From assembly GCF_003323745.1 (NCBI RefSeq), contig NZ_QOIL01000021.1, forward strand, positions 1-64,000: a stretch of 64,000 nt of DNA. The letters run 5' to 3'. Both the position numbers and the translations under genes were made by a program. This stretch comes from Sphaerisporangium album (GTDB lineage Bacteria; Actinomycetota; Actinomycetes; Streptosporangiales; Streptosporangiaceae). The notes under the pieces were generated by a model. That model ran no database searches. It saw only the letters and a list, made by a program, of their open reading frames with translations, and had not been told where the DNA came from. Numbering within the stretch: the first letter of the stretch is position 1; each line of letters opens with the position of its first letter. Below, in pieces: positions 1 through 64,000 of the stretch.

Positions 1-2
1 TC

Positions 3-494
<492 letters not shown>

Positions 495-503
495 TTCCAT
501 CCG

Positions 504-532
504 GGCCGGGCGGTGTCCTCCACCGCCCGGCC
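504..532 (+). terminator. Terminator hairpin after xylanase
   Basis: Perfect 12-bp GC-rich stem (504-515 pairs with 521-532) with a 5-nt loop, ten bases after the xylanase stop codon. There is no U-tract, as is usual in high-GC actinobacteria. Confidence 0.8.
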
Positions 533-690
533 TGTGCACGTGGGACATCGCGTCCCTCGTCGACGGGCTGCGTCATCGTCCCGCCCTCGGCCGATGCCGC
601 GATCCGCCGCCAGGATTCGAACGTTGCCCGTCGTCAGGGGCGCTGGTCCCGTGGGCGTGGCCCCACGTCAGGATGATGCCCGGCTCGCTG

Positions 691-708
691 GTAGATATAT
701 GCATATAC
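691..708. promoter_or_regulatory. AT-rich palindrome upstream of multicopper oxidase
   Basis: TATATGCATATA (696-707) is a perfect 12-bp palindrome in otherwise very GC-rich DNA, about 110 bp before the oxidase start. It is the most AT-rich spot of the 533-817 intergenic region, which otherwise shows no gene. It is a candidate operator or promoter element; the regulator is unknown. Confidence 0.4.
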
Positions 709-817
709 GGGGCTTTGTGGGCCGCGCGAGTTCATCCGATCGGCGTGCGCCCTGCCATACCGCGCCGCCGCGGTCCACGCCCCCCCTCGTACCCGGGCCG
801 GTGAGGGGAGGCCGAGG

Positions 818-2734
818 GTGTTCACGAGACGGGAGTTCCTGAAGGCCACGATCGGCGGGACGGCCGTCCTGCTCTACGACCTCGGAAGGGGCGCGCGCCC
901 CCTGGCCTTGCTGAACGCTCGCGAGGTCGCCAAGTACACCATGCCGCTGGCCGTCCCGCCGGTGATGCCGCCGCTGGCCGGCCAGGGCGAGCCCGTCGAC
1001 CGGTACGCGATCGGGGTGCGCAGGCTCCGGCAGCGGATCCTGCCACGGGGCCACCCGCCCACCACGGTCTGGGGGTACGGAGCCGTGCAGGACCCGCGGA
1101 CCTTCGCCAGCCCCGGCTTCACCGTCGAGGCGATCGCCGGCCGCCCGGTCCGCGTCAAGTGGTCCAACGAACTGGTCGACGACGACGGCGGTTACCTGCC
1201 GCACCTGCTGCCCGTCGATCCCACCCTGCACTGGGCCGACCCCGAGGGCGGCCCCACCGGGCGGGACCGGCACCCCGGCCCCCGCCAGACCCCCGGCCAC
1301 TACGGCGGGCCGGTTCCGCTGGTCACCCACCTGCACGGCGGGCACAGCGCCGACCACAGCGACGGGTTCCCCGAGGCGTGGTACCTGCCCCGGGCCGGGA
1401 ACACCCCCGCGGGCTACGCGACCGAGGGATCCTGGTACGCGGAGTTCGCCGCCCGGTACGCCGCCGCGCACGGCGGGTCGTGGAGCCCGGGGTCGGCGGT
1501 GTTCCACTACCGCAACGACCAGCGGGCCGCCACCATGTGGTACCACGACCACGCGCTGGGCATCACCCGGCTGAACACCTACGCGGGTCTCGCCGGCTTC
1601 TACCTGCTGCGCGGCGGCCCCGCCGACCTCCCGCCGGGCGTGCTGCCCGGCCCGGCGCCCTCGGCCGGGGACGGCGGGCGCGGCCCCTACCACGAGATCC
1701 CGATCGTGATCCAGGACCGGTCGTTCGCCGCCGACGGCGCGCTCTTCTACCCCGGCGGCCGTGCCTTCTTCGACCACTTCCATGGGCCGTACGTCCCGCG
1801 CAGTGACATCCCGCCCATCTGGAACCCGGAGTTCTTCGGCACGGCGATGATGGTCAACGGCCGGACATGGCCGTTCCTGGAGGTCGAGCCGCGCAGGTTC
1901 CGCTTCCGCTTCCTCAACGGGTGCAACGGCCGTGTCCTGGACCTGAAGATCGTGACCGACCCGCTGGCCAGGCGTCCGGCGCCGGCCGCCCTGCCCTTCT
2001 GGCACATCGGCTCGGAGGGCGGCTTCCTGCCCGCTCCGGTGGAACTCGGCCGCGTGCTGATCGCCCCGGCCGAGCGGGCCGATGTGATCGTGGACTTCAC
2101 CGGCGTGCGGCCCGGCACGGAGCTGTACCTGATCAACGAGGGGCCGGACGGCGCGTTCAACGGGGACCCCCACGCGGCGCCGGCCGACCCGTCCACCACC
2201 GGGCAGGTGATGAAGTTCGTCGTGCGGGACGCGCGGGGACCCGACCCGAGCGTGCCGCCCGACCGGCTCACCCTGCCCCCGCTCACGCGGCTCGGCCCGG
2301 CCGGCCGGACCCGGAGGCTCGCCCTGCTGGAACGGGACTCGACGGTCGTGCGCGGCGCCGGCCCCACGGCGGTCCTGCTCGGCACCGTAGACGGACGGGG
2401 AAAACCCTCGTCCCGCATGTGGTCCGACCCGATCACCGAGAACCCGGTCGTGGGCGCCACCGAGGTATGGGAGATCCACAACTTCACCCCGGACGCCCAT
2501 CCCATCCACGTGCACGAGATCATGTTCCACGTCCTCGACCGCAGGCGCTTCGACGGCGGACCACGGCCCCCCGAGCCGTGGGAGCGGGGGTACAAGGACA
2601 CGGTGATCGCCTATCCACACCAGATCACCCGCATCGTGGCGCACTTCGACCGCGCGGGCCTGTTCGTCTGGCACTGCCACCTGCTGGAACACGAGGACAA
2701 CGAGATGATGCGCCCCTACCGCGTCGGTACCTGA
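818..2734 (+). CDS. Tat-exported multicopper oxidase (CotA/bilirubin-oxidase type)
   Basis: A 638-residue copper oxidase that would oxidise phenols, bilirubin-like substrates or metal ions with reduction of O2 to water outside the membrane. GTG start 818 is chosen because it follows a GGGGAGG ribosome site and begins directly with a twin-arginine signal (TRREFLK then a hydrophobic stretch), so the folded enzyme is probably exported by Tat. All four copper clusters are visible: HLHGGH near residue 171, YHDHALG near 243, HPIHVHE near 561 and HCHLLEHED followed by Met near 619. Length and the HDHALG spacing fit spore-coat CotA and bilirubin oxidase relatives better than small two-domain laccases. 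It is a single-gene unit by position. Confidence 0.9.
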   Translation: MFTRREFLKATIGGTAVLLYDLGRGARPLALLNAREVAKYTMPLAVPPVMPPLAGQGEPVDRYAIGVRRLRQRILPRGHPPTTVWGYGAVQDPRTFASPGFTVEAIAGRPVRVKWSNELVDDDGGYLPHLLPVDPTLHWADPEGGPTGRDRHPGPRQTPGHYGGPVPLVTHLHGGHSADHSDGFPEAWYLPRAGNTPAGYATEGSWYAEFAARYAAAHGGSWSPGSAVFHYRNDQRAATMWYHDHALGITRLNTYAGLAGFYLLRGGPADLPPGVLPGPAPSAGDGGRGPYHEIPIVIQDRSFAADGALFYPGGRAFFDHFHGPYVPRSDIPPIWNPEFFGTAMMVNGRTWPFLEVEPRRFRFRFLNGCNGRVLDLKIVTDPLARRPAPAALPFWHIGSEGGFLPAPVELGRVLIAPAERADVIVDFTGVRPGTELYLINEGPDGAFNGDPHAAPADPSTTGQVMKFVVRDARGPDPSVPPDRLTLPPLTRLGPAGRTRRLALLERDSTVVRGAGPTAVLLGTVDGRGKPSSRMWSDPITENPVVGATEVWEIHNFTPDAHPIHVHEIMFHVLDRRRFDGGPRPPEPWERGYKDTVIAYPHQITRIVAHFDRAGLFVWHCHLLEHEDNEMMRPYRVGT

Positions 2735-2761
2735 TCTTCGCGAGCCGGCGAGGCTCCGGGT

Positions 2762-2993
2762 TCACCCGGCCACGGCCGGCCGCGCGCGCAGCATCTCGGT
2801 CGTGCGCTCCACCGCCTCCTGGACGGGCGGGCTGATATGGCCGCCCATGGCGAAGTCGCCCCGCCAGCGCCGCCTCCAGGGCCGGGATCCACCGCTCGCG
2901 CAGCGCGCGAATCCGCCGTCGTGTCCACATGACCTCCGCCTCCACGACCTGAGCGGCCCTGAGAGCGGCGGTGTGCCGTGCCGCCGCCTCCAC
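2762..2993 (-). pseudogene. Small frameshifted ORF of unknown function
   Basis: The minus strand shows a protein-like stretch from GTG 2993 (EAAARHTAALRAAQVVEAE, then RWIPALEAAL) that loses frame near 2865-2875. It resumes in another frame as ISPPVQEAVERTTEMLRARP and stops at 2762. Together they would give an alpha-helical, charged protein of about 77 residues with good third-position GC. A one-base indel, biological or a sequencing error, would restore it. I do not recognise a family. Confidence 0.35.
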
Positions 2994-3185
2994 AGCCGCG
3001 CGGCAGGCCGATCTGGCCGGAGCGAGCGCGGCCGACGTGGACCCTCATCTCGGGGACATTCGACCCTGACCAACCGGGGCGGCGACATGGCCGCTCAAGC
3101 GGAAAGGCATCCACCGTCTCCCGTGGCGCTGGCGCGCGCAGGTGTCGTGGCCGCCGGCGTGCGGAAGCACCCCGCGCATAATTGT

Positions 3186-3818
3186 TCAGCTCCCGAAAAT
3201 GAGCCGCCGGCGGCGTCGATGGCCGGGTCTGACCAGGGTCAGCAGCAGGCCGAGGATCGGCCCGGCGATCTTGCGGATGTGCGCCATCTCGTCCGGGTCG
3301 GCGTACTGGTCGACCCATGCGAGTTCGAAGCGCACGTTTCCGCTCTGGAGCGATTTCTCCAACGCCTTCCAGTCGACGGCGGAGACGTACTGCTCGATGA
3401 TCGGGAAGATCCTCCGCTCCTCCTCCTCGATGTGCTCGTCGAGGTGCTCGGATAGCGTGCGGACCGTGGCCTCCAACTCGGAGATACCGTCCCGGCCGCT
3501 TGTGAAGGCCCGCGCCGCCAGACGGACTCGGTCGAGCAGGGGGTCGAGTTCGGAATGGTCGTCGGACAGGTCGGTAAGGTCCACGGCGGCGCCCGCCGAC
3601 CGCTGGATCACCGGCCAGACGGCCTCGTCCTCCCTGGTGTGATGATGGTGGATCGCCGCGCAGATGTCCTCTGTGAAGCGGGCGATGGCGGCGGCACGGG
3701 CGGCGTCCGCCCGTTGGCGTCCCGCATCGAGGTCCTCGGCCAGCGTGAGGAGCCGGTGCAGGTCGCCGCGCATCGCACGGTGGATGATACGGATCCCTGT
3801 CAGGTCGGGGGTATCCAT
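3186..3818 (-). CDS. Hemerythrin HHE-domain protein
   Basis: A 210-residue soluble, helical protein with hemerythrin-type metal ligands: IHHHHTREDEAVWP in the first half and SEHLDEHIEEEERRIFP in the second. This is the HHE cation-binding arrangement that holds a di-iron site for O2, NO or redox sensing. The ATG at 3818 has a GGAGA site upstream. The C-terminal tail is very basic (RRRRR) and does not belong to the domain. The gene stands alone between a decayed ORF and the SARP gene, so its partner is not evident. The family also includes iron-sulfur repair proteins, which usually carry an extra N-terminal domain absent here. Confidence 0.85.
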   Translation of the reverse strand: MDTPDLTGIRIIHRAMRGDLHRLLTLAEDLDAGRQRADAARAAAIARFTEDICAAIHHHHTREDEAVWPVIQRSAGAAVDLTDLSDDHSELDPLLDRVRLAARAFTSGRDGISELEATVRTLSEHLDEHIEEEERRIFPIIEQYVSAVDWKALEKSLQSGNVRFELAWVDQYADPDEMAHIRKIAGPILGLLLTLVRPGHRRRRRLIFGS

Positions 3819-3986
3819 GGCGAGTCTCCAGATGCCCGAGTCGGTTTCGGAACACCGTGACTCGGCTCGCTAAACGCCTACTTGGCGGCTATTTGGCGAA
3901 ACGCCGGACATGTTCAGGGACCCGGGGCCGGCCGCGCCGCTCGTCTCGGGGCCGGACCGCGAGCGCCCAGCGATCCTGGCCCGAAG

Positions 3987-6900
3987 TCAGGATCTCGTCG
4001 CGGCGAGTGCCTGGAGGGCCTGTTCCCGCCAATGTGGGGAGCCGAGTCGCCGCGCGACATCGGCGGCCGTGGCGTAGTGCTCCGTGGCACGGGCGGGGTC
4101 GCCCAGGAACTCCGCCAGATGTCCCAGCGTGAGGCCGACGGGCCCACATGTCATCGACACGGTGTGCAGGCCGATCATCTCCTCCTGCGCCGGGAGGAGG
4201 AGACGGTAGCACTCCTCGGCCACGTCGCGGAAACCGAGTGCCATCGCGTTGTCCGCGCGAAGCGCCAAGTTGATCATCCGGAACACGTCCCGCCTCGGCA
4301 GGCGGTGGGCGGACCAGGCGGATCGGGCCTCGCCCAGGCGCCCGGCGTAGACCAGCGCGTTGACGTAGAACTCGTCGATCGGCCCCGCCACGCCGTCGCG
4401 GGCGGCGGCGAGCTCGGCCACCGACTCGTGGGCTCGGCCGCACGCGCGTCGCACCACGAACCTGGTCAGAGCTCCGAAGACGACGGAGTTGGCCCCGCCC
4501 GCCTCCCCCATCCGGTCGGACATGACCGTGTAGGCCGCCTCGGCCTGCTCGAACTCGCCCTTCACCAGGAGCTGGGTGGCGTCGAGGAACGCGATGACGG
4601 CCAGGGCGAGGCCGAGCTGGCCGCTCGTGGAGTACTCCACCGCCCGTCCGGCGTGCCACTGGGCCATCGCCCAGTCGTTGTGCCCGCCCGCGACCATGCA
4701 CAGGGCGTAGTGTCCCAGCGTCTGGTATCCGAGCATGCCGCCGCGGGCGGAGACCCGCAGTAACTCGTGCCCGACCGCCTCCAGCCCGTCTCGGCGATCG
4801 GGCTCGCACATCACGAAGTAGCGCGCGTTGAGCGCCAGGCACAGCAACCGGGGGTCACCGACGCCGCGGGCGATCTCGACGGCCTCGGCGCTCGCGGCTT
4901 CCGTGAGCTCGTCGTCATGGCCCACCAACTCCTGGGTGAGGGTGGCGAGCAGCCGGCACCGCAGCTCGCCGGTCGCGGCGGGCAGACAGCTCTGGATGGC
5001 CTCCACGAGGTCGACATCGACGTTGAAGCCGGCCTGCGAGATCCAGATCACGGGCGCGTCGTTGGCCACCACGGCGCGGGCGATCGCGACGGGGTCGCCG
5101 AGCCGCCGGGCGATCGCCAGCGCCTGCCGGCGACTGACCGCCGCCCGTACGACGTCGCCCGCGCTCGCATGCGCGGAGACCAGACGGCACAGCACGTCCA
5201 GCCGGATGTCCGCCGCCGGCTCGGCTGCGAGGTCGAGGGCGTCGAGGGCGCCTTCCAGCAGGGTGGCCGCCTCTCTGTGGGCGTAGACGCCGGAGGCCTG
5301 GGCCGCCGCTCTTCGCGCGTACTCGGCGGCGTCGCGGGCGGTGGCCGCGGTGGCGGCGGCGAGTGCGTGGTAGCCGAGCGCGCCGACGTCTTCTGGTCGC
5401 ACCCGCTGCAGCGCGGCGAGGACCTTGGTGTGCAGTCTGGTACGGCGAAGCCGGGGGATGTCCTCGTAGAGGGTGTCGCGGACCAGGACGTGTGTGAAGC
5501 GGACCTTGCCGGAGCTCGGTTCGGTGAGCAGCCCGGCGAGCACGCCCGCTTCAAGGCCGTCGATCACGGTCTCCTCGTCGGCGTCCTGAACGGCGATCAG
5601 CACATCCGCGTCGGCGTCCCGGCCCATGACGGCGGCGTTGCGCAGGGTGGTCTGGGCCGTCGCGGGCAGGCGGGCGATCCGCCTGCGGATGAGATCGCGG
5701 ACCCCGGGCGGCAGCGAATGAGCCGCCGACGTCCCCTCGGTCGCGAGCAGCCGCGCGGTTTCGGCCACGAACAGCGGATTGCCCCCGGTCCGTTCGGTGA
5801 CCGTACGGACGGTGTGGGGGTCCGCCTCCATGCCGGACCGTTCCACCAGGAGGCGACGGACGTCGTCCTCGCTGAGGCCACACAGGGTCACGTTCTCCGC
5901 CGCCTGGACGGCCAGGGCGGCTCCGGCCGCCACAAGATGGTCGCCCGCCTCGGAGGGCCGGTGCGTCAGGACCATCAGGACCGGGATGCCGGCCAGCCTG
6001 GCCGCCAGGTGACGCAACAGCTGGAGGGTCGCGTCATCGGCGCGGTGCACGTCCTCCAGCACGACCAGCAGCGGCCCCGGTACGTTCTCCAGGTAGTCCC
6101 CCACGGCCTGAGCCAGCCAGAACTGCCCGACCTGAGGAGAGTCCTGCCTCAACAGGGGCGCCAGCCGCGCCTCGGTCTCAGGGGCTGGGGGATGGACGGC
6201 GAACAGGCCGCGGAGGACCTCGCTCCACGCCCACGCGGGCGGCACCCCGCCAAGCGTCTCCGGGCACCGGCCGACCGTGACCTGCCAGCCCTGCTCGCTG
6301 AGATGCCGCAGCAGGGCGTCGGCCAGCGTGCTCTTGCCCGCTCCGGGATCTCCGCCGAGCCATGCCACCCGGAACCCGCGCTTGGCCTGCTCGGCGGCGG
6401 AGACCAGGCGGGCGAGCTCCGCCGTACGGCCGATCATTCGGGGCGGCGGTGCTGGCGGCGGCGCGGCGGGACGGGCAGGAACAGAGGCGACATTGGGCAC
6501 GTCAAGGGCGTCGCTGTGGGTGAGGATGTCGGCCTCGAGAGCTCGTAAAGCGGGTCCTGGGTTCACGCCCAGCTCTTCGGCGAGTGTGGCCCGGGTCTTG
6601 CGTAGCGACGCCAGGGCCTCGGCCTGCCGCGCTGAGCGATAATAGGCGAGGGCGAGGAGCCGCACCGCGTTCTCGCGCAGCGGGTGGGCGGCGACGTGGC
6701 GCTCCAGTTCGGGCACGATCTCCGCGTGACGGCCGAGCGCGAGTCCCGCTTCCGCGCGGTACTCGACGGCCATGACTTTCAGCTCTTCCAGCTGTGACGC
6801 CTCGGGAACCGCCCACTCCTCGCCGACGAACTCGGCGAAGGCGGGGCCTCCCCACAGCGACAGGGCGTCGTCGATCATGTGTAACGCTTTGGCCGGCTCC

Positions 6901-7265
6901 CCCTCGTTGAGAAGGGCCACCGCGGCGTCCATGAGCTTGGGGAACCGCCAGGCGTCGACGGCGTCGGCGTCGAGCCGCAGCAGGTATCCGGGCGGGGCGC
7001 TCACCAGGACGGTGGCCGGGGTCCGCGGTACCCGGTCCGGCTCCAGGACGCGGCGAAGGTTGGAGATGTAGACCTGGAGTGCGGCAAGAGCCCTCGGCGG
7101 GGGCTGGCCCTGCCACAGATCGTCGATGAAGCGGTCCGTGGAGACCACGTGCCCGCCGGCGCAGACCAGTCTGGCGATCACCGCCCGCTGGAGCGGCGGG
7201 CCCAGGTCGACAGGACGCCCTTCGACTTCTGCCCGGAACTGCCCAAGAACCCGCAAACGCACCAT
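3987..7265 (-). CDS. AfsR/SARP-family regulator with BTAD, AAA ATPase and TPR-like region
   Basis: A 1,092-residue transcriptional activator. Residues 1-90 are an OmpR-type winged helix (MVRLRVLGQFRAEVEGRPVD, then IDDLWQG). Residues ~95-240 are the bacterial transcriptional activation domain (RYRHR-like helices). A signal-transduction ATPase follows, with Walker A GDPGAGKS near residues 305-312 and Walker B LLVVLEDVHRADD. The C-terminal half is alanine/arginine-rich helical repeats typical of TPR arrays. ATG 7265 is chosen over upstream starts because family members begin exactly at this winged helix. It is divergent from the 2,111-residue secreted protein, a likely target since they share a 163-bp promoter region. 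SARPs often control secondary metabolism, but no classical cluster is adjacent. Confidence 0.85.
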   Translation of the reverse strand: MVRLRVLGQFRAEVEGRPVDLGPPLQRAVIARLVCAGGHVVSTDRFIDDLWQGQPPPRALAALQVYISNLRRVLEPDRVPRTPATVLVSAPPGYLLRLDADAVDAWRFPKLMDAAVALLNEGEPAKALHMIDDALSLWGGPAFAEFVGEEWAVPEASQLEELKVMAVEYRAEAGLALGRHAEIVPELERHVAAHPLRENAVRLLALAYYRSARQAEALASLRKTRATLAEELGVNPGPALRALEADILTHSDALDVPNVASVPARPAAPPPAPPPRMIGRTAELARLVSAAEQAKRGFRVAWLGGDPGAGKSTLADALLRHLSEQGWQVTVGRCPETLGGVPPAWAWSEVLRGLFAVHPPAPETEARLAPLLRQDSPQVGQFWLAQAVGDYLENVPGPLLVVLEDVHRADDATLQLLRHLAARLAGIPVLMVLTHRPSEAGDHLVAAGAALAVQAAENVTLCGLSEDDVRRLLVERSGMEADPHTVRTVTERTGGNPLFVAETARLLATEGTSAAHSLPPGVRDLIRRRIARLPATAQTTLRNAAVMGRDADADVLIAVQDADEETVIDGLEAGVLAGLLTEPSSGKVRFTHVLVRDTLYEDIPRLRRTRLHTKVLAALQRVRPEDVGALGYHALAAATAATARDAAEYARRAAAQASGVYAHREAATLLEGALDALDLAAEPAADIRLDVLCRLVSAHASAGDVVRAAVSRRQALAIARRLGDPVAIARAVVANDAPVIWISQAGFNVDVDLVEAIQSCLPAATGELRCRLLATLTQELVGHDDELTEAASAEAVEIARGVGDPRLLCLALNARYFVMCEPDRRDGLEAVGHELLRVSARGGMLGYQTLGHYALCMVAGGHNDWAMAQWHAGRAVEYSTSGQLGLALAVIAFLDATQLLVKGEFEQAEAAYTVMSDRMGEAGGANSVVFGALTRFVVRRACGRAHESVAELAAARDGVAGPIDEFYVNALVYAGRLGEARSAWSAHRLPRRDVFRMINLALRADNAMALGFRDVAEECYRLLLPAQEEMIGLHTVSMTCGPVGLTLGHLAEFLGDPARATEHYATAADVARRLGSPHWREQALQALAATRS

Positions 7266-7428
7266 TTCCAGAGAAGCATAGGGTTCGCACTCCTTGTCCG
7301 CATATAGGCGTGCCGCAATCCGTGAACCTGCGTGCGGGTGCACCAGGTCACGGCGCCAAGTGGAGACCAAGAGGCTGCTTAGGGCGCGATGTCAGCATCG
7401 GCGCGATCTGCAATCGAGGAGGGATCGT

Positions 7429-10400
7429 ATGCCCCTATCGCGCCTGCCAGGCTTACTGGCTCGTCTCCGCACCCGGAATACCAGCGAACAGACCGGTCCA
7501 CCGCCACGGCGGCGGCGCCCCGTGCTGCTCACGCTGGCGCTGACCCTCGGGCTGTGCGCGCCGCTTACCGCGGTGGCGACGCCCAAGCCCGCGTCGGCTG
7601 TGGAGGGGGAGCCCAAGTCCGCGGCCGTGACCGACCTCACCGGCGGCTACGGGATGACCGGCTACCGACTGTTGAACTTCTTCGCCGGTGACGGCGAGGT
7701 CAAGACCCTGGAAGGGATCAGCGACAAGGGCCAGGTCGTGGGCACGATGCTCGCCCCTTCGAGCGGCCCCGCCCCGGTACCCTTCGCCTGGGCGCCGGGA
7801 TCGTCCATGGAATTGATGCCGCTGAACGATCCCGACCTGAGGCACTGGCCGACCGGTGTCGCCGGGAACGGTACGGTCTACGGCCGCACCGGTGACGGTA
7901 GTGACGATCGCGGCTATGTCTACCGCGCCCGGCCGGGCGAAGGTTCCGCGTACAGCGCCCCGGAGGTCGTGGCGACCCCCTCGCGCCCGGTCATCGCGGC
8001 GAACAGCCGGGGCCAGATCCTCGTCGAGGATGCCCGTGGGTTCGGGATCCTCACCGAGGACGGCTCTCTCAACCTCTTCCCACGCGAGATGTGGGCGTTG
8101 GACATGAACGAATCCGGCACGGCGGCCGGGTTCTTCTCCAAGCAAAGGCCTGACGGTACGTCGGAAAGCGAGCCGGCCATCTGGCAGGGCGGTTCGGTGC
8201 AGCGTATCGGCTTCCCGCCGGGCTATCCGGTGGCGTATGCCACAGATATCAATAATGCCGGCGATGTTCTGGTGCGAGCGAATGACGCAGCGGGGAAGAC
8301 CGACTATTTCATACGCAGCAAGGCCGGCGCCTGGACGAAGTTGGACGCCCCGAAGGGTACCCCCGTGGGGGCGCAATTGGCCTGGTACGACCTGAACGAC
8401 CGGGGCGAGGCCGTCGGCGTTATTCGGGCCGATGGCGTGGACAGCGCGGTGCTGTGGAGCAATGGCCGCGCACTCGCGCTGAACAGCCTGCTCAACCCCC
8501 ACAAGGGCCTGCGACTTGACGCCGCGGAGCTCATCAACAAGAACGGCGTCATCGTCGGCCGTGGCATGAACGGCGTCGCGCCCATGATCTGGGCCGCGAT
8601 ACCGGTCGATCCCGTGGTGTTCGTGCACGGCGCCGCGGCCAGTCGGTTGTCGGTGTACAAAAACGGCGAGCCGACCCAGGAACTGTGGCTGGGGTGCCAT
8701 CTCCCACCCGGCGACAGTGTGGACCGTAACCTGCTCAGCCTCTACAAGGAAGACATCCAGAATGGGGACGTGCCTGGCGATATTCGGGCGGTCGACGCGC
8801 TGCAGCATGAGCATTGCGACGTGGCAAACGATACTATTGCCCCCAATCTGAATATTTACGGTGATCTGCTCGACAGAGTCAGGGGCTCCGAGAGTTACCG
8901 TGAGTACCAGGTCGACGGACACACCGACCGCCGCACCACGGCCGGATGCGACATGGCGCAATCCGATCGGATGCCGAACATGTTCGTCTACGCCTACGAC
9001 TGGCGCCAGAGCAATGTGGACAGTGCCAGGGGTCTGGCGGACTACATCGGCTGTGTGCGGAAGTTCTGGCCCACCCGCAAGGTGGACATCCTGACGCACT
9101 CAATGGGCGGCATCGTCGCCCGGAGGTACATCCTTGACGACCCGTCCGCGAGCTACATCGACCGGGTGGTGACCATCGGTGCGCCGTGGCTGGGCGCGCC
9201 GAAGCTGGTGAACGTGCTGATGACCGGTGACTTCATCGACAGTTCGATCGTGAACGGCCCGAAGGACGTCATCAAGCGGGTGGCGGGTAGTTTCCCGGCC
9301 GCCCACCAGCTGATGGCCAGCCGGATCTATGGGGACGCGGCGAGCGTGCCGGTGGTGCGGGAGAACGGCTGGGATCTCAACGGGAAGAACGGCGACCACG
9401 AGACCTACGACTACGACGAGGTGAAGGCCCTCACGAACGCCAGGTTCACGGGGACGCATCCCGGTGACACCGCGGACGAATTCCAGTCGCGGGCCGGCCA
9501 GGTCGACTGGCGCGGGGATACCTCGGGCATCAAGTACACCCATGTCGTGGGGCTGCAGGCGGGCAGGAACACGATCGGCACGGTGGTGGCCAACCGTGAG
9601 AAAGTCTGCGAAGGCACGTGGCCCGAGCACTGCAAGGAGCGGAAATACATCAGCCAGGACCTCGTCTGCGGTGACGGCACCGTGCCGCTGATCAGCGCCG
9701 AGCGGGCCGGTCGGGGCGTGGACTACAACGCCGAGAACGCCGAGGTGCTGCTCTTCAGGTCCAAGTCCACGTCCAAGGCGGACAACTTCAAGGTGGAACA
9801 CACGGGAATGACGGGGAACAAAGCCGTCGGCGACGCGGTGCTGGCGCGGCTGTTCACCCTTGATCCGCAGGGCCCCGCCGATCACAGTGGTCTGGGCCGT
9901 CCGGGAGCCGACATGGACTCCTGCATCACGGGCGGGGTCTCGAACCTCGGGCCGGCGAACGCCATGGCGGGGGGTGCGGGCACGGCCACTCCCGCGCCGG
10001 GCATGGGCCTGCGGTATGTGTCGGTGCTTGGTGGGACCGCGCTGACCGTCATCGACGGTCACGGGCACACCACCGACCCTGAGGGTGGCACAGCGGGATA
10101 TGTCGATGATGTCACGCTGTTCGCCTCCGACCAGGACGATGCGGGTATGGCCACCATGCCTGCCGACACGGAGGAGTCCTACCGGACGCGGGTCACCGCG
10201 ACCGGGACGCCGCTGCGGCTGACCCTGCTGGAGGGCACACAACAGCACCCGACCGCGGCGACCCGCTGGATCGACATTCCCCTCGACAAGGGCACGGTGG
10301 TCGAGCTGACCACTCGCCCGGACGGCACCGATGTGCTGCGCGCCGACGCGGACGGCGACGGAGAGCCGGAGAAGGTCATCCCCCCGACGGTCCGGCTGGC

Positions 10401-13400
10401 GGGCGCCGACGCGGCCGATGTCACGGCGCCCGCGGTGACGGTCGATGCGGTGGCCGCGAACGGCTCGACCAGGTACGTGGTGTCGGCGTCCGACACGGGT
10501 AGCGGGGTGGCCGACATCGCGTGGTCCACCGACGGCAGCCTGTTCAACCGCTACGAGGCGCCGCTGTCGCTGGACCCCGCCGCGACGCCCACGCTGACCG
10601 TCTTTGCCCAGGACCGCGCGGGCAACCGTTCGGCGCCCGTCGAGGTGAAGCTCGCAGAGCTGAAGCCGAGCATGGTCACCACGGCCACGCTGGATCCGGC
10701 CCCGAGTGGTGCCGGGTGGAGCGCGGGTGACGTGAAGGTCACGCTGAAGGCCACGGCCTCCACGGGTGGCAGCCAGGTGGCGAAGGTGACCTACCAGGCG
10801 TCAGGGGCGCAGAGTGTGCCGGAGACGTCGGGGGACGGCGCGCAGGCGTCGCTGACCATCACGGCGCCCGGTTCGACGACGGTCACGTTCTGGGCCACCG
10901 CCGAGGACGGGACCACTGAGCGCAAGCGCACTGTGCAGGTCCGGGTCGACAAGGCCGACCCGACGGCGCAGGTGAAGGCTCCGGCCGACGCCTCCGTGGT
11001 GTCCAAGATCGAAAAGCTGGCCGGTACCGCGGCCGACGACGCCTCCGGAGTCGCCCGGGTGCGGGTCGAACTGCGCGACGGTAAGGGCCGCTACTGGGAC
11101 GGCAAGACCTGGACGACCGCCCAGACCTGGCTGCCGACGGCGGGATCGACGACCTGGGCCCGCACCACCGGCCTGCCGAGCGGCGATGAGCTGCCGCCGG
11201 GCGGGTACCGGGTGCGTACGTTGGTGAGCGACGAAGCCGGCCGCGAGGTGCCCGGTGGGACCAGCACCTTCACGGTGGCACCCGATGCCAAGCGAGTCGT
11301 CTTCGAGCTTGCCAGTGATACCGATCTGTCAAGGAACACCAACGCCGTCGCCCTGAACAACCGCGGCGTCATCGCGGGCGTGCGAGGGGGCGCAGGGGGT
11401 TCTCAACCGATTCGCTGGTCCGCGGGCAAGACCGCGAAACTCGACCTGCCCACAGGTACGACGAGTGCCGGTGTCGTCGCCGTGGACGACGACGGGTCGG
11501 TGTACGGGCAGGCGGACGATTCCCAGCGCACCCTCCCGGTGCGATGGGACCCATCCGGGACTCCCAGCGTGCTGCAGTCGTTGGCCTCCCACACTCAAGC
11601 CGGCGTCATGGGAGTCAGCCGTGACGGCAAGACGGCGGTTGGCAGGAGCGACAAGCAGCCGGTCCGCTGGTCGGGCACGGCCGTGGCGGCGCTGCCGCTG
11701 TTGAAGGAGGCCACCAGCGGCGTGGCGACCGGTGCGAACACGGCCGGGGTCATCGTCGGCACCCAGTACATCCGCGGGGACTGGTATCCCGACCGTGCGC
11801 GGGCGGTGATCTGGTCCGGCGGTCAGGTGCGCAACCTCGGCACATTGCCCGGTCACAGGGAGAGCACGGCGACCGCGGTCAACGACCTCGGTGTCGTGGT
11901 CGGCACCAGCGTCCTACCTGGAGCCGTGGGACAGGGCGACCGTACCTACGGCTTCGTCTATGCCGACGGGGCGATGAAGCCGCTGGAGACCTTCTACACC
12001 GGTGCGAGAACCACATTGCCGAAGGCCGTGAACGACCAGGGCGCGATCGTCGGCGAGTTCACCACCAACGGCGGGACGACTCATGCCTTCCTGGCCGAGC
12101 CGGGCGAGCTGGCCGTGGACCTGAACACGCTGCTGCCTTCGGGCAGCGGCTGGGAGCTGGTGAGGGCCAACGACATCAACGAGTTCGGGCAGATCACCGG
12201 GGTCGGTCGTCTTAAGGGTGAGCCGCGTGGTTTCCTGATGACCGTCAAGCACGCTCCGCTGGCCCAGGACGTGGCGGCGGCCACGACCAGAGGGCATGCG
12301 GTGGATGTGGCGCTGGACGCGTTCGACCCCGATGTCCTCGACACCCTCACTCTGCGGGTGCTCGACGGGGCGGGGCAGGGCCCGGCCCACGGCACGGTCT
12401 CGGCCGTGAAGGACGGGCACGTGACCTACACCCCGGCCGCCGGCTTCACCGGAACCGACGCCTTCGGTTACGTCGCCGACGACGGTGACCTGGTGTCCGC
12501 GCCGGCTGTCGTCACGGTGAAGATCGACCCCGGGACCGGCCAGGCGCCGACGGTGCACGACGTGGCGGCGACCACGCCGGAGTCCACCCCGGTCAAGGTG
12601 ACCCTCAAGGCCGAGGACGCCGACGGCGACGCGCTGAGCTACCGCGTCGTCCAAGCCCCCGCCCACGGCACCGTGTCGGGGACCGGCCCGGATCTGACCT
12701 ACACGCCCGAGAAGGGCTGGTCGGGAACGGACACGTTCACCTGGACCGCATCCGACGGCAAGGAGGAGGCCGCCCCGGCTACGGCCACCATCACCGTGAC
12801 TCCGGTGAACCGCCCGCCGACGGTGTCGATCACGGCACCGGAAAGCGCGGACGAGGGAGCGACGGTGGAGCTGAAGGCCCCGGCGACCGACCCGGACGGC
12901 GACAAGCTCACCTGGAACTGGAGCAGCGATGTCGGCACGCTGTCGGGAGACGGCGACACCGTGAAGCTCGTGGTCGGCGATGGCCCGGCCGATGCGCACA
13001 TCACCGTGGAGGTCGGCGATGGCCGGGAGAAGGCCACCGGCACCGCCACAGTGCACGTCAACAACCGCGCTCCCGTGGCAGGTGAGGTCTCGACACCGCT
13101 GGCCCCGCAGGCCGTCGGTACGGAGATCGAGCTGTCGGTCAGGTTCACCGATCCGGGCGCTGACACGCATACCTGCTCGGTCGACTGGAACGACGGCAGC
13201 ACCTCGCCCGGAACCGTGGCCGACGCCACGTGCAGGGCCAAGCACACCTACGCCAAGGCGGGCATCTACCACCCCACCGTCACCGTCACCGACGACGACG
13301 GCGCCTCGGGCACCGCGACCGCACAGGCCGTGGTGGTCTACGACCCGAGCGCCGGGTTCGTCACCGGCGGCGGCTGGATCAACTCGCCTGCCGGCGCCTA

Positions 13401-13764
13401 CAAGGCGGACCCCGCACTGACCGGGAAGGCGAACTTCGGGTTCGTCTCCAAGTACAAGGAGGGTGCCACCACGCCCACCGGCAACACCGAGTTCCAGTTC
13501 CACGCCGGGAAGGTGAACTTCAAGGCAACGGCCTACGAGTGGATGGTGGTGTCGGGAACGCGGGTCCAGTACAAGGGCTCGGGGACGATCAACGGCAGCG
13601 GTGAGTACACGTTCGAACTCACGGCGGTCGACGGCGGCAAGGACGACCGGTTCCTGATCAAGATCTGGGACAAGGCGAGCGGCAACGTCGCCTATGACAA
13701 CCAGATCGGAGAAGCAGGCGCCGCGCTTGGCGGCGGCAACATCGTCATCCACACCGGCCACTAG
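7429..13764 (+). CDS. Giant secreted lipase/acyltransferase-like protein with HAF, cadherin-like and PKD repeats
   Basis: A 2,111-residue exported protein; ATG 7429 follows a GAGGAGGGA site and a long signal peptide (arginines, then LLTLALTLGLCAPLTAVATP). Modules in order: four HAF-type repeats (ISDKGQVVG, INNAGDVL, LNDRGEAVG, INKNGVIVG) at about 60-390; an alpha/beta hydrolase with nucleophile motif HSMGG (Ser558) and surrounding LCAT/lipase-like sequence; Ig-like segments; a second HAF set (LNNRGVIAG, VNDLGVVVG, VNDQGAIVG, INEFGQITG); two cadherin-like repeats with HGTVS and YTP motifs; a PKD domain; and a terminal domain starting FVTGGGWI. The hydrolase probably acts on lipids or esters outside the cell. 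A strong terminator follows. Confidence 0.8.
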   Translation: MPLSRLPGLLARLRTRNTSEQTGPPPRRRRPVLLTLALTLGLCAPLTAVATPKPASAVEGEPKSAAVTDLTGGYGMTGYRLLNFFAGDGEVKTLEGISDKGQVVGTMLAPSSGPAPVPFAWAPGSSMELMPLNDPDLRHWPTGVAGNGTVYGRTGDGSDDRGYVYRARPGEGSAYSAPEVVATPSRPVIAANSRGQILVEDARGFGILTEDGSLNLFPREMWALDMNESGTAAGFFSKQRPDGTSESEPAIWQGGSVQRIGFPPGYPVAYATDINNAGDVLVRANDAAGKTDYFIRSKAGAWTKLDAPKGTPVGAQLAWYDLNDRGEAVGVIRADGVDSAVLWSNGRALALNSLLNPHKGLRLDAAELINKNGVIVGRGMNGVAPMIWAAIPVDPVVFVHGAAASRLSVYKNGEPTQELWLGCHLPPGDSVDRNLLSLYKEDIQNGDVPGDIRAVDALQHEHCDVANDTIAPNLNIYGDLLDRVRGSESYREYQVDGHTDRRTTAGCDMAQSDRMPNMFVYAYDWRQSNVDSARGLADYIGCVRKFWPTRKVDILTHSMGGIVARRYILDDPSASYIDRVVTIGAPWLGAPKLVNVLMTGDFIDSSIVNGPKDVIKRVAGSFPAAHQLMASRIYGDAASVPVVRENGWDLNGKNGDHETYDYDEVKALTNARFTGTHPGDTADEFQSRAGQVDWRGDTSGIKYTHVVGLQAGRNTIGTVVANREKVCEGTWPEHCKERKYISQDLVCGDGTVPLISAERAGRGVDYNAENAEVLLFRSKSTSKADNFKVEHTGMTGNKAVGDAVLARLFTLDPQGPADHSGLGRPGADMDSCITGGVSNLGPANAMAGGAGTATPAPGMGLRYVSVLGGTALTVIDGHGHTTDPEGGTAGYVDDVTLFASDQDDAGMATMPADTEESYRTRVTATGTPLRLTLLEGTQQHPTAATRWIDIPLDKGTVVELTTRPDGTDVLRADADGDGEPEKVIPPTVRLAGADAADVTAPAVTVDAVAANGSTRYVVSASDTGSGVADIAWSTDGSLFNRYEAPLSLDPAATPTLTVFAQDRAGNRSAPVEVKLAELKPSMVTTATLDPAPSGAGWSAGDVKVTLKATASTGGSQVAKVTYQASGAQSVPETSGDGAQASLTITAPGSTTVTFWATAEDGTTERKRTVQVRVDKADPTAQVKAPADASVVSKIEKLAGTAADDASGVARVRVELRDGKGRYWDGKTWTTAQTWLPTAGSTTWARTTGLPSGDELPPGGYRVRTLVSDEAGREVPGGTSTFTVAPDAKRVVFELASDTDLSRNTNAVALNNRGVIAGVRGGAGGSQPIRWSAGKTAKLDLPTGTTSAGVVAVDDDGSVYGQADDSQRTLPVRWDPSGTPSVLQSLASHTQAGVMGVSRDGKTAVGRSDKQPVRWSGTAVAALPLLKEATSGVATGANTAGVIVGTQYIRGDWYPDRARAVIWSGGQVRNLGTLPGHRESTATAVNDLGVVVGTSVLPGAVGQGDRTYGFVYADGAMKPLETFYTGARTTLPKAVNDQGAIVGEFTTNGGTTHAFLAEPGELAVDLNTLLPSGSGWELVRANDINEFGQITGVGRLKGEPRGFLMTVKHAPLAQDVAAATTRGHAVDVALDAFDPDVLDTLTLRVLDGAGQGPAHGTVSAVKDGHVTYTPAAGFTGTDAFGYVADDGDLVSAPAVVTVKIDPGTGQAPTVHDVAATTPESTPVKVTLKAEDADGDALSYRVVQAPAHGTVSGTGPDLTYTPEKGWSGTDTFTWTASDGKEEAAPATATITVTPVNRPPTVSITAPESADEGATVELKAPATDPDGDKLTWNWSSDVGTLSGDGDTVKLVVGDGPADAHITVEVGDGREKATGTATVHVNNRAPVAGEVSTPLAPQAVGTEIELSVRFTDPGADTHTCSVDWNDGSTSPGTVADATCRAKHTYAKAGIYHPTVTVTDDDGASGTATAQAVVVYDPSAGFVTGGGWINSPAGAYKADPALTGKANFGFVSKYKEGATTPTGNTEFQFHAGKVNFKATAYEWMVVSGTRVQYKGSGTINGSGEYTFELTAVDGGKDDRFLIKIWDKASGNVAYDNQIGEAGAALGGGNIVIHTGH

Positions 13765-13806
13765 CAGAGGCCCATTCCCCAGCATGCTTGCAGCCGGGCC
13801 GAAAAG

Positions 13807-13838
13807 ACTTGGGCCCACCCTGATGGGTGGGCCCAAGT
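13807..13838 (+). terminator. Strong hairpin terminator
   Basis: Perfect 14-bp stem (13807-13820 with 13825-13838) and a TGAT tetraloop, 43 bases past the stop of the giant secreted protein. The stretch 13839-14321 after it shows no convincing gene, only a short tandem repeat. Confidence 0.85.
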
Positions 13839-14170
13839 GTGGCATCGATCGGCTACTTCGGCGTCGTACGTCAGCGGAGCGGGCGTACGACGACGGTGAG
13901 GGGGTGCGGGGAGCCGGCCGGACGCGGGCGTCCACGGCGATGGCGCCGTAGTTCGGTGGGGACGACGAGGCAGAACCTGCGGGCCGTGCCCGAGCCCGAC
14001 GCCGGTCATCGCGTCCTCCGTGGGAGATCCATGGCCACGGTCTCGCCCGCCGGGGTGTCCGCGGCAGTGCCGGACGGCCCATGCGCGGGGGACTTTGGCC
14101 TTCCGGCCGCTCCCGCCAGGTCGCGCGTCCCTGCGCGGCGCCGGTCACGCGGGGACGAAGCGGCGTCGAG

Positions 14171-14210
14171 GGTCCGAAGGTCCCGGCGGCGGTCCGAAGG
14201 TCCCGGCGGC
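14171..14210. repeat. Two tandem copies of a 20-bp repeat
   Basis: GGTCCGAAGGTCCCGGCGGC occurs twice back to back (14171-14190 and 14191-14210), about 110 bp before the DoxX gene. Each unit contains a GGTCC...GGTCCC pattern loosely like the nearby DevR box, but with wrong spacing. Confidence 0.7.
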
Positions 14211-14321
14211 GAGGGGACCTCCGGACCGGCGGTACGAGCCGTACAGCACTCGGATCCGCTCCCCGGAAACGGTGTTCTTGAGGCGTAACAAGAAGTCGCC
14301 AAGACAGCCTGAAAGGGGCCC

Positions 14322-14879
14322 ATGATGGCCACCACCGAAGGACGGCGTTTCGTCTCCCCCTCCCCCGCCGCGGATGCCCGTCCCCGGGCCGCCACCGGTC
14401 CCGTCGATCACGTCTGGGCCGTGGCGCGGATCGCCCTGGGCTGGATCTTCCTGTGGGCCGGCCTCGACAAGCTCTTCGGCTGGGGCTTCGCCACCCCCGC
14501 CGACCGTGCCTGGATCCACGGCGGCAGCCCGACGACCGGCTTCCTCACGGGCACCGGCGACCACGCCCTCGGCGGGTTCTTCTCGGGCCTGGCCGGGCAG
14601 CCGTGGGTCGACTGGCTGTTCATGATCGGACTGTTCGGCATCGGCCTCGCGCTGGTCGCGGGCGCCGGGCTGCGGATCGCCGCGGCGACCGGCGGACTGC
14701 TGCTGGTCCTCATGTGGGCCGCCGAACTGCCGCTGACCACCAACCCCTTCCTCGACGAGCACCTCGTCTACGCCGTCGTGCTGGCCGGCCTGGCCCTGGT
14801 CTCGGCCGGCGACACCTGGGGCATCGGCAGGTGGTGGGGCGACACCGCCATCGTGCGGAGATATCCCATCCTCAAGTGA
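14322..14879 (+). CDS. DoxX-family integral membrane protein
   Basis: A 185-residue membrane protein with four hydrophobic segments (VARIALGWIFLWAGLDKLF, WLFMIGLFGIGLALVAGAGL, AATGGLLLVLMWAAEL, and AVVLAGLALVSAG). The first ends in the DKL motif typical of DoxX/TQO small-subunit-like proteins. Members are linked to redox homeostasis and thiol or quinone oxidation; the exact role is unknown. The start is ATG 14322 or the adjacent ATG 14325 behind GAAAGGGG. It sits just upstream of the DevS-like kinase in the same direction, but a terminator separates them. DevR-family regulons often include such redox proteins, so co-regulation is plausible but unproven. Confidence 0.8.
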   Translation: MMATTEGRRFVSPSPAADARPRAATGPVDHVWAVARIALGWIFLWAGLDKLFGWGFATPADRAWIHGGSPTTGFLTGTGDHALGGFFSGLAGQPWVDWLFMIGLFGIGLALVAGAGLRIAAATGGLLLVLMWAAELPLTTNPFLDEHLVYAVVLAGLALVSAGDTWGIGRWWGDTAIVRRYPILK

Positions 14880-14901
14880 CCGGTCCCTGGCAGTCTCCCG
14901 C

Positions 14902-14932
14902 GCAGCGCCCATCGCTCTCAGATGGGCGCTGC
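14902..14932 (+). terminator. Terminator between DoxX and sensor kinase
   Basis: Perfect 12-bp stem (14902-14913 with 14921-14932) and a 7-nt loop, starting 22 bases after the DoxX stop and ending 24 bases before the kinase start. The kinase therefore probably has little or no leader of its own, or is read by passage through this hairpin. Confidence 0.75.
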
Positions 14933-14956
14933 AATGAGTTATGCGAATATCGCTGC

Positions 14957-16663
14957 ATGACCGCTGATTCTTCGCGTTCGCTCGTCCCGCACATGCGGCT
15001 GGACGAGCTGTTGTCGGAGCTCCAGGTCAGGCTGGAGGCGGTCCTGGCGACCCGCGACCGGGTCCACGCGCTGTTGGAGGCGGTGGTCTCGGTCGGCAGC
15101 GACCTGCAACTGGAGACGGTGCTGCGCCGGATCGTGGAGACCGCGACACGGCTGGTGGACGCCAGTTACGGCGCGCTCGGGGTGGTCGGCGAGCAGAGCA
15201 CGTTGCTGGAGTTCATCCCGGTGGGGCTGAGCGAGGAGGAGATCGCCCGGATCGAGCACTGGCCGCATGGTCTCGGCCTGCTCGGGCTGCTGATCAAGGA
15301 ACCGGTCCCGCTACGGCTGGCGTCGATCTCCGATCATCCCGAGTCCTACGGGTTCCCGCCGGGCCATCCGCCGATGGGCTCGTTCCTCGGGGTGCCGCTG
15401 CGGGTGCGTGACGAGGTCTTCGGCAACCTCTACCTGACAGAGAAGCGCGGAGGGGCGGAGTTCGACGAGGAGGACGAGGCGGTCGTCACCGCGCTGGCCA
15501 CCGCCGCGGGCGTCGCGATCGAGAACGCCCGGTTGTACGAGGAGACGCGGCTGAGGGAGATCTGGCTCCAGGCCTCCTCGGAGGTGACGACGGCCCTGTT
15601 GTCGGGCGCGGGGGTCGGGGAGGTGATGAGCCAGGTGGCCCGCCGGGTCCGGGAGATGGCCGACGCCGACCTCGTCACGATCCTGTTCCCCTCCGAAGAC
15701 GCCGAGACGTTGCGCGTGAGGATCGCCGAGGGCGCCGATGATCTGGGGGGCGCCGAGGTGAGCGTCGCCGAATCGCTCTCCGGCGCCGCGTACACCACCG
15801 GAGAACCTCAGATGGCGAACGAGCTGGGCGATCCGGGCATCGGTGGCGCCGCCGACGGTGCGGCGCAGGGCGCGATGTCGTGGGGTCCGGCGGCGGCGGT
15901 GCCGCTGGGCGCGGCCGGTTCGGTGCGCGGGGTGCTGGCGCTGGGCAAGCGTCCGGGCCGGTTGCCGTTCACGCCGTCCATGCTGCGGATGCTGCACGCC
16001 TTCGCGGGGCAGGCGGCGCTGGCGCTGGAGCTGGCCGAGGCCCGGCAGGACGCCGAGCGGCTGGGCCTGCTGGAAGACCGCGACCGGATCGCCAAGGACC
16101 TGCACGACGTGGTCATCCAGCGCCTGTTCGCGGTCGCGATGACGCTGATGAGCACCGTGCGGCTGGTCGAGCGCCCCGAGGCCTCGACCCGGGTGCAACA
16201 TGCGATCGACGAGCTGGACGAGACCATCCGCCAGATCCGGTCGACCATCTTCGCCCTCCAGACGCCCCGGGACGACGCGGATCCCGGCCTGCGGGCGCGC
16301 ATCGTCGACCTGGTGGAGGGCGCGCGGGGTCATCTGGGTTTCATGCCCGGGCTGCGGATGGAGGGACGGCTCGACAACGAAGTGCCGCCCCCGGTGGCGG
16401 ACCATCTGCTGGCCGTACTGCAGGAGGCGCTGTCCAACCTGGTGCGGCACGCCAAGGCGTCCAAGGCCGAGGTGTCGGCCATGGTCGCCGACGGGCGGGT
16501 CGCACTCGTGGTTCAGGACAACGGGATCGGCCTCCCCTCCGACGGACGCCGCAGCGGACTGCGCAATCTCCATGAACGGGCGGCCCAGCTCGGGGGAGAG
16601 TTCACCGCCGAACCGGGGACCGAGGGGGGGACACGGCTCACCTGGAGCGTCCCGCTCAGATGA
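14957..16663 (+). CDS. devS: DevS/DosT-type GAF sensor histidine kinase
   Basis: A 568-residue soluble kinase. Two GAF domains (about residues 50-200 and 215-365) precede a HisKA_3 dimerisation helix with LLEDRDRIAKDLHDVVIQRL (phospho-acceptor His383). A HATPase domain follows, with N box QEALSNLVRHA and G box DNGIGLP. The order GAF-GAF-HisKA_3-HATPase is that of mycobacterial DevS/DosT, which sense O2, NO or redox state through haem in GAF-A. ATG 14957 is the natural start (MTADSSRSLVPHMRLDELL). The last 8 bases overlap the convergent PPOX gene. The partner is the NarL-type regulator at 17113-17754. Haem binding here is inferred from the family. Confidence 0.88.
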   Translation: MTADSSRSLVPHMRLDELLSELQVRLEAVLATRDRVHALLEAVVSVGSDLQLETVLRRIVETATRLVDASYGALGVVGEQSTLLEFIPVGLSEEEIARIEHWPHGLGLLGLLIKEPVPLRLASISDHPESYGFPPGHPPMGSFLGVPLRVRDEVFGNLYLTEKRGGAEFDEEDEAVVTALATAAGVAIENARLYEETRLREIWLQASSEVTTALLSGAGVGEVMSQVARRVREMADADLVTILFPSEDAETLRVRIAEGADDLGGAEVSVAESLSGAAYTTGEPQMANELGDPGIGGAADGAAQGAMSWGPAAAVPLGAAGSVRGVLALGKRPGRLPFTPSMLRMLHAFAGQAALALELAEARQDAERLGLLEDRDRIAKDLHDVVIQRLFAVAMTLMSTVRLVERPEASTRVQHAIDELDETIRQIRSTIFALQTPRDDADPGLRARIVDLVEGARGHLGFMPGLRMEGRLDNEVPPPVADHLLAVLQEALSNLVRHAKASKAEVSAMVADGRVALVVQDNGIGLPSDGRRSGLRNLHERAAQLGGEFTAEPGTEGGTRLTWSVPLR

Positions 16664-17060
16664 GCCGGCGCCCGGAGACCTGCTCGGCCCGGACCACGAT
16701 GAAATGGTCCTGACCGCCCGGAGCCCAGCGCACCAGCGGCAGCGCCTCCAGACGTTGCCTTTCCCAGGTGCCGGTCACGGCCCGGGCGTGCCCGATGGCG
16801 GTGACCGACCAGCCGGTCCGGGTGTCCACGTCGATCTGGTCGGCCTCGAAGGCCACCACGGCGCTGCGGGTCGCGGCGGCGAGCTTGGATGTGGAGGCGG
16901 TGCGGATGACGATGTCCTCCCCGTCGAGGTAGTAGTTCACCGGCTGCACGGTGGGCAGGGCGCGGTCGGTGAAGACGATCCGCCCGACCGGCGTCAGCGA
17001 GAACAGGTGCAGGCACTCCTCACGGGTCAGCACCCGTAGCCCGGCCGAATCGAGTTTCAT
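16656..17060 (-). CDS. Pyridoxamine 5'-phosphate oxidase-fold flavin/F420-binding protein
   Basis: A 134-residue split-barrel protein (VGRIVFTDRALPTVQPVNYY, then TGWSVTAIGHARAV) typical of small actinobacterial PPOX-fold proteins that bind FMN or F420. ATG 17060 (MKLDSAGLRVLTREECL) is preferred because relatives start there. An in-frame GTG at 17111, two bases past the regulator stop, would add 17 residues and give translational coupling. It lies directly downstream of devR on the same strand, so it is probably co-transcribed with it and controlled by the DevR box. A role in redox stress or dormancy is inferred from the neighbours. Confidence 0.82.
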   Translation of the reverse strand: MKLDSAGLRVLTREECLHLFSLTPVGRIVFTDRALPTVQPVNYYLDGEDIVIRTASTSKLAAATRSAVVAFEADQIDVDTRTGWSVTAIGHARAVTGTWERQRLEALPLVRWAPGGQDHFIVVRAEQVSGRRLI

Positions 17061-17112
17061 GTCACTCAGACTGTGCCGCTGGGGGACATCGGGGTGAGGG
17101 GCGAAAGTCACC

Positions 17113-17754
17113 TCAATCGTGCCGTTCCGCCTTCATCCGCGCCGCCAGCGCGGCGGCCTGCGTACGACGCTGCATGCTCAGCTTGCTCAGCAGGTTGGAC
17201 ACGTAGTTCTTCACGGTCTTCTCCGCCAGGAACAGCCGCTCGCCGATCTGGCGATTGGTCAGGCCTTCGCCGATCAGCTCCAGGATGTGCCGCTCCTGGT
17301 CCGACAACGCGCCCAGCGGATCCTTGCGCGTGGCCTGGTCGCGCAGCCGCCGCAACATCGTCGCGGTGGTCTGCGGATCCAGCAGCGACTGGCCGGCGGC
17401 GACCGTGCGCACCGCGCCGACCAGGTCGGAGCCGTGGATCTGCTTCAGCACGTACCCCGAGGCGCCCGCCATGACCGCGTCGAACAGCGCGTCGTCGTCG
17501 GCGAAGGAGGTCAGCATCAGGCACGCCAGCTCCGGCACCCGCGAACGCACCTCGCGGCACACATCGACCCCGCTGCCGTCGGGCAGGCGCACGTCCAGCA
17601 CCGCCACGTCCGGCCGTAGCGCCGGGATGCGCGCGACCGCCGACTCCGCCGTGCTCGCCTCACCGATCACCTCGATGTCGTCCTCGGAGGTCAGCAGCGC
17701 CGCGACGCCACGCCGGACGACCTCGTGATCGTCGAGAAGAAAAACGCTAATCAT
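17113..17754 (-). CDS. devR: NarL/FixJ-family response regulator, DevR/DosR-like
   Basis: A 213-residue two-domain regulator. The receiver has acidic residues DD at 8-9, phospho-acceptor Asp54 (AVLDVRL), Thr/Ser and Lys switch residues (LTS, GYVLK). The LuxR-type helix-turn-helix reads LSDQERHILELIGEGLTNRQ, then LAEKTVKNYVSNLLSKL, very close to mycobacterial DevR. The ATG at 17754 has almost no leader: an AT-rich -10-like sequence lies only about ten bases upstream, so the mRNA may be leaderless. A near-perfect DevR box lies 35-52 bases upstream, pointing to autoregulation. It should be phosphorylated by the kinase at 14957-16663. Confidence 0.9.
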   Translation of the reverse strand: MISVFLLDDHEVVRRGVAALLTSEDDIEVIGEASTAESAVARIPALRPDVAVLDVRLPDGSGVDVCREVRSRVPELACLMLTSFADDDALFDAVMAGASGYVLKQIHGSDLVGAVRTVAAGQSLLDPQTTATMLRRLRDQATRKDPLGALSDQERHILELIGEGLTNRQIGERLFLAEKTVKNYVSNLLSKLSMQRRTQAAALAARMKAERHD

Positions 17755-17788
17755 GTCCGGGAATTTATGCTTCCTTGGCCCTCCCCGG

Positions 17789-17847
17789 TAGGGACCAAGG
17801 TCCCTACCTGACCGCCCGCCCCGAAGACCCAGGGGCCAAGTTCCTGG
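17789..17847 (-). promoter_or_regulatory. Two DevR/DosR boxes upstream of devR
   Basis: TAGGGACCAAGGTCCCTA (17789-17806) is palindromic apart from the central AA and matches the known DosR core GGGAC-4-GTCCC. A weaker copy, GGGGCCAAGTTCC (about 17832-17844, inside a CCAGG...CCTGG arch), starts 41 bp away. Paired primary and secondary boxes in front of devR are typical of mycobacterial autoregulated promoters. The rest of 17755-18017 shows no gene. Confidence 0.75.
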
Positions 17848-18017
17848 TGATCAGGGCCGCTTGTCACCAACCGGCCCGCCCGTCCGCCGCAGGTGAGGCC
17901 AAGGCGGCGAGATAGGAGCTGTCCACAGCCCTGTGCATGGGGAACGCGCCAGATCGCCGGCCGGGCTCCGCAGATCTTCAGGACGATCCCGGCCCCGGTG
18001 GCTCAGGTCCCGGCCGG

Positions 18018-19049
18018 TCAGCGAAAGTCGGTGATGCGGAACACCGCCATCATGTCCGCCGCCCGGGAACCGGTCGAGAAGGAGGCTTCCGCGCCGACCC
18101 AGCCACGGAAGGCTCCCTTGTCGTCGATGATCTGCATGAGCGGCTTCACGTGAGAGTTGCCGGTGTAGCAGAACTCACCGCGCTCCATCGCCAGGCAGGT
18201 GCACCAGTGCCACAGCGTGTCACGGCGGTCGGAGTTGGAGATCTTCGTGAGGTAGTACTGGATGGAGCTGATGTTGGGGCGCGTTCCGCCGCCGTACTTC
18301 GGGCAGCCGCCGGACTTCTGGCACGCGCCGCGCGAGGACGGCTGCAGGTAGGTCAGGCATGAGGTGGTGGTGGCGCAGGCGCGGAAGGCGGAGTGGCCGA
18401 ACGGCTGGCCGCTGGAGGTGACGAGCTTGCCGCCCGCCCAGCTCGTCAGGTCCTGCCTGAGCGAGCCGGGGAACGCCTTGACCGAGCTCATCGCGCGCCG
18501 GGTGCCGAGCGCGGCGTTGCTGCCATAGCCATACCCGTGAGTGGCCAGCGTGCTGTGCTTGAGGTCCAGACGGGCCAGCCTCCCGTCGGGGGAGGGCCGC
18601 ACGTACCACTGCTCCGTCCACGTCTGGGCGATCTTCCACCGGATGGTCAGCACGTTCCCCGACACGGTGAACGTCCCGGTGCGGCTCTCGTCGGGAGCGC
18701 CGGTGAAGCCCCCGGCGGTGAGCACTTCGCAGGTACGAGGGCGTGATCCGGAACCGCCGGCCTTGGTGGTGCAGCCGAGGTCGGGGACGATGCCGGTGCG
18801 CTGCCTGGCCTCGGGGTGACGCTGCCACCACAGGTACAGGGCTGCGGTCACCGTGCCGTCCGCGGCGAAGCGGTAGCTGCCCAGGCGTACCCAGTTCTGG
18901 CTGGAGGCGCCCTTGAGATGCCCCTGCGAGACGACATAGGTGGCCTTGCCGCCCGGCAGCCGCACGGCGGAAACCGTGGCGGCGGCCGGCTGGGCAGGCA
19001 CGCTGATGAGGGCGAGAACGAAGCAGAGGGCTGCCGCCGCAGCACGCAT
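18018..19049 (-). CDS. Secreted protein of unknown function, cysteine-rich C-terminal half
   Basis: A 343-residue exported protein: ATG 19049 with GGGAG upstream, then a clear Sec signal (MRAAAAALCFVLALISVPAQPAAA). The first half is beta-rich and resembles lipocalin-like sequences that describe a value scored against a reference (TGTFTVSGNVLTIRWKI). The second half has at least eight cysteines (ACATTTSC, GACQKSGGCPKYGGG, WHWCTCLAMERGEFCY) that are likely disulfide-bonded. I do not recognise a catalytic family. It is monocistronic by position. Alternative upstream starts up to 19541 are open but lack a signal peptide. Confidence 0.7.
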   Translation of the reverse strand: MRAAAAALCFVLALISVPAQPAAATVSAVRLPGGKATYVVSQGHLKGASSQNWVRLGSYRFAADGTVTAALYLWWQRHPEARQRTGIVPDLGCTTKAGGSGSRPRTCEVLTAGGFTGAPDESRTGTFTVSGNVLTIRWKIAQTWTEQWYVRPSPDGRLARLDLKHSTLATHGYGYGSNAALGTRRAMSSVKAFPGSLRQDLTSWAGGKLVTSSGQPFGHSAFRACATTTSCLTYLQPSSRGACQKSGGCPKYGGGTRPNISSIQYYLTKISNSDRRDTLWHWCTCLAMERGEFCYTGNSHVKPLMQIIDDKGAFRGWVGAEASFSTGSRAADMMAVFRITDFR

Positions 19050-19543
19050 AGAGGACTCCCGAAGGCTTGCAGGCTTGGCCGATCGTCCACGGGCCACCGT
19101 ATTCGGTCTGGGCCGGATACGTCCCCGAAACGAAAGCCCCGACCAGATGCTCTGGGCGTCGGCGTCGGTGCGCACGACCACCGGCTGTCCGTTGCACCGC
19201 CCTGGACCGACCTGTCGTCGACGCGACCATGGCCGAGCTGCGGCGCCTGGCCGACGGCCGCGTAGCTCCTCCCCCCGTCCCTGCTCGCCCAGGAGTTGGA
19301 TGACCAATGACTTGGCAAGGTTGTTCACCGGCGTCAGCGCGCACTCGGTTGAACGTTTCATCACGAGCCGTCTCGCACACGGTGCGGGCCGGGCCTGTAA
19401 TGCCAGATGGGTGCGTTCCAGAGGGCGAAGGGCCACCGGAGCTCTCGGTCTTCCTCTTGACGCAACCCGGTGAGTCCTAGTTTGCTCCCCATTGCCATCG
19501 GCCTCGACACCCGTGGACGTGACTTCTCGCGCTGCGGACATGT

Positions 19544-19557
19544 GTGAGCGTTAACAC
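19544..19557. promoter_or_regulatory. GTGAGCGTTAACAC operator-like site upstream of GH62 gene
   Basis: GTGAGCGTTAACAC resembles LacI-family operators for hemicellulase genes in actinobacteria (TGTGAGCG...TTAACA halves). An exact second copy lies at 21429-21442, so the two bracket the arabinofuranosidase gene. The surrounding 19050-19897 region has no convincing gene. Confidence 0.55.
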
Positions 19558-19897
19558 GCCCCGGCCCCGGGAAGGAGGGTCTCCATGATCGGAGGCGGTC
19601 CGCGGCTGCGCGCCACCCCAGAGGCGTCCCGGGCGTGGCCGACATCGGGAGGGGGCGCCCTGAACGCCCCGGGCCCGGGACTGTTGCCGGCAGTAGGACA
19701 CCGGAGCCTCCGGACCGGCGTGTCATCGGTCAGCCAGACCGAGGATCTCCAGGCGGCGACGAGTGGTTCGCCCGCTGCCCGCCCCGCTGACCACCACCGA
19801 GGGGTAGCGGGTGGCCCAGCCGGACGTACCAGCTCCTGTCGCTTCCTGCCGTATTACCCAGGACCACCTGCCTCGTACTCACCCCCAGGAGTAGACC

Positions 19898-21364
19898 ATG
19901 GATTCACCCCCCATCCGTTCGGCTGCCGGCCGGTGGTGTCCGCCGGTTGCCGTGGCGGTGCGTTTGACCGCCGCGTTGGTGACATTGCTGGCGGCGGCGC
20001 TGGTATGGACGGTGCCCGCGTCGGCGGCGGCGGCGCCGCTGGTGAGCGCGCACTCGGGCCGGTGCCTGGATGTGGCGGGCAACACCGACGCGCAGGGCAC
20101 CAGCCTGCAGATCTGGGACTGCAGCGGGCAGGCCAACCAGGCGTTCGAGTTCACCTCGGCCGGTGAGCTGCGGACGTTCAACGGCACGCGGTGCGTGGAC
20201 GCCTACAACCAGGGCACCTCGCCCGGCACCAGGCTGGTCATCTGGTCCTGCAACGGGCAGAACAACCAGAAGTGGCGCCAGAACGCCGACGGGTCGATCA
20301 CGGGCGTGCAGTCGGGTCTGTGCCTGGACGTGAACGGCTTCGGCACGGCCAACGGGACCCCCGTCAACCTGTGGACCTGCAACGGCCAGACCAACCAGAA
20401 GTGGAGCGTCTCCGGAGGCGGCCCGAGCCCGACGCCGACCCCGACGCCGCCCGGTACGTGCGATCTTCCGTCGACGTACCGCTGGACGTCGACGGGCTCC
20501 CTGGCGAACCCGAAGTCGGGGTGGGTCTCGCTCAAGGACTTCACCAACGTCGTCTACAACGGCAGGCATCTGGTCTACGCGACGACCCATGACACGGGAA
20601 CGAGCTGGGGTTCGATGAACTTCGGCCTGTTCACGAACTGGTCCGACATGGCCTCGGCCACCCAGAACACGATGTCCTTCTCCACTGTCGCGCCGACGCT
20701 GTTCTACTTCGCCCCCAAGAACATCTGGGTGCTCGCCTACCAGTGGGGCGGGACCGCCTTCTCCTACCGGACCTCCAGCGACCCCACCAATCCCAATGGC
20801 TGGTCGTCGCAGCAGGTGCTGTTCTCCGGAAGCATCTCCGGCTCCGGAACAGGCCCCATCGACCAGACGCTCATCGGTGACGGCACGAACATGTACCTGT
20901 TCTTCGCCGGGGACAACGGCAAGATCTACCGGGCGAGCATGCCCATCGGGAACTTCCCGGGCAGTTTCGGCACGACCTCGACGGTGATCATGAGCGACAC
21001 GACGAACAACCTGTTCGAAGGGGTCGAGGTCTACAAGCTCCAGGGCCAGAACAAGTACCTCATGCTCGTCGAGGCGATCGGCGCGCAGGGCCGCTACTTC
21101 CGCTCGTTCACGGCCACCAGCCTGGGCGGTTCGTGGACGCCGCAGGCCGCGACCGAGGGCAATCCCTTCGCCGGCAAGGCCAACAGCGGCGCCACCTGGA
21201 CCAACGACATCAGCCACGGTGATCTGGTTCGCAGCAACCCCGATCAGACCAAGACCGTCGACCCCTGCAATCTGCAGTTGCTCTACCAAGGACGCAGCCC
21301 CAGCTCCGGCGGCGACTACGGCCTCCTGCCCTACCGGCCGGGTGTGCTGACACTGCAGCGCTAA
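19898..21364 (+). CDS. Secreted GH62 alpha-L-arabinofuranosidase with N-terminal ricin-B lectin (CBM13)
   Basis: A 488-residue exported enzyme that removes arabinose side chains from arabinoxylan. After a long signal peptide (to about residue 47, ending ASAAAA) comes a beta-trefoil lectin with three repeats ([27 protein letters not shown], each ending in a QxW motif such as NNQKW). A Pro-Thr linker ([10 protein letters not shown]) follows, then the GH62 catalytic domain ([60 protein letters not shown]). The order CBM13-GH62 is common in Streptomyces. It complements the xylanase at the window start. The 14-bp operator 340 bp upstream suggests sugar-responsive repression. Confidence 0.92.
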
Positions 21365-21428
21365 TGGCGTGACGCGGGTCCGGCTCGGGTGTTCCCGACG
21401 CTCACGGCAAAGGCGTACGCCGAATCGG

Positions 21429-21442
21429 GTGAGCGTTAACAC
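21429..21442. promoter_or_regulatory. Second copy of GTGAGCGTTAACAC
   Basis: Exact copy of the 14-mer at 19544-19557, 64 bases past the GH62 stop. No gene starts downstream on either strand: the next gene is convergent and ends at 21605. It may therefore act as an auxiliary operator for looping, or be left from a lost gene. Confidence 0.5.
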
Positions 21443-21469
21443 GGCACGCGATCAGGACCGGATGCAGCG

Positions 21470-21496
21470 GCGGGCTCGGCGCAAGGCCGAGCCCGC
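21470..21496 (+). terminator. Terminator after GH62 gene
   Basis: Perfect 11-bp stem (21470-21480 with 21486-21496) with a 5-nt loop, between the convergent GH62 and sugar-kinase genes. It probably serves both. Confidence 0.75.
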
Positions 21497-21604
21497 CCGA
21501 ATCACTGTCTGACACCCTGCGAGATCTGACGTCACAGACCTGGGGCCAGGCCCGGCGCCTCATGGGGGTTCAGGCGCGGGGGCCGCGGAATTCCGGGATC
21601 GGCG

Positions 21605-22543
21605 TCAGACCGGTTCGGCGAGCGGGTGGTCGCGGTCGACGACGTCGGTGATGGTCACGGTCACGCCGGGATCGGCGCCGGACAAAAGCGTGCCTTCGTG
21701 GCCGACCGCGGCCGCCGCCCAGGCCAGTGCGTGACGCAGGGCGTCACGGCCGCTTCCTCCCGCCGCCAGGAAGCCGGCGAGCAGGGCGTCCCCGGCCCCC
21801 ACGGCGCTGACCACCCGGGGCACCACCGCCCGACCGTGCAGCACGCCGTCGTCCTCGACCAGGATCGCGCCGTCGGCGCCGAGGCTGGCGAGGACGGACC
21901 GGGCGCCCCGCTGCCGGAGCACGGCGGCCGCGTCCACGGCGTCTCCCAGGGTCTTGAGCGGCCGTCCGACCACCTCGGCCAGTTCGTGGGCGTTGGGCTT
22001 GACCAGGTCGGGCCCGCCGGGAAGCGCGGTACGCAGCGTGGCGCCCGACGTGTCGATCGCCACCTTGACCCCATGGCGGTGCGCCTCCGCGGCCAGCCGC
22101 GCGTAGAAGTCCTCCGGCAGGCCGGTGGGCAGGCTGCCGCAGCCGGCCAGCCAGCCCGCGCCGCCGGTGTGCTCGAACGCGGCGGCGGTCAGCGCCGCGG
22201 CCTCGGCCGGGTCCAGCGTCGGCCCGGGTTCGTTGACCTTGGTCACGGTGCCGTCGGGTTCGACCAGGCTGATGTTGATGCGGATCTCGCCGGCGATGGG
22301 AACCGCGATGACCGGAACGTCGGCGTCCTTGAGCATCGTCATGATCTGTGAACCGACGGCGCCGCCGACCGGCAGCACGGCCACGACGTCGTGGCCGTGC
22401 GCCCGCAGAGCCAGCGCGACGTTGACCCCCTTGCCGCTCGGTTCGCTGTGGGTGCGCCGGCTGCGGACGACGGCGCCTCTCGGCAGCGCGTCGACGAAGA
22501 CGGTGCGGTCGACGCTGGGGTTCGGGGTGACGGTGACGATCAC
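21605..22543 (-). CDS. PfkB-family sugar-phosphate kinase (1-phosphofructokinase / tagatose-6-phosphate kinase type)
   Basis: A 312-residue ribokinase-fold kinase of the FruK/LacC branch. It has the N-terminal TPNPSVDRTVFVD and GKGVNVALALRAHG motifs, KPNAHELAEVVGRPL, and the C-terminal anion hole and catalytic base VVSAVGAGDALLAGF. The branch phosphorylates ketohexose phosphates at C1 to give a bisphosphate that a class II aldolase can split; such an aldolase lies 2.3 kb away (24829-25686). GTG 22543 overlaps the DeoR stop by 4 bases, so it is translated from the same mRNA as the regulator and the FGGY kinase. The substrate (tagatose, fructose or another ketose phosphate) cannot be read from the sequence. 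Confidence 0.88.
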   Translation of the reverse strand: MIVTVTPNPSVDRTVFVDALPRGAVVRSRRTHSEPSGKGVNVALALRAHGHDVVAVLPVGGAVGSQIMTMLKDADVPVIAVPIAGEIRINISLVEPDGTVTKVNEPGPTLDPAEAAALTAAAFEHTGGAGWLAGCGSLPTGLPEDFYARLAAEAHRHGVKVAIDTSGATLRTALPGGPDLVKPNAHELAEVVGRPLKTLGDAVDAAAVLRQRGARSVLASLGADGAILVEDDGVLHGRAVVPRVVSAVGAGDALLAGFLAAGGSGRDALRHALAWAAAAVGHEGTLLSGADPGVTVTITDVVDRDHPLAEPV

Positions 22544-23328
22544 GTCTGCTCCACTTCGAGGCCCGCGGCCCGCAGTGCCTTCAGCTGGGCCTCGGGCAGG
22601 CCGGTGTCGGTGATGAGCAGGTCGATATCGGACAGGTCCGCGTGTTTGCAGAGGCTGACGGCGCCGACCTTGCTGTGGTCGGCGAGCAGGATCCGCCGAC
22701 GGGCGCTGGCGAGCATGAGGCGTTTGACGGCCGCCTCGGCACGGTCAGGGGTGGTGAGCCCGCGCTCCGCCGAGATCGCGTTGGTGCCGAGGAACGCCAC
22801 GTCGACATTGATCTCGCTGAGCGCCCGTGCCGCCCAGTCGTCGACTCCGGCGAGGGTCAGCGGGCGGACGCGGCCGCCGAGGGTGATGACCGTGAGCCGG
22901 GGACGGGTGATGAGCGTCAACGCGATCGACAGCGTGTTGGTGTACACGGTGAGCTCCCGGTCCGCCGGGAACAGCTCGGCGAGCCGTCCGGTCGTGGAAC
23001 CGGCGTCGATGAGGACGGACCCGCGGACCGGCAGATGGGCGAGCGCCGCCATCGCGATGCGGGTCTTCTCCTCCGAGTAGTACGTGCGGGTGGGCACGGC
23101 GGGCTCGAAGGACAGCTGTTCCACGGGGACCGCGCCGCCGTGCACCCGCTGCAGCACGCCCTGCCGTTCGAGGTCGATGAGGTCCTTGCGCACGGTCTCC
23201 TTGGTGACCCCGAGCTGGACGGCGATGTCGGCGGCGTCGACCCGCCCGTTCGCGCGAAGGCACGTGACGATCGCCTGCTTGCGCTGCGAGGCGTACGGCA
23301 CCCGGTCGGGCGGCGTGGGCGTGCTCAC
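22540..23328 (-). CDS. DeoR/GlpR-family transcriptional repressor
   Basis: A 262-residue regulator. The N-terminal winged helix (RKQAIVTCLRANGRVDAADI, VTKETVRKDLIDLERQGVLQRVHGG) is the DeoR signature. The C-terminal sugar-phosphate-binding domain carries VLIDAGSTTGRLAELF, TNTLSIAL, FLGTNAISAERGLTTPD and LLADHSKVG. GTG 23328 overlaps the kinase stop (GTGA), as does the next junction, so the three genes form one coupled operon. It probably binds the GTTG/CAAC-rich element at 24730-24768 between this operon and the aldolase, and the related one at 41707-41742. Its effector is expected to be a phosphorylated intermediate of the pathway. Confidence 0.9.
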   Translation of the reverse strand: MSTPTPPDRVPYASQRKQAIVTCLRANGRVDAADIAVQLGVTKETVRKDLIDLERQGVLQRVHGGAVPVEQLSFEPAVPTRTYYSEEKTRIAMAALAHLPVRGSVLIDAGSTTGRLAELFPADRELTVYTNTLSIALTLITRPRLTVITLGGRVRPLTLAGVDDWAARALSEINVDVAFLGTNAISAERGLTTPDRAEAAVKRLMLASARRRILLADHSKVGAVSLCKHADLSDIDLLITDTGLPEAQLKALRAAGLEVEQT

Positions 23329-24677
23329 GAAGCGCCTCCCGGTTCGAGCGGCGGGAACTCCCGCGGTCCGGCGTACACGCCCGCGGCCATGCCGCCGAGC
23401 AGCGCCGCGCCGCGGGCGCCCGCCTCGGAGACGCCGGGGTTGCGCAGCGGGCCGAGCACCCGGCGCTTCACCTCCAGCAGCGCCCGGCTGCGCGACCAGC
23501 CCCCGGTGACGACGAGCGCCTGGTGGGCGCCGACGACCGCGGACATCGCCGCGTGGACCTGCTCCGCCTGCGCGACGACCGCCTCCAGCGTGGCGCGCCA
23601 GAGGTCGGCCGGGCCGGTGCCGTTGGCGACCCCGGCGATCCGCAGCTCTTCGGCCTCCACGCCGGTGACGGTCACGGTGCACGCGTCGCGGGCCAGCGCC
23701 TGCCGGTCCAGTTCGGCGAGGTGGCCGGAGCTGAGCCCGAGCAGGCCGAGGACCCGTTGCAGGGCGAGGCCGCCCTGGGTGCCGCCGAGCAGGCACCACT
23801 GGTCGGACAGGACGTGCCAGCCGGTGGTGATCCCGCCCTTGGCGAGCGTCGCGACGTCGGCGGTGTTCACCAGGCCGGCCGGGACCGTGCGGACCAGCGC
23901 CTCGGCGGTGCCGCACGAGTCGAGCTCGTCTCCGGGCCCCGCCGCGTCCGCGCCCACGGTGGCGGCCTGGTGGTCGTGGCCGGCCACGGTGAGCACCGCG
24001 CCGGTCAGCCGGGGAATGCCGACCTCGGCGCCGACCGTGCCGAGCGGCGTGCCGGCCGTGACCAGGTCCGGCATGAGCGAACGGCCGGCGCCGGACCACT
24101 CCAGGGCCTCGGGCCACCAGCTTCGCGTGGCCAGCTCCAGCCAGCCGGTGCGCGAGGCCAGTGACTGTTCGGCGGACTCCTCGCCGCCCAGGCCCCGCAC
24201 CACCCATTCGGCGATGTTGAGCCGGCGGACCGCCTCCTTTGTCTCGGGGTGGTGCGCGAGCAGCCAGCGGTGCTTGGTGAGCGACCACTGGCCGCGAAGC
24301 GGCAGGCCGGTGCGGCCGGCGAAGCGGTCCTCGCCCAGCGTCGTCGACAGGTCGCGGACCTCGGCCCCGTCGCGGGTGTCGTGCCAGGCGATGACGGGCG
24401 CCAGCGGGACGCCGTGCCCGTTGAGCAGCACGCCGGACTCGCCCATACTTGTCACGCCGACGGCGAGCACCGGCCCGTCCGGGGCCGAGGCCAGGGCCTG
24501 CCGCAGGGCCTCCCGGGCGGAGTCCAGCAGCTCACCGGCGTCCATCTGCGCACCGTGCGGGGTCACGACCCAGGGGGTGACGGCCTTGCCCTCGCCGACG
24601 GGCCGCCCCTGCGTGGTGAAGACGACGGCCTTGCTCGTGGTCGTTCCCACGTCCAAGCCGACGATCAGTGGATCCAT
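23325..24677 (-). CDS. FGGY-family carbohydrate kinase
   Basis: A 450-residue ATP-dependent sugar kinase. It has the FGGY ATPase features VGLDVGTTTSKAVVF at the N terminus, APVIAWHDTRDG (conserved catalytic Asp), SCGTAEALV, and VVTGGWSRSRALLEVKRRVLG near the end. It is the first gene of the minus-strand operon, reading from the regulated intergenic region. With the PfkB kinase and the class II aldolase it would form a kinase-kinase-aldolase route from a free ketose or polyol-derived sugar to triose phosphates. Which sugar is unknown: family members act on xylulose, gluconate, ribulose, tagatose, erythritol and others. Confidence 0.87.
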   Translation of the reverse strand: MDPLIVGLDVGTTTSKAVVFTTQGRPVGEGKAVTPWVVTPHGAQMDAGELLDSAREALRQALASAPDGPVLAVGVTSMGESGVLLNGHGVPLAPVIAWHDTRDGAEVRDLSTTLGEDRFAGRTGLPLRGQWSLTKHRWLLAHHPETKEAVRRLNIAEWVVRGLGGEESAEQSLASRTGWLELATRSWWPEALEWSGAGRSLMPDLVTAGTPLGTVGAEVGIPRLTGAVLTVAGHDHQAATVGADAAGPGDELDSCGTAEALVRTVPAGLVNTADVATLAKGGITTGWHVLSDQWCLLGGTQGGLALQRVLGLLGLSSGHLAELDRQALARDACTVTVTGVEAEELRIAGVANGTGPADLWRATLEAVVAQAEQVHAAMSAVVGAHQALVVTGGWSRSRALLEVKRRVLGPLRNPGVSEAGARGAALLGGMAAGVYAGPREFPPLEPGGAS

Positions 24678-24729
24678 GCACCCCCGCCTTCGGTAACGAC
24701 CCGTTGCTGGGTTGTGGGTCGATGGATAT

Positions 24730-24768
24730 CGTTGCGTTTCGTTGGGGGAGTGTCAAGGGAACCCAACG
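24730..24768. promoter_or_regulatory. Divergent promoter/operator of kinase operon and aldolase (probable DeoR site)
   Basis: The region contains CGTTGCG, CGTTGGG (24740-24746) and the inverted CCCAACG (24762-24768). They surround TGTCAA (24751-24756), which is TTGACA (-35) on the minus strand, toward the kinase operon. The same layout recurs at 41707-41742. GTTG/CAAC direct and inverted repeats of this kind are usual for DeoR-family operators. Confidence 0.6.
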
Positions 24769-24828
24769 CTCGAAGCACCGATCCCGGATCGCGAGACGCC
24801 TCGCGCCGAACATTCTCGGAGGCAGTGG

Positions 24829-25686
24829 ATGCCGCTCGTCAGTACTCAGCAGATCGTGGACTCCGCGCGGGCCCGAGGCGTCGGGGTGGGGGCGTTCAAC
24901 GTCATCACCCTGGAGCACGCCGAGGCCATCGTCGCGGGCGCGGAACAGGCGGGCACCCCGGTGATCCTGCAGATCAGTGAGAACGCGGTGAAGTTCCATG
25001 GCGGCCGGCTCGCGCCCATCGCCGCCGCCGCGGCGGCGGTGGCCGGGGCGGCGGCCGTGCCGGTCTCCCTGCACCTGGACCACGTCGAGAACACCGAACT
25101 GCTGTACCAGGCCGCCGATGCGGGGATGAGCTCGGTCATGTTCGACGCCTCCAAGCTGGACTACCAGGCCAACGTCGCGGCCACCCGCGCAGCCGCGGAC
25201 TGGGCGCACGAGCGCGGCCTGCACCTTGAGGCGGAACTGGGGGAGGTCGGCGGCAAGGACGGCGCGCACGCTCCGGGCGTGCGCACCGACCCGGCGGAGG
25301 CGGCGGCCTTCGTCGCGGCCACCGGGGTTGACGCCCTCGCGGTCGCGGTCGGCAGCTCCCACGCCATGACGACCCGCACCGCCAGGCTCGACCACGACCT
25401 GATCGTCAAGCTCCGCGAGGCCGTGCCCGTGCCGCTGGTGCTGCACGGCTCCTCCGGCGTGGCCGACGACGAGCTGAGCGCCGCCGTGCGGGCCGGCATC
25501 GTCAAGGTGAACATCGGCACGATCTTGAACGTCGCCTTCACCGGGGCGGTGCGCGAGACCCTGCGGGAGCCGTCGTTGGTGGACCCCCGCAAGTACCTGG
25601 CCCCGGCGCGCACGCGGATGACCGCCGTGGTCCGGCACATGCTCACCGTTCTGACCAGCGACGACGCCGGCGCGGCCGCGTCCTGA
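24829..25686 (+). CDS. Class II fructose/tagatose-bisphosphate aldolase
   Basis: A 285-residue zinc aldolase of the FbaA/GatY/KbaY family that splits a ketose-1,6-bisphosphate into dihydroxyacetone phosphate and glyceraldehyde 3-phosphate. Visible motifs are GVGAFNVITLEHAEAIVAGA, the zinc-site HLDHVENTELLYQAA (HLDH), SSVMFDASKLDYQANVAATR, EAELGEVGGKDG, and the phosphate-binding LVLHGSSGVADDELSAAVRAGIVKVNIGT. ATG 24829 follows a GGAGG site six bases upstream. It is divergent from the FGGY/DeoR/PfkB operon and shares its operator region, which fits a common pathway. The ABC transporter operon follows on the same strand but has its own promoters. Confidence 0.9.
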   Translation: MPLVSTQQIVDSARARGVGVGAFNVITLEHAEAIVAGAEQAGTPVILQISENAVKFHGGRLAPIAAAAAAVAGAAAVPVSLHLDHVENTELLYQAADAGMSSVMFDASKLDYQANVAATRAAADWAHERGLHLEAELGEVGGKDGAHAPGVRTDPAEAAAFVAATGVDALAVAVGSSHAMTTRTARLDHDLIVKLREAVPVPLVLHGSSGVADDELSAAVRAGIVKVNIGTILNVAFTGAVRETLREPSLVDPRKYLAPARTRMTAVVRHMLTVLTSDDAGAAAS

Positions 25687-25738
25687 GGTCCGTCGCGGCG
25701 CCGATCCGGCAAGCTGGACGAACAGTCGGGAACAACCC

Positions 25739-25800
25739 TTGACAGGTTAAAACGCGGTGTCTAAGTTCTAACCACCCTGATGTGACATCGATTACCTCGC
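25739..25800 (+). promoter_or_regulatory. Promoter P1 of the ABC operon with LacI-type operator
   Basis: TTGACA (25739-25744), a 17-base spacer and TAAGTT (25762-25767) form a good sigma-70-type promoter. The operator TGACATCGATTACCTCGC (25783-25800) starts exactly 21 bases after the first base of the -10, so a bound repressor would cover the transcription start. The long leader (25687-26160) holds this promoter and P2 and no gene that I can support. Confidence 0.75.
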
Positions 25801-25926
25801 CGGACGACAGAGATCTTGACGGATGGCGACCCGTTGTGAGCAGTGCCGACTCGACCCTGTGGGAAAACCGCACTGCTTCGATTCCCCTGACGGTGTACCC
25901 GAAGAATTGCCTTTTGGGAGAGCGTT

Positions 25927-25987
25927 GACATGCCGGTACGCATTACCTAGCGTGAGTTCGCTTCTTCGTGACATCGTTTACCTTCTG
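25927..25987 (+). promoter_or_regulatory. Promoter P2 of the ABC operon with LacI-type operator
   Basis: TTGACA (25927-25932), a 17-base spacer and TAGCGT (25950-25955). The operator variant TGACATCGTTTACC (from 25971) again begins 21 bases after the start of the -10. The arrangement duplicates P1, 188 bp upstream. Confidence 0.72.
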
Positions 25988-26160
25988 GCAGCCGTAGCGG
26001 CCATGGGCAACCGGAAACAGCCCGCGCTCCCCGAACCGACGGCATGTGACCCATATCCGCAAGGCCCCCCGGGCGAAGGTAGCCGGCAACGGCGGCGAAT
26101 CGGCCGGTCATGAGGCTCCCCTATAGCGCGAAACACCTCGGAATCGAAAGGTACCCCCGC

Positions 26161-27207
26161 ATGCGAAGATTCGCCGCGATGACGCGACGCGCGTCAGTGG
26201 CTCTGGTGGCGACAGCCCTTCTCATCACGGCGGCGGCATGTGGCTCGTCGTCCGGGGCCGAGTCCGGCTCGGCCAAGAAAGAGATCACGATCGGCTGGTC
26301 GGTCGCCTACTTCGACCACCCCGTCTACCAGTTGATGATGGAGGGCGCCAAGGAGGAGGCCGCCAAAGAGGGCGTGAAGATCATCTTCGCGGACGGCAAG
26401 AACGACCCCGCCATCCAGACGCAGCAGCTCAACAACTTCCTGGCGCAGAAGGTCGACGGCATCATCCTCACCCCGGCCGTCTCCGACCCGATGATCCCGG
26501 CGGTGAAGAGGGTCAACGCCGCCAAGGTGCCGTTCGCCATCGTCGACCGGCGGATGGAGACCAAGGGCTCCGGCATCAAGTGGGACTTCCTGGTCAGCTG
26601 GGACATGGTGAAGTCCGGCACGGTCGGCGGTGAGCAGGTCGTCAAGGCGCTGAACGGCAAGGGCAAGATCGCGGTGGTCGAGGGCACCGCGGGCGCGGGC
26701 TCCACTGTCGACCGAGGCGGCGCGTTCTACAAGGTGATCGCGCAGAACCCCGGCATCCAGGTGGTCTACAAGGCGGACGGCAACTTCACCCGAAGCGGTG
26801 GCCAGCAGGTGACCGAGGCCATCCTGCAGCGCTTCCCCAAGGGCCAGCTCGACGCCATCTACTTCATGGCCGACGAGATGCTGTTCGGCGGCATCCAGGC
26901 CATCAAGAACGCCGGCCGCCGCGACGACCTCAAGATCATCAGCTGTGATGGCGACAAGAACGCCCTGGACCTGCTGCGCAAGGGCGACATCGACTACGAC
27001 GGCATCTTCTTCCCCAAGGACGAGGGCGTCATCGGCACCCGGCTGATGGCCCAGCAGCTCAAGGGCCAGAAGCCCGACTTCGCCAACCAGGAGTTCGAGG
27101 GCCGCAAGGCCGCCCTCGTCCAGCACGAGGGCATGCCGTGGGTCAAGCCGGACTTCTTCGGAGTCGACCCCGGCAACATGAACGACAAGCAGTTCGTCGG
27201 CTGGTAA
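26161..27207 (+). CDS. Sugar ABC transporter substrate-binding lipoprotein (RbsB-like)
   Basis: A 348-residue periplasmic-binding-protein type I protein. The signal peptide ends in a lipobox (LLITAAACGSS), so the mature protein is anchored by lipid at its cysteine. It has the EITIGWSVAYFDHPVYQLMMEG and GIILTPAVSDPMIPAVKR segments of the ribose/galactose-binding family, a second lobe with AVVEGTAGAGSTVDRGGAF, and IISCDGDKNALDLLRKGDI. ATG 26161 is preferred over the upstream ATG 26110 because it begins the signal peptide behind GAAAGG. It is the first gene of the importer operon and is followed by a hairpin that may keep its transcript more abundant than the rest. The ligand is unknown but sugar-like. 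Confidence 0.9.
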   Translation: MRRFAAMTRRASVALVATALLITAAACGSSSGAESGSAKKEITIGWSVAYFDHPVYQLMMEGAKEEAAKEGVKIIFADGKNDPAIQTQQLNNFLAQKVDGIILTPAVSDPMIPAVKRVNAAKVPFAIVDRRMETKGSGIKWDFLVSWDMVKSGTVGGEQVVKALNGKGKIAVVEGTAGAGSTVDRGGAFYKVIAQNPGIQVVYKADGNFTRSGGQQVTEAILQRFPKGQLDAIYFMADEMLFGGIQAIKNAGRRDDLKIISCDGDKNALDLLRKGDIDYDGIFFPKDEGVIGTRLMAQQLKGQKPDFANQEFEGRKAALVQHEGMPWVKPDFFGVDPGNMNDKQFVGW

Positions 27208-27239
27208 CAGCCCCGGCTCGCGGAGCGCGCTCCGCACCC

Positions 27240-27276
27240 GGCCCTTCCCGCCCGCCGCCGGCGAGCGGGAAGGGCC
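27240..27276 (+). terminator. Intra-operon hairpin after the binding-protein gene
   Basis: 11-bp perfect stem (27240-27250 with 27266-27276) enclosing a second small GC stem, between the binding protein and the ATPase. Such hairpins often act as partial terminators or 3' stabilisers so that the binding protein is made in excess. Confidence 0.7.
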
Positions 27277-27318
27277 CCACCGAAAGGCCAACGGGGAGTA
27301 CGAGAAAGGGGGCGTGCC

Positions 27319-28883
<1,565 letters not shown>

Positions 28884-28887
<4 letters not shown>

Positions 28888-29924
28888 GCTCCACCGCGCA
28901 GATGGACCGCCCGGTCGACGCCGACGCGCCGAAGAAGGGCCGCTGGGCCAGACCGAACATCCGTGCCGAGAACCTGGCGAGCGGCGTCGTGCTGCTCGGC
29001 CTGGTGATCGTGCTGAGCGGCGTCTCGCCGGCCTTCCTGTCGTTCTCCAACTTCCTGGACATCGCCCGGGTCGTGGCCATCACCGGCATCATCGCCGCGG
29101 GCATGACCCTGGTCATCATCACCGGCGGCATCGACCTGTCGGTCGGCTCCACCGTCGGCCTGGTGGGCGCGGTGACCGCCTCGCTGGTGGCGGGATCGGC
29201 CAGCAACTCCTCGTTCGTCACCGACTTCAAGCTTCCGGTGCCACTCGCCGTCCTGGTCGGCCTGGCCGTCGGCGCCGCGATCGGCTTCGTCAACGGCCTG
29301 ATCATCACCAAGACGCACATCGAGCCATTCATGGCCACCCTCGGCACCATGATCTTCGTGCGCGGCCTGGTGTACCTGTTCACCGGCGGGTACCCGATCC
29401 ACTTCGAGCCCATGCCGCGCGACTTCGCGTTCATCGGACAGGGCGCGCTGTTCGCCATCCCCACGCCGGTCTGGCTGTTCGCGATCGTCGTCGCCACGCT
29501 CTGGTGGGCGTCCCGGCGCATGTCGGTCGGCCGCGCCATCTACGCCATCGGCGGCAACCCGGAGGCGGCACGGCTCAGCGGCCTGAAGGTCGACCGGACG
29601 AAGATCCTCGTGTACACGCTGCTGGGCTTCCTCGCCGGCCTGGCGGGGATCATCCTCACCTCGCGGCTGGCCAGCGCCGACACCGTCAACGGCGTGGGGT
29701 ACGAGCTGATCGCGATCTCCGGGGTCGTGATCGGCGGCACCAGCCTGGTCGGCGGCCGGGGCTCGGTCATCGGCAGCCTCATCGGCGTCTTCACCGTCGG
29801 GGTCATCCAGAACGCGCTCAACCTGTTCGGCGCCTCGACGCCGATCCAGTACGTCGTCACCGGCCTGGTGCTGCTGCTCGCCATCAGCCTCGACGGCATC
29901 GCGCGGCTCCGGAGGCGGACATGA
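28884..29924 (+). CDS. Sugar ABC transporter permease 1 (RbsC-like)
   Basis: A 346-residue CUT2 permease with about eight to ten membrane segments. It carries the family motifs GGIDLSVGSTVGLVGAVTASL, ATLGTMIFVRGLVYLFTGG, AIGGNPEAARLSGLKV and GVVIGGTSLVGGRGSVIGSLIG. GTG 28884 overlaps the ATPase stop (GTGA). It should form a heterodimer with the next gene product. Confidence 0.92.
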
Positions 29925-29974
29925 GGACGCACAGGTCGCTTCGGTTCGGACGCGCAGAGAGCAGGTTCGGTTAG

Positions 29975-31051
29975 ATGTCGTCGTTGCCAGCACAGATTCC
30001 CGGCCGCCGACGTGGAGCGAGCGCGTCCGGAGCCGTCCGCCGGCTCCCCGTGCAGGGGCAGCAACTCGCGCTCGTCCTGCTGATCGCCCTGCTGGCGGCC
30101 GGGTTCACCAGCCGGGCGCCGGAGTTCCTGTCCTTGGACAGCATCGAGAACCTGCTGCGCAGCGCCTCGATGTTCGGCATCGTCGGCCTCGGCATGACGG
30201 TCGTCATCATCAGCTGCGGCTCGCTCGGCGGCATCGACCTGTCGGTGGGCTCGATGATGGCCCTCGGCGGCGCGATCGGCGCCGGCCTCCTCGGCACGGC
30301 GTTCACCGCCGCCAACCCGGTCCAGCTGCCCGCGGTCCTCACCGTGCTCATCGCCCTGCTGGTGACGGCGCTGCTCGGCGCCGCCAGCGGCCTGCTGATA
30401 TCGCGGCTGAAGCTCGCGCCGTTCGCCGTCACGCTCGGCATGATGAGCGTGGCCCGCGGCCTGACCTACCTGATGGTCGCCTTCGCGATCGGAAGCTCGA
30501 ACACCGCGGGCATCACGTTCTCCGACCCGCTGTTCGACTGGTTCGGCCTGACCAACATCGGCCCGGTCCCGGCGGTCACCGTCCTGTTCCTGGTGCTCGC
30601 GGCGCTGATCGCGTTCGTGCTCAAGGCCACCCCGTTCGGGCGCCGCCTGTTCGTGCTGGGCGGCAACGCGGAGAACGCGCGGCTGGCCGGCATCAACGTC
30701 CGGCGGACCATCGTGATCGTGTTCGCGATCAGCGGGCTGCTCGCCGGGCTCGGCGGGCTCATCCTGACCGGCCGCCTGTCGTCGGCCTCACCGCTGGCGG
30801 CGAACGGCTACGAGCTCGAAGTGATCATGGTCGCGGTCATCGGCGGCACCAGCCTGTCCGGCGGCCGGGGTTCGATCCTCGGCACCGTCCTCGCCGCGAT
30901 CCTGGTCAGCGAGATCGACACCGGCCTGGACATGATGAACGTGCCCTCGTTCAACCAGTACCTGATCAAGGGCACCATCCTCGTCGTGGCCGTGGTGATG
31001 GACAAGGTGTACCAGGCGCGAAGCAACCGGAAGTTGGTGCAGACCGCGTGA
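29975..31051 (+). CDS. Sugar ABC transporter permease 2 (RbsC-like)
   Basis: A 358-residue CUT2 permease, related to but clearly different from permease 1. It has GGIDLSVGSMMALGGAIGAG, APFAVTLGMMSVARGLTYLMV, VLGGNAENARLAGINVRRT and VIGGTSLSGGRGSILGTVLA. ATG 29975 lies 50 bases after permease 1 with no strong ribosome site. Two distinct permeases with one double ATPase is a common CUT2 variant. Confidence 0.92.
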   Translation: MSSLPAQIPGRRRGASASGAVRRLPVQGQQLALVLLIALLAAGFTSRAPEFLSLDSIENLLRSASMFGIVGLGMTVVIISCGSLGGIDLSVGSMMALGGAIGAGLLGTAFTAANPVQLPAVLTVLIALLVTALLGAASGLLISRLKLAPFAVTLGMMSVARGLTYLMVAFAIGSSNTAGITFSDPLFDWFGLTNIGPVPAVTVLFLVLAALIAFVLKATPFGRRLFVLGGNAENARLAGINVRRTIVIVFAISGLLAGLGGLILTGRLSSASPLAANGYELEVIMVAVIGGTSLSGGRGSILGTVLAAILVSEIDTGLDMMNVPSFNQYLIKGTILVVAVVMDKVYQARSNRKLVQTA

Positions 31052-31106
31052 TGTGGCGAGCAGGCCAGGGCGAAAGCCCCGGCCCGCGCTTTGAGAGGTG
31101 AGCTGC

Positions 31107-32804
31107 ATGCAGTACGCAAGGAAACCCGACCCGGTCGACGTCCTCATCGTCGGAATGGGGGCCTCGGGCGCGACCGCCGCGAAGGTGCTGTGCGAGGCCG
31201 GCCTGAAGGTCGTCGGCCTGGATCGCGGGCCGTGGCTACGGCCGCGCGAGCACTTCTCCGGCGACGAGATCAAGTTCCTCAACCGGACGTACCTGTGGTC
31301 CGACCCGCGGGTCAACCCGCGCACCGTCCGGACGGAGGAGAACGAGACCGCCGTCCCGACGCCGTTTTCGATGGTCCCGCAGATGGTCGGCGGCGGGACG
31401 GTGCACTGGGCGGGCTGGCTGCCGCGCCCGCGCCCGTCCGACTTCCGCATGCGCACGCTGCACGGTGACATCGAGGGCGCCAGCCTCGCCGACTGGCCGA
31501 TCGGCTACGACGACCTGGAACCGTACCTGTCCAAGGTGGAGTGGGCTTTCGGCTGCGCGGGCCTGGACGGCGCGGACGCCCACGAGCCGTACCGCAGCAG
31601 GCCGTACCCGACCCCGCCGCTGCCGCCGACCCGGGCGGGCAAACGGTTCTACGAGGCGTGCGAGAAGCTCGGCATCAACGCCATGCCGATCCCGCAGGCG
31701 ATCGTCACCAAGCCGTACCGGGGGCGTACTCCCTCGAACTGGACGAGCTTCTGGAACGGGTACGGGGACCCCAGCGGCATGCGCTCCTCGACGCTGGACA
31801 CCTTCGTGCCGGAGGCGCTGGCGACCGGCAACCTCGAACTGCGGCCGGAGTCCTACGTCCGCGAGGTGACCGTCGGGCCGGACGGCCGGGCCCGTGGTGT
31901 GCTGTACATCGACGCCGACGGCAGGGAGGTCGAGCAGGAGGCCGCGGTGGTCCTGCTGTGCCTGGGGGCCGTGGAGTCGGCGCGGCTCATGCTGCTGTCG
32001 AAGTCCCGGCAGCACCCCGACGGCCTCGCCAACAGCAGCGGGCAGGTCGGGCGCAACGCCACCTTCCACGAGTACCTGTTCGCCGTCGGCCTGTTCGACG
32101 ACGCGGAACCGCTGTACGGGTTCCCGGGCAACTACATCAGCGGCGGGTCCTTCCAGTTCTACGAGACCGACCATGACCGCGGGCACATCGGCGGCGCGCT
32201 GATCGGCGCGTCACACGTCGGCCAGCCGATCAACTGGAACTTCCCGGGACGGCCGCAGTGGGGCGGCGCCGCCAAGGACGCCGACCGCGACTTCTACAAC
32301 CACGCCATGAAGATCGGGCACACGCTGCACGACATGCCCGTGGCCTCCAACCGGGTGGACCTCGACCCCACGGTCAAGGACGCCTGGGGCCTGCCGGTGG
32401 CCAGGATCACCCACAAGGCGCACCCCAACGACATCCGCCTGGCCAAGTGGCAGGTCGACAAGAACGTGGAGATCCTGCAGGCCGCGGGCGCGTGGAAGAC
32501 GATCCCGGTGTACCTCGAACGCGGCCGGGCCAGCGGGAACACCTGCCACCAGCACGGCACGGCCCGCATGGGCACCGACCCCGCCACCACCGTCCTCAAC
32601 GAGTGGTGCCAGGCGCACGACGTCGACAACCTCTACGTCCTGGACGGCGCGAGCTTCCCCACGGCGACCGGGGTGAACCCGACGCTCACCATCATGGCCA
32701 ACGCCTGGCGGTGCGCCGACCACATCGCGGGCGTCCACGCGAAGGGGCGTACCGAACGTCTGCCGCAGGGACGCTCCGGCCGGGCCGCGGCGCCGACGAG
32801 CTGA
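31107..32804 (+). CDS. GMC-family FAD oxidoreductase, large subunit (gluconate/glucoside dehydrogenase type)
   Basis: A 565-residue flavoprotein. FAD is bound by VDVLIVGMGASGATAAKVLCEAG and by VGGGTVHWAGWLPRP; the C-terminal catalytic segment reads GNTCHQHGTARMGTDP and FPTATGVNPTLTIMANAWRCADH. ATG 31107 is preferred to the GTG 31098 because GAGAGG lies ten bases before it. No Tat or Sec signal is present, so the enzyme works in the cytoplasm. It is followed by its probable small subunit. Relatives paired with a subunit 3 oxidise gluconate or the C3 hydroxyl of glucosides. It closes the importer operon, so it likely oxidises the imported compound first. Confidence 0.87.
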   Translation: MQYARKPDPVDVLIVGMGASGATAAKVLCEAGLKVVGLDRGPWLRPREHFSGDEIKFLNRTYLWSDPRVNPRTVRTEENETAVPTPFSMVPQMVGGGTVHWAGWLPRPRPSDFRMRTLHGDIEGASLADWPIGYDDLEPYLSKVEWAFGCAGLDGADAHEPYRSRPYPTPPLPPTRAGKRFYEACEKLGINAMPIPQAIVTKPYRGRTPSNWTSFWNGYGDPSGMRSSTLDTFVPEALATGNLELRPESYVREVTVGPDGRARGVLYIDADGREVEQEAAVVLLCLGAVESARLMLLSKSRQHPDGLANSSGQVGRNATFHEYLFAVGLFDDAEPLYGFPGNYISGGSFQFYETDHDRGHIGGALIGASHVGQPINWNFPGRPQWGGAAKDADRDFYNHAMKIGHTLHDMPVASNRVDLDPTVKDAWGLPVARITHKAHPNDIRLAKWQVDKNVEILQAAGAWKTIPVYLERGRASGNTCHQHGTARMGTDPATTVLNEWCQAHDVDNLYVLDGASFPTATGVNPTLTIMANAWRCADHIAGVHAKGRTERLPQGRSGRAAAPTS

Positions 32805-32814
32805 GGAGGAGACT

Positions 32815-33519
32815 GTGACATCGATGGCAGACTGGCCGGTCGTTCACCCGCCGGCGGATCCGGACACCGGCGAGCGGCTCTTCTTCGACGACCACGAGTG
32901 GGACACGATCGAGGCGGCGACCGCGCGTGTCATCCCGACCGACCACGATCCCGGCGCGCGTGAGGCGGGCGCCGTGCGCTTCATCGACCGGTACCTGTCC
33001 GGCATCGGTTACGTGTACGCCGCCGCGGACGGCAGCGGGTTCCTGCGGATGAGCGGCAAGCTGGCCGACGCCTGGCGCGCCCGCATCGAGGACCTGCGGG
33101 AGACCTACCGGCAGGGGGTGCGCGACCTGGACGCGATCGCCCGCGAGCGGTTCGGCGCGGACTTCGTCTCGCTCGGCGACCCCGAGCAGGACGCCGTGCT
33201 GGAGCAGGTGTCCGGCCGGCCGAGGCCGGCACCCGTCGGGCTCACCGGCGAGGACGGCAATCCCACGATCCAGGTGTACGCCTTCGACGACGGGCTGTCG
33301 TTCTTCGACGCCCTGGTGGCGCACACCCGGCAGGGTTTCTACGGCGATCCCGTCTACGGCGGCAACCGCGACCGGGTCGGCTGGCGGGTGATCGGCTTCC
33401 CCGGTCCGGAGTCGCTCAAGGACACCATCGACGGGACGTACAGCGTGCGCGAGTACTACGTACAGGACTATGACTGGGGCCGGCTCATTCCGCACTTGAG
33501 AGGAGTGGGCAGGGCGTGA
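32815..33519 (+). CDS. Gluconate 2-dehydrogenase subunit 3-family protein
   Basis: A 234-residue partner of the preceding GMC flavoprotein. It has FFDDHEWDTIEAATARVIPTD near the start, then GAVRFIDRYLSG, QGFYGDPVYGGNRDRVGWRVIGFPGP and YVQDYDW, all typical of the gluconate dehydrogenase subunit 3 family. No export signal is present, unlike many relatives in which this subunit carries the Tat signal. GTG 32815 follows AGGAGGAG; ATG 32824 is the alternative. It probably stabilises the large subunit and helps electron transfer. A second, shorter homologue sits at 39524-39964 with another GMC protein. Confidence 0.85.
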   Translation: MTSMADWPVVHPPADPDTGERLFFDDHEWDTIEAATARVIPTDHDPGAREAGAVRFIDRYLSGIGYVYAAADGSGFLRMSGKLADAWRARIEDLRETYRQGVRDLDAIARERFGADFVSLGDPEQDAVLEQVSGRPRPAPVGLTGEDGNPTIQVYAFDDGLSFFDALVAHTRQGFYGDPVYGGNRDRVGWRVIGFPGPESLKDTIDGTYSVREYYVQDYDWGRLIPHLRGVGRA

Positions 33520-33644
33520 TTCGATCAGCGTCGGTCCGGTGTGTCGCCGGTTGCGGGCCGTGAGCCCGCATCGACTGAGAGGACGGCGAGCCGGTTGATG
33601 AACGACAGTCCGCTGTCCGTCGTGCTGCCCGGCCGGGTGTCGCG

Positions 33645-34673
33645 ATGAAGAAACTGGTACGGCTCAGTGACGTCGCCGCGGCGGCCAACACCAGCGCCAA
33701 GACCGCCTCGCGGGTGATCAACGGCGACCCGCGGGTGTCCGCGGAGACCCGCCTCCGGGTGCAGGAGGCGGTCGTCCGGCTCGGATACCGCGTCGACCTG
33801 CTGGCCAGGTCGCTCCGCCGGGGCGTGGACGACACGATCGGCGTGGTCGTGGAGTCGATCGCCGACCCGTTCTTCGCGGCGGTGATCAGCGAGATCGAGC
33901 TCGCGGCCCTGCGGCGCGGGCTGAACGTCATCGTGACCAGCAACAGGCGGCTGCCGAACCGCGAGGTCGCGATCGTGGACGGCCTGCGGCAGCGCCGGGT
34001 CGCCGGCATGATCATCACGCCGCACGCCTCGGACCTGTCGTACCTGGCGTCCACCGAGACGCCGGTGGTGTTCGTGGACCGTCATCCCAGGAACTTCGCG
34101 GCGGACGTCGTCACCTTCGACGACCGCGGCGGCGCGCGGACGGCCGTGCGTCACCTGCTCCGCTATGGTCACCGGAGGATCGCGTTCGTCAGCGACGACC
34201 TGGAGATCGAGACCTCCCGCAACCGGCACGCGGGGTACGTCGACGCGCTGCAGGAGGCCGGCGTCCCCGTGGTGGCCGAGCTGGTGGCGACCGACTGCGC
34301 GGACGCCGCCGTGGCCCGGAGGCGCACCTGCGACTTCCTGGACCTCGACGAGCCGCCGACGGCCGTCTTCAGCGCCCGTTCCGAGACGTCGCTGGGGGTG
34401 GTGAAGATGCTCCACGACCGCAAGCGCACCGACATCGCCATGGTGTCGTTCGGCGACTTCGCGCTGGCGGACGTCCTGTCGCCCGCGATCACGGTGCTGG
34501 AGCAGTCCCCCGAGCTGCTCGGACGGCTGGCGGCGGAACGGCTGTTCGCCCGGTTGGACGGGGACCGGAGTGATCCGGTCAACACGGTCATCCCGGTGCG
34601 TCTGGTGCCCCGCGGCTCGGGAGAGATCATCCCGGGCGGGGACGCGGAGACGGCGGCCGTCGCCGGATCGTGA
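33645..34673 (+). CDS. LacI/GalR-family transcriptional regulator
   Basis: A 342-residue regulator with a LacI helix-turn-helix and hinge (VRLSDVAAAANTSAKTASRVINGDPRVS) and a periplasmic-binding-protein-like sensor domain (DTIGVVVESIADPFFAAVISEIE, VVFVDRH, GHRRIAFVSDD, FSARSETSLGVVKML). The central part of the protein reads as intact. It lies between the importer/oxidase operon and the amidohydrolase. The TGACATCGATTACC element, with its ATCGAT centre typical of LacI operators, occurs before both neighbours, so this protein is the obvious repressor. No copy is seen before its own start. Confidence 0.9.
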   Translation: MKKLVRLSDVAAAANTSAKTASRVINGDPRVSAETRLRVQEAVVRLGYRVDLLARSLRRGVDDTIGVVVESIADPFFAAVISEIELAALRRGLNVIVTSNRRLPNREVAIVDGLRQRRVAGMIITPHASDLSYLASTETPVVFVDRHPRNFAADVVTFDDRGGARTAVRHLLRYGHRRIAFVSDDLEIETSRNRHAGYVDALQEAGVPVVAELVATDCADAAVARRRTCDFLDLDEPPTAVFSARSETSLGVVKMLHDRKRTDIAMVSFGDFALADVLSPAITVLEQSPELLGRLAAERLFARLDGDRSDPVNTVIPVRLVPRGSGEIIPGGDAETAAVAGS

Positions 34674-34878
34674 TGACCGCCGGGCTCGGCGCGGCCGTGG
34701 TCCGGTGCCCGAGGCGGCACGTGGGCGGGTGGCGCCCGTGCCCGAGGACGCCGCCGGGTGTGGCTTTCGTACCCGCCGCCGACCGGGGCCCGAAAACGGT
34801 GCGGGCTGACCGCTGTTCCTGGCGGCCCAACGTGTTGACCTGCGCTTTTACCGCTGTTGGATCCTTCGGCCGAACTGC

Positions 34879-34940
34879 TTGACACCTAACAGAGAGGGTG
34901 TTTACGGTTGTGCTCTAATGTTGTGACATCGATTACCTAA
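34879..34940 (+). promoter_or_regulatory. Promoter of the amidohydrolase with LacI-type operator
   Basis: TTGACA (34879-34884), an 18-base spacer and TACGGT (34903-34908). The operator TGACATCGATTACCTAA (34924-34940) starts 21 bases after the first base of the -10, the same phasing as both importer promoters. The gene starts at 35122, giving a leader of roughly 200 bases. Confidence 0.72.
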
Positions 34941-35121
34941 CCCCCGAGCGCCAAGGCAGGGGCGACGCTGCCCTCCGCGCGCCGTAATCGGTCGTCATCA
35001 CCCATCCACGTCATGCTCCGTCCCCGGTGTGACCCGCACCCCCGCGCGAGCAAAGACCCGCTTTGTAAGAGAAGTGCCGAGCGGCATCCCGCCGAGGCGC
35101 ATGAATCAGGAGGAATCGACT

Positions 35122-36207
35122 GTGGTCGACCCGTACGCAGTGGTTGCGATCTCGCCGCGCATTGTCACGATGAAGAAGCGCGAGGACGCTCTGGAGAGCG
35201 CCAAGCGGATCTGTGACTTCATGGACCCAGCGGTTCAGGTCGCCGCCACCGAGGGCGCGCCCGTCAAGCTGATCGTTCTGCCGGAGATGGCGATCCAGGG
35301 CATGCCCATGGACTTCCCGGCCGGCAACCGGGCGGCGCACGAGGCTTTCGCCCTGGACATCCCCGGTCCCGAGACCGAGGTACTGGCCCAGAAGGCCCGT
35401 CAGCTCAACACCTACATCGCGGCCGAACTGCTGATGGTGCGCGACCCCGACTTCCCGGGGCACCTGTTCAACGTCGCGTTCATCATCAGCCCCGAGGGCG
35501 AGGTCGTCTACAAGCGGGCCAAGGCCACGAGCGACGCCTACGAGGGCGGCGCGCTCGGCACCACCAACCCGCACGACATCTACGACGAGTGGGTGGAGAA
35601 GAAGGGCAACGGCAACGCGCTGGACGCCATCTTCCCGGTCGCCAAGACCGAGATCGGCAACATCGGCTACATCATCTGCCACGAGGGCGCCTACCCCGAG
35701 ATCTCCCGTGGCCTGGCGATGAACGGCGCGGAGATCATCATCCGCTCCACGCTGATCGACCCGCAGGTCAGCCACGGCATGTGGGAGCTGCAGAACCGCG
35801 CCCACGCCATGTTCAACCAGGTGTACGTCATCTCCCCGAACCTCGGCCCGCAGATGAACGACGACGGGCACATGTTCGACCTGTTCGGCGGCCGCTCCAT
35901 GATCGTGGACAACAAGGGCCGCATCGTCACCCGGCAGGAGGGCGTGATCCCGGGCGACTCGTTCATCAGCACGGTCGTCGACATCGAGGCGCTGCGCCGC
36001 AACCGCATGCTCAACGGCGTGACCAACTGGTTCAAGGACCTGCGCACCGAGCAGTACGCGGCGATCTACGAGAAGCCGATCTACGAGAAGAACCAGTACG
36101 CCAAGGAACTGCCCCAGGAGGGCTGGCTCGCCCGCGAGGCCGCCCGCTGCGGCGACAACATCGAGCAGCTGGTGGCGCGCGGCATCCTCACGCCTCCCTC
36201 GGCCTGA
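35122..36207 (+). CDS. Carbon-nitrogen hydrolase (nitrilase superfamily amidohydrolase)
   Basis: A 361-residue enzyme that would hydrolyse an amide or nitrile carbon-nitrogen bond. The Glu-Lys-Cys triad is visible: Glu55 in VLPEMAIQG, Lys131 in VVYKRAKATSD and Cys186 in GYIICHEGAYPE. Length and the NLGPQMNDDGHMFDLFGGRSMIVD segment resemble the aliphatic-amidase/formamidase-like branch. GTG 35122 is chosen because AGGAGG lies 9 bases upstream; ATG 35101, seven codons earlier, lacks one. It has its own promoter with the LacI-type operator, so it belongs to the regulon of the sugar importer. An amidase here suggests the imported compound carries an amide, lactam or amino-sugar group (inference). 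Confidence 0.85.
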   Translation: MVDPYAVVAISPRIVTMKKREDALESAKRICDFMDPAVQVAATEGAPVKLIVLPEMAIQGMPMDFPAGNRAAHEAFALDIPGPETEVLAQKARQLNTYIAAELLMVRDPDFPGHLFNVAFIISPEGEVVYKRAKATSDAYEGGALGTTNPHDIYDEWVEKKGNGNALDAIFPVAKTEIGNIGYIICHEGAYPEISRGLAMNGAEIIIRSTLIDPQVSHGMWELQNRAHAMFNQVYVISPNLGPQMNDDGHMFDLFGGRSMIVDNKGRIVTRQEGVIPGDSFISTVVDIEALRRNRMLNGVTNWFKDLRTEQYAAIYEKPIYEKNQYAKELPQEGWLAREAARCGDNIEQLVARGILTPPSA

Positions 36208-36330
36208 TCCCAGCACGCCCGGCGCACGGCGGGCCCGTCCGGACCTGACCGCTTCCAAAGGTCTCCGGCTCGGCTCCGCCGCGTACCGGACACCGGCCGG
36301 TCGCGGCCGGTCACGTTTCCCGACGGTGCC

Positions 36331-36355
36331 GCTCGGCCCACGTCAAGGGCCGAGC
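36331..36355 (+). terminator. Hairpin between amidohydrolase and alcohol dehydrogenase
   Basis: 9-bp perfect stem (36331-36339 with 36347-36355) and a 7-nt loop in the 203-base gap. It may end the amidohydrolase transcript or attenuate read-through. Confidence 0.55.
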
Positions 36356-36410
36356 GCGCCTTCGGTGGGTCCCCGCCCACCGGTGTGGTCCTCTCAGAGA
36401 AAGCGCGTAC

Positions 36411-37415
36411 ATGAAGGCAGTCCTGCTCGAACAAGCCGCCCCGATCGAGGACAAGCCCCTGCGGCTTCGCGAGGTCGCCGAGCCCACCCCGTCGGCGACG
36501 CAGATCGTCATCAAGGTGACCGCGTGCGGCGTCTGCCGGTCCAACCTGCACATGGTCGAAGGCGACTGGCTGCCCGGCACCCCGGCCTCGTTCCCCATCA
36601 TCCCCGGCCACGAGGTCGTGGGCACGGTCGCGTCGGTCGGCTCGGCCGTCACCCACCTGGCCGTCGGCGACCGGGTCGGCGTGCAGCCGATCTGGGCGAC
36701 GTGCGGCGTGTGCGAGTACTGCTTCTCGGGGCGCGAGCAGCTGTGCCGCAAGCGGCAGATCACCGGCGAGACCCTGAACGGCGGCTACGCCGAGTACATG
36801 CTCGCCGAGTCCGCGTACACCTACCCGATCCCGGACAACATCACCGACACCGAGGCGGCGCCGCTGTTCTGCCCCGGCATCACCGCGTACGGCTCGGTGA
36901 CCAAGGCCGATCTGTCGCCGGGCAAGAAGGTCGCCGTCCTCGGCGTCGGCGGCGTCGGACACATGGTCATCCAGATGGCAGTGCTCACCGGCGCCGAGGT
37001 GTACGCGGTGACCCGCAGCGCCGTCCACCGGTCCGTGGCCGAGGAGCTGGGCGCGCTGAAGTCCTACAGCCCGAAGGGCGAGGGCGGCGGTTTCGTCGCC
37101 GACGCCACGCTGGACGCCGCCATCGTCTTCGCGCCGTCCGCCGCGTCGGTGGCCGAGGCGATGCGCATCACCAAGCCCGGCGGCCGGATCGTCCTCGGCG
37201 TGTCCGAGACCGTCGGCCCGGTCGACATCGGCGACGAGAAGATCGTCCTCGGCTCCGTCCTCGGCAACCGCCGGCAGATGCGCGAGGTCCTCGACCTCGC
37301 CGCGGCCGGCAAGCTGCGCGCCGTCCACGCCGACTACCCCCTGGCCGAGGCCAACGAGGTGCTCGGCCTCCTGAAGTCCGGCCAGATCCGCGCCCGCGCC
37401 GTCCTCGTCCCCTGA
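36411..37415 (+). CDS. Zinc-dependent alcohol dehydrogenase (MDR superfamily)
   Basis: A 334-residue NAD(P)-dependent dehydrogenase. Catalytic zinc ligands are in TACGVCRSNLH and PGHEVVGTV, the four-cysteine structural zinc site is in CGVCEYCFSGREQLC, and the Rossmann fold shows VAVLGVGGVGHMVIQMA. The GVCRSNLHMVEGDW start resembles AdhA/cinnamyl-type class III enzymes. ATG 36411 has AGAGAAAG upstream. It probably oxidises or reduces an alcohol/aldehyde intermediate of the same pathway. The Gfo/Idh/MocA and SDR genes follow on the same strand at short distances. Confidence 0.88.
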   Translation: MKAVLLEQAAPIEDKPLRLREVAEPTPSATQIVIKVTACGVCRSNLHMVEGDWLPGTPASFPIIPGHEVVGTVASVGSAVTHLAVGDRVGVQPIWATCGVCEYCFSGREQLCRKRQITGETLNGGYAEYMLAESAYTYPIPDNITDTEAAPLFCPGITAYGSVTKADLSPGKKVAVLGVGGVGHMVIQMAVLTGAEVYAVTRSAVHRSVAEELGALKSYSPKGEGGGFVADATLDAAIVFAPSAASVAEAMRITKPGGRIVLGVSETVGPVDIGDEKIVLGSVLGNRRQMREVLDLAAAGKLRAVHADYPLAEANEVLGLLKSGQIRARAVLVP

Positions 37416-37456
37416 CCTGTGCGGTGACCACCCCCGTCACGACAAGGAGTTCCAGC

Positions 37457-38593
37457 GTGCTGAGCGATGAGGCGTCCCCGTCCTCCGCCGAGGCGCCACG
37501 GCGGGAGCCGGTGCGGTTCGGGGTGGTCGGCCACGGATGGCGGGCGGACTTCTACCTCCGCCTGGCCCGGCAGGCCCCGGACCGGTTCCAGTGCGTCGGC
37601 GCGGTGACGCGACGCCCCGAGGCCGGCGCGGGGCTGGAACGGGAATGGGACATCCCGACGTACCGGCGACCGGAGGACCTCGTCGCGGCCGGCGCCCCGG
37701 AGGTCGTCGTCACCTCGGTGCCGAGGACCGCCAACCCCGGCGTTCTGCGGACGCTCGTCGGTCTCGACGTGGCCGTCCTGTCGGAGACGCCGCCGGCCGA
37801 GGACGTCGACGGCCTGCGTCGGCTGTGGGCCGACCTGGGGGCCGCCGACCTGGTCCAGGTGGCCGAGCAGCACCCCTACCTTCCCATCGTGGCGGCGGTG
37901 CGCGGCCTCATCGACCACGGCGTACTCGGCGAGGTCACCTCCGCAGAGGTCTCCTGGACGCACGACTACCACGCCATCGCGCTGCTGCGGACCCTGCTCG
38001 GGGTCCGCGGCGAGCCGGCGCGGGTGCACGCCGTTCACACCACCGGGCCGGTGCTGGAGGGACCCGACCGCGGCGGATGGCCGGACGTCCAGAAGGTACG
38101 GGCGGCCGGGCACACCCTGTCAATCCTGGAGATGGCCGGCCGCACCGGCGTCTACGACTTCACGGAGGGGCAGTGGTTCAACCCGCTGCGCCGGCGGCGC
38201 CTGATCGTGCGGGGCAGCCACGGTGAGGTGGTCGGCGACCAGGTCACCTGGGCCGGGGACGATGGCACGCCGCTGAGCGCGCCCATCGTACGCCGCCACA
38301 CCGGGCTGGACGGCAACCTCGAGGGCGCGGACCTCGACACGCTGACCTGGGCGGGCAGGGTGCTCTACCGCAACCCGTACCCGGGCGCGCGGATGTCCGA
38401 CGAGGAGATCGCCATCGCGACCTGCCTGGAGCGGACGGTGCTCTGGCGGCGCGGCGAGGGCCCCGCGCCGTACCCGCTGGCCGACGCCTGCCAGGACCAC
38501 CTGCTGGCGCTGAGCGTCCACGCGGCCGCCGAACGGGGCGAGCCGGTGACGACCGCCACCGAACCGTGGGCCGACGCCGTCCGGGTCGCGTGA
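37457..38593 (+). CDS. Gfo/Idh/MocA-family oxidoreductase
   Basis: A 378-residue NAD(P)-dependent sugar or cyclitol oxidoreductase. The N-terminal dinucleotide fold reads RFGVVGHGWRADFYLRLARQ. The family EKP motif is altered: SETPPAEDVDGL stands where EKPLA normally occurs, so the catalytic lysine of that motif is missing. The C-terminal sheet domain (GEVTSAEVSWTHDYHAIALLRTLLG) is intact. GTG 37457 follows AAGGAG. Loss of the EKP lysine suggests either a different catalytic base or a non-canonical reaction. Confidence 0.8.
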   Translation: MLSDEASPSSAEAPRREPVRFGVVGHGWRADFYLRLARQAPDRFQCVGAVTRRPEAGAGLEREWDIPTYRRPEDLVAAGAPEVVVTSVPRTANPGVLRTLVGLDVAVLSETPPAEDVDGLRRLWADLGAADLVQVAEQHPYLPIVAAVRGLIDHGVLGEVTSAEVSWTHDYHAIALLRTLLGVRGEPARVHAVHTTGPVLEGPDRGGWPDVQKVRAAGHTLSILEMAGRTGVYDFTEGQWFNPLRRRRLIVRGSHGEVVGDQVTWAGDDGTPLSAPIVRRHTGLDGNLEGADLDTLTWAGRVLYRNPYPGARMSDEEIAIATCLERTVLWRRGEGPAPYPLADACQDHLLALSVHAAAERGEPVTTATEPWADAVRVA

Positions 38594-38638
38594 ACCCTCG
38601 ACCCCCGTTTTGATCGCCTATGGGAAGGGAAGCGTGGC

Positions 38639-39349
38639 ATGACATCGCTCAGCGGAAAGGTGGCCTTCATCACCGGGGCGAGCGGCGGCATCGGCGCCGC
38701 GGTGGCGCACGCCCTGGCGGCGGAGGGCGTGCGGCTCGGCGTGGCGTCGCGTTCAGGGACGGAACTCGGCCTGCCGGACTGCGTGGGCACGGCCTGCGAC
38801 GTCCGGGACCTCGCCCAGGTGGAGGCGGCCGTGGCCGCCACGACCGACCGCTTCGGCGGCCTGGACATCGTCGTGGCGAACGCGGGCGTCGGCTCCTGGG
38901 GGCCGTTCGAGAGCACCCCGGTCGCGGACCTCGACGAGATGGTGGACGTCAACGTCCGCGGCCTTTTCCACACCGTCCGGGCGACGTTGCCGCACCTCAA
39001 GGCGCGCGGAGCCGGTGACGTCATCACCGTGGCCTCCGAGGCGGGCCGGCGCGGCCTCCCGGACGAGGCCGCCTATGTGGCGACCAAGTTCGCCTCCGTG
39101 GGGTTCACCCGGTCGCTCGACCACGAGTTGCGCGGCAGCGGCATCCGGTGCACCAACATCTGCCCCGGCGGCGTCGCCACCGGCTTCGGCATGGGCCGGG
39201 GCCTGCGCACGCCCGGCATGCCGGAACTGGCGGACATGATGCGCCCGGAGGACGTGGCCGAGATGGTGGTCTTCGCCCTCACCCGGCCGCGCCACTACCG
39301 GCTGCTGGAAGTCGCGTTCCGCTCGATGACCGAGCAGTCCTGGGGCTGA
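38639..39349 (+). CDS. Short-chain dehydrogenase/reductase
   Basis: A 236-residue classical SDR: TGASGGIG coenzyme motif, NAG at about residues 80-82 (VVANAGVGSWG), catalytic Ser (TVASEAGRRG), YxxxK as YVATKFA and the following NICPGGVATGF. ATG 38639 follows GGGAAGGGA. It is the last gene of the plus-strand run and probably acts on a hydroxyl or keto intermediate made by the neighbouring dehydrogenases. Confidence 0.9.
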   Translation: MTSLSGKVAFITGASGGIGAAVAHALAAEGVRLGVASRSGTELGLPDCVGTACDVRDLAQVEAAVAATTDRFGGLDIVVANAGVGSWGPFESTPVADLDEMVDVNVRGLFHTVRATLPHLKARGAGDVITVASEAGRRGLPDEAAYVATKFASVGFTRSLDHELRGSGIRCTNICPGGVATGFGMGRGLRTPGMPELADMMRPEDVAEMVVFALTRPRHYRLLEVAFRSMTEQSWG

Positions 39350-39381
39350 GCCGACGCCACACAGGGGGCGCATGACGGCGT

Positions 39382-39400
39382 TGACATCGATTACCTCGCC
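39382..39400. promoter_or_regulatory. Orphan copy of the LacI-type operator
   Basis: TGACATCGATTACCTCGCC is identical over 18 bases to the importer P1 operator, but it lies between the ends of two convergent genes (39349 and 39524) with no promoter spacing match and no gene starting nearby. It could be an auxiliary operator or a scar of a lost promoter. Confidence 0.7.
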
Positions 39401-39444
39401 GCCATGCGCCCTTTGCGTGGATGCAACCGAGCCACCGCAGGGTC

Positions 39445-39482
39445 CTTCGGCCCGTGCGCGGGATTCCGCGCACGGGCCGAAG
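39445..39482. terminator. Bidirectional terminator with 17-bp perfect stem
   Basis: 17-bp perfect stem (39445-39461 with 39466-39482) and a GATT loop between convergent SDR and subunit-3 genes; the strongest hairpin noticed in the window. Confidence 0.9.
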
Positions 39483-39523
39483 CGTCGTCCGGCCCTGCGC
39501 CGGATCAACGCCGCTGCCTCGGA

Positions 39524-39964
39524 CTACGCGGGCACCTCGCGGTAGATGGAGCCGCGCTCGACGACCGGCCCCAGGATGTCGTCGTCGAGGTAGTACTCGG
39601 CTTCCCCTTCGGCGGCCGGCATCCGGCGCGGCGCGACACCCGGGTAGCCGAGGGCGCGGCGAACCGCCGGGTTCATGAAGTAGGCGCCGCCGACGGCGAA
39701 CGCGAAACCGTCGAAGACCTCCCGGTCCTGCGACCGCAGCTTGGCCAGCACCTCGTCAGGCGCACCGTCGATGCCCAGCACGTGCGAGACCGGGCCGGTG
39801 AGGTCGGGGTTCGCGCCGAGCACGCGCTCGATCCACGGACCCGCCACGTCGGCCTCACCGGCGGACGGGAGGCCGGACCCGCCGGGGATCAGGACGTCGG
39901 CCAGCGCGGCGAGGCGGGCCCTCGACGCGTCACCCAGTTCATCCGGAAGGTTGGGCACGCTCAC
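39524..39964 (-). CDS. Second gluconate 2-dehydrogenase subunit 3-family protein (short form)
   Basis: A 146-residue homologue of the small-subunit family (RARLAALADVLIPGGSGLPSA, PGVAPRRMPAAEGEAEYYLDDDILGPVVERGSIYREVP). It is shorter than the one at 32815 and lacks a signal peptide. GTG 39964 overlaps the stop of the GMC gene by 4 bases, so the two subunits are translationally coupled and surely form one complex. Confidence 0.82.
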   Translation of the reverse strand: MSVPNLPDELGDASRARLAALADVLIPGGSGLPSAGEADVAGPWIERVLGANPDLTGPVSHVLGIDGAPDEVLAKLRSQDREVFDGFAFAVGGAYFMNPAVRRALGYPGVAPRRMPAAEGEAEYYLDDDILGPVVERGSIYREVPA

Positions 39965-41592
39965 GAGGCGACCTCCAGTTCCCGAGCGTTGGAAGCGATG
40001 TAGGTGGCGGTGCGCTTGGCCAGCGCGCAGATCGTCGCGGTCGGGTTCACCCCGGTCGAGGTGGTGAACACGCTCGCGTCGATGACGTACAGGTTCGGCA
40101 CGTCGTGGGCGCGGCCGAAGCGGTCGACCACCGAGGTGGCCGGGTCGTCGCCCATCTTGGCGGTGCCGGTGTTGTGGCCGGTCATGAAGTTGCGCCCCGC
40201 GATCCAGGTCTTCTGGGCGCCCGCGGCCTCGTGCGCCTCCAGTGTCCTGGCCAGGTGGAAGTCGATGATCTTGTTGGTGTTGTCGGAGACCCGGTAGCGG
40301 ACCTTGGCGGCCGGCAGGCCGTCGGAGTCGGTGAGGGACGGGTGCAACGCGACGAAGTTCGTCTCCTCCGGAAGGTCCTCCGGAACGACGTGCCACTGCA
40401 GCATGCGGACGAAGGACTTCATCCGGTCGGCCGAGCCTTCTCCCCAAAGCTCCTCGCCGCTGAGGCTGCTCCTGTCCGTCCACTTCTCCGCCGCTTCCAG
40501 AGGCCCGGCGATGGGCAGCAGCGACCACTTCGCGCCGCGGACGAAGCCGCGTGAGGTGTCGGTCTCGTAGAACTGCATCGAACCGATGTGCTCTCCCGCG
40601 GGCCCCAGCCAGTTCTCCAGGTCGTCGTCGTAGACGCCGACGGACACGGCGTACGGGTGGAGCATCAGGCGCTTTCCGACCAGCCCGGAGGAGTTCGCCA
40701 GGCCGTCCGGGAAGCGGTCGGAGGCGGACATGAGGAGCAACCGGGGCGTACCGATGCCGCCGGCGGCCATGAGGACCATCGACGCGGCCTGGAAGTACTC
40801 GCGGCCGTCCCGCAGGTAGACGGCCCCGTTGGCGCGGCCGCGTTCGTCCAGCGTCACCCGCGCGACCCGCGCCCGGGTGATCACCTTGGCCCCCAGCGAC
40901 TCGGCGTCCCGCCAGTGAGTGACGTCGGTGGAGGACTTGGCGCCTTCCGGGCAGCCCATCCGGCAGATGGCGTAGCGGACGCACTTGCCCTCATGGCCGC
41001 GGCTCTCCGTCGGAATGGCGTTGGTGCCGGGCCACCAGTGCCAGCCCAGCCGGTTCATGCCCTCGGCCATGAGGAGGCCGGTCCGGTGGATCGGCGCGGC
41101 CGGGAGCGGCGGTTCGAAGCCCGGCGGGTAGGCGGGGTTCCCCGCGAGGCCGGCGACGCTCATCTCGCGCTCGACCGCCTGGTAGTAGGGGAGCAGTTCG
41201 TCGTAGGCAATGGGCCAGTCATCGGCGACACCATCGAGAGTGCGCACCCGGAAGTCGGCCGGTAGCGGCCTCGCCCAGATGCCGCCGTAGAGCACGCTCG
41301 AGCCGCCCACGCCGTTGTACATCCACACCGGCAGGTCGGCGTCGGTGGTGTCCACCGGGTAGTCCTCGCGACGCCCGCGGACGTTCGGGCTCGGATGCCA
41401 GTCCTTGGACCCGAGCACCTCGTACTCGGGCTTGTTACCTGGCAATTCTCCCGGATCCACCCAGGTACCCTGCTCAAGGCAGACCACCTTGAATCCGGCC
41501 CCGGCGAGGTGCTTGGCCGCGACGCCCGCCGAGGTCCCCCCTCCCACGATCAGAACATCTGCGGGATCTTTCCTGGAACCCAACCGAACCAC
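39961..41592 (-). CDS. Second GMC-family FAD oxidoreductase, large subunit
   Basis: A 543-residue flavoprotein: VLIVGGGTSAGVAAKHLAGAGF for FAD, GVGGSSVLYGGIWARPLP, and the catalytic C-terminal NFMTGHNTGTAKMGDDP with FTTSTGVNPTATICALAKRTA. It differs from the first GMC protein by an internal cysteine cluster (CVRYAICRMGCPEGAK) and by GHNTG in place of CHQHG at the active site, so the two are not simple duplicates. No export signal is seen. Its promoter region shares the GTTG/CAAC element with the FGGY/DeoR/PfkB operon, which ties it to that pathway rather than to the LacI regulon. Confidence 0.86.
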   Translation of the reverse strand: MVRLGSRKDPADVLIVGGGTSAGVAAKHLAGAGFKVVCLEQGTWVDPGELPGNKPEYEVLGSKDWHPSPNVRGRREDYPVDTTDADLPVWMYNGVGGSSVLYGGIWARPLPADFRVRTLDGVADDWPIAYDELLPYYQAVEREMSVAGLAGNPAYPPGFEPPLPAAPIHRTGLLMAEGMNRLGWHWWPGTNAIPTESRGHEGKCVRYAICRMGCPEGAKSSTDVTHWRDAESLGAKVITRARVARVTLDERGRANGAVYLRDGREYFQAASMVLMAAGGIGTPRLLLMSASDRFPDGLANSSGLVGKRLMLHPYAVSVGVYDDDLENWLGPAGEHIGSMQFYETDTSRGFVRGAKWSLLPIAGPLEAAEKWTDRSSLSGEELWGEGSADRMKSFVRMLQWHVVPEDLPEETNFVALHPSLTDSDGLPAAKVRYRVSDNTNKIIDFHLARTLEAHEAAGAQKTWIAGRNFMTGHNTGTAKMGDDPATSVVDRFGRAHDVPNLYVIDASVFTTSTGVNPTATICALAKRTATYIASNARELEVAS

Positions 41593-41706
41593 TCCTATGC
41601 GGCCTTGCGTCCTTCACGGCGCCAAAGCCCCTGAAGGGAACCCCGGTCACAAGCGCCCGCCCGACTTGCAAGCCGATGCGAGTCCACTTGTAAACTGTTG
41701 GGAAGT

Positions 41707-41742
41707 GTTGCAACTCGTTGGAGTTCTGTCAACCCTCCCAAC
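41707..41742 (-). promoter_or_regulatory. Promoter/operator of second GMC operon, shared with FGGY operon
   Basis: The plus strand reads GTTGCAACTCGTTGG, then TGTCAA (41727-41732, TTGACA on the minus strand), then CCCAAC (41737-41742). Aligned with 24731-24767, it matches at GTTGC, TCGTTGG, TGTCAA and CCCAAC with nearly the same spacing. A further GTTGGG lies at about 41697-41702. It is probably bound by the DeoR protein encoded at 22540-23328. Confidence 0.6.
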
Positions 41743-41839
41743 TTCCACAGCAAGGTGCAGATCGGCTCATGACCGATCCGCCCGAACCAGCAGGTCCACC
41801 GGGTGCAGATCAGGGAAGTCTTCGCGCCGGAGCTGCCCG

Positions 41840-42047
41840 ATGCCGGACGTTCGCTGCCCTGGCGCCGTGCTGTTCGACCGCGACGGCACCCTCATCGAGA
41901 ACGTGCCCTACAACGCTGCTCCCCGCCGGGTACGCCCCTTCGCCGGCGCACGCGAGGCCCTGGATCTGCTGCGGGACGCCGGAATCTGCGGCGGCGCCCG
42001 AGGTCGCGGCGGACATCATCGCCGCGGCAGGACGGGCGATGGCGTGA
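41840..42047 (+). pseudogene. Remnant of a HAD-superfamily phosphatase (heptose-bisphosphatase/histidinol-phosphatase type)
   Basis: ATG 41840 opens a reading frame whose first ~47 residues are a clear HAD start: AVLFDRDGTLIENVPYNAAP (DxDGT nucleophile motif) and AREALDLLRDAGI. The frame then breaks, and a plausible C-terminal tail (APEVAADIIAAAGRAMA) appears in another frame and stops at 42047. Intact family members have about 150-190 residues, so most of the domain is deleted. Confidence 0.6.
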
Positions 42048-42065
42048 GCGTCCCGCCAGAGGATC

Positions 42066-42503
42066 TCAGGAACGGTACGCGTCGATCAGGTCGTCCCCGT
42101 GGGGATCCTTCGCGGTTCCATGGGCGCGCGGAGCGCTGATGGAGGTTTTCACGTCCCAGCTGAACCGGGTGGCGACGGCCACGGACTCCACCGGGTACCC
42201 CTCGCCGGGCCGCCAGACCGCCTGGACCACGATCGGCTTTCCTGTCATGTCGGTGGCGATCCCCCACATGACGGTGATGCCTTTGAACCGGGGGTCCAGC
42301 CGCCCGCCGAGCATGGTCCGGAACGGCTTGGACATTGCGAACAGCTTGCCGAAGGTCGTCGTGCCGCGGTAGCTCCACGTCTTCTTGACCGCACGGTCGT
42401 CGGCGTCGAAGACCGTCGATCCTTGCTTGTTGCTGGACGCGGTGGCGACCAGACCCTTGAGCGTCCCGAGGTCGAAGGCGTCGATGATCTGGTCACCGTA
42501 CAG
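42066..42503 (-). pseudogene. Unknown ORF without a usable start codon
   Basis: Minus-strand frame with protein-like composition (DQIIDAFDLGTLKGLVATAS, then TTTFGKLFAMSKPFRTMLGG, WGIATDMTGKPIVVQAVWRP, RFSWDVKTSIS) ending at 42066. No ATG, GTG or TTG exists in frame between the upstream SWIM gene stop (42572) and an internal ATG at 42335. It is either N-terminally truncated, uses CTG 42503, or is only the 89-residue product from 42335. I do not recognise the family. Confidence 0.4.
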
Positions 42504-42571
42504 TGCCGCGCCGTCAGCGAGGGTGGGCTGGCCATGGTGTTCAGGGCCGGGCCCGGCGTCCGCTGCTGTCT

Positions 42572-44092
42572 CTACGTTCCCGCTGCGCCTTCCCTCGCCT
42601 GTCGCAGCCGCAGCCGCAGGTACTCGCTGAGATCGCACCCCTCGGCGGCCTCCCGGGCGCCTTCGATGTCCCCCTCCCACAGCAGGATCTCGACCAGCAC
42701 GGCGTTGCGGTCGCGGTCGCCCGACCCGGCGAGCCGGTCGCGCAGGAGGTCCAGGGCCCGGCCGCGCCAGCGTGGCCAGTGTTCGCCGGCGGCCTCGGCG
42801 AGCGACCGGTAGCTCGCCAGGGAGGGGGTGTCGATGAACACCGGCCACAACATTTTGACGGCCTCTCTGCGCTCGTCCATCCGGAGCAGACATCGTGCGC
42901 CGAGATCGCGCAGGTCGGCGTCGCCATCGCGCTCCTCCAGGCCACGCCTGATCCACTCCACGACCTTCTTGTCCTTGCGTTCGACCACGAGCGCCCACGC
43001 GATGCGCAGGATGTCCTGCTTCGAGGGCTCGTCCGCTCCCAGCAGCGCGATGAGCGCCTTGGATCCGCCCTCGTGCGCGGCCGTCTGCTCCCGCAGGCGC
43101 ATGAGCGTCGCCAGGTCGTCCTCGGTGAACTCGTCCGGCTCCGAGCGCAGGAAACGCCAGGCGCGTTCGACGCGGTTGCGGAGGCGGTCCGCGCCCACCT
43201 CGCCGAGCGGCACGGCGTAGCCGCAGACCATGTCCGCGGGCGGCTCGCCCGTCACCAGTGCCAGGTCCACCAGGCGGTCGGCGAGCGCCACCGGGTCGGG
43301 ATGGACGTTCGCGCAGATCGTCATGTGGATCCCCCAGGCGCGGGCGAGCGCGAGGCCGACCAGGAACCCGTGTCCCTCCGCGTACGGGACGAGCAAGTCG
43401 ATCGCGTACTCGGCCAGCTCGATCGCGGCTGGGACCAACCCGTTCGTGGCTAGGACGGCCACTTCGGCCAGAGTCGCCTCGAACGCGCCGAACCACTCGG
43501 CTTTCTCCTCGAGGGGATCGGCGCGTGCCCCCTCGGCCGCCTCCGTGAGACGGCGGCGCAGATCCTCGGCCTCCGGCACGGCGCCCACCTCCAAGAAGGC
43601 CGCTCCCTCCAGCCGGGCGCGCAGCGCAGGCACCGTTCCGGCGGCGCCTATCAGCTCCTCGACCAGCCACGTGACGTCCCGGGTGGAGAGGAAAGCGCGC
43701 AGCCGCGCGTCAGAGACCTTCGGCGGGGGAATCTTCGGCGCGGGAATCTTCGGCGCGCGAACCTTCGATGCGGGAATTTTCGGCGCAGGGCTTTCGGGCG
43801 CGGGGTCGGGCATGCGTGGCCGCTCCGGTTGCGCCATCCAGGCCAGGGCCGTCGCCACGCAGTGCTTGCAGAAGAACCCCTTCTTGCCCTGCGGACAGGA
43901 GCACAGGCCGTTCATCCGGGTGTCGGTCAGTTCGAGCCGCACCTGGTACGGCTCCGGCCCCCTGCCGGTTACCGTGGCGGTCGCACCGGCCGCCGTCACC
44001 GTCAGCTCCTCGACCCGTCCCTTGGCGAAATAGGCCTTGCCATTGTTGAAGGTATAGTGTCCGGCCCACTCACGTAATCGCCCCTGGCTCAC
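42572..44092 (-). CDS. SWIM zinc-finger protein
   Basis: A 506-residue protein with an N-terminal SWIM zinc finger (CSCPQGKKGFFCKHCVATALAW, pattern CxC...CxH) at about residues 63-84. A Pro-Lys-rich linker with repeated PAPKIP units follows, then ~370 residues of helical sequence containing LREQTAAHEGGSKALIALLG and repeat-like alanine-rich helices. SWIM domains bind DNA or proteins; actinobacterial members are usually encoded with MoxR/VWA genes, which are absent here. GTG 44092 has AGGA seven bases upstream; ATG 44128 is an alternative. Confidence 0.8.
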   Translation of the reverse strand: MSQGRLREWAGHYTFNNGKAYFAKGRVEELTVTAAGATATVTGRGPEPYQVRLELTDTRMNGLCSCPQGKKGFFCKHCVATALAWMAQPERPRMPDPAPESPAPKIPASKVRAPKIPAPKIPPPKVSDARLRAFLSTRDVTWLVEELIGAAGTVPALRARLEGAAFLEVGAVPEAEDLRRRLTEAAEGARADPLEEKAEWFGAFEATLAEVAVLATNGLVPAAIELAEYAIDLLVPYAEGHGFLVGLALARAWGIHMTICANVHPDPVALADRLVDLALVTGEPPADMVCGYAVPLGEVGADRLRNRVERAWRFLRSEPDEFTEDDLATLMRLREQTAAHEGGSKALIALLGADEPSKQDILRIAWALVVERKDKKVVEWIRRGLEERDGDADLRDLGARCLLRMDERREAVKMLWPVFIDTPSLASYRSLAEAAGEHWPRWRGRALDLLRDRLAGSGDRDRNAVLVEILLWEGDIEGAREAAEGCDLSEYLRLRLRQAREGAAGT

Positions 44093-44168
44093 TAATCGTC
44101 CTGCCACGACAAGCCATATTGCCGCCATAACCTCGCGGGCGCGTACTGATCGAGAAAGGGCGGGACGG

Positions 44169-44617
44169 TCAGCTCAGGCCGGCGTCGCGGACCAGGAGCG
44201 CGATACCCATACCCAGATCTGCAAGATCCTGGGACTGTCCGACAAGAGACTTGTGCGTGTGCGATGCCCACGTTGGGGACCGATCCCGCAGCGGCGGAGG
44301 GGAATACGGCATCGAGCTGGGGATCGTACCGCTTTCTGGGTGCCATGATGTTCGGCGCGGTCGGCGATCCCCGGCAGCCGTACGGGTCCCCAGGTGCCGG
44401 CGCCCGGCGTTGCCCGCCCACATCCCGAGCAAGGGAGCTCCTCACCCGTTCGGGCCGCCAGAGGCTCCACTTCCGTCCAGAATCCCTCGTCCGCCGGCGG
44501 GTAAGGGGCCACGTCGTCGAGGTCCGGGGTGTAAGGCGAGGTGTGGTCCAGGTCCACCAACAGCCCGGGTTTCGTGCCCCGGTGGCTGTGGATGTAGCGG
44601 TGGTAGTCCCAGCCCAT
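44169..44617 (-). pseudogene. Frameshifted unknown gene
   Basis: From ATG 44617 a convincing sequence runs MGWDYHRYIHSHRG, LLVDLDHTSPYTPDLDDVAP, FWTEVEPLAARTGEELP. It loses coding character after about 95 codons, continues in a second frame as RYDPQLDAVFPSAAAGSVPN and VGIAHA, and ends in a third frame as QDLADLGMGIALLVRDAGLS with a stop at 44169. Two indels would rejoin a protein of about 147 residues. The family is not recognised. Confidence 0.42.
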
Positions 44618-44752
44618 CGTGACCTTGAATCGGCTACCCTCCCCAAGTTGGCACCTCCGTCCCCTCCCCGCGCGACATTGCTCGTACCAGTCCAGCCCGG
44701 CCTTGAGTGGCGCCTTAAGTACGCGACATGGATAGCCAGGAGATGATTCAAC

Positions 44753-45745
44753 ATGAAGTACCGCACGATTGGCAGCGATCCGATGACTCGCCGTGATGTC
44801 AGCGTGCTGAGCCTTGGCGCGATGCTGTTCGGTACCGCCACCGACGAGGCGACGTCGTTCGCCATCCTCGACCGCTTCGTCGAGGCCGGCGGGAATTTCA
44901 TCGACACCGCCAATAACTACGCCTACTGGGTCAATGGCACTCAGGGGGGTGAAAGCGAAACCCTGCTCGGCCGCTGGCGACGCAGCCGCAACGTCACCGA
45001 TGAGATCGTCATCGCCACCAAGCTCGGAGGGCGGCCCAACGCTCCGGCGACCGGCCTCAGCCACGACCTTGAGGGCTTGTCCGCCCAGGTGATCCGGGAA
45101 TCCTCGGAGCGGAGCAGGGAACGGCTCGGCGTGGACAAGCTGGACCTCCTGTACGCACACGTATACCTCGAAGGTTCCAAGGTGCCGCTGGAGGAGACCG
45201 TCGAGGCATTCGCAGGTTTGGTCCAGGAAGGCACCGTGGGTCTCCTCGGGGCGAGCAACCACTGGGCCTGGCGACTCGAGCGGGCCCGGAACCTGGCGGC
45301 CACGGCGGGGCTGCCCGGCTATGAAGTCCTGCAGTACCACCACTCCTACCTGCGTCCGCGCACCGATCTGCCGACGCTGCGCTCCAAGGACGGAAACCTC
45401 GGTGTGGTCGGCGGGAACCTGCTCAGCTATCTGAGAGCCGAGCCCGCACTCACGCTGGTCGCCTACTCGCCCTTGCTGGGCGGCGGCTACGTGCGTGAAG
45501 ACAAGCCGCTCGATGCCGCGTTCGACCACCCAGGCACACCCCAGCGTCTCGCGGCACTGCGGGAAGTGGCGAAGGAGACGGGAGCGACCGTCAACCAGGT
45601 GGTGCTCGCCTGGCTCATCGGCGGCGATATTCCGATGATCCCGCTGGTTGGAGCCTCCTCGGTCGAGCAGCTGGAGGAGAGCCTGGCTGCAGTGGACCTG
45701 GAGTTGACGGCGGAACAGCAGGCGAAGCTCGACGCCGCGTACTGA
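44753..45745 (+). CDS. Aldo/keto reductase
   Basis: A 330-residue NADP-dependent reductase with a TIM barrel. The tetrad Asp-Tyr-Lys-His is in FIDTANNYAYW, VIATKLGG and LDLLYAHVYLEG; the coenzyme-binding end reads IPLVGASSVEQLEESLAAVDLEL. In the motif after the third strand, LDLLYAHVYLEG replaces the usual hydrophobic-QIH-W pattern, as in several plant-type AKRs. ATG 44753 has AGGAGA upstream. It stands alone in a region of decayed genes; the substrate is unknown. Confidence 0.9.
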   Translation: MKYRTIGSDPMTRRDVSVLSLGAMLFGTATDEATSFAILDRFVEAGGNFIDTANNYAYWVNGTQGGESETLLGRWRRSRNVTDEIVIATKLGGRPNAPATGLSHDLEGLSAQVIRESSERSRERLGVDKLDLLYAHVYLEGSKVPLEETVEAFAGLVQEGTVGLLGASNHWAWRLERARNLAATAGLPGYEVLQYHHSYLRPRTDLPTLRSKDGNLGVVGGNLLSYLRAEPALTLVAYSPLLGGGYVREDKPLDAAFDHPGTPQRLAALREVAKETGATVNQVVLAWLIGGDIPMIPLVGASSVEQLEESLAAVDLELTAEQQAKLDAAY

Positions 45746-45947
45746 CACTCCACCACATTCGGCATCCTAAGAACGACCTCTACACGCAGATGGGCCTGTA
45801 CCTCGTCTACGACCCCATGGAGAGGGTTGTCCTAGTCGAGGCCAGGCCCAGCATGTACCAGAGTGCGTGTCCGAGGGCGGAGCCGTACCAATTGCACATT
45901 CCTTCGTCCTCACCACCAGGTTCTTGCTGGGACAGGGGTGAGCGGGC

Positions 45948-46174
45948 ATGGGAGCTCCTCGGGCAGATCAGTGGATCCGGCGTACCACGACCGCCGGCGT
46001 CGTCGTGCTCGCTGCAATCGCGGCAGTGGTCTCCTATGCCCACATGCACGAACTGGTGCTCCGCCACGGAGAGAGCCCGTGGGGGGCGGCCCTGATCCCT
46101 CTGTCCGTCGACGGCTGATCGTCGCCGCTACCATGTCGCTGCTTCTCGCCAGCCGACGCGGCGGGGATGGTTCC
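45948..46174 (+). pseudogene. Frameshifted DUF2637 membrane protein
   Basis: From ATG 45948: WIRRTTTAGVVVLAAIAAVV, SYAHMHELVLRHGESPWG, AALIPLSVDG, then a stop at about 46117-46119. One missing base at about 46115 restores LIVAATMSLLLASRRGG, the normal next segment of DUF2637 (SpdB-like) proteins found on actinobacterial plasmids and integrative elements. The rest of the gene is absent: the sequence runs into CRISPR-like repeats. Confidence 0.6.
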
Positions 46175-46294
46175 TACGACGAGGCGGAGCAGTCGCTCAG
46201 GAAAATGTGCTCCCCGCGCACGCGGGATGGTCCCAATAGGCTGGGCTGGTTTTCCTCGCGCAAACCGGGCTCCTCGCGCACGTGAGGAGCGTCC
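46146..46294 (+). CRISPR. Degenerate CRISPR relic, type I-E-like repeats
   Basis: The middle copy (46207-46234, starting GTGCTCCCCGCGCACGCGGG and ending ATGGTCCC) is one base short of the usual 29-bp actinobacterial type I-E repeat. A degenerate copy lies at 46267-46294 (GGGCTCCTCGCGCACG...) after a 32-bp spacer. A 3'-conserved half copy (GCGGGGATGGTTCC, ending 46174) lies 32 bp before the middle one. The period is 61 and 60 bp, as expected for 29 + 32. No cas gene is in the window. The half copy overlaps DUF2637 remnants, so that one may be chance. Confidence 0.6.
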
Positions 46295-46416
46295 GCGGGG
46301 CTGTTGTTCGTCGGCGTGGTCGGGAGTGGCGTGTGAGGTCTGATCGGTGTGGTGATGTGGCTGGGGGTGTGGCTTTCGGGTGGGGGTTTTATTGGGGGCG
46401 CTGATTGTACATGCAT

Positions 46417-46473
46417 CCAATGGGCGCTCATTGGCCGCTTCCCGTTTGCATTGATATCTGTCAATATCGATGC
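46417..46473. promoter_or_regulatory. Two palindromes upstream of aquaporin (probable ArsR-type operators)
   Basis: CCAATGGGCGCTCATTGG (46417-46434) is a palindrome with one mismatched pair. GCATTGATAT (46448-46457) and ATATCGATGC (46464-46473) are inverted arms around six bases, again with one mismatch. The CATTGAT/ATCRATG theme recurs at 47692, 60565 and 61971. No gene is supported between 46295 and 46771. Confidence 0.55.
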
Positions 46474-46771
46474 GGATGGCGGCAGACGGGTGACGAGTGC
46501 GGCTGGTCGGGCGGGGGATCGGTCCTCGCCTGGTGAGACGGCGGCTCGGGACGCGCGGCTGGTGCGTCCATCGCGAGCAAAGGCGCTCGCCGGTCCTGGA
46601 CGGCTGGGCGCCATGGTGATGGGTGCCGGTCACATGAATGGGAGGCCGCGTGCGCGACTCGGTAGCCTGCGGGAGACTTTTCCAATCCACGGTCGGTGAC
46701 GAACTTTCCGTGGTCGGTGACGGACTTCGGGTGGCCGAAGGTGTCGGGTCGGCGCGAATCGGGGGCCTTCG

Positions 46772-47503
46772 GTGAGCGCGGCATTGCCGCGCCGCGCGCT
46801 GGCTGAGTTTCTGGGCACGCTGCTGCTGGTGACGGTGGTGGTCGGGTCGGGGATCATGGCGCAGGAGCTCTCGCCCAATGACGTCGGACTCCAGCTCCTG
46901 GAGAACTCCACGGCGACCGTTTTCGGCTTGGGCGTGCTGATCGTCATGCTCGGCCCCATCTCGGGCGCGCACTTCAATCCTGTGGTGACGCTGGCCGACT
47001 GGTTCCTGCATCGGAAGCTGACCGGGTCCGACGTGGGCATCTACCTCGTCTCGCAGATCGCCGGCGCCATCGCCGGGGCGATCTTGGCCAACGCGATGTT
47101 CGACAAGCCCGCTGTCGGCTGGTCGACACACGATCGTTCCGCCGGGCATCTGCTGCTCGGGGAGGTGGTGGCCACGGCCGGGCTGGCGCTGGTCATTTTC
47201 CTGCTCACTCGGGCCGGGAACGCGCGTGTGGCGCCCGTCGCGGTCGCCTCCTATATCGGTGCCGCCTACTGGTTCACCTCCTCCACCAGCTTCGCGAACC
47301 CCGCCGTCACGATCGGACGCGCGTTCTCCGACACGTTCGCCGGGATCGCTCCGTCCTCCGTGCCGGGCTTCGTCGTCGCTCAACTGGTCGGCGGGGCGAT
47401 CGGGCTGGCCCTCGTCGCCGGCTTGTACGGCGGACCCTTGAGGCATGAAGCGGCGGACCGTGCGGACGCCGAACCGCGTCTCGTGGACCGCACCCTGACG
47501 TGA
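46772..47503 (+). CDS. MIP-family channel (aquaporin/AqpS-like)
   Basis: A 243-residue membrane channel with six transmembrane segments and the two half-helix motifs HFNPVVTLADWFL and FANPAVTIGRAFSDTFAGI. The second one is of the type seen in aquaporins encoded in arsenic-resistance operons, which let arsenite or methylarsenicals cross the membrane. GTG 46772 gives the natural start (ALAEFLGTLLLV). The ArsR-type palindromes upstream and the ArsR/ArsM genes downstream support a metalloid role; general water or glycerol transport is the alternative. Confidence 0.85.
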   Translation: MSAALPRRALAEFLGTLLLVTVVVGSGIMAQELSPNDVGLQLLENSTATVFGLGVLIVMLGPISGAHFNPVVTLADWFLHRKLTGSDVGIYLVSQIAGAIAGAILANAMFDKPAVGWSTHDRSAGHLLLGEVVATAGLALVIFLLTRAGNARVAPVAVASYIGAAYWFTSSTSFANPAVTIGRAFSDTFAGIAPSSVPGFVVAQLVGGAIGLALVAGLYGGPLRHEAADRADAEPRLVDRTLT

Positions 47504-47509
47504 GAACGC

Positions 47510-47535
47510 CGTGCCCGCAGAGAATCGCGGGCACG
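47510..47535 (+). terminator. Hairpin after aquaporin
   Basis: 9-bp stem (47510-47518 with 47527-47535) and an 8-nt loop just past the aquaporin stop. Confidence 0.6.
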
Positions 47536-47647
47536 CGTAAATGCCGCCGCGGAGGCGGAAAAACCTTCGTCATGCAGGTGAAACGTGTGACGTTCCGGCC
47601 TCTCGCGTGCCCTGCTATCGCGTCGCCGTGGGATCTTGTAAAAGGTC

Positions 47648-47711
47648 TTGACCGGCATCGGCGGCCATTTTAGTGTGAGCACTCGACGGCCACATTGATA
47701 TCTATCGATGT
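47648..47711 (+). promoter_or_regulatory. Promoter and palindromic operator of the OPT/RiPP operon
   Basis: TTGACC (47648-47653), a 17-base spacer and TAGTGT (47671-47676), then the near-palindrome ACATTGATATCTATCGATGT (47692-47711), which would cover the transcription start. It resembles the sites before the aquaporin, CobW and ArsR2 genes, so an ArsR repressor is the likely ligand. Confidence 0.65.
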
Positions 47712-47740
47712 AGCGAATCGAATGAGATGGAGGGCGCTCT

Positions 47741-49441
47741 GTGGGAGGAAACGAGCGCACCGTCTCCCCCTCCTCGCCCGATTCCATCGACACCTCGAAT
47801 GAGACGTCGAAACCACACGACTGGCGCGAGTCGTACGTGTCCGCCACGCTCATCGGCCTGGCGATCGGTGTGCTGCTGTGCGTGCTCAACGTTCTGGTCC
47901 TGTTCAGGACGGGCACGTCGTTCGGCGGGTCGGCTCTGGTCGCCGCGCTGGGCGCCGCGTTGCTGCGGGTCACCGGCGCGTTGAGCTGGCAGGCGCTCTT
48001 CGTGGTCTTCTCCATCGCCTCCAGCGGCTACGTGGCAACCGCCGCGCTCGACACCGGCATCGGGGCCGTGGTGCTGGACGGCGGTGACCTGCCGGCCTGG
48101 GGGATCCTGGTGCTGCTGGCGATGGCCTCGAACGCCGTGGGGATCGGCCTCGGCGGGCTCGTCGCGCGGACGCTGGTGGTCGCCGAGAGCCTGCCCTATC
48201 CGACCCTGAAGCCGGCCATCACCTTGATGGCGTCGCTCAGCACCAGGGCGGGACAGGAGGGCAACCGGCTCGGCCGGACGCTGCCGGTGGCCGCGGCCGT
48301 GGGTGCCGCCTGCGCCCTGGGAGTGGCTCTGTGGGGCCATGAGGCCACGCCGGAGCTTTTCGGCTCGGGCACGCATGTGGCCCTGGCATTGTCGCCCCTG
48401 CTGTACGGGGTGGGTTTTCTCATCGGCCCGCGCGCGTGCGCGTGGCTGGCGGTCGGGTCGGCGTACACCGTCGTCGTGTGGTTCCTGCAGGACCGCTCGT
48501 CGGCCCAGCCCGCGGATTACACCGCCCATCTCTCCTATCCGTGGGTGCTCGCCGCAGGCGTCGGACTGATTCTCGGGTACTCCCTCGCCGCGATCGCGCG
48601 GGTGCGCGGCCCGCTGCTGCGGGCGCTCCGCGGCGACTTCGCGAACCGCCTGATCGGTGGCCATGCTCGCTGGTGGGCCGTGGCCGCCCTGGTCGTGCTG
48701 GCGCTGTTCGCGGCGCTGTATCCTCCGGTGCTCCGATATCTGGGATTCGGGGTGCTCGGTCTGGCGCTGCTGGTCGTGGTGACCGTGTTCCTCACCCGGG
48801 CCGGAGGGGAGATCGGCCTGGTGCCGCTGGCGCCGGCCCTCTACTTCAGTGTCGTGGTGTTCGCGGTGGCCGGGGCCGACTCGGCGACGGCGGTGCTCGT
48901 GGCGTCGACCATCTGTTGCGCCGCCATCGCGGCGGTGTACTTCACCTATTCGGCGAAGGTGGTGCACGATCGCCCGGAGACCCTGACAGAGCCGCCCAGG
49001 CGTTTGACGGGGTGGACGCAGCTCGTCGGCGGGCTGGCCGGCGCTGCGATCGGCGTGCTGGTGATCGCGGTCCTCACCCGCGCCGGCGTGATCGGCGGGG
49101 GCGCGTTCCCGGCCCCCGTCGCCACCGCGGTCCGGTTCGTGGACGCCACCGTTCGCGGTTCGTCGGACTACCCGGCCACCGTGGCCCTCGCCATGGCCAT
49201 CACGGGTCCGCTGGGGGTGGGGCTGGCCTTCACCTCGGCCATGCCCACGATGATCGGCCTCGGCGTCCTGCTGCCCCCGGCCTACTCGCTGACCCTCGCC
49301 GCCGGAGGGCTGACGCAGTGGCTGCTCACCCGCCGTAATCCCGGCCGGCGCAGCGCGACGGAGATCGTCGCCTCCGGTCTGATCATCGGGGAGGGCCTGA
49401 TCACCGTGGCGGTGCTCGTCGTGCGGGAGGTCCTGAGGTGA
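47741..49441 (+). CDS. OPT-family oligopeptide/metal-chelate transporter
   Basis: A 566-residue polytopic protein with about 14-16 membrane segments (SYVSATLIGLAIGVLLCVLN, GSALVAALGAALLRV, VAESLPYPTLKPAITLMA, FLTRAGGEIGLVPLAPALYF and others). The N-terminal YVSATLIGLAIGVLLCVLNVL and the SLPYPT segment are typical of bacterial OPT/YSL transporters, which carry peptides or metal-ligand complexes with protons. GTG 47741 follows an ArsR-type operator. The peptide gene and modifying enzymes follow on the same strand, so it most likely moves the mature product, its precursor pieces or a metalloid complex. Direction cannot be told. Confidence 0.82.
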   Translation: MGGNERTVSPSSPDSIDTSNETSKPHDWRESYVSATLIGLAIGVLLCVLNVLVLFRTGTSFGGSALVAALGAALLRVTGALSWQALFVVFSIASSGYVATAALDTGIGAVVLDGGDLPAWGILVLLAMASNAVGIGLGGLVARTLVVAESLPYPTLKPAITLMASLSTRAGQEGNRLGRTLPVAAAVGAACALGVALWGHEATPELFGSGTHVALALSPLLYGVGFLIGPRACAWLAVGSAYTVVVWFLQDRSSAQPADYTAHLSYPWVLAAGVGLILGYSLAAIARVRGPLLRALRGDFANRLIGGHARWWAVAALVVLALFAALYPPVLRYLGFGVLGLALLVVVTVFLTRAGGEIGLVPLAPALYFSVVVFAVAGADSATAVLVASTICCAAIAAVYFTYSAKVVHDRPETLTEPPRRLTGWTQLVGGLAGAAIGVLVIAVLTRAGVIGGGAFPAPVATAVRFVDATVRGSSDYPATVALAMAITGPLGVGLAFTSAMPTMIGLGVLLPPAYSLTLAAGGLTQWLLTRRNPGRRSATEIVASGLIIGEGLITVAVLVVREVLR

Positions 49442-49552
49442 TCCGGGACCTTCGCCAGGGGCGTGCGCCCCACCATCGACTCTCCCTTCCGCCTGGCGGT
49501 GGGGAGCGGGCCGGAGAGCGCGGCAGAGATCACGGCGGAGGAGGTGATACCT

Positions 49553-49687
49553 ATGATCGCGATTTCCATGATCGAAAGCGCCGATGTGTCCGAGAAGCAG
49601 CCCGACTGCTGCACCGCCATGCGCGGCCGGAAGAACCTCGACGTCCTGACCAGCGTGATGGTGGACGACCCGGACGGCTGCGACTGA
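49553..49687 (+). CDS. Candidate RiPP precursor peptide (44 residues, Cys-Cys)
   Basis: ATG 49553 has an excellent GGAGGAGG site eight bases upstream, which decides this start over the longer frame from GTG 49463. The peptide has an acidic N-terminal part (MIAISMIESADVSEK), a Cys19-Cys20 pair in PDCCTAMRGRK, and a C-terminal part ending DDPDGCD with Cys43. It lies between the transporter and a radical SAM/SPASM gene, the usual place for a modified-peptide precursor. I do not recognise the family. Charged leader-like start and few, clustered cysteines suggest the core is from about residue 17 on (inference). Confidence 0.65.
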   Translation: MIAISMIESADVSEKQPDCCTAMRGRKNLDVLTSVMVDDPDGCD

Positions 49688-49787
49688 CAGCCCCGGATGT
49701 ACCGAAGAACCCGTTCCACATGTGTGCCGCCTGCCGCGCTCTCCAATTCCCGGCAACTCCATGGACACCGTTTCTGGGAGAGACCCA

Positions 49788-51311
49788 ATGCTAGTCAGCC
49801 CGAACACCGTCACCTTCTCGGTGGCGCTCCCCGAAGGCACCCTGGACCCCGCTTACCTCGACGAGAGTGGCAAGGTCAGCGTCCTGGCCAACGCGGTGTC
49901 CGGATCCATGGACATCGTCACCCCCGCCGAGGTCGCCGCGCTCGAACGGCTGCGCGCGGGAGACGCCGTCGGAGTCGACGGCGAACTCCTGACCGGCCTG
50001 CTCGAACGCGGGTACGTCTGCACGGACGCGGCCGAGGAGGAGCACAGGTACCGCTCGATCGTCGACGGCTACTTCGAGGCGATCCAGCAGGCGCCGTTCC
50101 AGTTCATGTTCATTCCGTCGTACGTGTGCAACCTCGCCTGCCCGTACTGCTTCGAGGGCGAGCTGACCACCAAGAGCCCGCGCATGGACGAGGAGATGAT
50201 CGAGGCCGCGTTCGACGCGATCCCGATGATCCAGGACCTGCACGAGAACTCGGGCCCTCCGTACATCACGCTGTTCGGCGGGGAGCCGTTGCTTGACACG
50301 GCCTACCAGCGCGGCGCGGTCGAGCAGATCCTGCGCGGGTCGTACGACCGTGGCTACCCGGTCACGGCGATCACCAACGGCGTGGCGCTAGACACGTACG
50401 TGCCGATGCTGTTGCGGTACGGCTGCGAGGAGGTCCAGGTCAGCCTGGACGGTACCCCCGAGATCCACGACAGCCGCCGCGTCTTCCGCAATGGAAAGCC
50501 GACCTTCGAGCTCATCGAGCGCGGCATCGACGTGGCCGCCGAGGCGGGCCTGCGGGTGCTGATCCGGGTGCTGGTCGACGAGCACAGCGTGGAATCCATG
50601 CCGCGCTTCGCCGAGTTCGCGCAGGCCAAGGGGTGGATCGACCATCCGAAGATCCGGCTGTTCAACGGCTTCACCAAGGCGACGACCTTCCTGTACGTGA
50701 CGCCCGACCATCCGGAGGAGAAGCGCCGGCGCATGGTCAGGGGCGACGTGAAGCCCGGACTCCAGGACGCCTTCTTCCAGATGCTGAAGGCCAACCCGCT
50801 GGTCGACCGGATGCTCAGGCCGGACCCGGCCCGGATCCGGGCGGCTGTCCTCGAAGGCGACCGGGTGCGGCCCAACTTGCAGGGATGCAGCGCGGGTACC
50901 AGCGTCGTCGCCTTCGACCCCAACGGCAGGGTCTATGGCTGCCCGGAGACCGTGGGGCGCCCGCAGCACTCGTGCGGGACGTTCTTCCCCGAGTTCCGCT
51001 ACGCGGGCGGCTACCGCGACCCCTGGCGGCACCGCCACGTGGACACCGTGCCCATGTGTCGCGAGTGCAACGTCAAGCTGTTCTGCGGGGGCGGTGGCTG
51101 CCCCATCAAGGCGTGGGCGGCCAGTGGCGGCGACTTCAACACGTGCTTCTGCCCGAAGGTGTCCAGCATCAGGACGCGGGTCGAGACCGAGCTTTCCTAC
51201 CTGCTGCCGATGGCTCTGCGCCAGCGGCGGGACCAGGTCACGAGATCCGAAGGAGAAGAGGGAACGTGGGAGCAGATGACGCGCGTGGGTTCATTTCCCT
51301 GGATGAGCTGA
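49788..51311 (+). CDS. Radical SAM/SPASM peptide maturase
   Basis: A 507-residue enzyme. The N-terminal ~90 residues look like a small winged helix (PqqD/RRE-like: VTPAEVAALERLRAGDAVGV, LTGLLERGYV) that could bind the peptide leader. The radical SAM core has CNLACPYC (CxxxCxxC) for the 4Fe-4S cluster, LFGGEPLL, and SLDGTPEIHDSRR. The C-terminal SPASM region holds many cysteines (GCSAGTSVVAFDPNGRVYGC, CRECNVKLFCGGGGC, CFC) for auxiliary clusters. Such enzymes make thioether, C-C or other bonds in ribosomal peptides. ATG 49788 follows GGGAGA; the end overlaps the methyltransferase start by 46 bases. Confidence 0.87.
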   Translation: MLVSPNTVTFSVALPEGTLDPAYLDESGKVSVLANAVSGSMDIVTPAEVAALERLRAGDAVGVDGELLTGLLERGYVCTDAAEEEHRYRSIVDGYFEAIQQAPFQFMFIPSYVCNLACPYCFEGELTTKSPRMDEEMIEAAFDAIPMIQDLHENSGPPYITLFGGEPLLDTAYQRGAVEQILRGSYDRGYPVTAITNGVALDTYVPMLLRYGCEEVQVSLDGTPEIHDSRRVFRNGKPTFELIERGIDVAAEAGLRVLIRVLVDEHSVESMPRFAEFAQAKGWIDHPKIRLFNGFTKATTFLYVTPDHPEEKRRRMVRGDVKPGLQDAFFQMLKANPLVDRMLRPDPARIRAAVLEGDRVRPNLQGCSAGTSVVAFDPNGRVYGCPETVGRPQHSCGTFFPEFRYAGGYRDPWRHRHVDTVPMCRECNVKLFCGGGGCPIKAWAASGGDFNTCFCPKVSSIRTRVETELSYLLPMALRQRRDQVTRSEGEEGTWEQMTRVGSFPWMS

Positions 51312-52159
51312 TCCGGCCACGGACCGTCGCCGAGCCGGATGCCTGCGGGTGTGCCCCGGAGTCCGCGGATCAGGCGGCCGGGTGCTGCGCGCCCACGCCC
51401 GCCGCCGCGTTCGTGCCCGTCGAGACGCATGTCAAGCAACGCTATGACGCGCTAGCGGTGCAGGGCGCGAGCACGCTGTGCTGCTCTCCCACCTCGGTGT
51501 ACACACCCGAGGAACTGGCCGCGGTTCCCGAGTGGGTCCTGGAGCTGTCCAGCGGCTGCGGTTCGCCGATGAACGCGATCGCTCTGCGGCCGGGCCAGAC
51601 GGTCGTGGACTTCGGCTGCGGCGCCGGGCTGGATCTGCTGATCGCCGCGCGCAGGGTGGGCGAGACGGGCCGGGTCATCGGGGTCGACGCGTCGATGCAG
51701 ATGGTCAGAACGGCACGCCGCGCGGCCAGGGAAATGGGGCTGTCCAACGTCGACGTGCGCGTCGGCGACATCCGCCGGCCGCCGGTGCGCGAGGCCACCG
51801 TGGACGTGGTGATGAGCAACTGCGTCCTCGGCATGTTCCCGGACAAGCAGGAGGTGCTGAGGGCCGTTGCCGGGGTCCTGCGCCCGGGCGGCGTCGCCGT
51901 GATCTCCGACGTCGTCTACTCCGACGGCGGCCCGCCCCCGCCGGACGTGGCGGTCGGCGAGTCGGCTGGGGCCGAGGACTTCGCCAGATGCGTGGTCGGC
52001 ATGACCGAAAGCCAGTACCGGGACCTGGTCCTCGGCGCGGGGTTCGGGCGTGTGGAGATGCGCAGCGACGGGCTCGTTCCCTACCGGGACGGCGCGGAGG
52101 TCACCAGCGCGATGATCTTCGCCTACCGGGACGACAGCCCCGCGCAACCGTGCTGCTGA
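51266..52159 (+). CDS. ArsM-like SAM-dependent methyltransferase
   Basis: A 297-residue class I methyltransferase with VVDFGCGAGLDLLIAARRVG for SAM. It retains cysteine positions known from arsenite methyltransferase ArsM: LCCSP, LSSGCGSP, MSNCVLGMFPDK and ARCVVGMT. Extra cysteine motifs lie at the N terminus (ACGCAPE, GCCAP) and at the very C terminus (CC), unlike ordinary ArsM. GTG 51266 follows AGGAG and overlaps the radical SAM gene, giving tight coupling. Either it methylates arsenic on the product or it is an ArsM-derived peptide methyltransferase. The conserved cysteines favour binding of trivalent arsenic, but this is inference. Confidence 0.82.
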   Translation: MGADDARGFISLDELIRPRTVAEPDACGCAPESADQAAGCCAPTPAAAFVPVETHVKQRYDALAVQGASTLCCSPTSVYTPEELAAVPEWVLELSSGCGSPMNAIALRPGQTVVDFGCGAGLDLLIAARRVGETGRVIGVDASMQMVRTARRAAREMGLSNVDVRVGDIRRPPVREATVDVVMSNCVLGMFPDKQEVLRAVAGVLRPGGVAVISDVVYSDGGPPPPDVAVGESAGAEDFARCVVGMTESQYRDLVLGAGFGRVEMRSDGLVPYRDGAEVTSAMIFAYRDDSPAQPCC

Positions 52160-53529
52160 CCGACGGCTCGCCCGCGGCCTTCCGGGTCGCGGGTCTACGC
52201 GCCGCCGACTACGCGGAGATCCGTGTCGAACGGGCCCGGATGACCGACCTGGTGTGGCGCGGCGACGGCCTGGAAAGCAGCGTGACCAGCCGGGACGAGG
52301 GCTGCTGCGCCCGGGTGATCGGCCCGGCCGGGTCCTCGTTCGCGTCGTCCACCGTGCTGGACGCGGCGGCGGTGCTGCGCCGGGCCAAACGCGACGCCTC
52401 CGCGCTGGGTGCCGCGACGGGACGCCTCGCCGGACACCGGCCCTACCGGGAAGAACCCGTCGTGGAGTTCGGCGAGCCGGCGGAGCGGGTCGGCGTGGCG
52501 GAGAAGACCGAACTGCTCGGTTCCTACCACGCGATGGCATTGGCCGCGCACCCGTCCGTCACCGGGGCGCTGGTCTACTACCGGGAACGCGTGGCGGACG
52601 TCGAGCTCGTCACCAGCGAGGGAACCGGCATCGGCTACCGGCGCAGGGACCTGACCCTGCAGATCACGGTCTACGCCGACGGAGGCGCCGCGCGGACCGC
52701 GGGGTCGGTGTCCGTGGGCAGCGGCGGCGACTTCTCCGTGGTGCGCGACCTCGCCGCCCGCGTGGAGTCGGCCGTCGCGACCGCCGTGGACCTGCGCGAC
52801 GCGCCCGTCCTCGAAGCCGGGACCTACGACGTCGTCTGCGACGGCCCGCTGTCCGGCATCTGGGCGCACGAGACGATCGGGCACCTGGCCGAGGCCGACC
52901 ATCATCTCGGGGACGCCGGCCTGCAGCGGTCGCTGGCCGCCGGCTGCAGGCTCGGCCCGCCCGTCCTCACCATCACCGATCACCCGGGACGGCCGGGCGC
53001 GCGGGGGTTCGTCCCCGTGGACGACGAGGGAACCGGTGGAGAGCCGGTCGCCCTGCTGCGCGAGGGAGTCGTGGCCCGTCCCCGGCTGCACGACCGCTCG
53101 ACCGCCGCGGCCTTCGGTGAGACGCCCACCGGGAACGCGCGCGCCCTGAGCTTCCGCCACCCGCCGCTGCCCCGGCTGCGGACCATCGCGATCGCCCCGG
53201 GTGCCGCGTCCGAAGAGGAACTGATCGGCGGAGTGGGCCGCGGGCTGCTGGCGCGCGGCGTCCTCGGCGGCCAAACCGACCGGGCCGGGTTCACGTTCAT
53301 GCCGGCCGAATGCCGGGAGATCCGTGACGGTGAGGTCGGCCGGCTGGTCAGAGGCGTGGTGCTGTCCGGAGAGGTGCTCGGCGCCTTCGAGGCCATCGAC
53401 GCGGTCGGCGGGGAGCAGTGGCGCGGCGACACCTCGGCGAGCTGCGGCAAGCAGGGGCAGCATCCCTTGCCGGTCAGCTCCTGGGCGCCTCCGCTCCGGT
53501 TGCGAGGTATACGTGTCCACCCTGGCTGA
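52150..53529 (+). CDS. tldD: TldD-family metalloprotease
   Basis: A 459-residue protease subunit with the TldD zinc motif HETIGHLAEAD (His240, Glu241, His245). GTG 52150 overlaps the methyltransferase stop by 10 bases. TldD works with TldE (next gene) as a heterodimer that threads and cuts peptides after modification; it matures microcin B17 and removes RiPP leaders elsewhere. It has a GCC motif near the N terminus (RDEGCCARV) and an unusual C-terminal tail (SCGKQGQHPLPVSSWAPPLR). In a cluster with a candidate precursor, leader removal is the likely job. Confidence 0.87.
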   Translation: MLLTDGSPAAFRVAGLRAADYAEIRVERARMTDLVWRGDGLESSVTSRDEGCCARVIGPAGSSFASSTVLDAAAVLRRAKRDASALGAATGRLAGHRPYREEPVVEFGEPAERVGVAEKTELLGSYHAMALAAHPSVTGALVYYRERVADVELVTSEGTGIGYRRRDLTLQITVYADGGAARTAGSVSVGSGGDFSVVRDLAARVESAVATAVDLRDAPVLEAGTYDVVCDGPLSGIWAHETIGHLAEADHHLGDAGLQRSLAAGCRLGPPVLTITDHPGRPGARGFVPVDDEGTGGEPVALLREGVVARPRLHDRSTAAAFGETPTGNARALSFRHPPLPRLRTIAIAPGAASEEELIGGVGRGLLARGVLGGQTDRAGFTFMPAECREIRDGEVGRLVRGVVLSGEVLGAFEAIDAVGGEQWRGDTSASCGKQGQHPLPVSSWAPPLRLRGIRVHPG

Positions 53530-54850
53530 GGGGGTGGAACGGATCGGCGAGGCCGTCGCGGCGCACGCCGAGCGCTGGGTAGTGCTCGGCGTCGAGCGCG
53601 ACGACACCGTGGTGGAGGTCGGCTCGGGTGTCCCGGACGCGGTCAGGTCGTCCCATGAGACCGCGCTGTGCCTGCGCGTGTACCGCGACGGCAGGGTGGG
53701 CACCGCCTGCACGACGCGTCCCGGCGACGTGGAGGAACTGGTCGGCGATGCGGTGCGGAACGCGGCGCACGGGCCCCCCGCGCCCACGGATATCGCCCCG
53801 CCCGGCTTCGCGCCACCCGCAATGCCCGCCACCGTCTTCGACGGCGACGTGCGATCCGTTCGTCTGCTCGCCGAGCGATTGGGAGCGCTGCAACACGCCG
53901 TGGGGCTGATGGTGCACGGCACGGTCACGAGGACCGAGCAAACGGTCCACCGCGCGGCTCCGGAGGGACGGACGGAGACCGGCGACGGCTTCTTCCACAT
54001 CGCCGCCTTGGCCGAAGGCGCCGTCGCGCAGTTGCCCTGGACCGGTTGGACCCGCTCTGCGACGCTGCCGGCCGCGCTCACCGCGTGGTTGCGCGCGGCG
54101 GCCGAGTGGGATGGACTGCCGTCCGCCGAGGCGCCGCAGCGGGGTCACGATGTGCTGCTGGCGCCCTCGGCGGTGCACACCCTGCTCACTCCGCTGGTCA
54201 CCGCGCTGAGCGGCACCGCCGTCACGGCCGGCCGGTCCTTCGCCGCCGGGCGCCTGGGGGAGCGCCTCCTGCACCCCTCGATCAGCCTGTGCGACCACCC
54301 CTCCGCGGACGGAGACGGAGACGCGGAGGGAACGGGAGGGCTGGCCTGGCCGGTCGGCGACGACGACGGCGTGCCCTGCGCCGGGCTGACGCTGGTCGAC
54401 CGAGGCGTCCCGGTCGGGATCTACCACAGCCGCCGGACGGCGGCCGCGTGCGGGGAGGCGCCCACCGGGCACGGTTTCCGTGGGAACGCGCTGCGCCGCA
54501 CGGTGCTGAAACCGGTGACACCAGTGCTGAACGGGGCCACGCTGTCCGCCGGACCCGCCGACACCGGCTCCTTCGACGAATTGCTCGGCGGCGTGCGCGA
54601 GGGGGTGCTGATCGAATCGCTCATGGGCGGCCAGCAGCGCGCCGGGTCGTCCCCGGTCGTCGAGGCCAGGGTGCGGCTCGGCTTCCTGATCAGGAACGGC
54701 CGGGTGGCCGGCGTCCTGCGTCCGTATCCGATCGCCCTGGACCTGCGCGAAGTGCTCGGCACCCGCTTCCGCGCGGCCGGCGACCGCCCATGGGCCGTGA
54801 GCCGTGTCTGGACGGGCCGACTGCCGTTCGTGCTGGCCGGCGGAGCATGA
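53513..54850 (+). CDS. tldE: TldE/PmbA-family partner of TldD
   Basis: A 445-residue protein of the TldE (PmbA) side: it lacks the HExxxH motif but shares the fold, with GLTLVDRGVPVGIYHSRRTA, GHGFRGNALRRTVLKPVTP and FDELLGGVREGVLIESLMGG near the end. GTG 53513, with GAGG upstream, overlaps the TldD stop by 17 bases. It would pair with TldD to form the peptide chamber. Confidence 0.85.
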   Translation: MSTLAEGVERIGEAVAAHAERWVVLGVERDDTVVEVGSGVPDAVRSSHETALCLRVYRDGRVGTACTTRPGDVEELVGDAVRNAAHGPPAPTDIAPPGFAPPAMPATVFDGDVRSVRLLAERLGALQHAVGLMVHGTVTRTEQTVHRAAPEGRTETGDGFFHIAALAEGAVAQLPWTGWTRSATLPAALTAWLRAAAEWDGLPSAEAPQRGHDVLLAPSAVHTLLTPLVTALSGTAVTAGRSFAAGRLGERLLHPSISLCDHPSADGDGDAEGTGGLAWPVGDDDGVPCAGLTLVDRGVPVGIYHSRRTAAACGEAPTGHGFRGNALRRTVLKPVTPVLNGATLSAGPADTGSFDELLGGVREGVLIESLMGGQQRAGSSPVVEARVRLGFLIRNGRVAGVLRPYPIALDLREVLGTRFRAAGDRPWAVSRVWTGRLPFVLAGGA

Positions 54851-54865
54851 GGCGAGGAGGGACCG

Positions 54866-56089
54866 ATGTATGACGTCATCGTGGTCGGTGGCGGCGTGAC
54901 CGGTGCCGCGAGCGCCGCCCTGCTGGCTCGGCAAGGTCTGCGGGTCATGCTCTGCGACCGCACCGGCCTGCCCGCGCCCGCCGTTTCCACCCACTTCTTC
55001 GGCCCCTCCGTGCTGTCCTTCCTGCACGGCCTCGGGGTGCTGGACGAGGTGCTCGCGACCGGGGCGCCACCGCTGCGGCGCTGGCATCTGGAGGTCGAGG
55101 GCGGCTACTACGGGGCGCCCATGCTGCCCCGCTCGCCGTACCACTACAACCTGTGCGTGCGCCGCGAGACGCTGAGCGCGATCCTGCTGCGCGCCGCGAG
55201 CCGGCACGGAGCCGAGATCAGGGAACGCAGCCCGGTCCGGTCGCTGCGCCGGGACGGCGACCAGGTCACCGGGGTGGAGGGGGACGGCTGGTCGGAGAAG
55301 GCCAGGATCGTCGTCGGCGCCGACGGACGCGGGTCCCAGGTCGCCCGCCGGACCGGGGCCGCCACCACCTTCGACGCCGGGGTCATGCGCTGCACCTTCC
55401 ACGCCTACTGGGAAGGCGTCGTCCCGTTGCCCGCGCCGGCCCTGGAGCTGTGGCACGACGGCGGGCACGTGCTCCAGGTCGGCCCGTGCGACGGCGGCCG
55501 CTGGGTGGTGATGCTGTCCGCCCCCATCGAGCAGTACGACATGCTCCGCAGCGGCGCGAGCACCGGGTACGAAGCCCGGCTCCGTGCGATCCCCGCCATG
55601 GCCGACCGGCTGCGCGGCGCGCGCCGGGTCTCGCCCGTGTACGGGTCCAAGACCCTGCGCAACTTCCATCGCGATCCCGCGGGGCCAGGGTGGCGCCTGG
55701 CCGGTGACGCCTACTGCCACAAGGATCCGCTGTTCGGCGCAGGTATCGCCGACGGGTGCGCGGCGGCGCGGGCCCTGGCCGACACGATGCCGCCCGACGG
55801 CGACTCGCGGGAGGCGCGGGAGAGCTACGCGGCAGCCCTGGACGACCACGTGGGACAGAAAGTCCGCACAGGCCTGGCGGGACTGCGTGTCGACCCGCCC
55901 CAGCCTGGCCAGCTCGCCTGGATCCGCGGAGTGCTCGCCCACCCCGGCCTGGCCCTGGAGATGGCCCGCCGCTGCTCGGAGCTGTTCGCCGGGCTGCCGG
56001 AGGACCGCCGGGCCTTTTGGCAGCGGGTCGCCGACGGCGCCGCCGACATTCTGGACCTGCCGCCCGCGGCCCGGGTGGACCCGTCGTGA
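54866..56089 (+). CDS. FAD-dependent oxidoreductase (monooxygenase/geranylgeranyl-reductase type)
   Basis: A 407-residue flavoprotein of the PHBH/GGR fold: N-terminal VIVVGGGVTGAASAALLARQG, middle VVGADGRGSQVARRTGA, and C-terminal WRLAGDAYCHKDPLFGAGIADG (GD motif that contacts FAD). ATG 54866 follows GAGGAGGG 15 bases after tldE; the stop overlaps the peptidase start (GTGA). It could hydroxylate, dehydrogenate or halogenate the peptide; no lysine/WxWxIP halogenase motif is seen, so halogenation is unlikely. Confidence 0.85.
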   Translation: MYDVIVVGGGVTGAASAALLARQGLRVMLCDRTGLPAPAVSTHFFGPSVLSFLHGLGVLDEVLATGAPPLRRWHLEVEGGYYGAPMLPRSPYHYNLCVRRETLSAILLRAASRHGAEIRERSPVRSLRRDGDQVTGVEGDGWSEKARIVVGADGRGSQVARRTGAATTFDAGVMRCTFHAYWEGVVPLPAPALELWHDGGHVLQVGPCDGGRWVVMLSAPIEQYDMLRSGASTGYEARLRAIPAMADRLRGARRVSPVYGSKTLRNFHRDPAGPGWRLAGDAYCHKDPLFGAGIADGCAAARALADTMPPDGDSREARESYAAALDDHVGQKVRTGLAGLRVDPPQPGQLAWIRGVLAHPGLALEMARRCSELFAGLPEDRRAFWQRVADGAADILDLPPAARVDPS

Positions 56090-57606
56090 ACCTGGCCGTG
56101 CCCGGTTACCTGTCCGGCCACGTCGACGACCTCGTGGCCCTGCAGGCGTGGGTGGCGCACGCCCGCTGGCTGGCCGCCACGGGGCAGAGCGCGGACGACC
56201 CGATCCCGTCCGAGGAGGGTCACGCCTGGCTGACCGGCGGCGAGCTCGTCGCGCGGGCGCTGGAGTGCGGAGATCTGCACTACGCCGAGGAACTCGTCCT
56301 GTGGTACTTCCGGGTTCGGCTGATCGGCGCGACCGCGCGCCTGCGGGCGCTCCAGCGCACCGTCACCGCCGACGTCGGCGGCCGGGCGCTCACACACGGA
56401 GAGCTGGCCGCGCTTTCCCGGACCGCCACCGACAGGCGGCTCCGCGGCCAGGTGCGATCCGCGCTGGCGGACGTCGGTGAGCGGCTCCGCGACGCCCGGC
56501 GGCGATGGCTCGACGACTACGCCGAGGCGCGCGCCGGGCTGGGCTTCGCGACGCACGCCGCGCTGGTCCGGGCGCTGCATCCGGAGGTGGACCGGTTCGT
56601 CGCGCACGCCCGGAACTGGCTGGACGCCACCCGCGCCGGGTTCCTGGAGCGGTCGCGCGGCTGGCGCGAGCACGACGGGCTGTCCGCGCCGGCACTGGGC
56701 GATGCCCGCCTGGTCGCCGCCCGCGCCATCGTGCCCGAAGGCGCGGCCGGACCGCTCGAAAGCGTCCGCTCGGCCGTCCGCGCGTGGGGGCTGGGCGAGC
56801 TCCTAGCGCGCATCCGCGTCGACGACGCCGTACGGCCGGGCAAGTCGGGGACCGCCTTCTGCTCGCCGGTGGCGCCGCCGGCCGACGTGCGGGTGTCCAT
56901 CGCTCCGGGCAGGACGCTCGGACACTACGTCACGGTGCTGCACGAGATGGGTCACGCCCTCCACTTCACCGCGGGCACCCGGCACCCCGCCGACCTGTGG
57001 CGCACTCCCCCGGCGCTGACCGAGGCGTTCGGCTTCGCCGTGGAACCGGTGGTGCGGCGGCCGGACTGGCAGAGGCACCACCTCGGGGTCATGGTGGGCG
57101 CCGAGGCCGTCGAGCGCGCCTCGTTCGCCCGGGAGCACGTGCGGCGCGTGGTCGCGGCAAGCCTTTGCTACGAGATGACCGTGCACGACGGCCACCTCGA
57201 TCCGGCCGCCGAGTACGTGCGCGTGTACGAGACCGAGTTCGGGGTTACGGTCGACGGCCGGGCCGCGTGGGATCGACTGCAGACGTACCTGGAGGGCAAG
57301 CCCTGCTACCCGCTGGTGTACCACCAGGCGTTCGCGCTGGCGGGGGTATTGCAGGATGATCTGGTGCAGCTCGCGGGGGAGCGCTGGTACCTGGGAGCGG
57401 ACGCGGGCCCCGCTCTGCGGACGCTGTTCGGCCGGTTCGGCGCCACCGCCGATGTGTGGGAGTGGTTCGATCGCTCACCCTGCGCGGTCGAGCGCGGTCA
57501 GGTCCACGGCGAGGGTGAGTTCGGCCCTGGCCGGGCCGATCAGCCTGGGCAGCACGGGCGGGCCGCCGTCCAGAAGGCGGTCGACCTCGGTCAGCGTCCG
57601 GGGTGA
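56086..57606 (+). CDS. M3-family zinc oligopeptidase
   Basis: A 506-residue metallopeptidase with HEMGHALHF (His286, Glu287, His290) and downstream zinc ligand region LTEAFGFAVEPVV. M3 enzymes cut short peptides inside cells. GTG 56086 overlaps the flavoprotein stop. The last ~40 residues lie antisense to the M1 gene and look like run-on sequence (GQVHGEGEFGPGRADQPGQ); the natural fold probably ends near residue 465 (WEWFDRS). Together with TldD/TldE it may clear the cleaved leader or trim the product. Confidence 0.85.
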   Translation: MNLAVPGYLSGHVDDLVALQAWVAHARWLAATGQSADDPIPSEEGHAWLTGGELVARALECGDLHYAEELVLWYFRVRLIGATARLRALQRTVTADVGGRALTHGELAALSRTATDRRLRGQVRSALADVGERLRDARRRWLDDYAEARAGLGFATHAALVRALHPEVDRFVAHARNWLDATRAGFLERSRGWREHDGLSAPALGDARLVAARAIVPEGAAGPLESVRSAVRAWGLGELLARIRVDDAVRPGKSGTAFCSPVAPPADVRVSIAPGRTLGHYVTVLHEMGHALHFTAGTRHPADLWRTPPALTEAFGFAVEPVVRRPDWQRHHLGVMVGAEAVERASFAREHVRRVVAASLCYEMTVHDGHLDPAAEYVRVYETEFGVTVDGRAAWDRLQTYLEGKPCYPLVYHQAFALAGVLQDDLVQLAGERWYLGADAGPALRTLFGRFGATADVWEWFDRSPCAVERGQVHGEGEFGPGRADQPGQHGRAAVQKAVDLGQRPG

Positions 57607-59976
57607 GACCGACCAGGCGGGGAACATCCGGATCGCGATGGTCCGGGCCGGCTCCGCGTCGCCGGCATCGGTCACCAGCGGCGGCACGTCCTGTACGTAG
57701 CGCGCGGCGTACGGCGCGAGCACGTCGTGCTGGCCGGGGTGGACGAAGCCGCTCGCCAGCGCGCGGACCTGGGCGGTGCTCGTGCTGTCCAGGATGGTCC
57801 GCCACGCCCACTCCTTGGCCGCCGCGGTGGGCGCCGACGCCCTGAGCCGCTCGACTCGCCGCTCTCGCACGCCGATGAGGCCGTGGGCGATCTCCTCCGG
57901 GGACTCCCCGTGCGCGACCAGCGCGCGAGCCAGGCGCCAGCGCAGGTCGTCGTCCATCGCGATCGGGGCCGCCCCGTGCGTCCAGTCCCGTAGCCGGGCG
58001 CACTGGGTGGTCGTCAGGACGGCGTCCGCGGCCGCCCGGGCCGCCACCAGCCGGTGGTCGGGGCCGGCGTCACGGCTCGTGGCGAGCTCCAGCAGGAGGT
58101 CGGCGAGAGCCGGCCAGCCATGGGCGCGGGCCCAGTCCTGGTCGGTGTAGGAGGCGAGGACGGTCGCGGCCTGGCCGAACAGGCGTTGCACCACGCCGAT
58201 CTGCGTCTCCGCCGCGGCCCCGCCGATGACCATCGTCAGAAACCGGCGCGGCGGGAGCTCCCGGTGCCGCACCATCTCCCATGCGGCGGTCCAGCAGAGC
58301 GAGCGGGCCATGGGGTCGCGCAGACGGCCGACCCGCCGCACGATCTCCTCGGCGGAGCGGTCGTCGAGGAGGATCCGGCAGTAGGTGAGGTCGTCGTCGT
58401 TGGGAAGCACGAGCGGTCCGCACCTGGTTCCGGTGAGCGCGTTCACCCGGGTGCGCGGCCCTTCGACGTCGACCTCGTGCCGCGCGACGCGCGTCAGGTC
58501 GCCGTGTCGGTCCTCGGCGTAGACGCCGACCGCGAGGCGGTGCGGCCTGAGCGACCCGGCCGGCGCGTGGAGCAGGTCGAACCGGGTGAAGCGTCCGTCC
58601 TCGTCGAGGCTGAAGTCCGCACGAATGTCGGTCAGTCCGGCTGTGTACAGCCAGGCGTCCGCCCACGCGGTCAGGTCGCGGTCACCGGCCTCCTGAAGGG
58701 CGGCGATCATCTCGGCGCGGCCTGCGACGCCGAAGGCGTGGTCCGCGAAGTAGTGCCGCATGCCCGCCAGGAACCGGTCGAGGCCGAGGCGGGCCACGAG
58801 CTGGCGCAGCACGCTCGCGCCCTTGTGATACGTGAGCGCGTCGAACGCCGAGCCGGCCGCGCCCAGGTCGGGGACATCGGCCACGACGGGGTGGGTGGAC
58901 GGCGACTGGTCCAGAGCGTAGGCGCGGGCCTTCTTGCCCGCGGTGAAGTCGGCCCACGCGTCGGTGTGGTCGGTGAGCCGCGTCACCGCGTGGATGCCGG
59001 CCCAGGTGGCGAACGCCTCGTTCAGCCACAGGTCGTCCCACCACCGGAACGTGACGAGGTCCCCGAACCACTGGTGGGAGAGCTCGTGGAAGATCATTTC
59101 GGCTCGGCGGCGGTGCGCGTGCCGGGTGACGGTCCGGTCGAAGACGAACGTCTCCGCCGCGATGACGCAGCCGGCGTTCTCCATCGCCCCGAAGTTGAAC
59201 TCGGGGGCGAAGCACAGGTCGAGTTTCCCGAACGGGTACGGCGTCGCGAACGCCCCGGAGAAGAACTCGATCCCGGCACGGAGCTGATCGAGCAACGCGG
59301 CCGCGTCGACGTGCTTCGCCAGAGACCGCCGGGCGTGCACACCGAGGGGCACCGGCCCACCCTGGTCCGCCGTCCACGAGGCCCACGGGCCTGCCGCGAC
59401 GGCAACCAGGTAGGTGCTGATCGGCCGGGTCGACGCGAACCGGCGGACGTCGACCCAGCCGCCGTGGCCGGGCGAGGGAGGGCTGGCGAGGGGGGCGTTG
59501 GACAGCACGCCCCAGTCGGCCGGCGCCCGCACGTCGAGCTCGAAGGGAGCCTTGAGGTCGGGCTGGTCGAAGCAGGCGAAAACGGCCGGCGCGTGGCCGG
59601 GCTGCAGATGGCTGTAGAGGTACACCTGCCGATCCTCGGGATCCACGAATCGGTGCAGGCCCTCGCCGCAGGTGGAGTAGTCGTAGTCTCCGTCCACGAC
59701 CAGCTCGTTCTCGGCCGCCAGACCGGACAGGCGGATCCGCCCAGCGCCTTCGTGGTCGAGTGGACGTCCATTGAGCAGGACCGACCGCACCCGTCGAGGG
59801 AGGGCGTCCACCCAGCTCGAAGCCCCGGGGCTGTGGCAGGTGAAGCGAATCCTGCTCCTGGACCGGAATGTCGGCTCCTCCATATGGCTCAGATCCAGGC
59901 TTATCCGATAGGAACGCACGTCCAGCAGGACGGCGCGCTCCGTGGCCTCGGCACGGGTCAGCGATGCGCGAGGCAT
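57475..59976 (-). CDS. pepN: M1-family aminopeptidase N
   Basis: An 833-residue zinc aminopeptidase: GAMEN substrate motif (NFGAMENAGC), HELSHQWFGD (His297, His301) with the downstream NEAFATW glutamate, and a long helical C-terminal domain. ATG 59976 has a perfect AGGAGG upstream. It is convergent with the M3 gene, overlapping it by 132 bases, and divergent from ArsR1 with a 95-bp shared promoter region, so it is likely under ArsR1 control. It could remove N-terminal residues of the peptide after leader cleavage or recycle the leader. Confidence 0.92.
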   Translation of the reverse strand: MPRASLTRAEATERAVLLDVRSYRISLDLSHMEEPTFRSRSRIRFTCHSPGASSWVDALPRRVRSVLLNGRPLDHEGAGRIRLSGLAAENELVVDGDYDYSTCGEGLHRFVDPEDRQVYLYSHLQPGHAPAVFACFDQPDLKAPFELDVRAPADWGVLSNAPLASPPSPGHGGWVDVRRFASTRPISTYLVAVAAGPWASWTADQGGPVPLGVHARRSLAKHVDAAALLDQLRAGIEFFSGAFATPYPFGKLDLCFAPEFNFGAMENAGCVIAAETFVFDRTVTRHAHRRRAEMIFHELSHQWFGDLVTFRWWDDLWLNEAFATWAGIHAVTRLTDHTDAWADFTAGKKARAYALDQSPSTHPVVADVPDLGAAGSAFDALTYHKGASVLRQLVARLGLDRFLAGMRHYFADHAFGVAGRAEMIAALQEAGDRDLTAWADAWLYTAGLTDIRADFSLDEDGRFTRFDLLHAPAGSLRPHRLAVGVYAEDRHGDLTRVARHEVDVEGPRTRVNALTGTRCGPLVLPNDDDLTYCRILLDDRSAEEIVRRVGRLRDPMARSLCWTAAWEMVRHRELPPRRFLTMVIGGAAAETQIGVVQRLFGQAATVLASYTDQDWARAHGWPALADLLLELATSRDAGPDHRLVAARAAADAVLTTTQCARLRDWTHGAAPIAMDDDLRWRLARALVAHGESPEEIAHGLIGVRERRVERLRASAPTAAAKEWAWRTILDSTSTAQVRALASGFVHPGQHDVLAPYAARYVQDVPPLVTDAGDAEPARTIAIRMFPAWSVSPRTLTEVDRLLDGGPPVLPRLIGPARAELTLAVDLTALDRAG

Positions 59977-60071
59977 GAAGAAACCTCCTGAACCAGAGGG
60001 TTGTCTAGACTTAAGAGAGAAATCGCCGGGTGGGTCGCGCCCGGGGCGCCTCGGGAAGGGGTCTGATCGTC
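59977..60071. promoter_or_regulatory. Divergent promoter region of pepN and ArsR1
   Basis: AT-rich TCTAGACTTAAGAGA (60004-60018) lies in the 95-bp gap between the divergent starts and is the only AT-rich block there; it is a candidate ArsR operator. It only loosely resembles the TTAGA...TCTAA site of ArsR3. Confidence 0.45.
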
Positions 60072-60461
60072 ATGGCCGAGCGCGACGAGCCCGTGCTGCT
60101 GCCGGACGAGGAGCTGCCGCCCGTCGCGCCGGGCGTCCCGCGTCCCGCCCGGGTGACGGAGCCGCTGACCCGGGAGCAGAGCATCAAGCTCGCCGCGGGG
60201 TTCAAGGCGCTCGCCGATCCGGTTCGGCTGCGCCTGCTTTCGCTCGTCGCCTCTCACCTCGACGGCGAGGCATGCGTGTGCGATCTCGTCGGAGCGTTCG
60301 ACCTCACGCAGCCGACCATCAGCCATCACCTCAGGGTTCTGCGTGACGCCGGGCTCGTCACATCGACCCGCCGGGGGACCTGGGTCTATTACCGTGTGGT
60401 CCCCGAGGCGCTCACCGCGCTGACGGGCATCATCGCCGTGCCCTCCGTCGCCGCCCGGTAA
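60072..60461 (+). CDS. arsR: ArsR/SmtB-family metalloregulator 1
   Basis: A 129-residue winged-helix repressor (FKALADPVRLRLLSLVAS, TQPTISHHLRVLRDAGLV, RRGTWVYYRVVPEAL). The sensor motif EACVCDLVGAF on helix alpha-3 is the CVCDL type that binds As(III) or Sb(III) in classical ArsR. ATG 60072 follows GGAAGG. There is an N-terminal acidic extension of about 30 residues with no metal motif. It is divergent from pepN and close in sequence to ArsR3 (63577-63942). Confidence 0.9.
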   Translation: MAERDEPVLLPDEELPPVAPGVPRPARVTEPLTREQSIKLAAGFKALADPVRLRLLSLVASHLDGEACVCDLVGAFDLTQPTISHHLRVLRDAGLVTSTRRGTWVYYRVVPEALTALTGIIAVPSVAAR

Positions 60462-60564
60462 GGAATTCATAAGCGGGTTCTTCCTCGTTCACTGATGCCG
60501 GCGGCGCGGAAATGAATGCGCCAATAACGCGCCCGTGGCCATCGTCGGGTGGAGTCTAGCACCT

Positions 60565-60667
60565 GCATTGATGGCCATCAATGCGCATCTCAAAGGGTGG
60601 GCATTGATAGTGAACAATTCTCTCCGTGTGGCAGGCTCTTGACCTCTCTGAATGTGCCTTGTTAGTT
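60565..60667 (+). promoter_or_regulatory. Palindromic operator and promoter of the CobW-type gene
   Basis: GCATTGATGGCCATCAATGC (60565-60584) is a perfect 20-bp palindrome. GCATTGATAGTGAACAATTC (60601-60620) is a degenerate second copy. TTGACC (60639-60644), a 17-base spacer and TTAGTT (60662-60667) form a promoter right after. Here the operators lie upstream of the -35, unlike the OPT promoter. Confidence 0.65.
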
Positions 60668-60792
60668 TGCATTCGGTAGAAGGTGGCGCCGAGATGGCCA
60701 CGTGAGAACCATTGCCGCGAAAACACGCTCACGTCGAATCGTGCCGTGATATCCCAACGGACCATCGTTACCAGAAGTGAGGCGAACGTCGG

Positions 60793-61893
60793 TTGATCAC
60801 CTTCATGACCTTGAGCGGTTTCCTCGGCGCGGGTAAGACCACCACGTTGGTCGCGGTCGCCAAACATCTCCAGGAGATGGGGCGCAGGGTGGCGGTCATC
60901 ACCAACGACCAGGGGACCGAGCTCGTGGACACCCAGCTCGCCCGCTCCGCCATCGCCGAGGCCGGCGAGGTGACCGGCGGTTGTTTCTGCTGCCGTTTCG
61001 AAGACCTGCTGACCGTGGCGCAGCGCTTGGTCGACGAGCACGGGGTCGACACACTGCTCGCCGAGGCGGTCGGCAGCTGCACCGATCTGCAGGCGACCGT
61101 CATCCGTCCGCTGAGCGCTCACTATGGTGAGCGATTCGCTCCCGCGCCTCTCGTCGTGGTCGTGGAACCGGAAAGGCTTCAGGCGCTCCGCACCGCGCTG
61201 CCGCTGGACGATACAGATTCGGACATGTCTTATTTGTTCGGCAAGCAGTTACAAGAAGCCGATGTGATCGCCCTTAACAAGATCGACCTTCTCGACGCTG
61301 ACCGGGTCGCCGCCATCCTGGCGGATTTGAGCGAGCGACACCCGACAGCCACCGTTCTCGGCTACTCGGCCAAATCCGGCGAGGGGATCGATCGGCTCGT
61401 TTCCCATTGGCTGGGAGCGGAGCCCGCCGAACGCGGGCTGGAAATCGACTATGACCGCTACGCCAATGCCGAGGCCGCGCTGGCGTGGCTGAACCTCAGC
61501 CTGACCGTGACGGCGGTGGACGGTTTCGACCCCGACGCCTGGGCCCGCTCGCTCCTCGACCACCTGTCGGCCACGACCGCGCGTCACGATTGGATGATCG
61601 GCCACGTGAAGGTCAGCCTGGAGTCCGCCGGCTTCCTGGCCAAGATGAGCCTCACCGCCACCGGCGCCGGACCGTCCGCGGACGCGGTGGCGGGGACGTC
61701 GTTCACTGAGGCGGAGGTTCGGATCAACGCCCGGGTCGCCTGCGAACCGGCCGAACTCGACGCCGCCGTCGCCGAGGCGGTGAAGGAGGTGGCCGTAGCG
61801 ACCGGGACGTCCGCCGTGCAGAGCGCGGGTGTCCCCTCGTTCAAGCCGGGCTACCCGCGCCCCACCTACCGGATCCCGGTCACCGCGAACTGA
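60793..61893 (+). CDS. CobW/COG0523-family GTPase (metal chaperone)
   Basis: A 366-residue G3E GTPase: Walker A GFLGAGKTT (residues 9-17), metal-binding CxCC (Cys64, Cys66, Cys67 in GGCFCCRFEDL), LNKIDLLD for guanine and a C-terminal CobW domain. TTG 60793 has GTGAGG upstream; ATG 60805 is the alternative and would leave only four residues before the P-loop segment. These proteins insert or deliver metals such as Zn or Co to partner proteins. Position in an ArsR island with palindromes before it suggests metal delivery to the zinc peptidases or the cluster enzymes, but that is speculation. Confidence 0.88.
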   Translation: MITFMTLSGFLGAGKTTTLVAVAKHLQEMGRRVAVITNDQGTELVDTQLARSAIAEAGEVTGGCFCCRFEDLLTVAQRLVDEHGVDTLLAEAVGSCTDLQATVIRPLSAHYGERFAPAPLVVVVEPERLQALRTALPLDDTDSDMSYLFGKQLQEADVIALNKIDLLDADRVAAILADLSERHPTATVLGYSAKSGEGIDRLVSHWLGAEPAERGLEIDYDRYANAEAALAWLNLSLTVTAVDGFDPDAWARSLLDHLSATTARHDWMIGHVKVSLESAGFLAKMSLTATGAGPSADAVAGTSFTEAEVRINARVACEPAELDAAVAEAVKEVAVATGTSAVQSAGVPSFKPGYPRPTYRIPVTAN

Positions 61894-61920
61894 GCCCTCT
61901 GGGCTCGTCACCGATGCCAT

Positions 61921-61955
61921 GTCGAGGGCCGGAGCGTTCGCGTCCGGCCCTCGAC
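61921..61955 (+). terminator. Terminator after CobW-type gene
   Basis: Perfect 13-bp stem (61921-61933 with 61943-61955) and a 9-nt loop, 28 bases past the stop and 16 before the next operator. Confidence 0.85.
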
Positions 61956-61970
61956 GTATGGACGTCCTCA

Positions 61971-62005
61971 GCATTCATCGATTATCGTCGATTATCGATG
62001 AATGC
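61971..62005. promoter_or_regulatory. 35-bp inverted repeat overlapping the ArsR2 start codon
   Basis: Arms GCATTCATCGAT (61971-61982) and ATCGATGAATGC (61994-62005) are perfect inverted repeats around 11 bases. The ArsR2 start ATG (61998-62000) lies inside the right arm, so repressor binding would cover the initiation region; the mRNA may be leaderless or nearly so. Confidence 0.75.
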
Positions 62006-62354
62006 TGATAATGGGCCATTGGCACGGGACGAGGCCGAGGAGTACGCGAGCTGGTTCAAGGCGCTGGCGGACGCCACGCGCCTTCAACTGGTGTCGCTGC
62101 TGGCGCGACGCCGCGTGCCGATGACCGTGGGCGAGATCGTGACGGGGTCCGGGGTGGGTCAGTCGACGGTCTCCCACCATTTGAAGATCCTGGCGGAGGT
62201 CGGTTTCGTCCTGGTCGAGCGACGCGGCACCGCGAGGTTCTACCGGATCAACGAGACGTGCGTGCGCTGCTTCCCCACCGCCGCGGACGTCGTGATGGGC
62301 AACCCGGCCCCCGCCGCCCCGGCATGCGACCAAGGAGGCCGCCGTGGCCCATGA
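61998..62354 (+). CDS. arsR: ArsR-family regulator 2
   Basis: A 118-residue winged-helix repressor (FKALADATRLQLVSLLARR, VGQSTVSHHLKILAEVGFVL, RRGTARFYRINETC). It lacks the CVCDL motif of ArsR1/3; instead two cysteines lie in the C-terminal part (ETCVRCFPTA) plus one at ACDQ, suggesting a different metal site. ATG 61998 is inside its own operator. The stop overlaps the ArsM-GNAT start by 11 bases, so regulator and enzyme form one operon. Confidence 0.88.
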   Translation: MNADNGPLARDEAEEYASWFKALADATRLQLVSLLARRRVPMTVGEIVTGSGVGQSTVSHHLKILAEVGFVLVERRGTARFYRINETCVRCFPTAADVVMGNPAPAAPACDQGGRRGP

Positions 62355-63561
62355 AGAGATCGTCGACCGCTATTCCAGGCTGGCCAGGACCGCGATGGCC
62401 GGCGAAGCCGCCGATCGGGGATGCTTCGGAGCCGCCGTTTACGACGACACCGCGACGCTCCCCGAGGGCGCGGTGCAGGCAAGCCTCGGCTGCGGCAACC
62501 CCGTCGCGGTCGCCGACCTGCGCGAGGGGGAGAGCGTGCTCGACCTCGGCTCCGGCGGAGGAATCGACGTGCTCCTGTCGGCGCGCCGCGTCGGACCGTG
62601 CGGCCGGGCGTACGGCCTGGACGCCAGCACCGACATGCTGGAACTCGCCCGCCGCAACGCCGAGGAGGCGGGCGTGACCAACGTCGAGTTCCTGCACGGC
62701 ACCATCGAACACGTGCCGCTGCCCGCGCGCTCGGTGCACGTCGTCATCTCCAACTGCGTCATCAACCTGTCCGATGACAAGGCCGCCACGCTGGCCGAGG
62801 CGTTCCGGGTTCTGCGACCAGGCGGCAGGTTCGGCGTCAGCGACATCGTCACCGACGACGGCGACACCGGCACGGCCGAGGAACTGCGACGCCGGGCGGC
62901 GACCGAGCGGCGCATCGGCTGCACCGCCGGATCACTGACCATCACTCGGTACCGCGACCTGCTGCTGGAGGCCGGCTTCGTGGGCGTCGGTGTCACCCTG
63001 ACCACCGACCACGGCGACGGCGTCCACTCGGCCATCGTCAAGGCCCGCAAACCGCCGATCGGCCCCGGCCTGGAGATCCGCCCGATGCGCGACACCGATG
63101 CCGAGCAGGTCCTGGAGGTGTACCAGTTGGGGCTGGACACCGGACAGGCGAGTTTCGAGACCACCGCGCCGAGCTGGGAGCGGTTCAGCGCCGGCAAGCT
63201 CCACAACCTCCGCTATGTCGTCTCCGACACGGAGACCGGCCAGGTCGTCGCCTGGGTGGCCGCCTCGCGGGTGTCCACCCGCCCCGTCTATGCGGGAGTG
63301 ATCGAGCACAGCGTCTACGTCCATCCCGGCTACCGCGCCTGCGGCATCGGCCGCGCCCTGCTGACCGCCTTCATCGAAGCGGGCGAGGACTCCGGGATCT
63401 GGACCGTCCAGTCGGGGATCTTCCCCGAGAACACCGCCAGCCTGGCCCTGCACGAGGCGGTCGGGTTCCGCGTCCTCGGCACTCGCGAACGCGTCGGGCG
63501 GCATCACGGCGTCTGGCGCGACGTCCTCATGATCGAACGACGCAGCACCACCGTCGGGTGA
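62344..63561 (+). CDS. arsM: Arsenite methyltransferase ArsM fused to an ArsN1-like GNAT acetyltransferase
   Basis: A 405-residue fusion. Residues 1-~230 are ArsM: VLDLGSGGGIDVLLSARRVG for SAM and cysteines in DRGCFG, LGCGNP, ISNCVINLSDDK and RIGCTAG that match the As(III)-binding set. Residues ~240-400 are a GNAT domain: EIRPMRDTDAEQVLEVYQLG, GQASFETTAPSWERF, YAGVIEHSVYVHPGYRACGI, GIWTVQSGIFPENTASLALH. This matches the PAT/ArsN1 branch that acetylates phosphinothricin or its arsenic analogue arsinothricin. GTG 62344 overlaps ArsR2. The fusion would join arsenic methylation with organoarsenical detoxification. Confidence 0.88.
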   Translation: MAHEEIVDRYSRLARTAMAGEAADRGCFGAAVYDDTATLPEGAVQASLGCGNPVAVADLREGESVLDLGSGGGIDVLLSARRVGPCGRAYGLDASTDMLELARRNAEEAGVTNVEFLHGTIEHVPLPARSVHVVISNCVINLSDDKAATLAEAFRVLRPGGRFGVSDIVTDDGDTGTAEELRRRAATERRIGCTAGSLTITRYRDLLLEAGFVGVGVTLTTDHGDGVHSAIVKARKPPIGPGLEIRPMRDTDAEQVLEVYQLGLDTGQASFETTAPSWERFSAGKLHNLRYVVSDTETGQVVAWVAASRVSTRPVYAGVIEHSVYVHPGYRACGIGRALLTAFIEAGEDSGIWTVQSGIFPENTASLALHEAVGFRVLGTRERVGRHHGVWRDVLMIERRSTTVG

Positions 63562-63576
63562 CCGTAGGGGGTGTGC

Positions 63577-63942
63577 TCAGGCGGTGACGGCCTGCGCCTC
63601 GGGCGCCGGCTCGCCCAGCGGGCTGAACAGCGCGCCGAGCCGGGCCACCGTCTCCGGGACGATCCAGTAGTAGATCCACGTGCCACGCCGCTCGCCGTTG
63701 ATGAGCCCGGCCGTGCGCAATACCTTGAGATGGTGAGAGATGGTGGGCCCGGTCAGATCGAAGGCGCCGGTCAGATCGCAGACACACGCCTCTCCACCCG
63801 GATGCGCGCCGATCATCGACAGCAGCCGCAACCGCACCGGGTCGGCGACCGCCTTCAGCAAGGTCGCCAGCTCGGCCGCGTCACTCTCGGAGAGGGCCTC
63901 GCGCGCGATGGGCACGCAACACGCGGAGCTGGTGACGGCCAT
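63577..63942 (-). CDS. arsR: ArsR-family metalloregulator 3
   Basis: A 121-residue repressor close to ArsR1: ADPVRLRLLSMIGAH, EACVCDLTGAFDLTGPTISH, RRGTWIYYWIVPETVARL. It has the CVCDL arsenic motif plus an N-terminal Cys pair (SSACCVPIA), a feature of actinobacterial ArsR. ATG 63942 follows AAGGAG. It is convergent with the ArsM-GNAT gene; its target genes to the right lie outside the window. Confidence 0.92.
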   Translation of the reverse strand: MAVTSSACCVPIAREALSESDAAELATLLKAVADPVRLRLLSMIGAHPGGEACVCDLTGAFDLTGPTISHHLKVLRTAGLINGERRGTWIYYWIVPETVARLGALFSPLGEPAPEAQAVTA

Positions 63943-63955
63943 CCGGCGACTCCTT

Positions 63956-63977
63956 ACTTAGACCTCGATCTAAATTA
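63956..63977 (-). promoter_or_regulatory. ArsR3 promoter and operator
   Basis: On the minus strand, TATAAT (63977-63972) is followed at once by the inverted repeat TTAGA...TCTAA (63971-63956), 14 bases before the start codon of ArsR3. A repressor here would block the transcription start. Bases 63978-64000 hold no further feature that I can see. Confidence 0.7.
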
Positions 63978-64000
63978 TAAGTGACGGACGCCGTAGGTCC

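Follow-up and report, generated by a model that had tools for sequence, protein, structure and literature searches.

The arsinothricin operon arsQML is induced by As(III), combines an ArsM with a radical SAM enzyme and a transporter, and makes an organoarsenical. In the sections of the source cited here, ArsM has four conserved cysteines, and ArsL, which uses As(III), has three and likely one cluster only (PMC8552651). The bisenarsan cluster of Streptomyces, an example of arsenic secondary metabolism in actinomycetes, includes genes for arsenic resistance and arsenic regulation; as far as the cited sections describe it, it has no SAM-dependent enzymes and needs homologues of EPSP synthase, phosphoglycerate mutase and phosphonopyruvate decarboxylase (PMC12159101). 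TldD/TldE (M103) take part in RiPP maturation, the examples given in the part of the source used being microcin B17, klebsazolicin and pearlins; M1 proteases do so too, and TldD/E often lie outside the RiPP cluster (PMC10885120).

Here, we analysed a conserved operon that occurs in a few soil bacteria, among arsenic-resistance genes, that seems suited to producing, modifying and trimming a small three-cysteine peptide, and that may link arsenic handling to ribosomal peptide natural products. Among the matches listed, our literature search of openly licensed papers showed neither an arsenic RiPP nor the same gene set. We see an even chance that the operon encodes an arsenic-responsive RiPP pathway within an ars island, with a product that handles arsenic; the case for its arsenic link is strong but circumstantial.

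Gene set, candidate precursor peptide and conservation

The window, a 64,000-nucleotide stretch of Sphaerisporangium album DNA, contains a plus-strand run of eight genes. It opens with an OPT-family transporter (47741..49441; PF03169, E 1.7e-21), followed by a candidate precursor peptide of 44 residues with Cys19, Cys20 and Cys43 (49553..49687), a peptide-maturase-like radical SAM/SPASM enzyme (49788..51311; PF04055, E 5.4e-19), whose ATG start at 49788 is suggested by orthologue alignment, and ArsM1, an arsenite-methyltransferase-like protein with a C-terminal Cys-Cys (51266..52159). Downstream lie a TldD-like metallopeptidase (52150..53529; Pfam domains above cut-off), a TldE-like partner (53513..54850; Pfam match and motif scan), an FAD-dependent oxidoreductase that is QhpG-like by profile (54866..56089; NF049967, E 7.6e-21, below cut-off; PF01494) and an M3-like peptidase (56086..57606). 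From the OPT gene to the M3 gene, the spacings are +111, +100, -46, -10, -17, +15 and -4 nt, and the last gene overlaps by 132 nt with the convergent, minus-strand gene of a PepN-type M1 aminopeptidase (57475..59976; TIGR02412, 781 bits, above the cut-off of 591). Catalytic motifs in the window's proteins include CNLACPYC in the radical SAM enzyme, HETIGH in TldD, HEMGH, HELSH...E and GGGVTG. The eight-gene run, the convergent M1 gene and an ArsR gene had been listed in the preliminary description, and all were found where it had placed them. For the M3 peptidase, the HEMGH motif supports the assignment; profile support is weak, with a TIGR02290 score of 30 bits (E 1.9e-7; cut-off 562) and no Pfam match.

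The 44-residue frame recurs with an upstream GGAGG in 10/10 loci, and in all of them its product follows the pattern DCCTA.RGRKNLDV...DP.GC with three invariant cysteines. Its dN/dS lies below 1, at 0.15-0.46 in the six differing pairs (seven pairs computed), and the remaining two frames displayed no silent-change excess in the one pair compared (window and G082). Its conservation, its ribosome site and the codon data led us to reject a chance open reading frame. Among the four distinct peptides, variation falls within residues 2-17 and 32-38, while residues 18-31 (M/L at 23) and 39-44 (D/E at 41 and 44) are nearly invariant. We can only guess that the core spans residues 16-44, as had been proposed. 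The peptide has no Trp, and its three cysteines are enough for one three-thiolate As(III) site of the kind known from other proteins.

We recovered 10 loci (Sphaerisporangium, 2; Microbispora, 6; Streptomyces, 2), all of which maintain the gene set, its order and the 44-residue peptide; identity between the Streptomyces proteins and those of the window is 40-75%. The arrangement of a small conserved precursor gene adjoining a peptide-modifying enzyme and peptidases, by which RiPP clusters are recognized, is present in each. According to the preliminary description, its reading would fall if the gene set were not conserved together with a small Cys-Cys peptide in other genomes; the reading passes this check because the two are co-conserved in every locus, and its suggestion of a ribosomal peptide matured by radical SAM and TldD/TldE fits what we found. 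A further 15 distant radical SAM matches in the phylum sample (158.6-207.8 bits) were left out of the 10 loci. Two distant radical SAM matches in the order (L012 and L013) were rejected as relatives, the other proteins scanned in the stretches around them (L021 and L022) being unrelated, and a weak OPT-like match in L021 was discounted, as it sits where Pfam sees FtsX. Searching plasmid records with the peptide returned three matches at E 4 to 9, none of which, judging by the gene names shown, has a radical SAM neighbour, and the nearest plasmid-borne radical SAM proteins have 27-31% identity (three records). The operon is patchily distributed and shows signs of horizontal transfer.

Candidate modification enzymes

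The best NCBIfam matches of the radical SAM enzyme are peptide maturases, thioether-forming ones included, and none lies above its own cut-off (114.1 bits vs 600 for CefB, 96.3 vs 340 for PapB and 91.4 vs 425 for SCIFF); by the curated NCBIfam cut-off, SCIFF/ranthipeptide membership is not reached. CNLACPYC and the C-terminal cysteines, invariant in seven aligned sequences, place the protein among radical SAM/SPASM enzymes, and its C-terminal region is Cys-rich with SPASM-type spacing. CteB (5wgg/5why) is its best solved match, both by sequence (5wgg) and by a weak structure model (pLDDT 52), for which the Foldseek TM of 0.32-0.35 is a hint only. The N-terminal part of this model has three strands and then helices, which may resemble a RiPP recognition element; a Pfam scan of the protein gave no match to a PqqD-type domain.

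The nearest solved chains to ArsM1 are arsenic methyltransferases, and its PRK11873 score of 176.8 bits is below the curated cut-off of 263. Its Cys73, Cys98, Cys186 and Cys242 align with the four conserved CmArsM cysteines (44, 72, 174 and 224) and are invariant in five ArsM1 sequences and one ArsM2 (aligned ArsM1 orthologues are 62-89% identical to the window's). The preliminary description noted that ArsM cysteines bind As(III), and ArsM1 keeps all four. That five orthologues retain them despite a separate ArsM2 nearby speaks for an arsenic RiPP.

The TldD and TldE genes are paired, with HExxxH in TldD only, as in the M103 heterodimer. In quinohemoprotein maturation, QhpD is a radical SAM enzyme and QhpG a flavin monooxygenase that hydroxylates Trp. 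The solved chain closest to the operon's flavoprotein is called a halogenase, yet the WxWx[IL]P motif is absent, and a halogenase assignment was rejected.

Operator-like palindromes and arsenic-type genes

An operator-like palindrome precedes the OPT gene (47692..47711), and a second strict copy precedes the CobW gene (60566..60584); these are the only two places with the strict palindrome in the 9.3-Mb genome. A looser copy (46450..46465) precedes the called start of the MIP gene by ~306 nt, with a similar site matched in one further locus only (G075). Three places in the window carry ATYGAYNNNYATCRAT, giving five strand matches vs 0.00 in shuffles, for a pattern drawn from the sites themselves; with this caveat, we rejected a chance operator on the strength of the shuffles and the whole-genome count. 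The palindrome before OPT also recurs before CobW in 8/8 Streptosporangiaceae loci. Both Streptomyces loci have a perfect 22-bp palindrome before OPT that differs from the operator of the other loci, and the operator was not seen before their CobW genes. A promoter said to start the operon was not recovered by our sigma-70 consensus scan of 46300 to 49800.

Upstream of the operon is a MIP-family channel of aquaporin/aquaglyceroporin type (46772..47503, plus strand; PF00230, E 2.2e-28), which lies beside or near it in 7/10 loci. Downstream, also on the plus strand, are ArsR1 (60030..60461), a CobW/G3E-type GTPase (60805..61893; TIGR02475, E 2.9e-17, below cut-off), ArsR2 (61998..62354; NF033788, 78.5 bits, above cut-off) and ArsM2 fused to an ArsN1-like acetyltransferase (62344..63561; PRK11873, 235.6, cut-off 263; ArsN1a, 114.5 bits, cut-off 170). 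ArsR1 is a predicted ArsR/SmtB metalloregulator, with a family score above cut-off (NF033788, 101.8 bits vs 55) and metal-binding cysteines in CVCDL (CVC[DE]L across three inspected sequences), and CobW follows it in 9/10 loci. Across two bacterial families, 10/10 loci have ArsR1 and at least one more arsenic-type gene nearby; in S. melleum (G004), ArsR1, CobW and the MIP gene are all that the stretches examined contain. ACR3, whole or as a remnant (G076 and G089), lies 14-23 kb from the operon in 6/9 genomes, and Sphaerisporangium gave no ACR3 match. ArsB yielded 22 matches in 9/9 genomes, all above the Pfam cut-off at 44-93 bits and candidate arsenite pumps at most. G082 and G084 have broken or truncated ArsM2 and ArsN1 genes, and all ArsN1, ArsO, ArsK and ArsC matches scanned fall below NCBI cut-offs. 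These sub-threshold matches and damaged genes, the ACR3 remnants, the short gene list of S. melleum, the divergent Streptomyces operator and the negative promoter scan count against an arsenic RiPP. CobW points to some other metal, and the neighbouring ars genes possibly share a refuge and not a function.

Proposed pathway, alternatives and known systems

From the gene set, peptide, operator pattern, motifs and arsenic neighbourhood, all read from the DNA, we infer the following regulation and chemistry. ArsR1 would occupy the OPT and CobW palindromes and be released once As(III) binds its Cys-x-Cys. The radical SAM/SPASM enzyme would bind the 44-residue peptide and cross-link or activate it around Cys19-Cys20, perhaps with Cys43, most likely forming a thioether, and the flavoprotein may oxidize the modified peptide further. 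With arsenic as a putative substrate beyond a signal, ArsM1 may act on arsenic that either the modified peptide or the released product carries. Trimming of the peptide to a short product would fall to TldD/TldE and the M3-like peptidase, together with M1, and OPT would move this product across the membrane; the product and the direction of transport are likewise predictions.

A more specific version of this pathway is a tentative possibility that we hold to be rather doubtful: an organoarsenical RiPP, the first of its kind, in which the radical SAM/SPASM enzyme and ArsM1 would attach Cys-Cys-held arsenic to a ribosomal peptide and methylate it, the peptidases would free a small peptide or amino acid that bears arsenic, OPT would export it and the ArsN1-like acetyltransferase would provide self-protection. 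The three invariant peptide cysteines, the transporter within the operon and the arsenic neighbourhood are equally what a ribosomal counterpart of phytochelatins would have, in which the matured Cys-Cys...Cys peptide chelates As(III) by its thiols, OPT exports the complex and ArsM1 is a separate detoxification enzyme that forms no C-As bond to the peptide; we consider this unlikely, as a radical SAM enzyme, a flavoprotein and three catalytic peptidases exceed the needs of a chelator, and thioether formation would consume the thiols.

OPT relatives transport metal-peptide complexes, which, like the palindrome common to CobW in 8/8 Streptosporangiaceae loci, would suit a system that serves metal stress or acts as a metallophore for another ion such as zinc, cadmium or copper, in which ArsR1 would be the sensor, CobW the chaperone and the ars genes neighbours only. 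The arsenic-type genes around the operon in two bacterial families and the arsenite-methyltransferase type of ArsM1 make such a system highly improbable. Arsenic could instead be the signal only, inducing an arsenic-free antibiotic or signalling peptide, with ArsM1 methylating the peptide or something else. Radical SAM with TldD/TldE is ordinary RiPP equipment in the part of the source cited (PMC10885120), and patchy distribution with signs of horizontal transfer is also seen in antibiotic clusters; against this, the metalloid cysteines are kept across ArsM1 orthologues, and a plain peptide methylase would not need them; we judge this explanation quite improbable. If the arsenic-responsive RiPP pathway is real, its being under arsenic control would connect RiPP chemistry with the arsenic cycle, and a genetically encoded route to arsenic-peptide bonds or arsenic-binding peptides may become possible. 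The compact gene set could be transferred to a laboratory host, which makes the proposal directly testable.

The operon shares with arsQML its combination of ArsM, radical SAM and transporter genes; in the portion of its description used, arsQML is without a precursor peptide or peptidases, whereas the radical SAM enzyme here is SPASM-type and beside a conserved peptide gene. The mark of arsinothricin clusters, an ArsL-type radical SAM enzyme and no peptide, does not apply to the operon. With bisenarsan, it shares arsenic-resistance and arsenic-regulation genes adjoining biosynthetic genes in an actinomycete, but the three homologue types named for bisenarsan in the sections cited are unmatched among the operon proteins scanned with NCBIfam and Pfam profiles. 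As in SCIFF/ranthipeptide systems (CteB, PapB), a Cys-bearing small peptide adjoins a radical SAM/SPASM enzyme, whereas ArsM1, TldD/TldE, the flavoprotein and putative ars control are extra here. The pairing of a QhpG-like flavoprotein with a radical SAM/SPASM enzyme recalls quinohemoprotein maturation, from which the operon differs in its Trp-free peptide and in profile scores below cut-off. Finally, HExxxH in TldD, its absence from TldE and the M1 peptidase alongside match what the cited part of the M103 literature describes, with the difference that TldD/TldE are here dedicated operon members, together with M3-like and M1 peptidases.

Layout and distribution of the operon

In the genome of Sphaerisporangium album (9.3 Mb), we found eight genes in one run on the plus strand (47741-57606), encoding an OPT transporter, a 44-residue peptide, a radical SAM/SPASM enzyme, an ArsM-type methyltransferase (ArsM1), TldD, TldE, an FAD enzyme and an M3-like peptidase, with successive spacings from OPT onward of +111, +100, -46, -10, -17, +15 and -4 nt. 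An M1 aminopeptidase gene is convergent to this run, overlapping the last gene (M3-like) by 132 nt, and is followed by the regulator gene ArsR1 (starting at 60030); the run, the convergent M1 and ArsR1 are thus present as the preliminary description had claimed. Downstream of ArsR1 lie genes for CobW, a second ArsR and an ArsM (ArsM2) fused in one frame to an ArsN1-like acetyltransferase (62344-63561), and a MIP-family channel gene (46772-47503) is located directly upstream of the operon, outside the 47648-60461 interval of the preliminary description. The sequence past the window encodes an ArsC-like protein, adjoined by a fusion of ArsR-type and ArsC-like domains (stretch L056:4231-5606). 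Simple gene calling also gave a plus-strand reading frame of ~2080 codons at 7522-13764.

The order from OPT through the M3-like gene, convergent M1 and ArsR1 is kept in 10/10 loci, and the neighbourhood check bore out that this gene set is conserved together with a small Cys-Cys peptide in other genomes (10/10). CobW follows ArsR1 in nine loci; it was not found in the 676 bases available after ArsR1 in Streptomyces sp. ODS25, where a minus-strand ORF is located. The operon proteins of the two Streptomyces are 40-75% identical to those of the window, and the apparent split of the M1 gene in S. melleum comes from undetermined bases in its assembly.

Searching 345 genomes of the order (E 1e-30 or better) yielded 10 matches, eight of which are full clusters, found in the window, in its congener S. 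melleum and in six genomes of the sister genus (Microbispora bryophytorum, M. amethystogenes, M. triticiradicis, M. rosea, Microbispora sp. H11081 and genome G084 of the same genus). The two other matches, at 30-35% identity, lie in unrelated neighbourhoods. Scanning a species-genome collection with two short peptide patterns recovered seven loci, six already known plus ODS25. One further locus, G805, came from 392 sampled genomes of another genus; it is taken to be Streptomyces, partly because its radical SAM enzyme is 86% identical to that of ODS25. The phylum sample gave matches in 16/396 genomes (the window and 15 distant proteins), the class sample in 3/394, all known already, and two other families in 0/220 and 0/211, an empty answer that proves little here. 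The system is rare and patchy within the genomes searched. The radical SAM enzyme of S. melleum (stretch L014) is 96-97% identical to those of three Microbispora but shares 88% identity with the enzyme of the window, its congener, which suggests horizontal transfer. Since S. melleum groups with all six Microbispora loci as nearly one lineage, the loci represent approximately three independent lineages.

The peptide and the operator-like palindromes

The peptide frame has 44 residues with GGAGG upstream in 10/10 loci. Seven peptide-gene pairs were computed, six of which differ and have dN/dS of 0.15-0.46, while the seventh (S. melleum vs M. rosea) is identical in DNA; in a control with one pair (window vs M. 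rosea), the other two frames had no excess of silent change. All four distinct peptide sequences contain DCCTA[ML]RGRKNLDV and DP[DE]GC[DE], and three cysteines are invariant across them.

Across the whole genome, the palindrome CATYGATNNNYATCRATGY matches two places without mismatch, one ahead of OPT and the other ahead of CobW. A third site elsewhere matches with a single mismatch, and the reversed control had no matches. A looser form precedes OPT and CobW in 7/7 other Streptosporangiaceae loci, and the MIP gene only in the window and M. amethystogenes. Both Streptomyces carry a perfect 22-bp palindrome before OPT that differs from the Streptosporangiaceae one and was not found before CobW of G805. 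By eye, a different palindrome, CAATCACAGATTGTGATTG, was seen before G805 CobW (L050:18303-18740), which suggests another regulator at that gene. A sigma-70 consensus scan upstream of the operon (46300-49800) found no promoter.

Arsenic-type neighbours

Three lines of sequence evidence would tie the operon to arsenic: the nature of ArsM1, the operator-like palindromes described above and the neighbouring genes. The closest solved relatives of ArsM1 are arsenic methyltransferases. The four CmArsM cysteines align in ArsM1 and are kept in the five orthologues aligned, although ArsM2 is also present in 6/10 islands (in two pieces in M. rosea); these orthologues also share an invariant C-terminal Cys-Cys, which ArsM2 lacks. 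Within the fetched stretches, neighbours included ArsN1-like (9/10 loci; truncated in M. rosea and G084), MIP (7/10), ArsC-like (7/10), ArsO-like (5/10) and ArsK-like (2/10) genes, those of S. melleum being ArsR1, CobW and the MIP gene only. In the M. rosea and G084 copies of the ArsM-ArsN1-like fusion (stretches L058 and L059), the match is in pieces in M. rosea, and just a 110-residue ArsN1 part is left in G084. All scanned ArsN1, ArsO, ArsK and ArsC matches fell below NCBI cut-offs; ACR3 exceeded its cut-off in both proteins scanned and in 5/7 ACR3-bearing genomes. ArsR1 and CobW could instead respond to another ion.

Nine genomes were searched for ACR3. Six have it at a distance of 14-23 kb from the radical SAM gene, whole in M. 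amethystogenes, M. rosea, G084 and G805, and as remnants beside the operon in M. bryophytorum (77 residues, G076:C61:38403-38630) and M. triticiradicis (50 residues, G089:C134:23772-23921); in Microbispora sp. H11081 it is on another contig, and neither Sphaerisporangium genome gave a match. Given these remnants and absences, the gene for classical efflux appears to be decaying or absent where the operon is kept. ArsB-family matches occurred in 9/9 genomes.

Proposed chemistry and comparison with known systems

Among NCBIfam models, the radical SAM enzyme (structure model pLDDT 52) scored best against Cys-rich peptide maturases (CefB, TIGR04463); next came the maturases of ranthipeptides (PapB) and the SCIFF maturases, which form thioethers. 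All of these scores were below cut-off. The solved structure closest to it in sequence is 5wgg, which comes from work on sactipeptide thioethers. On these matches, the likeliest first step would be a thioether at or near the peptide Cys-Cys. In profile searches the flavoprotein resembles QhpG; the solved chain nearest to it is named a halogenase, and it lacks the WxWx[IL]P motif; its target cannot be an aromatic residue of the window peptide, because Phe, Trp, Tyr and His are all absent from that peptide. According to PMC10885120, TldD/TldE are able to degrade a leader up to the point where modified residues block them, and M1 proteases also serve RiPPs. TldD/TldE and the other peptidases would trim the peptide, and with three catalytic peptidases present the product is probably short. 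To our knowledge, an ArsM1-type enzyme occurs in no RiPP system; its simplest role would be to methylate arsenic that the peptide binds or that is released together with it, and OPT would move the product out, or back in. We infer each of these steps, from thioether formation and trimming to the ArsM1 role and OPT transport, from sequence.

Searches of the openly licensed literature found no publication that links a RiPP to arsenic genes in such an arrangement. The arsinothricin operon (PMC8552651) also combines ArsM with a radical SAM enzyme, arsenite-inducible there and putatively so here, but has no peptide, and the bisenarsan cluster (PMC12159101) differs in having no SAM-dependent enzymes. 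From this literature result and these differences, we file the operon as a putative new variant of RiPP cluster, and possibly a new RiPP class if the product carries arsenic.
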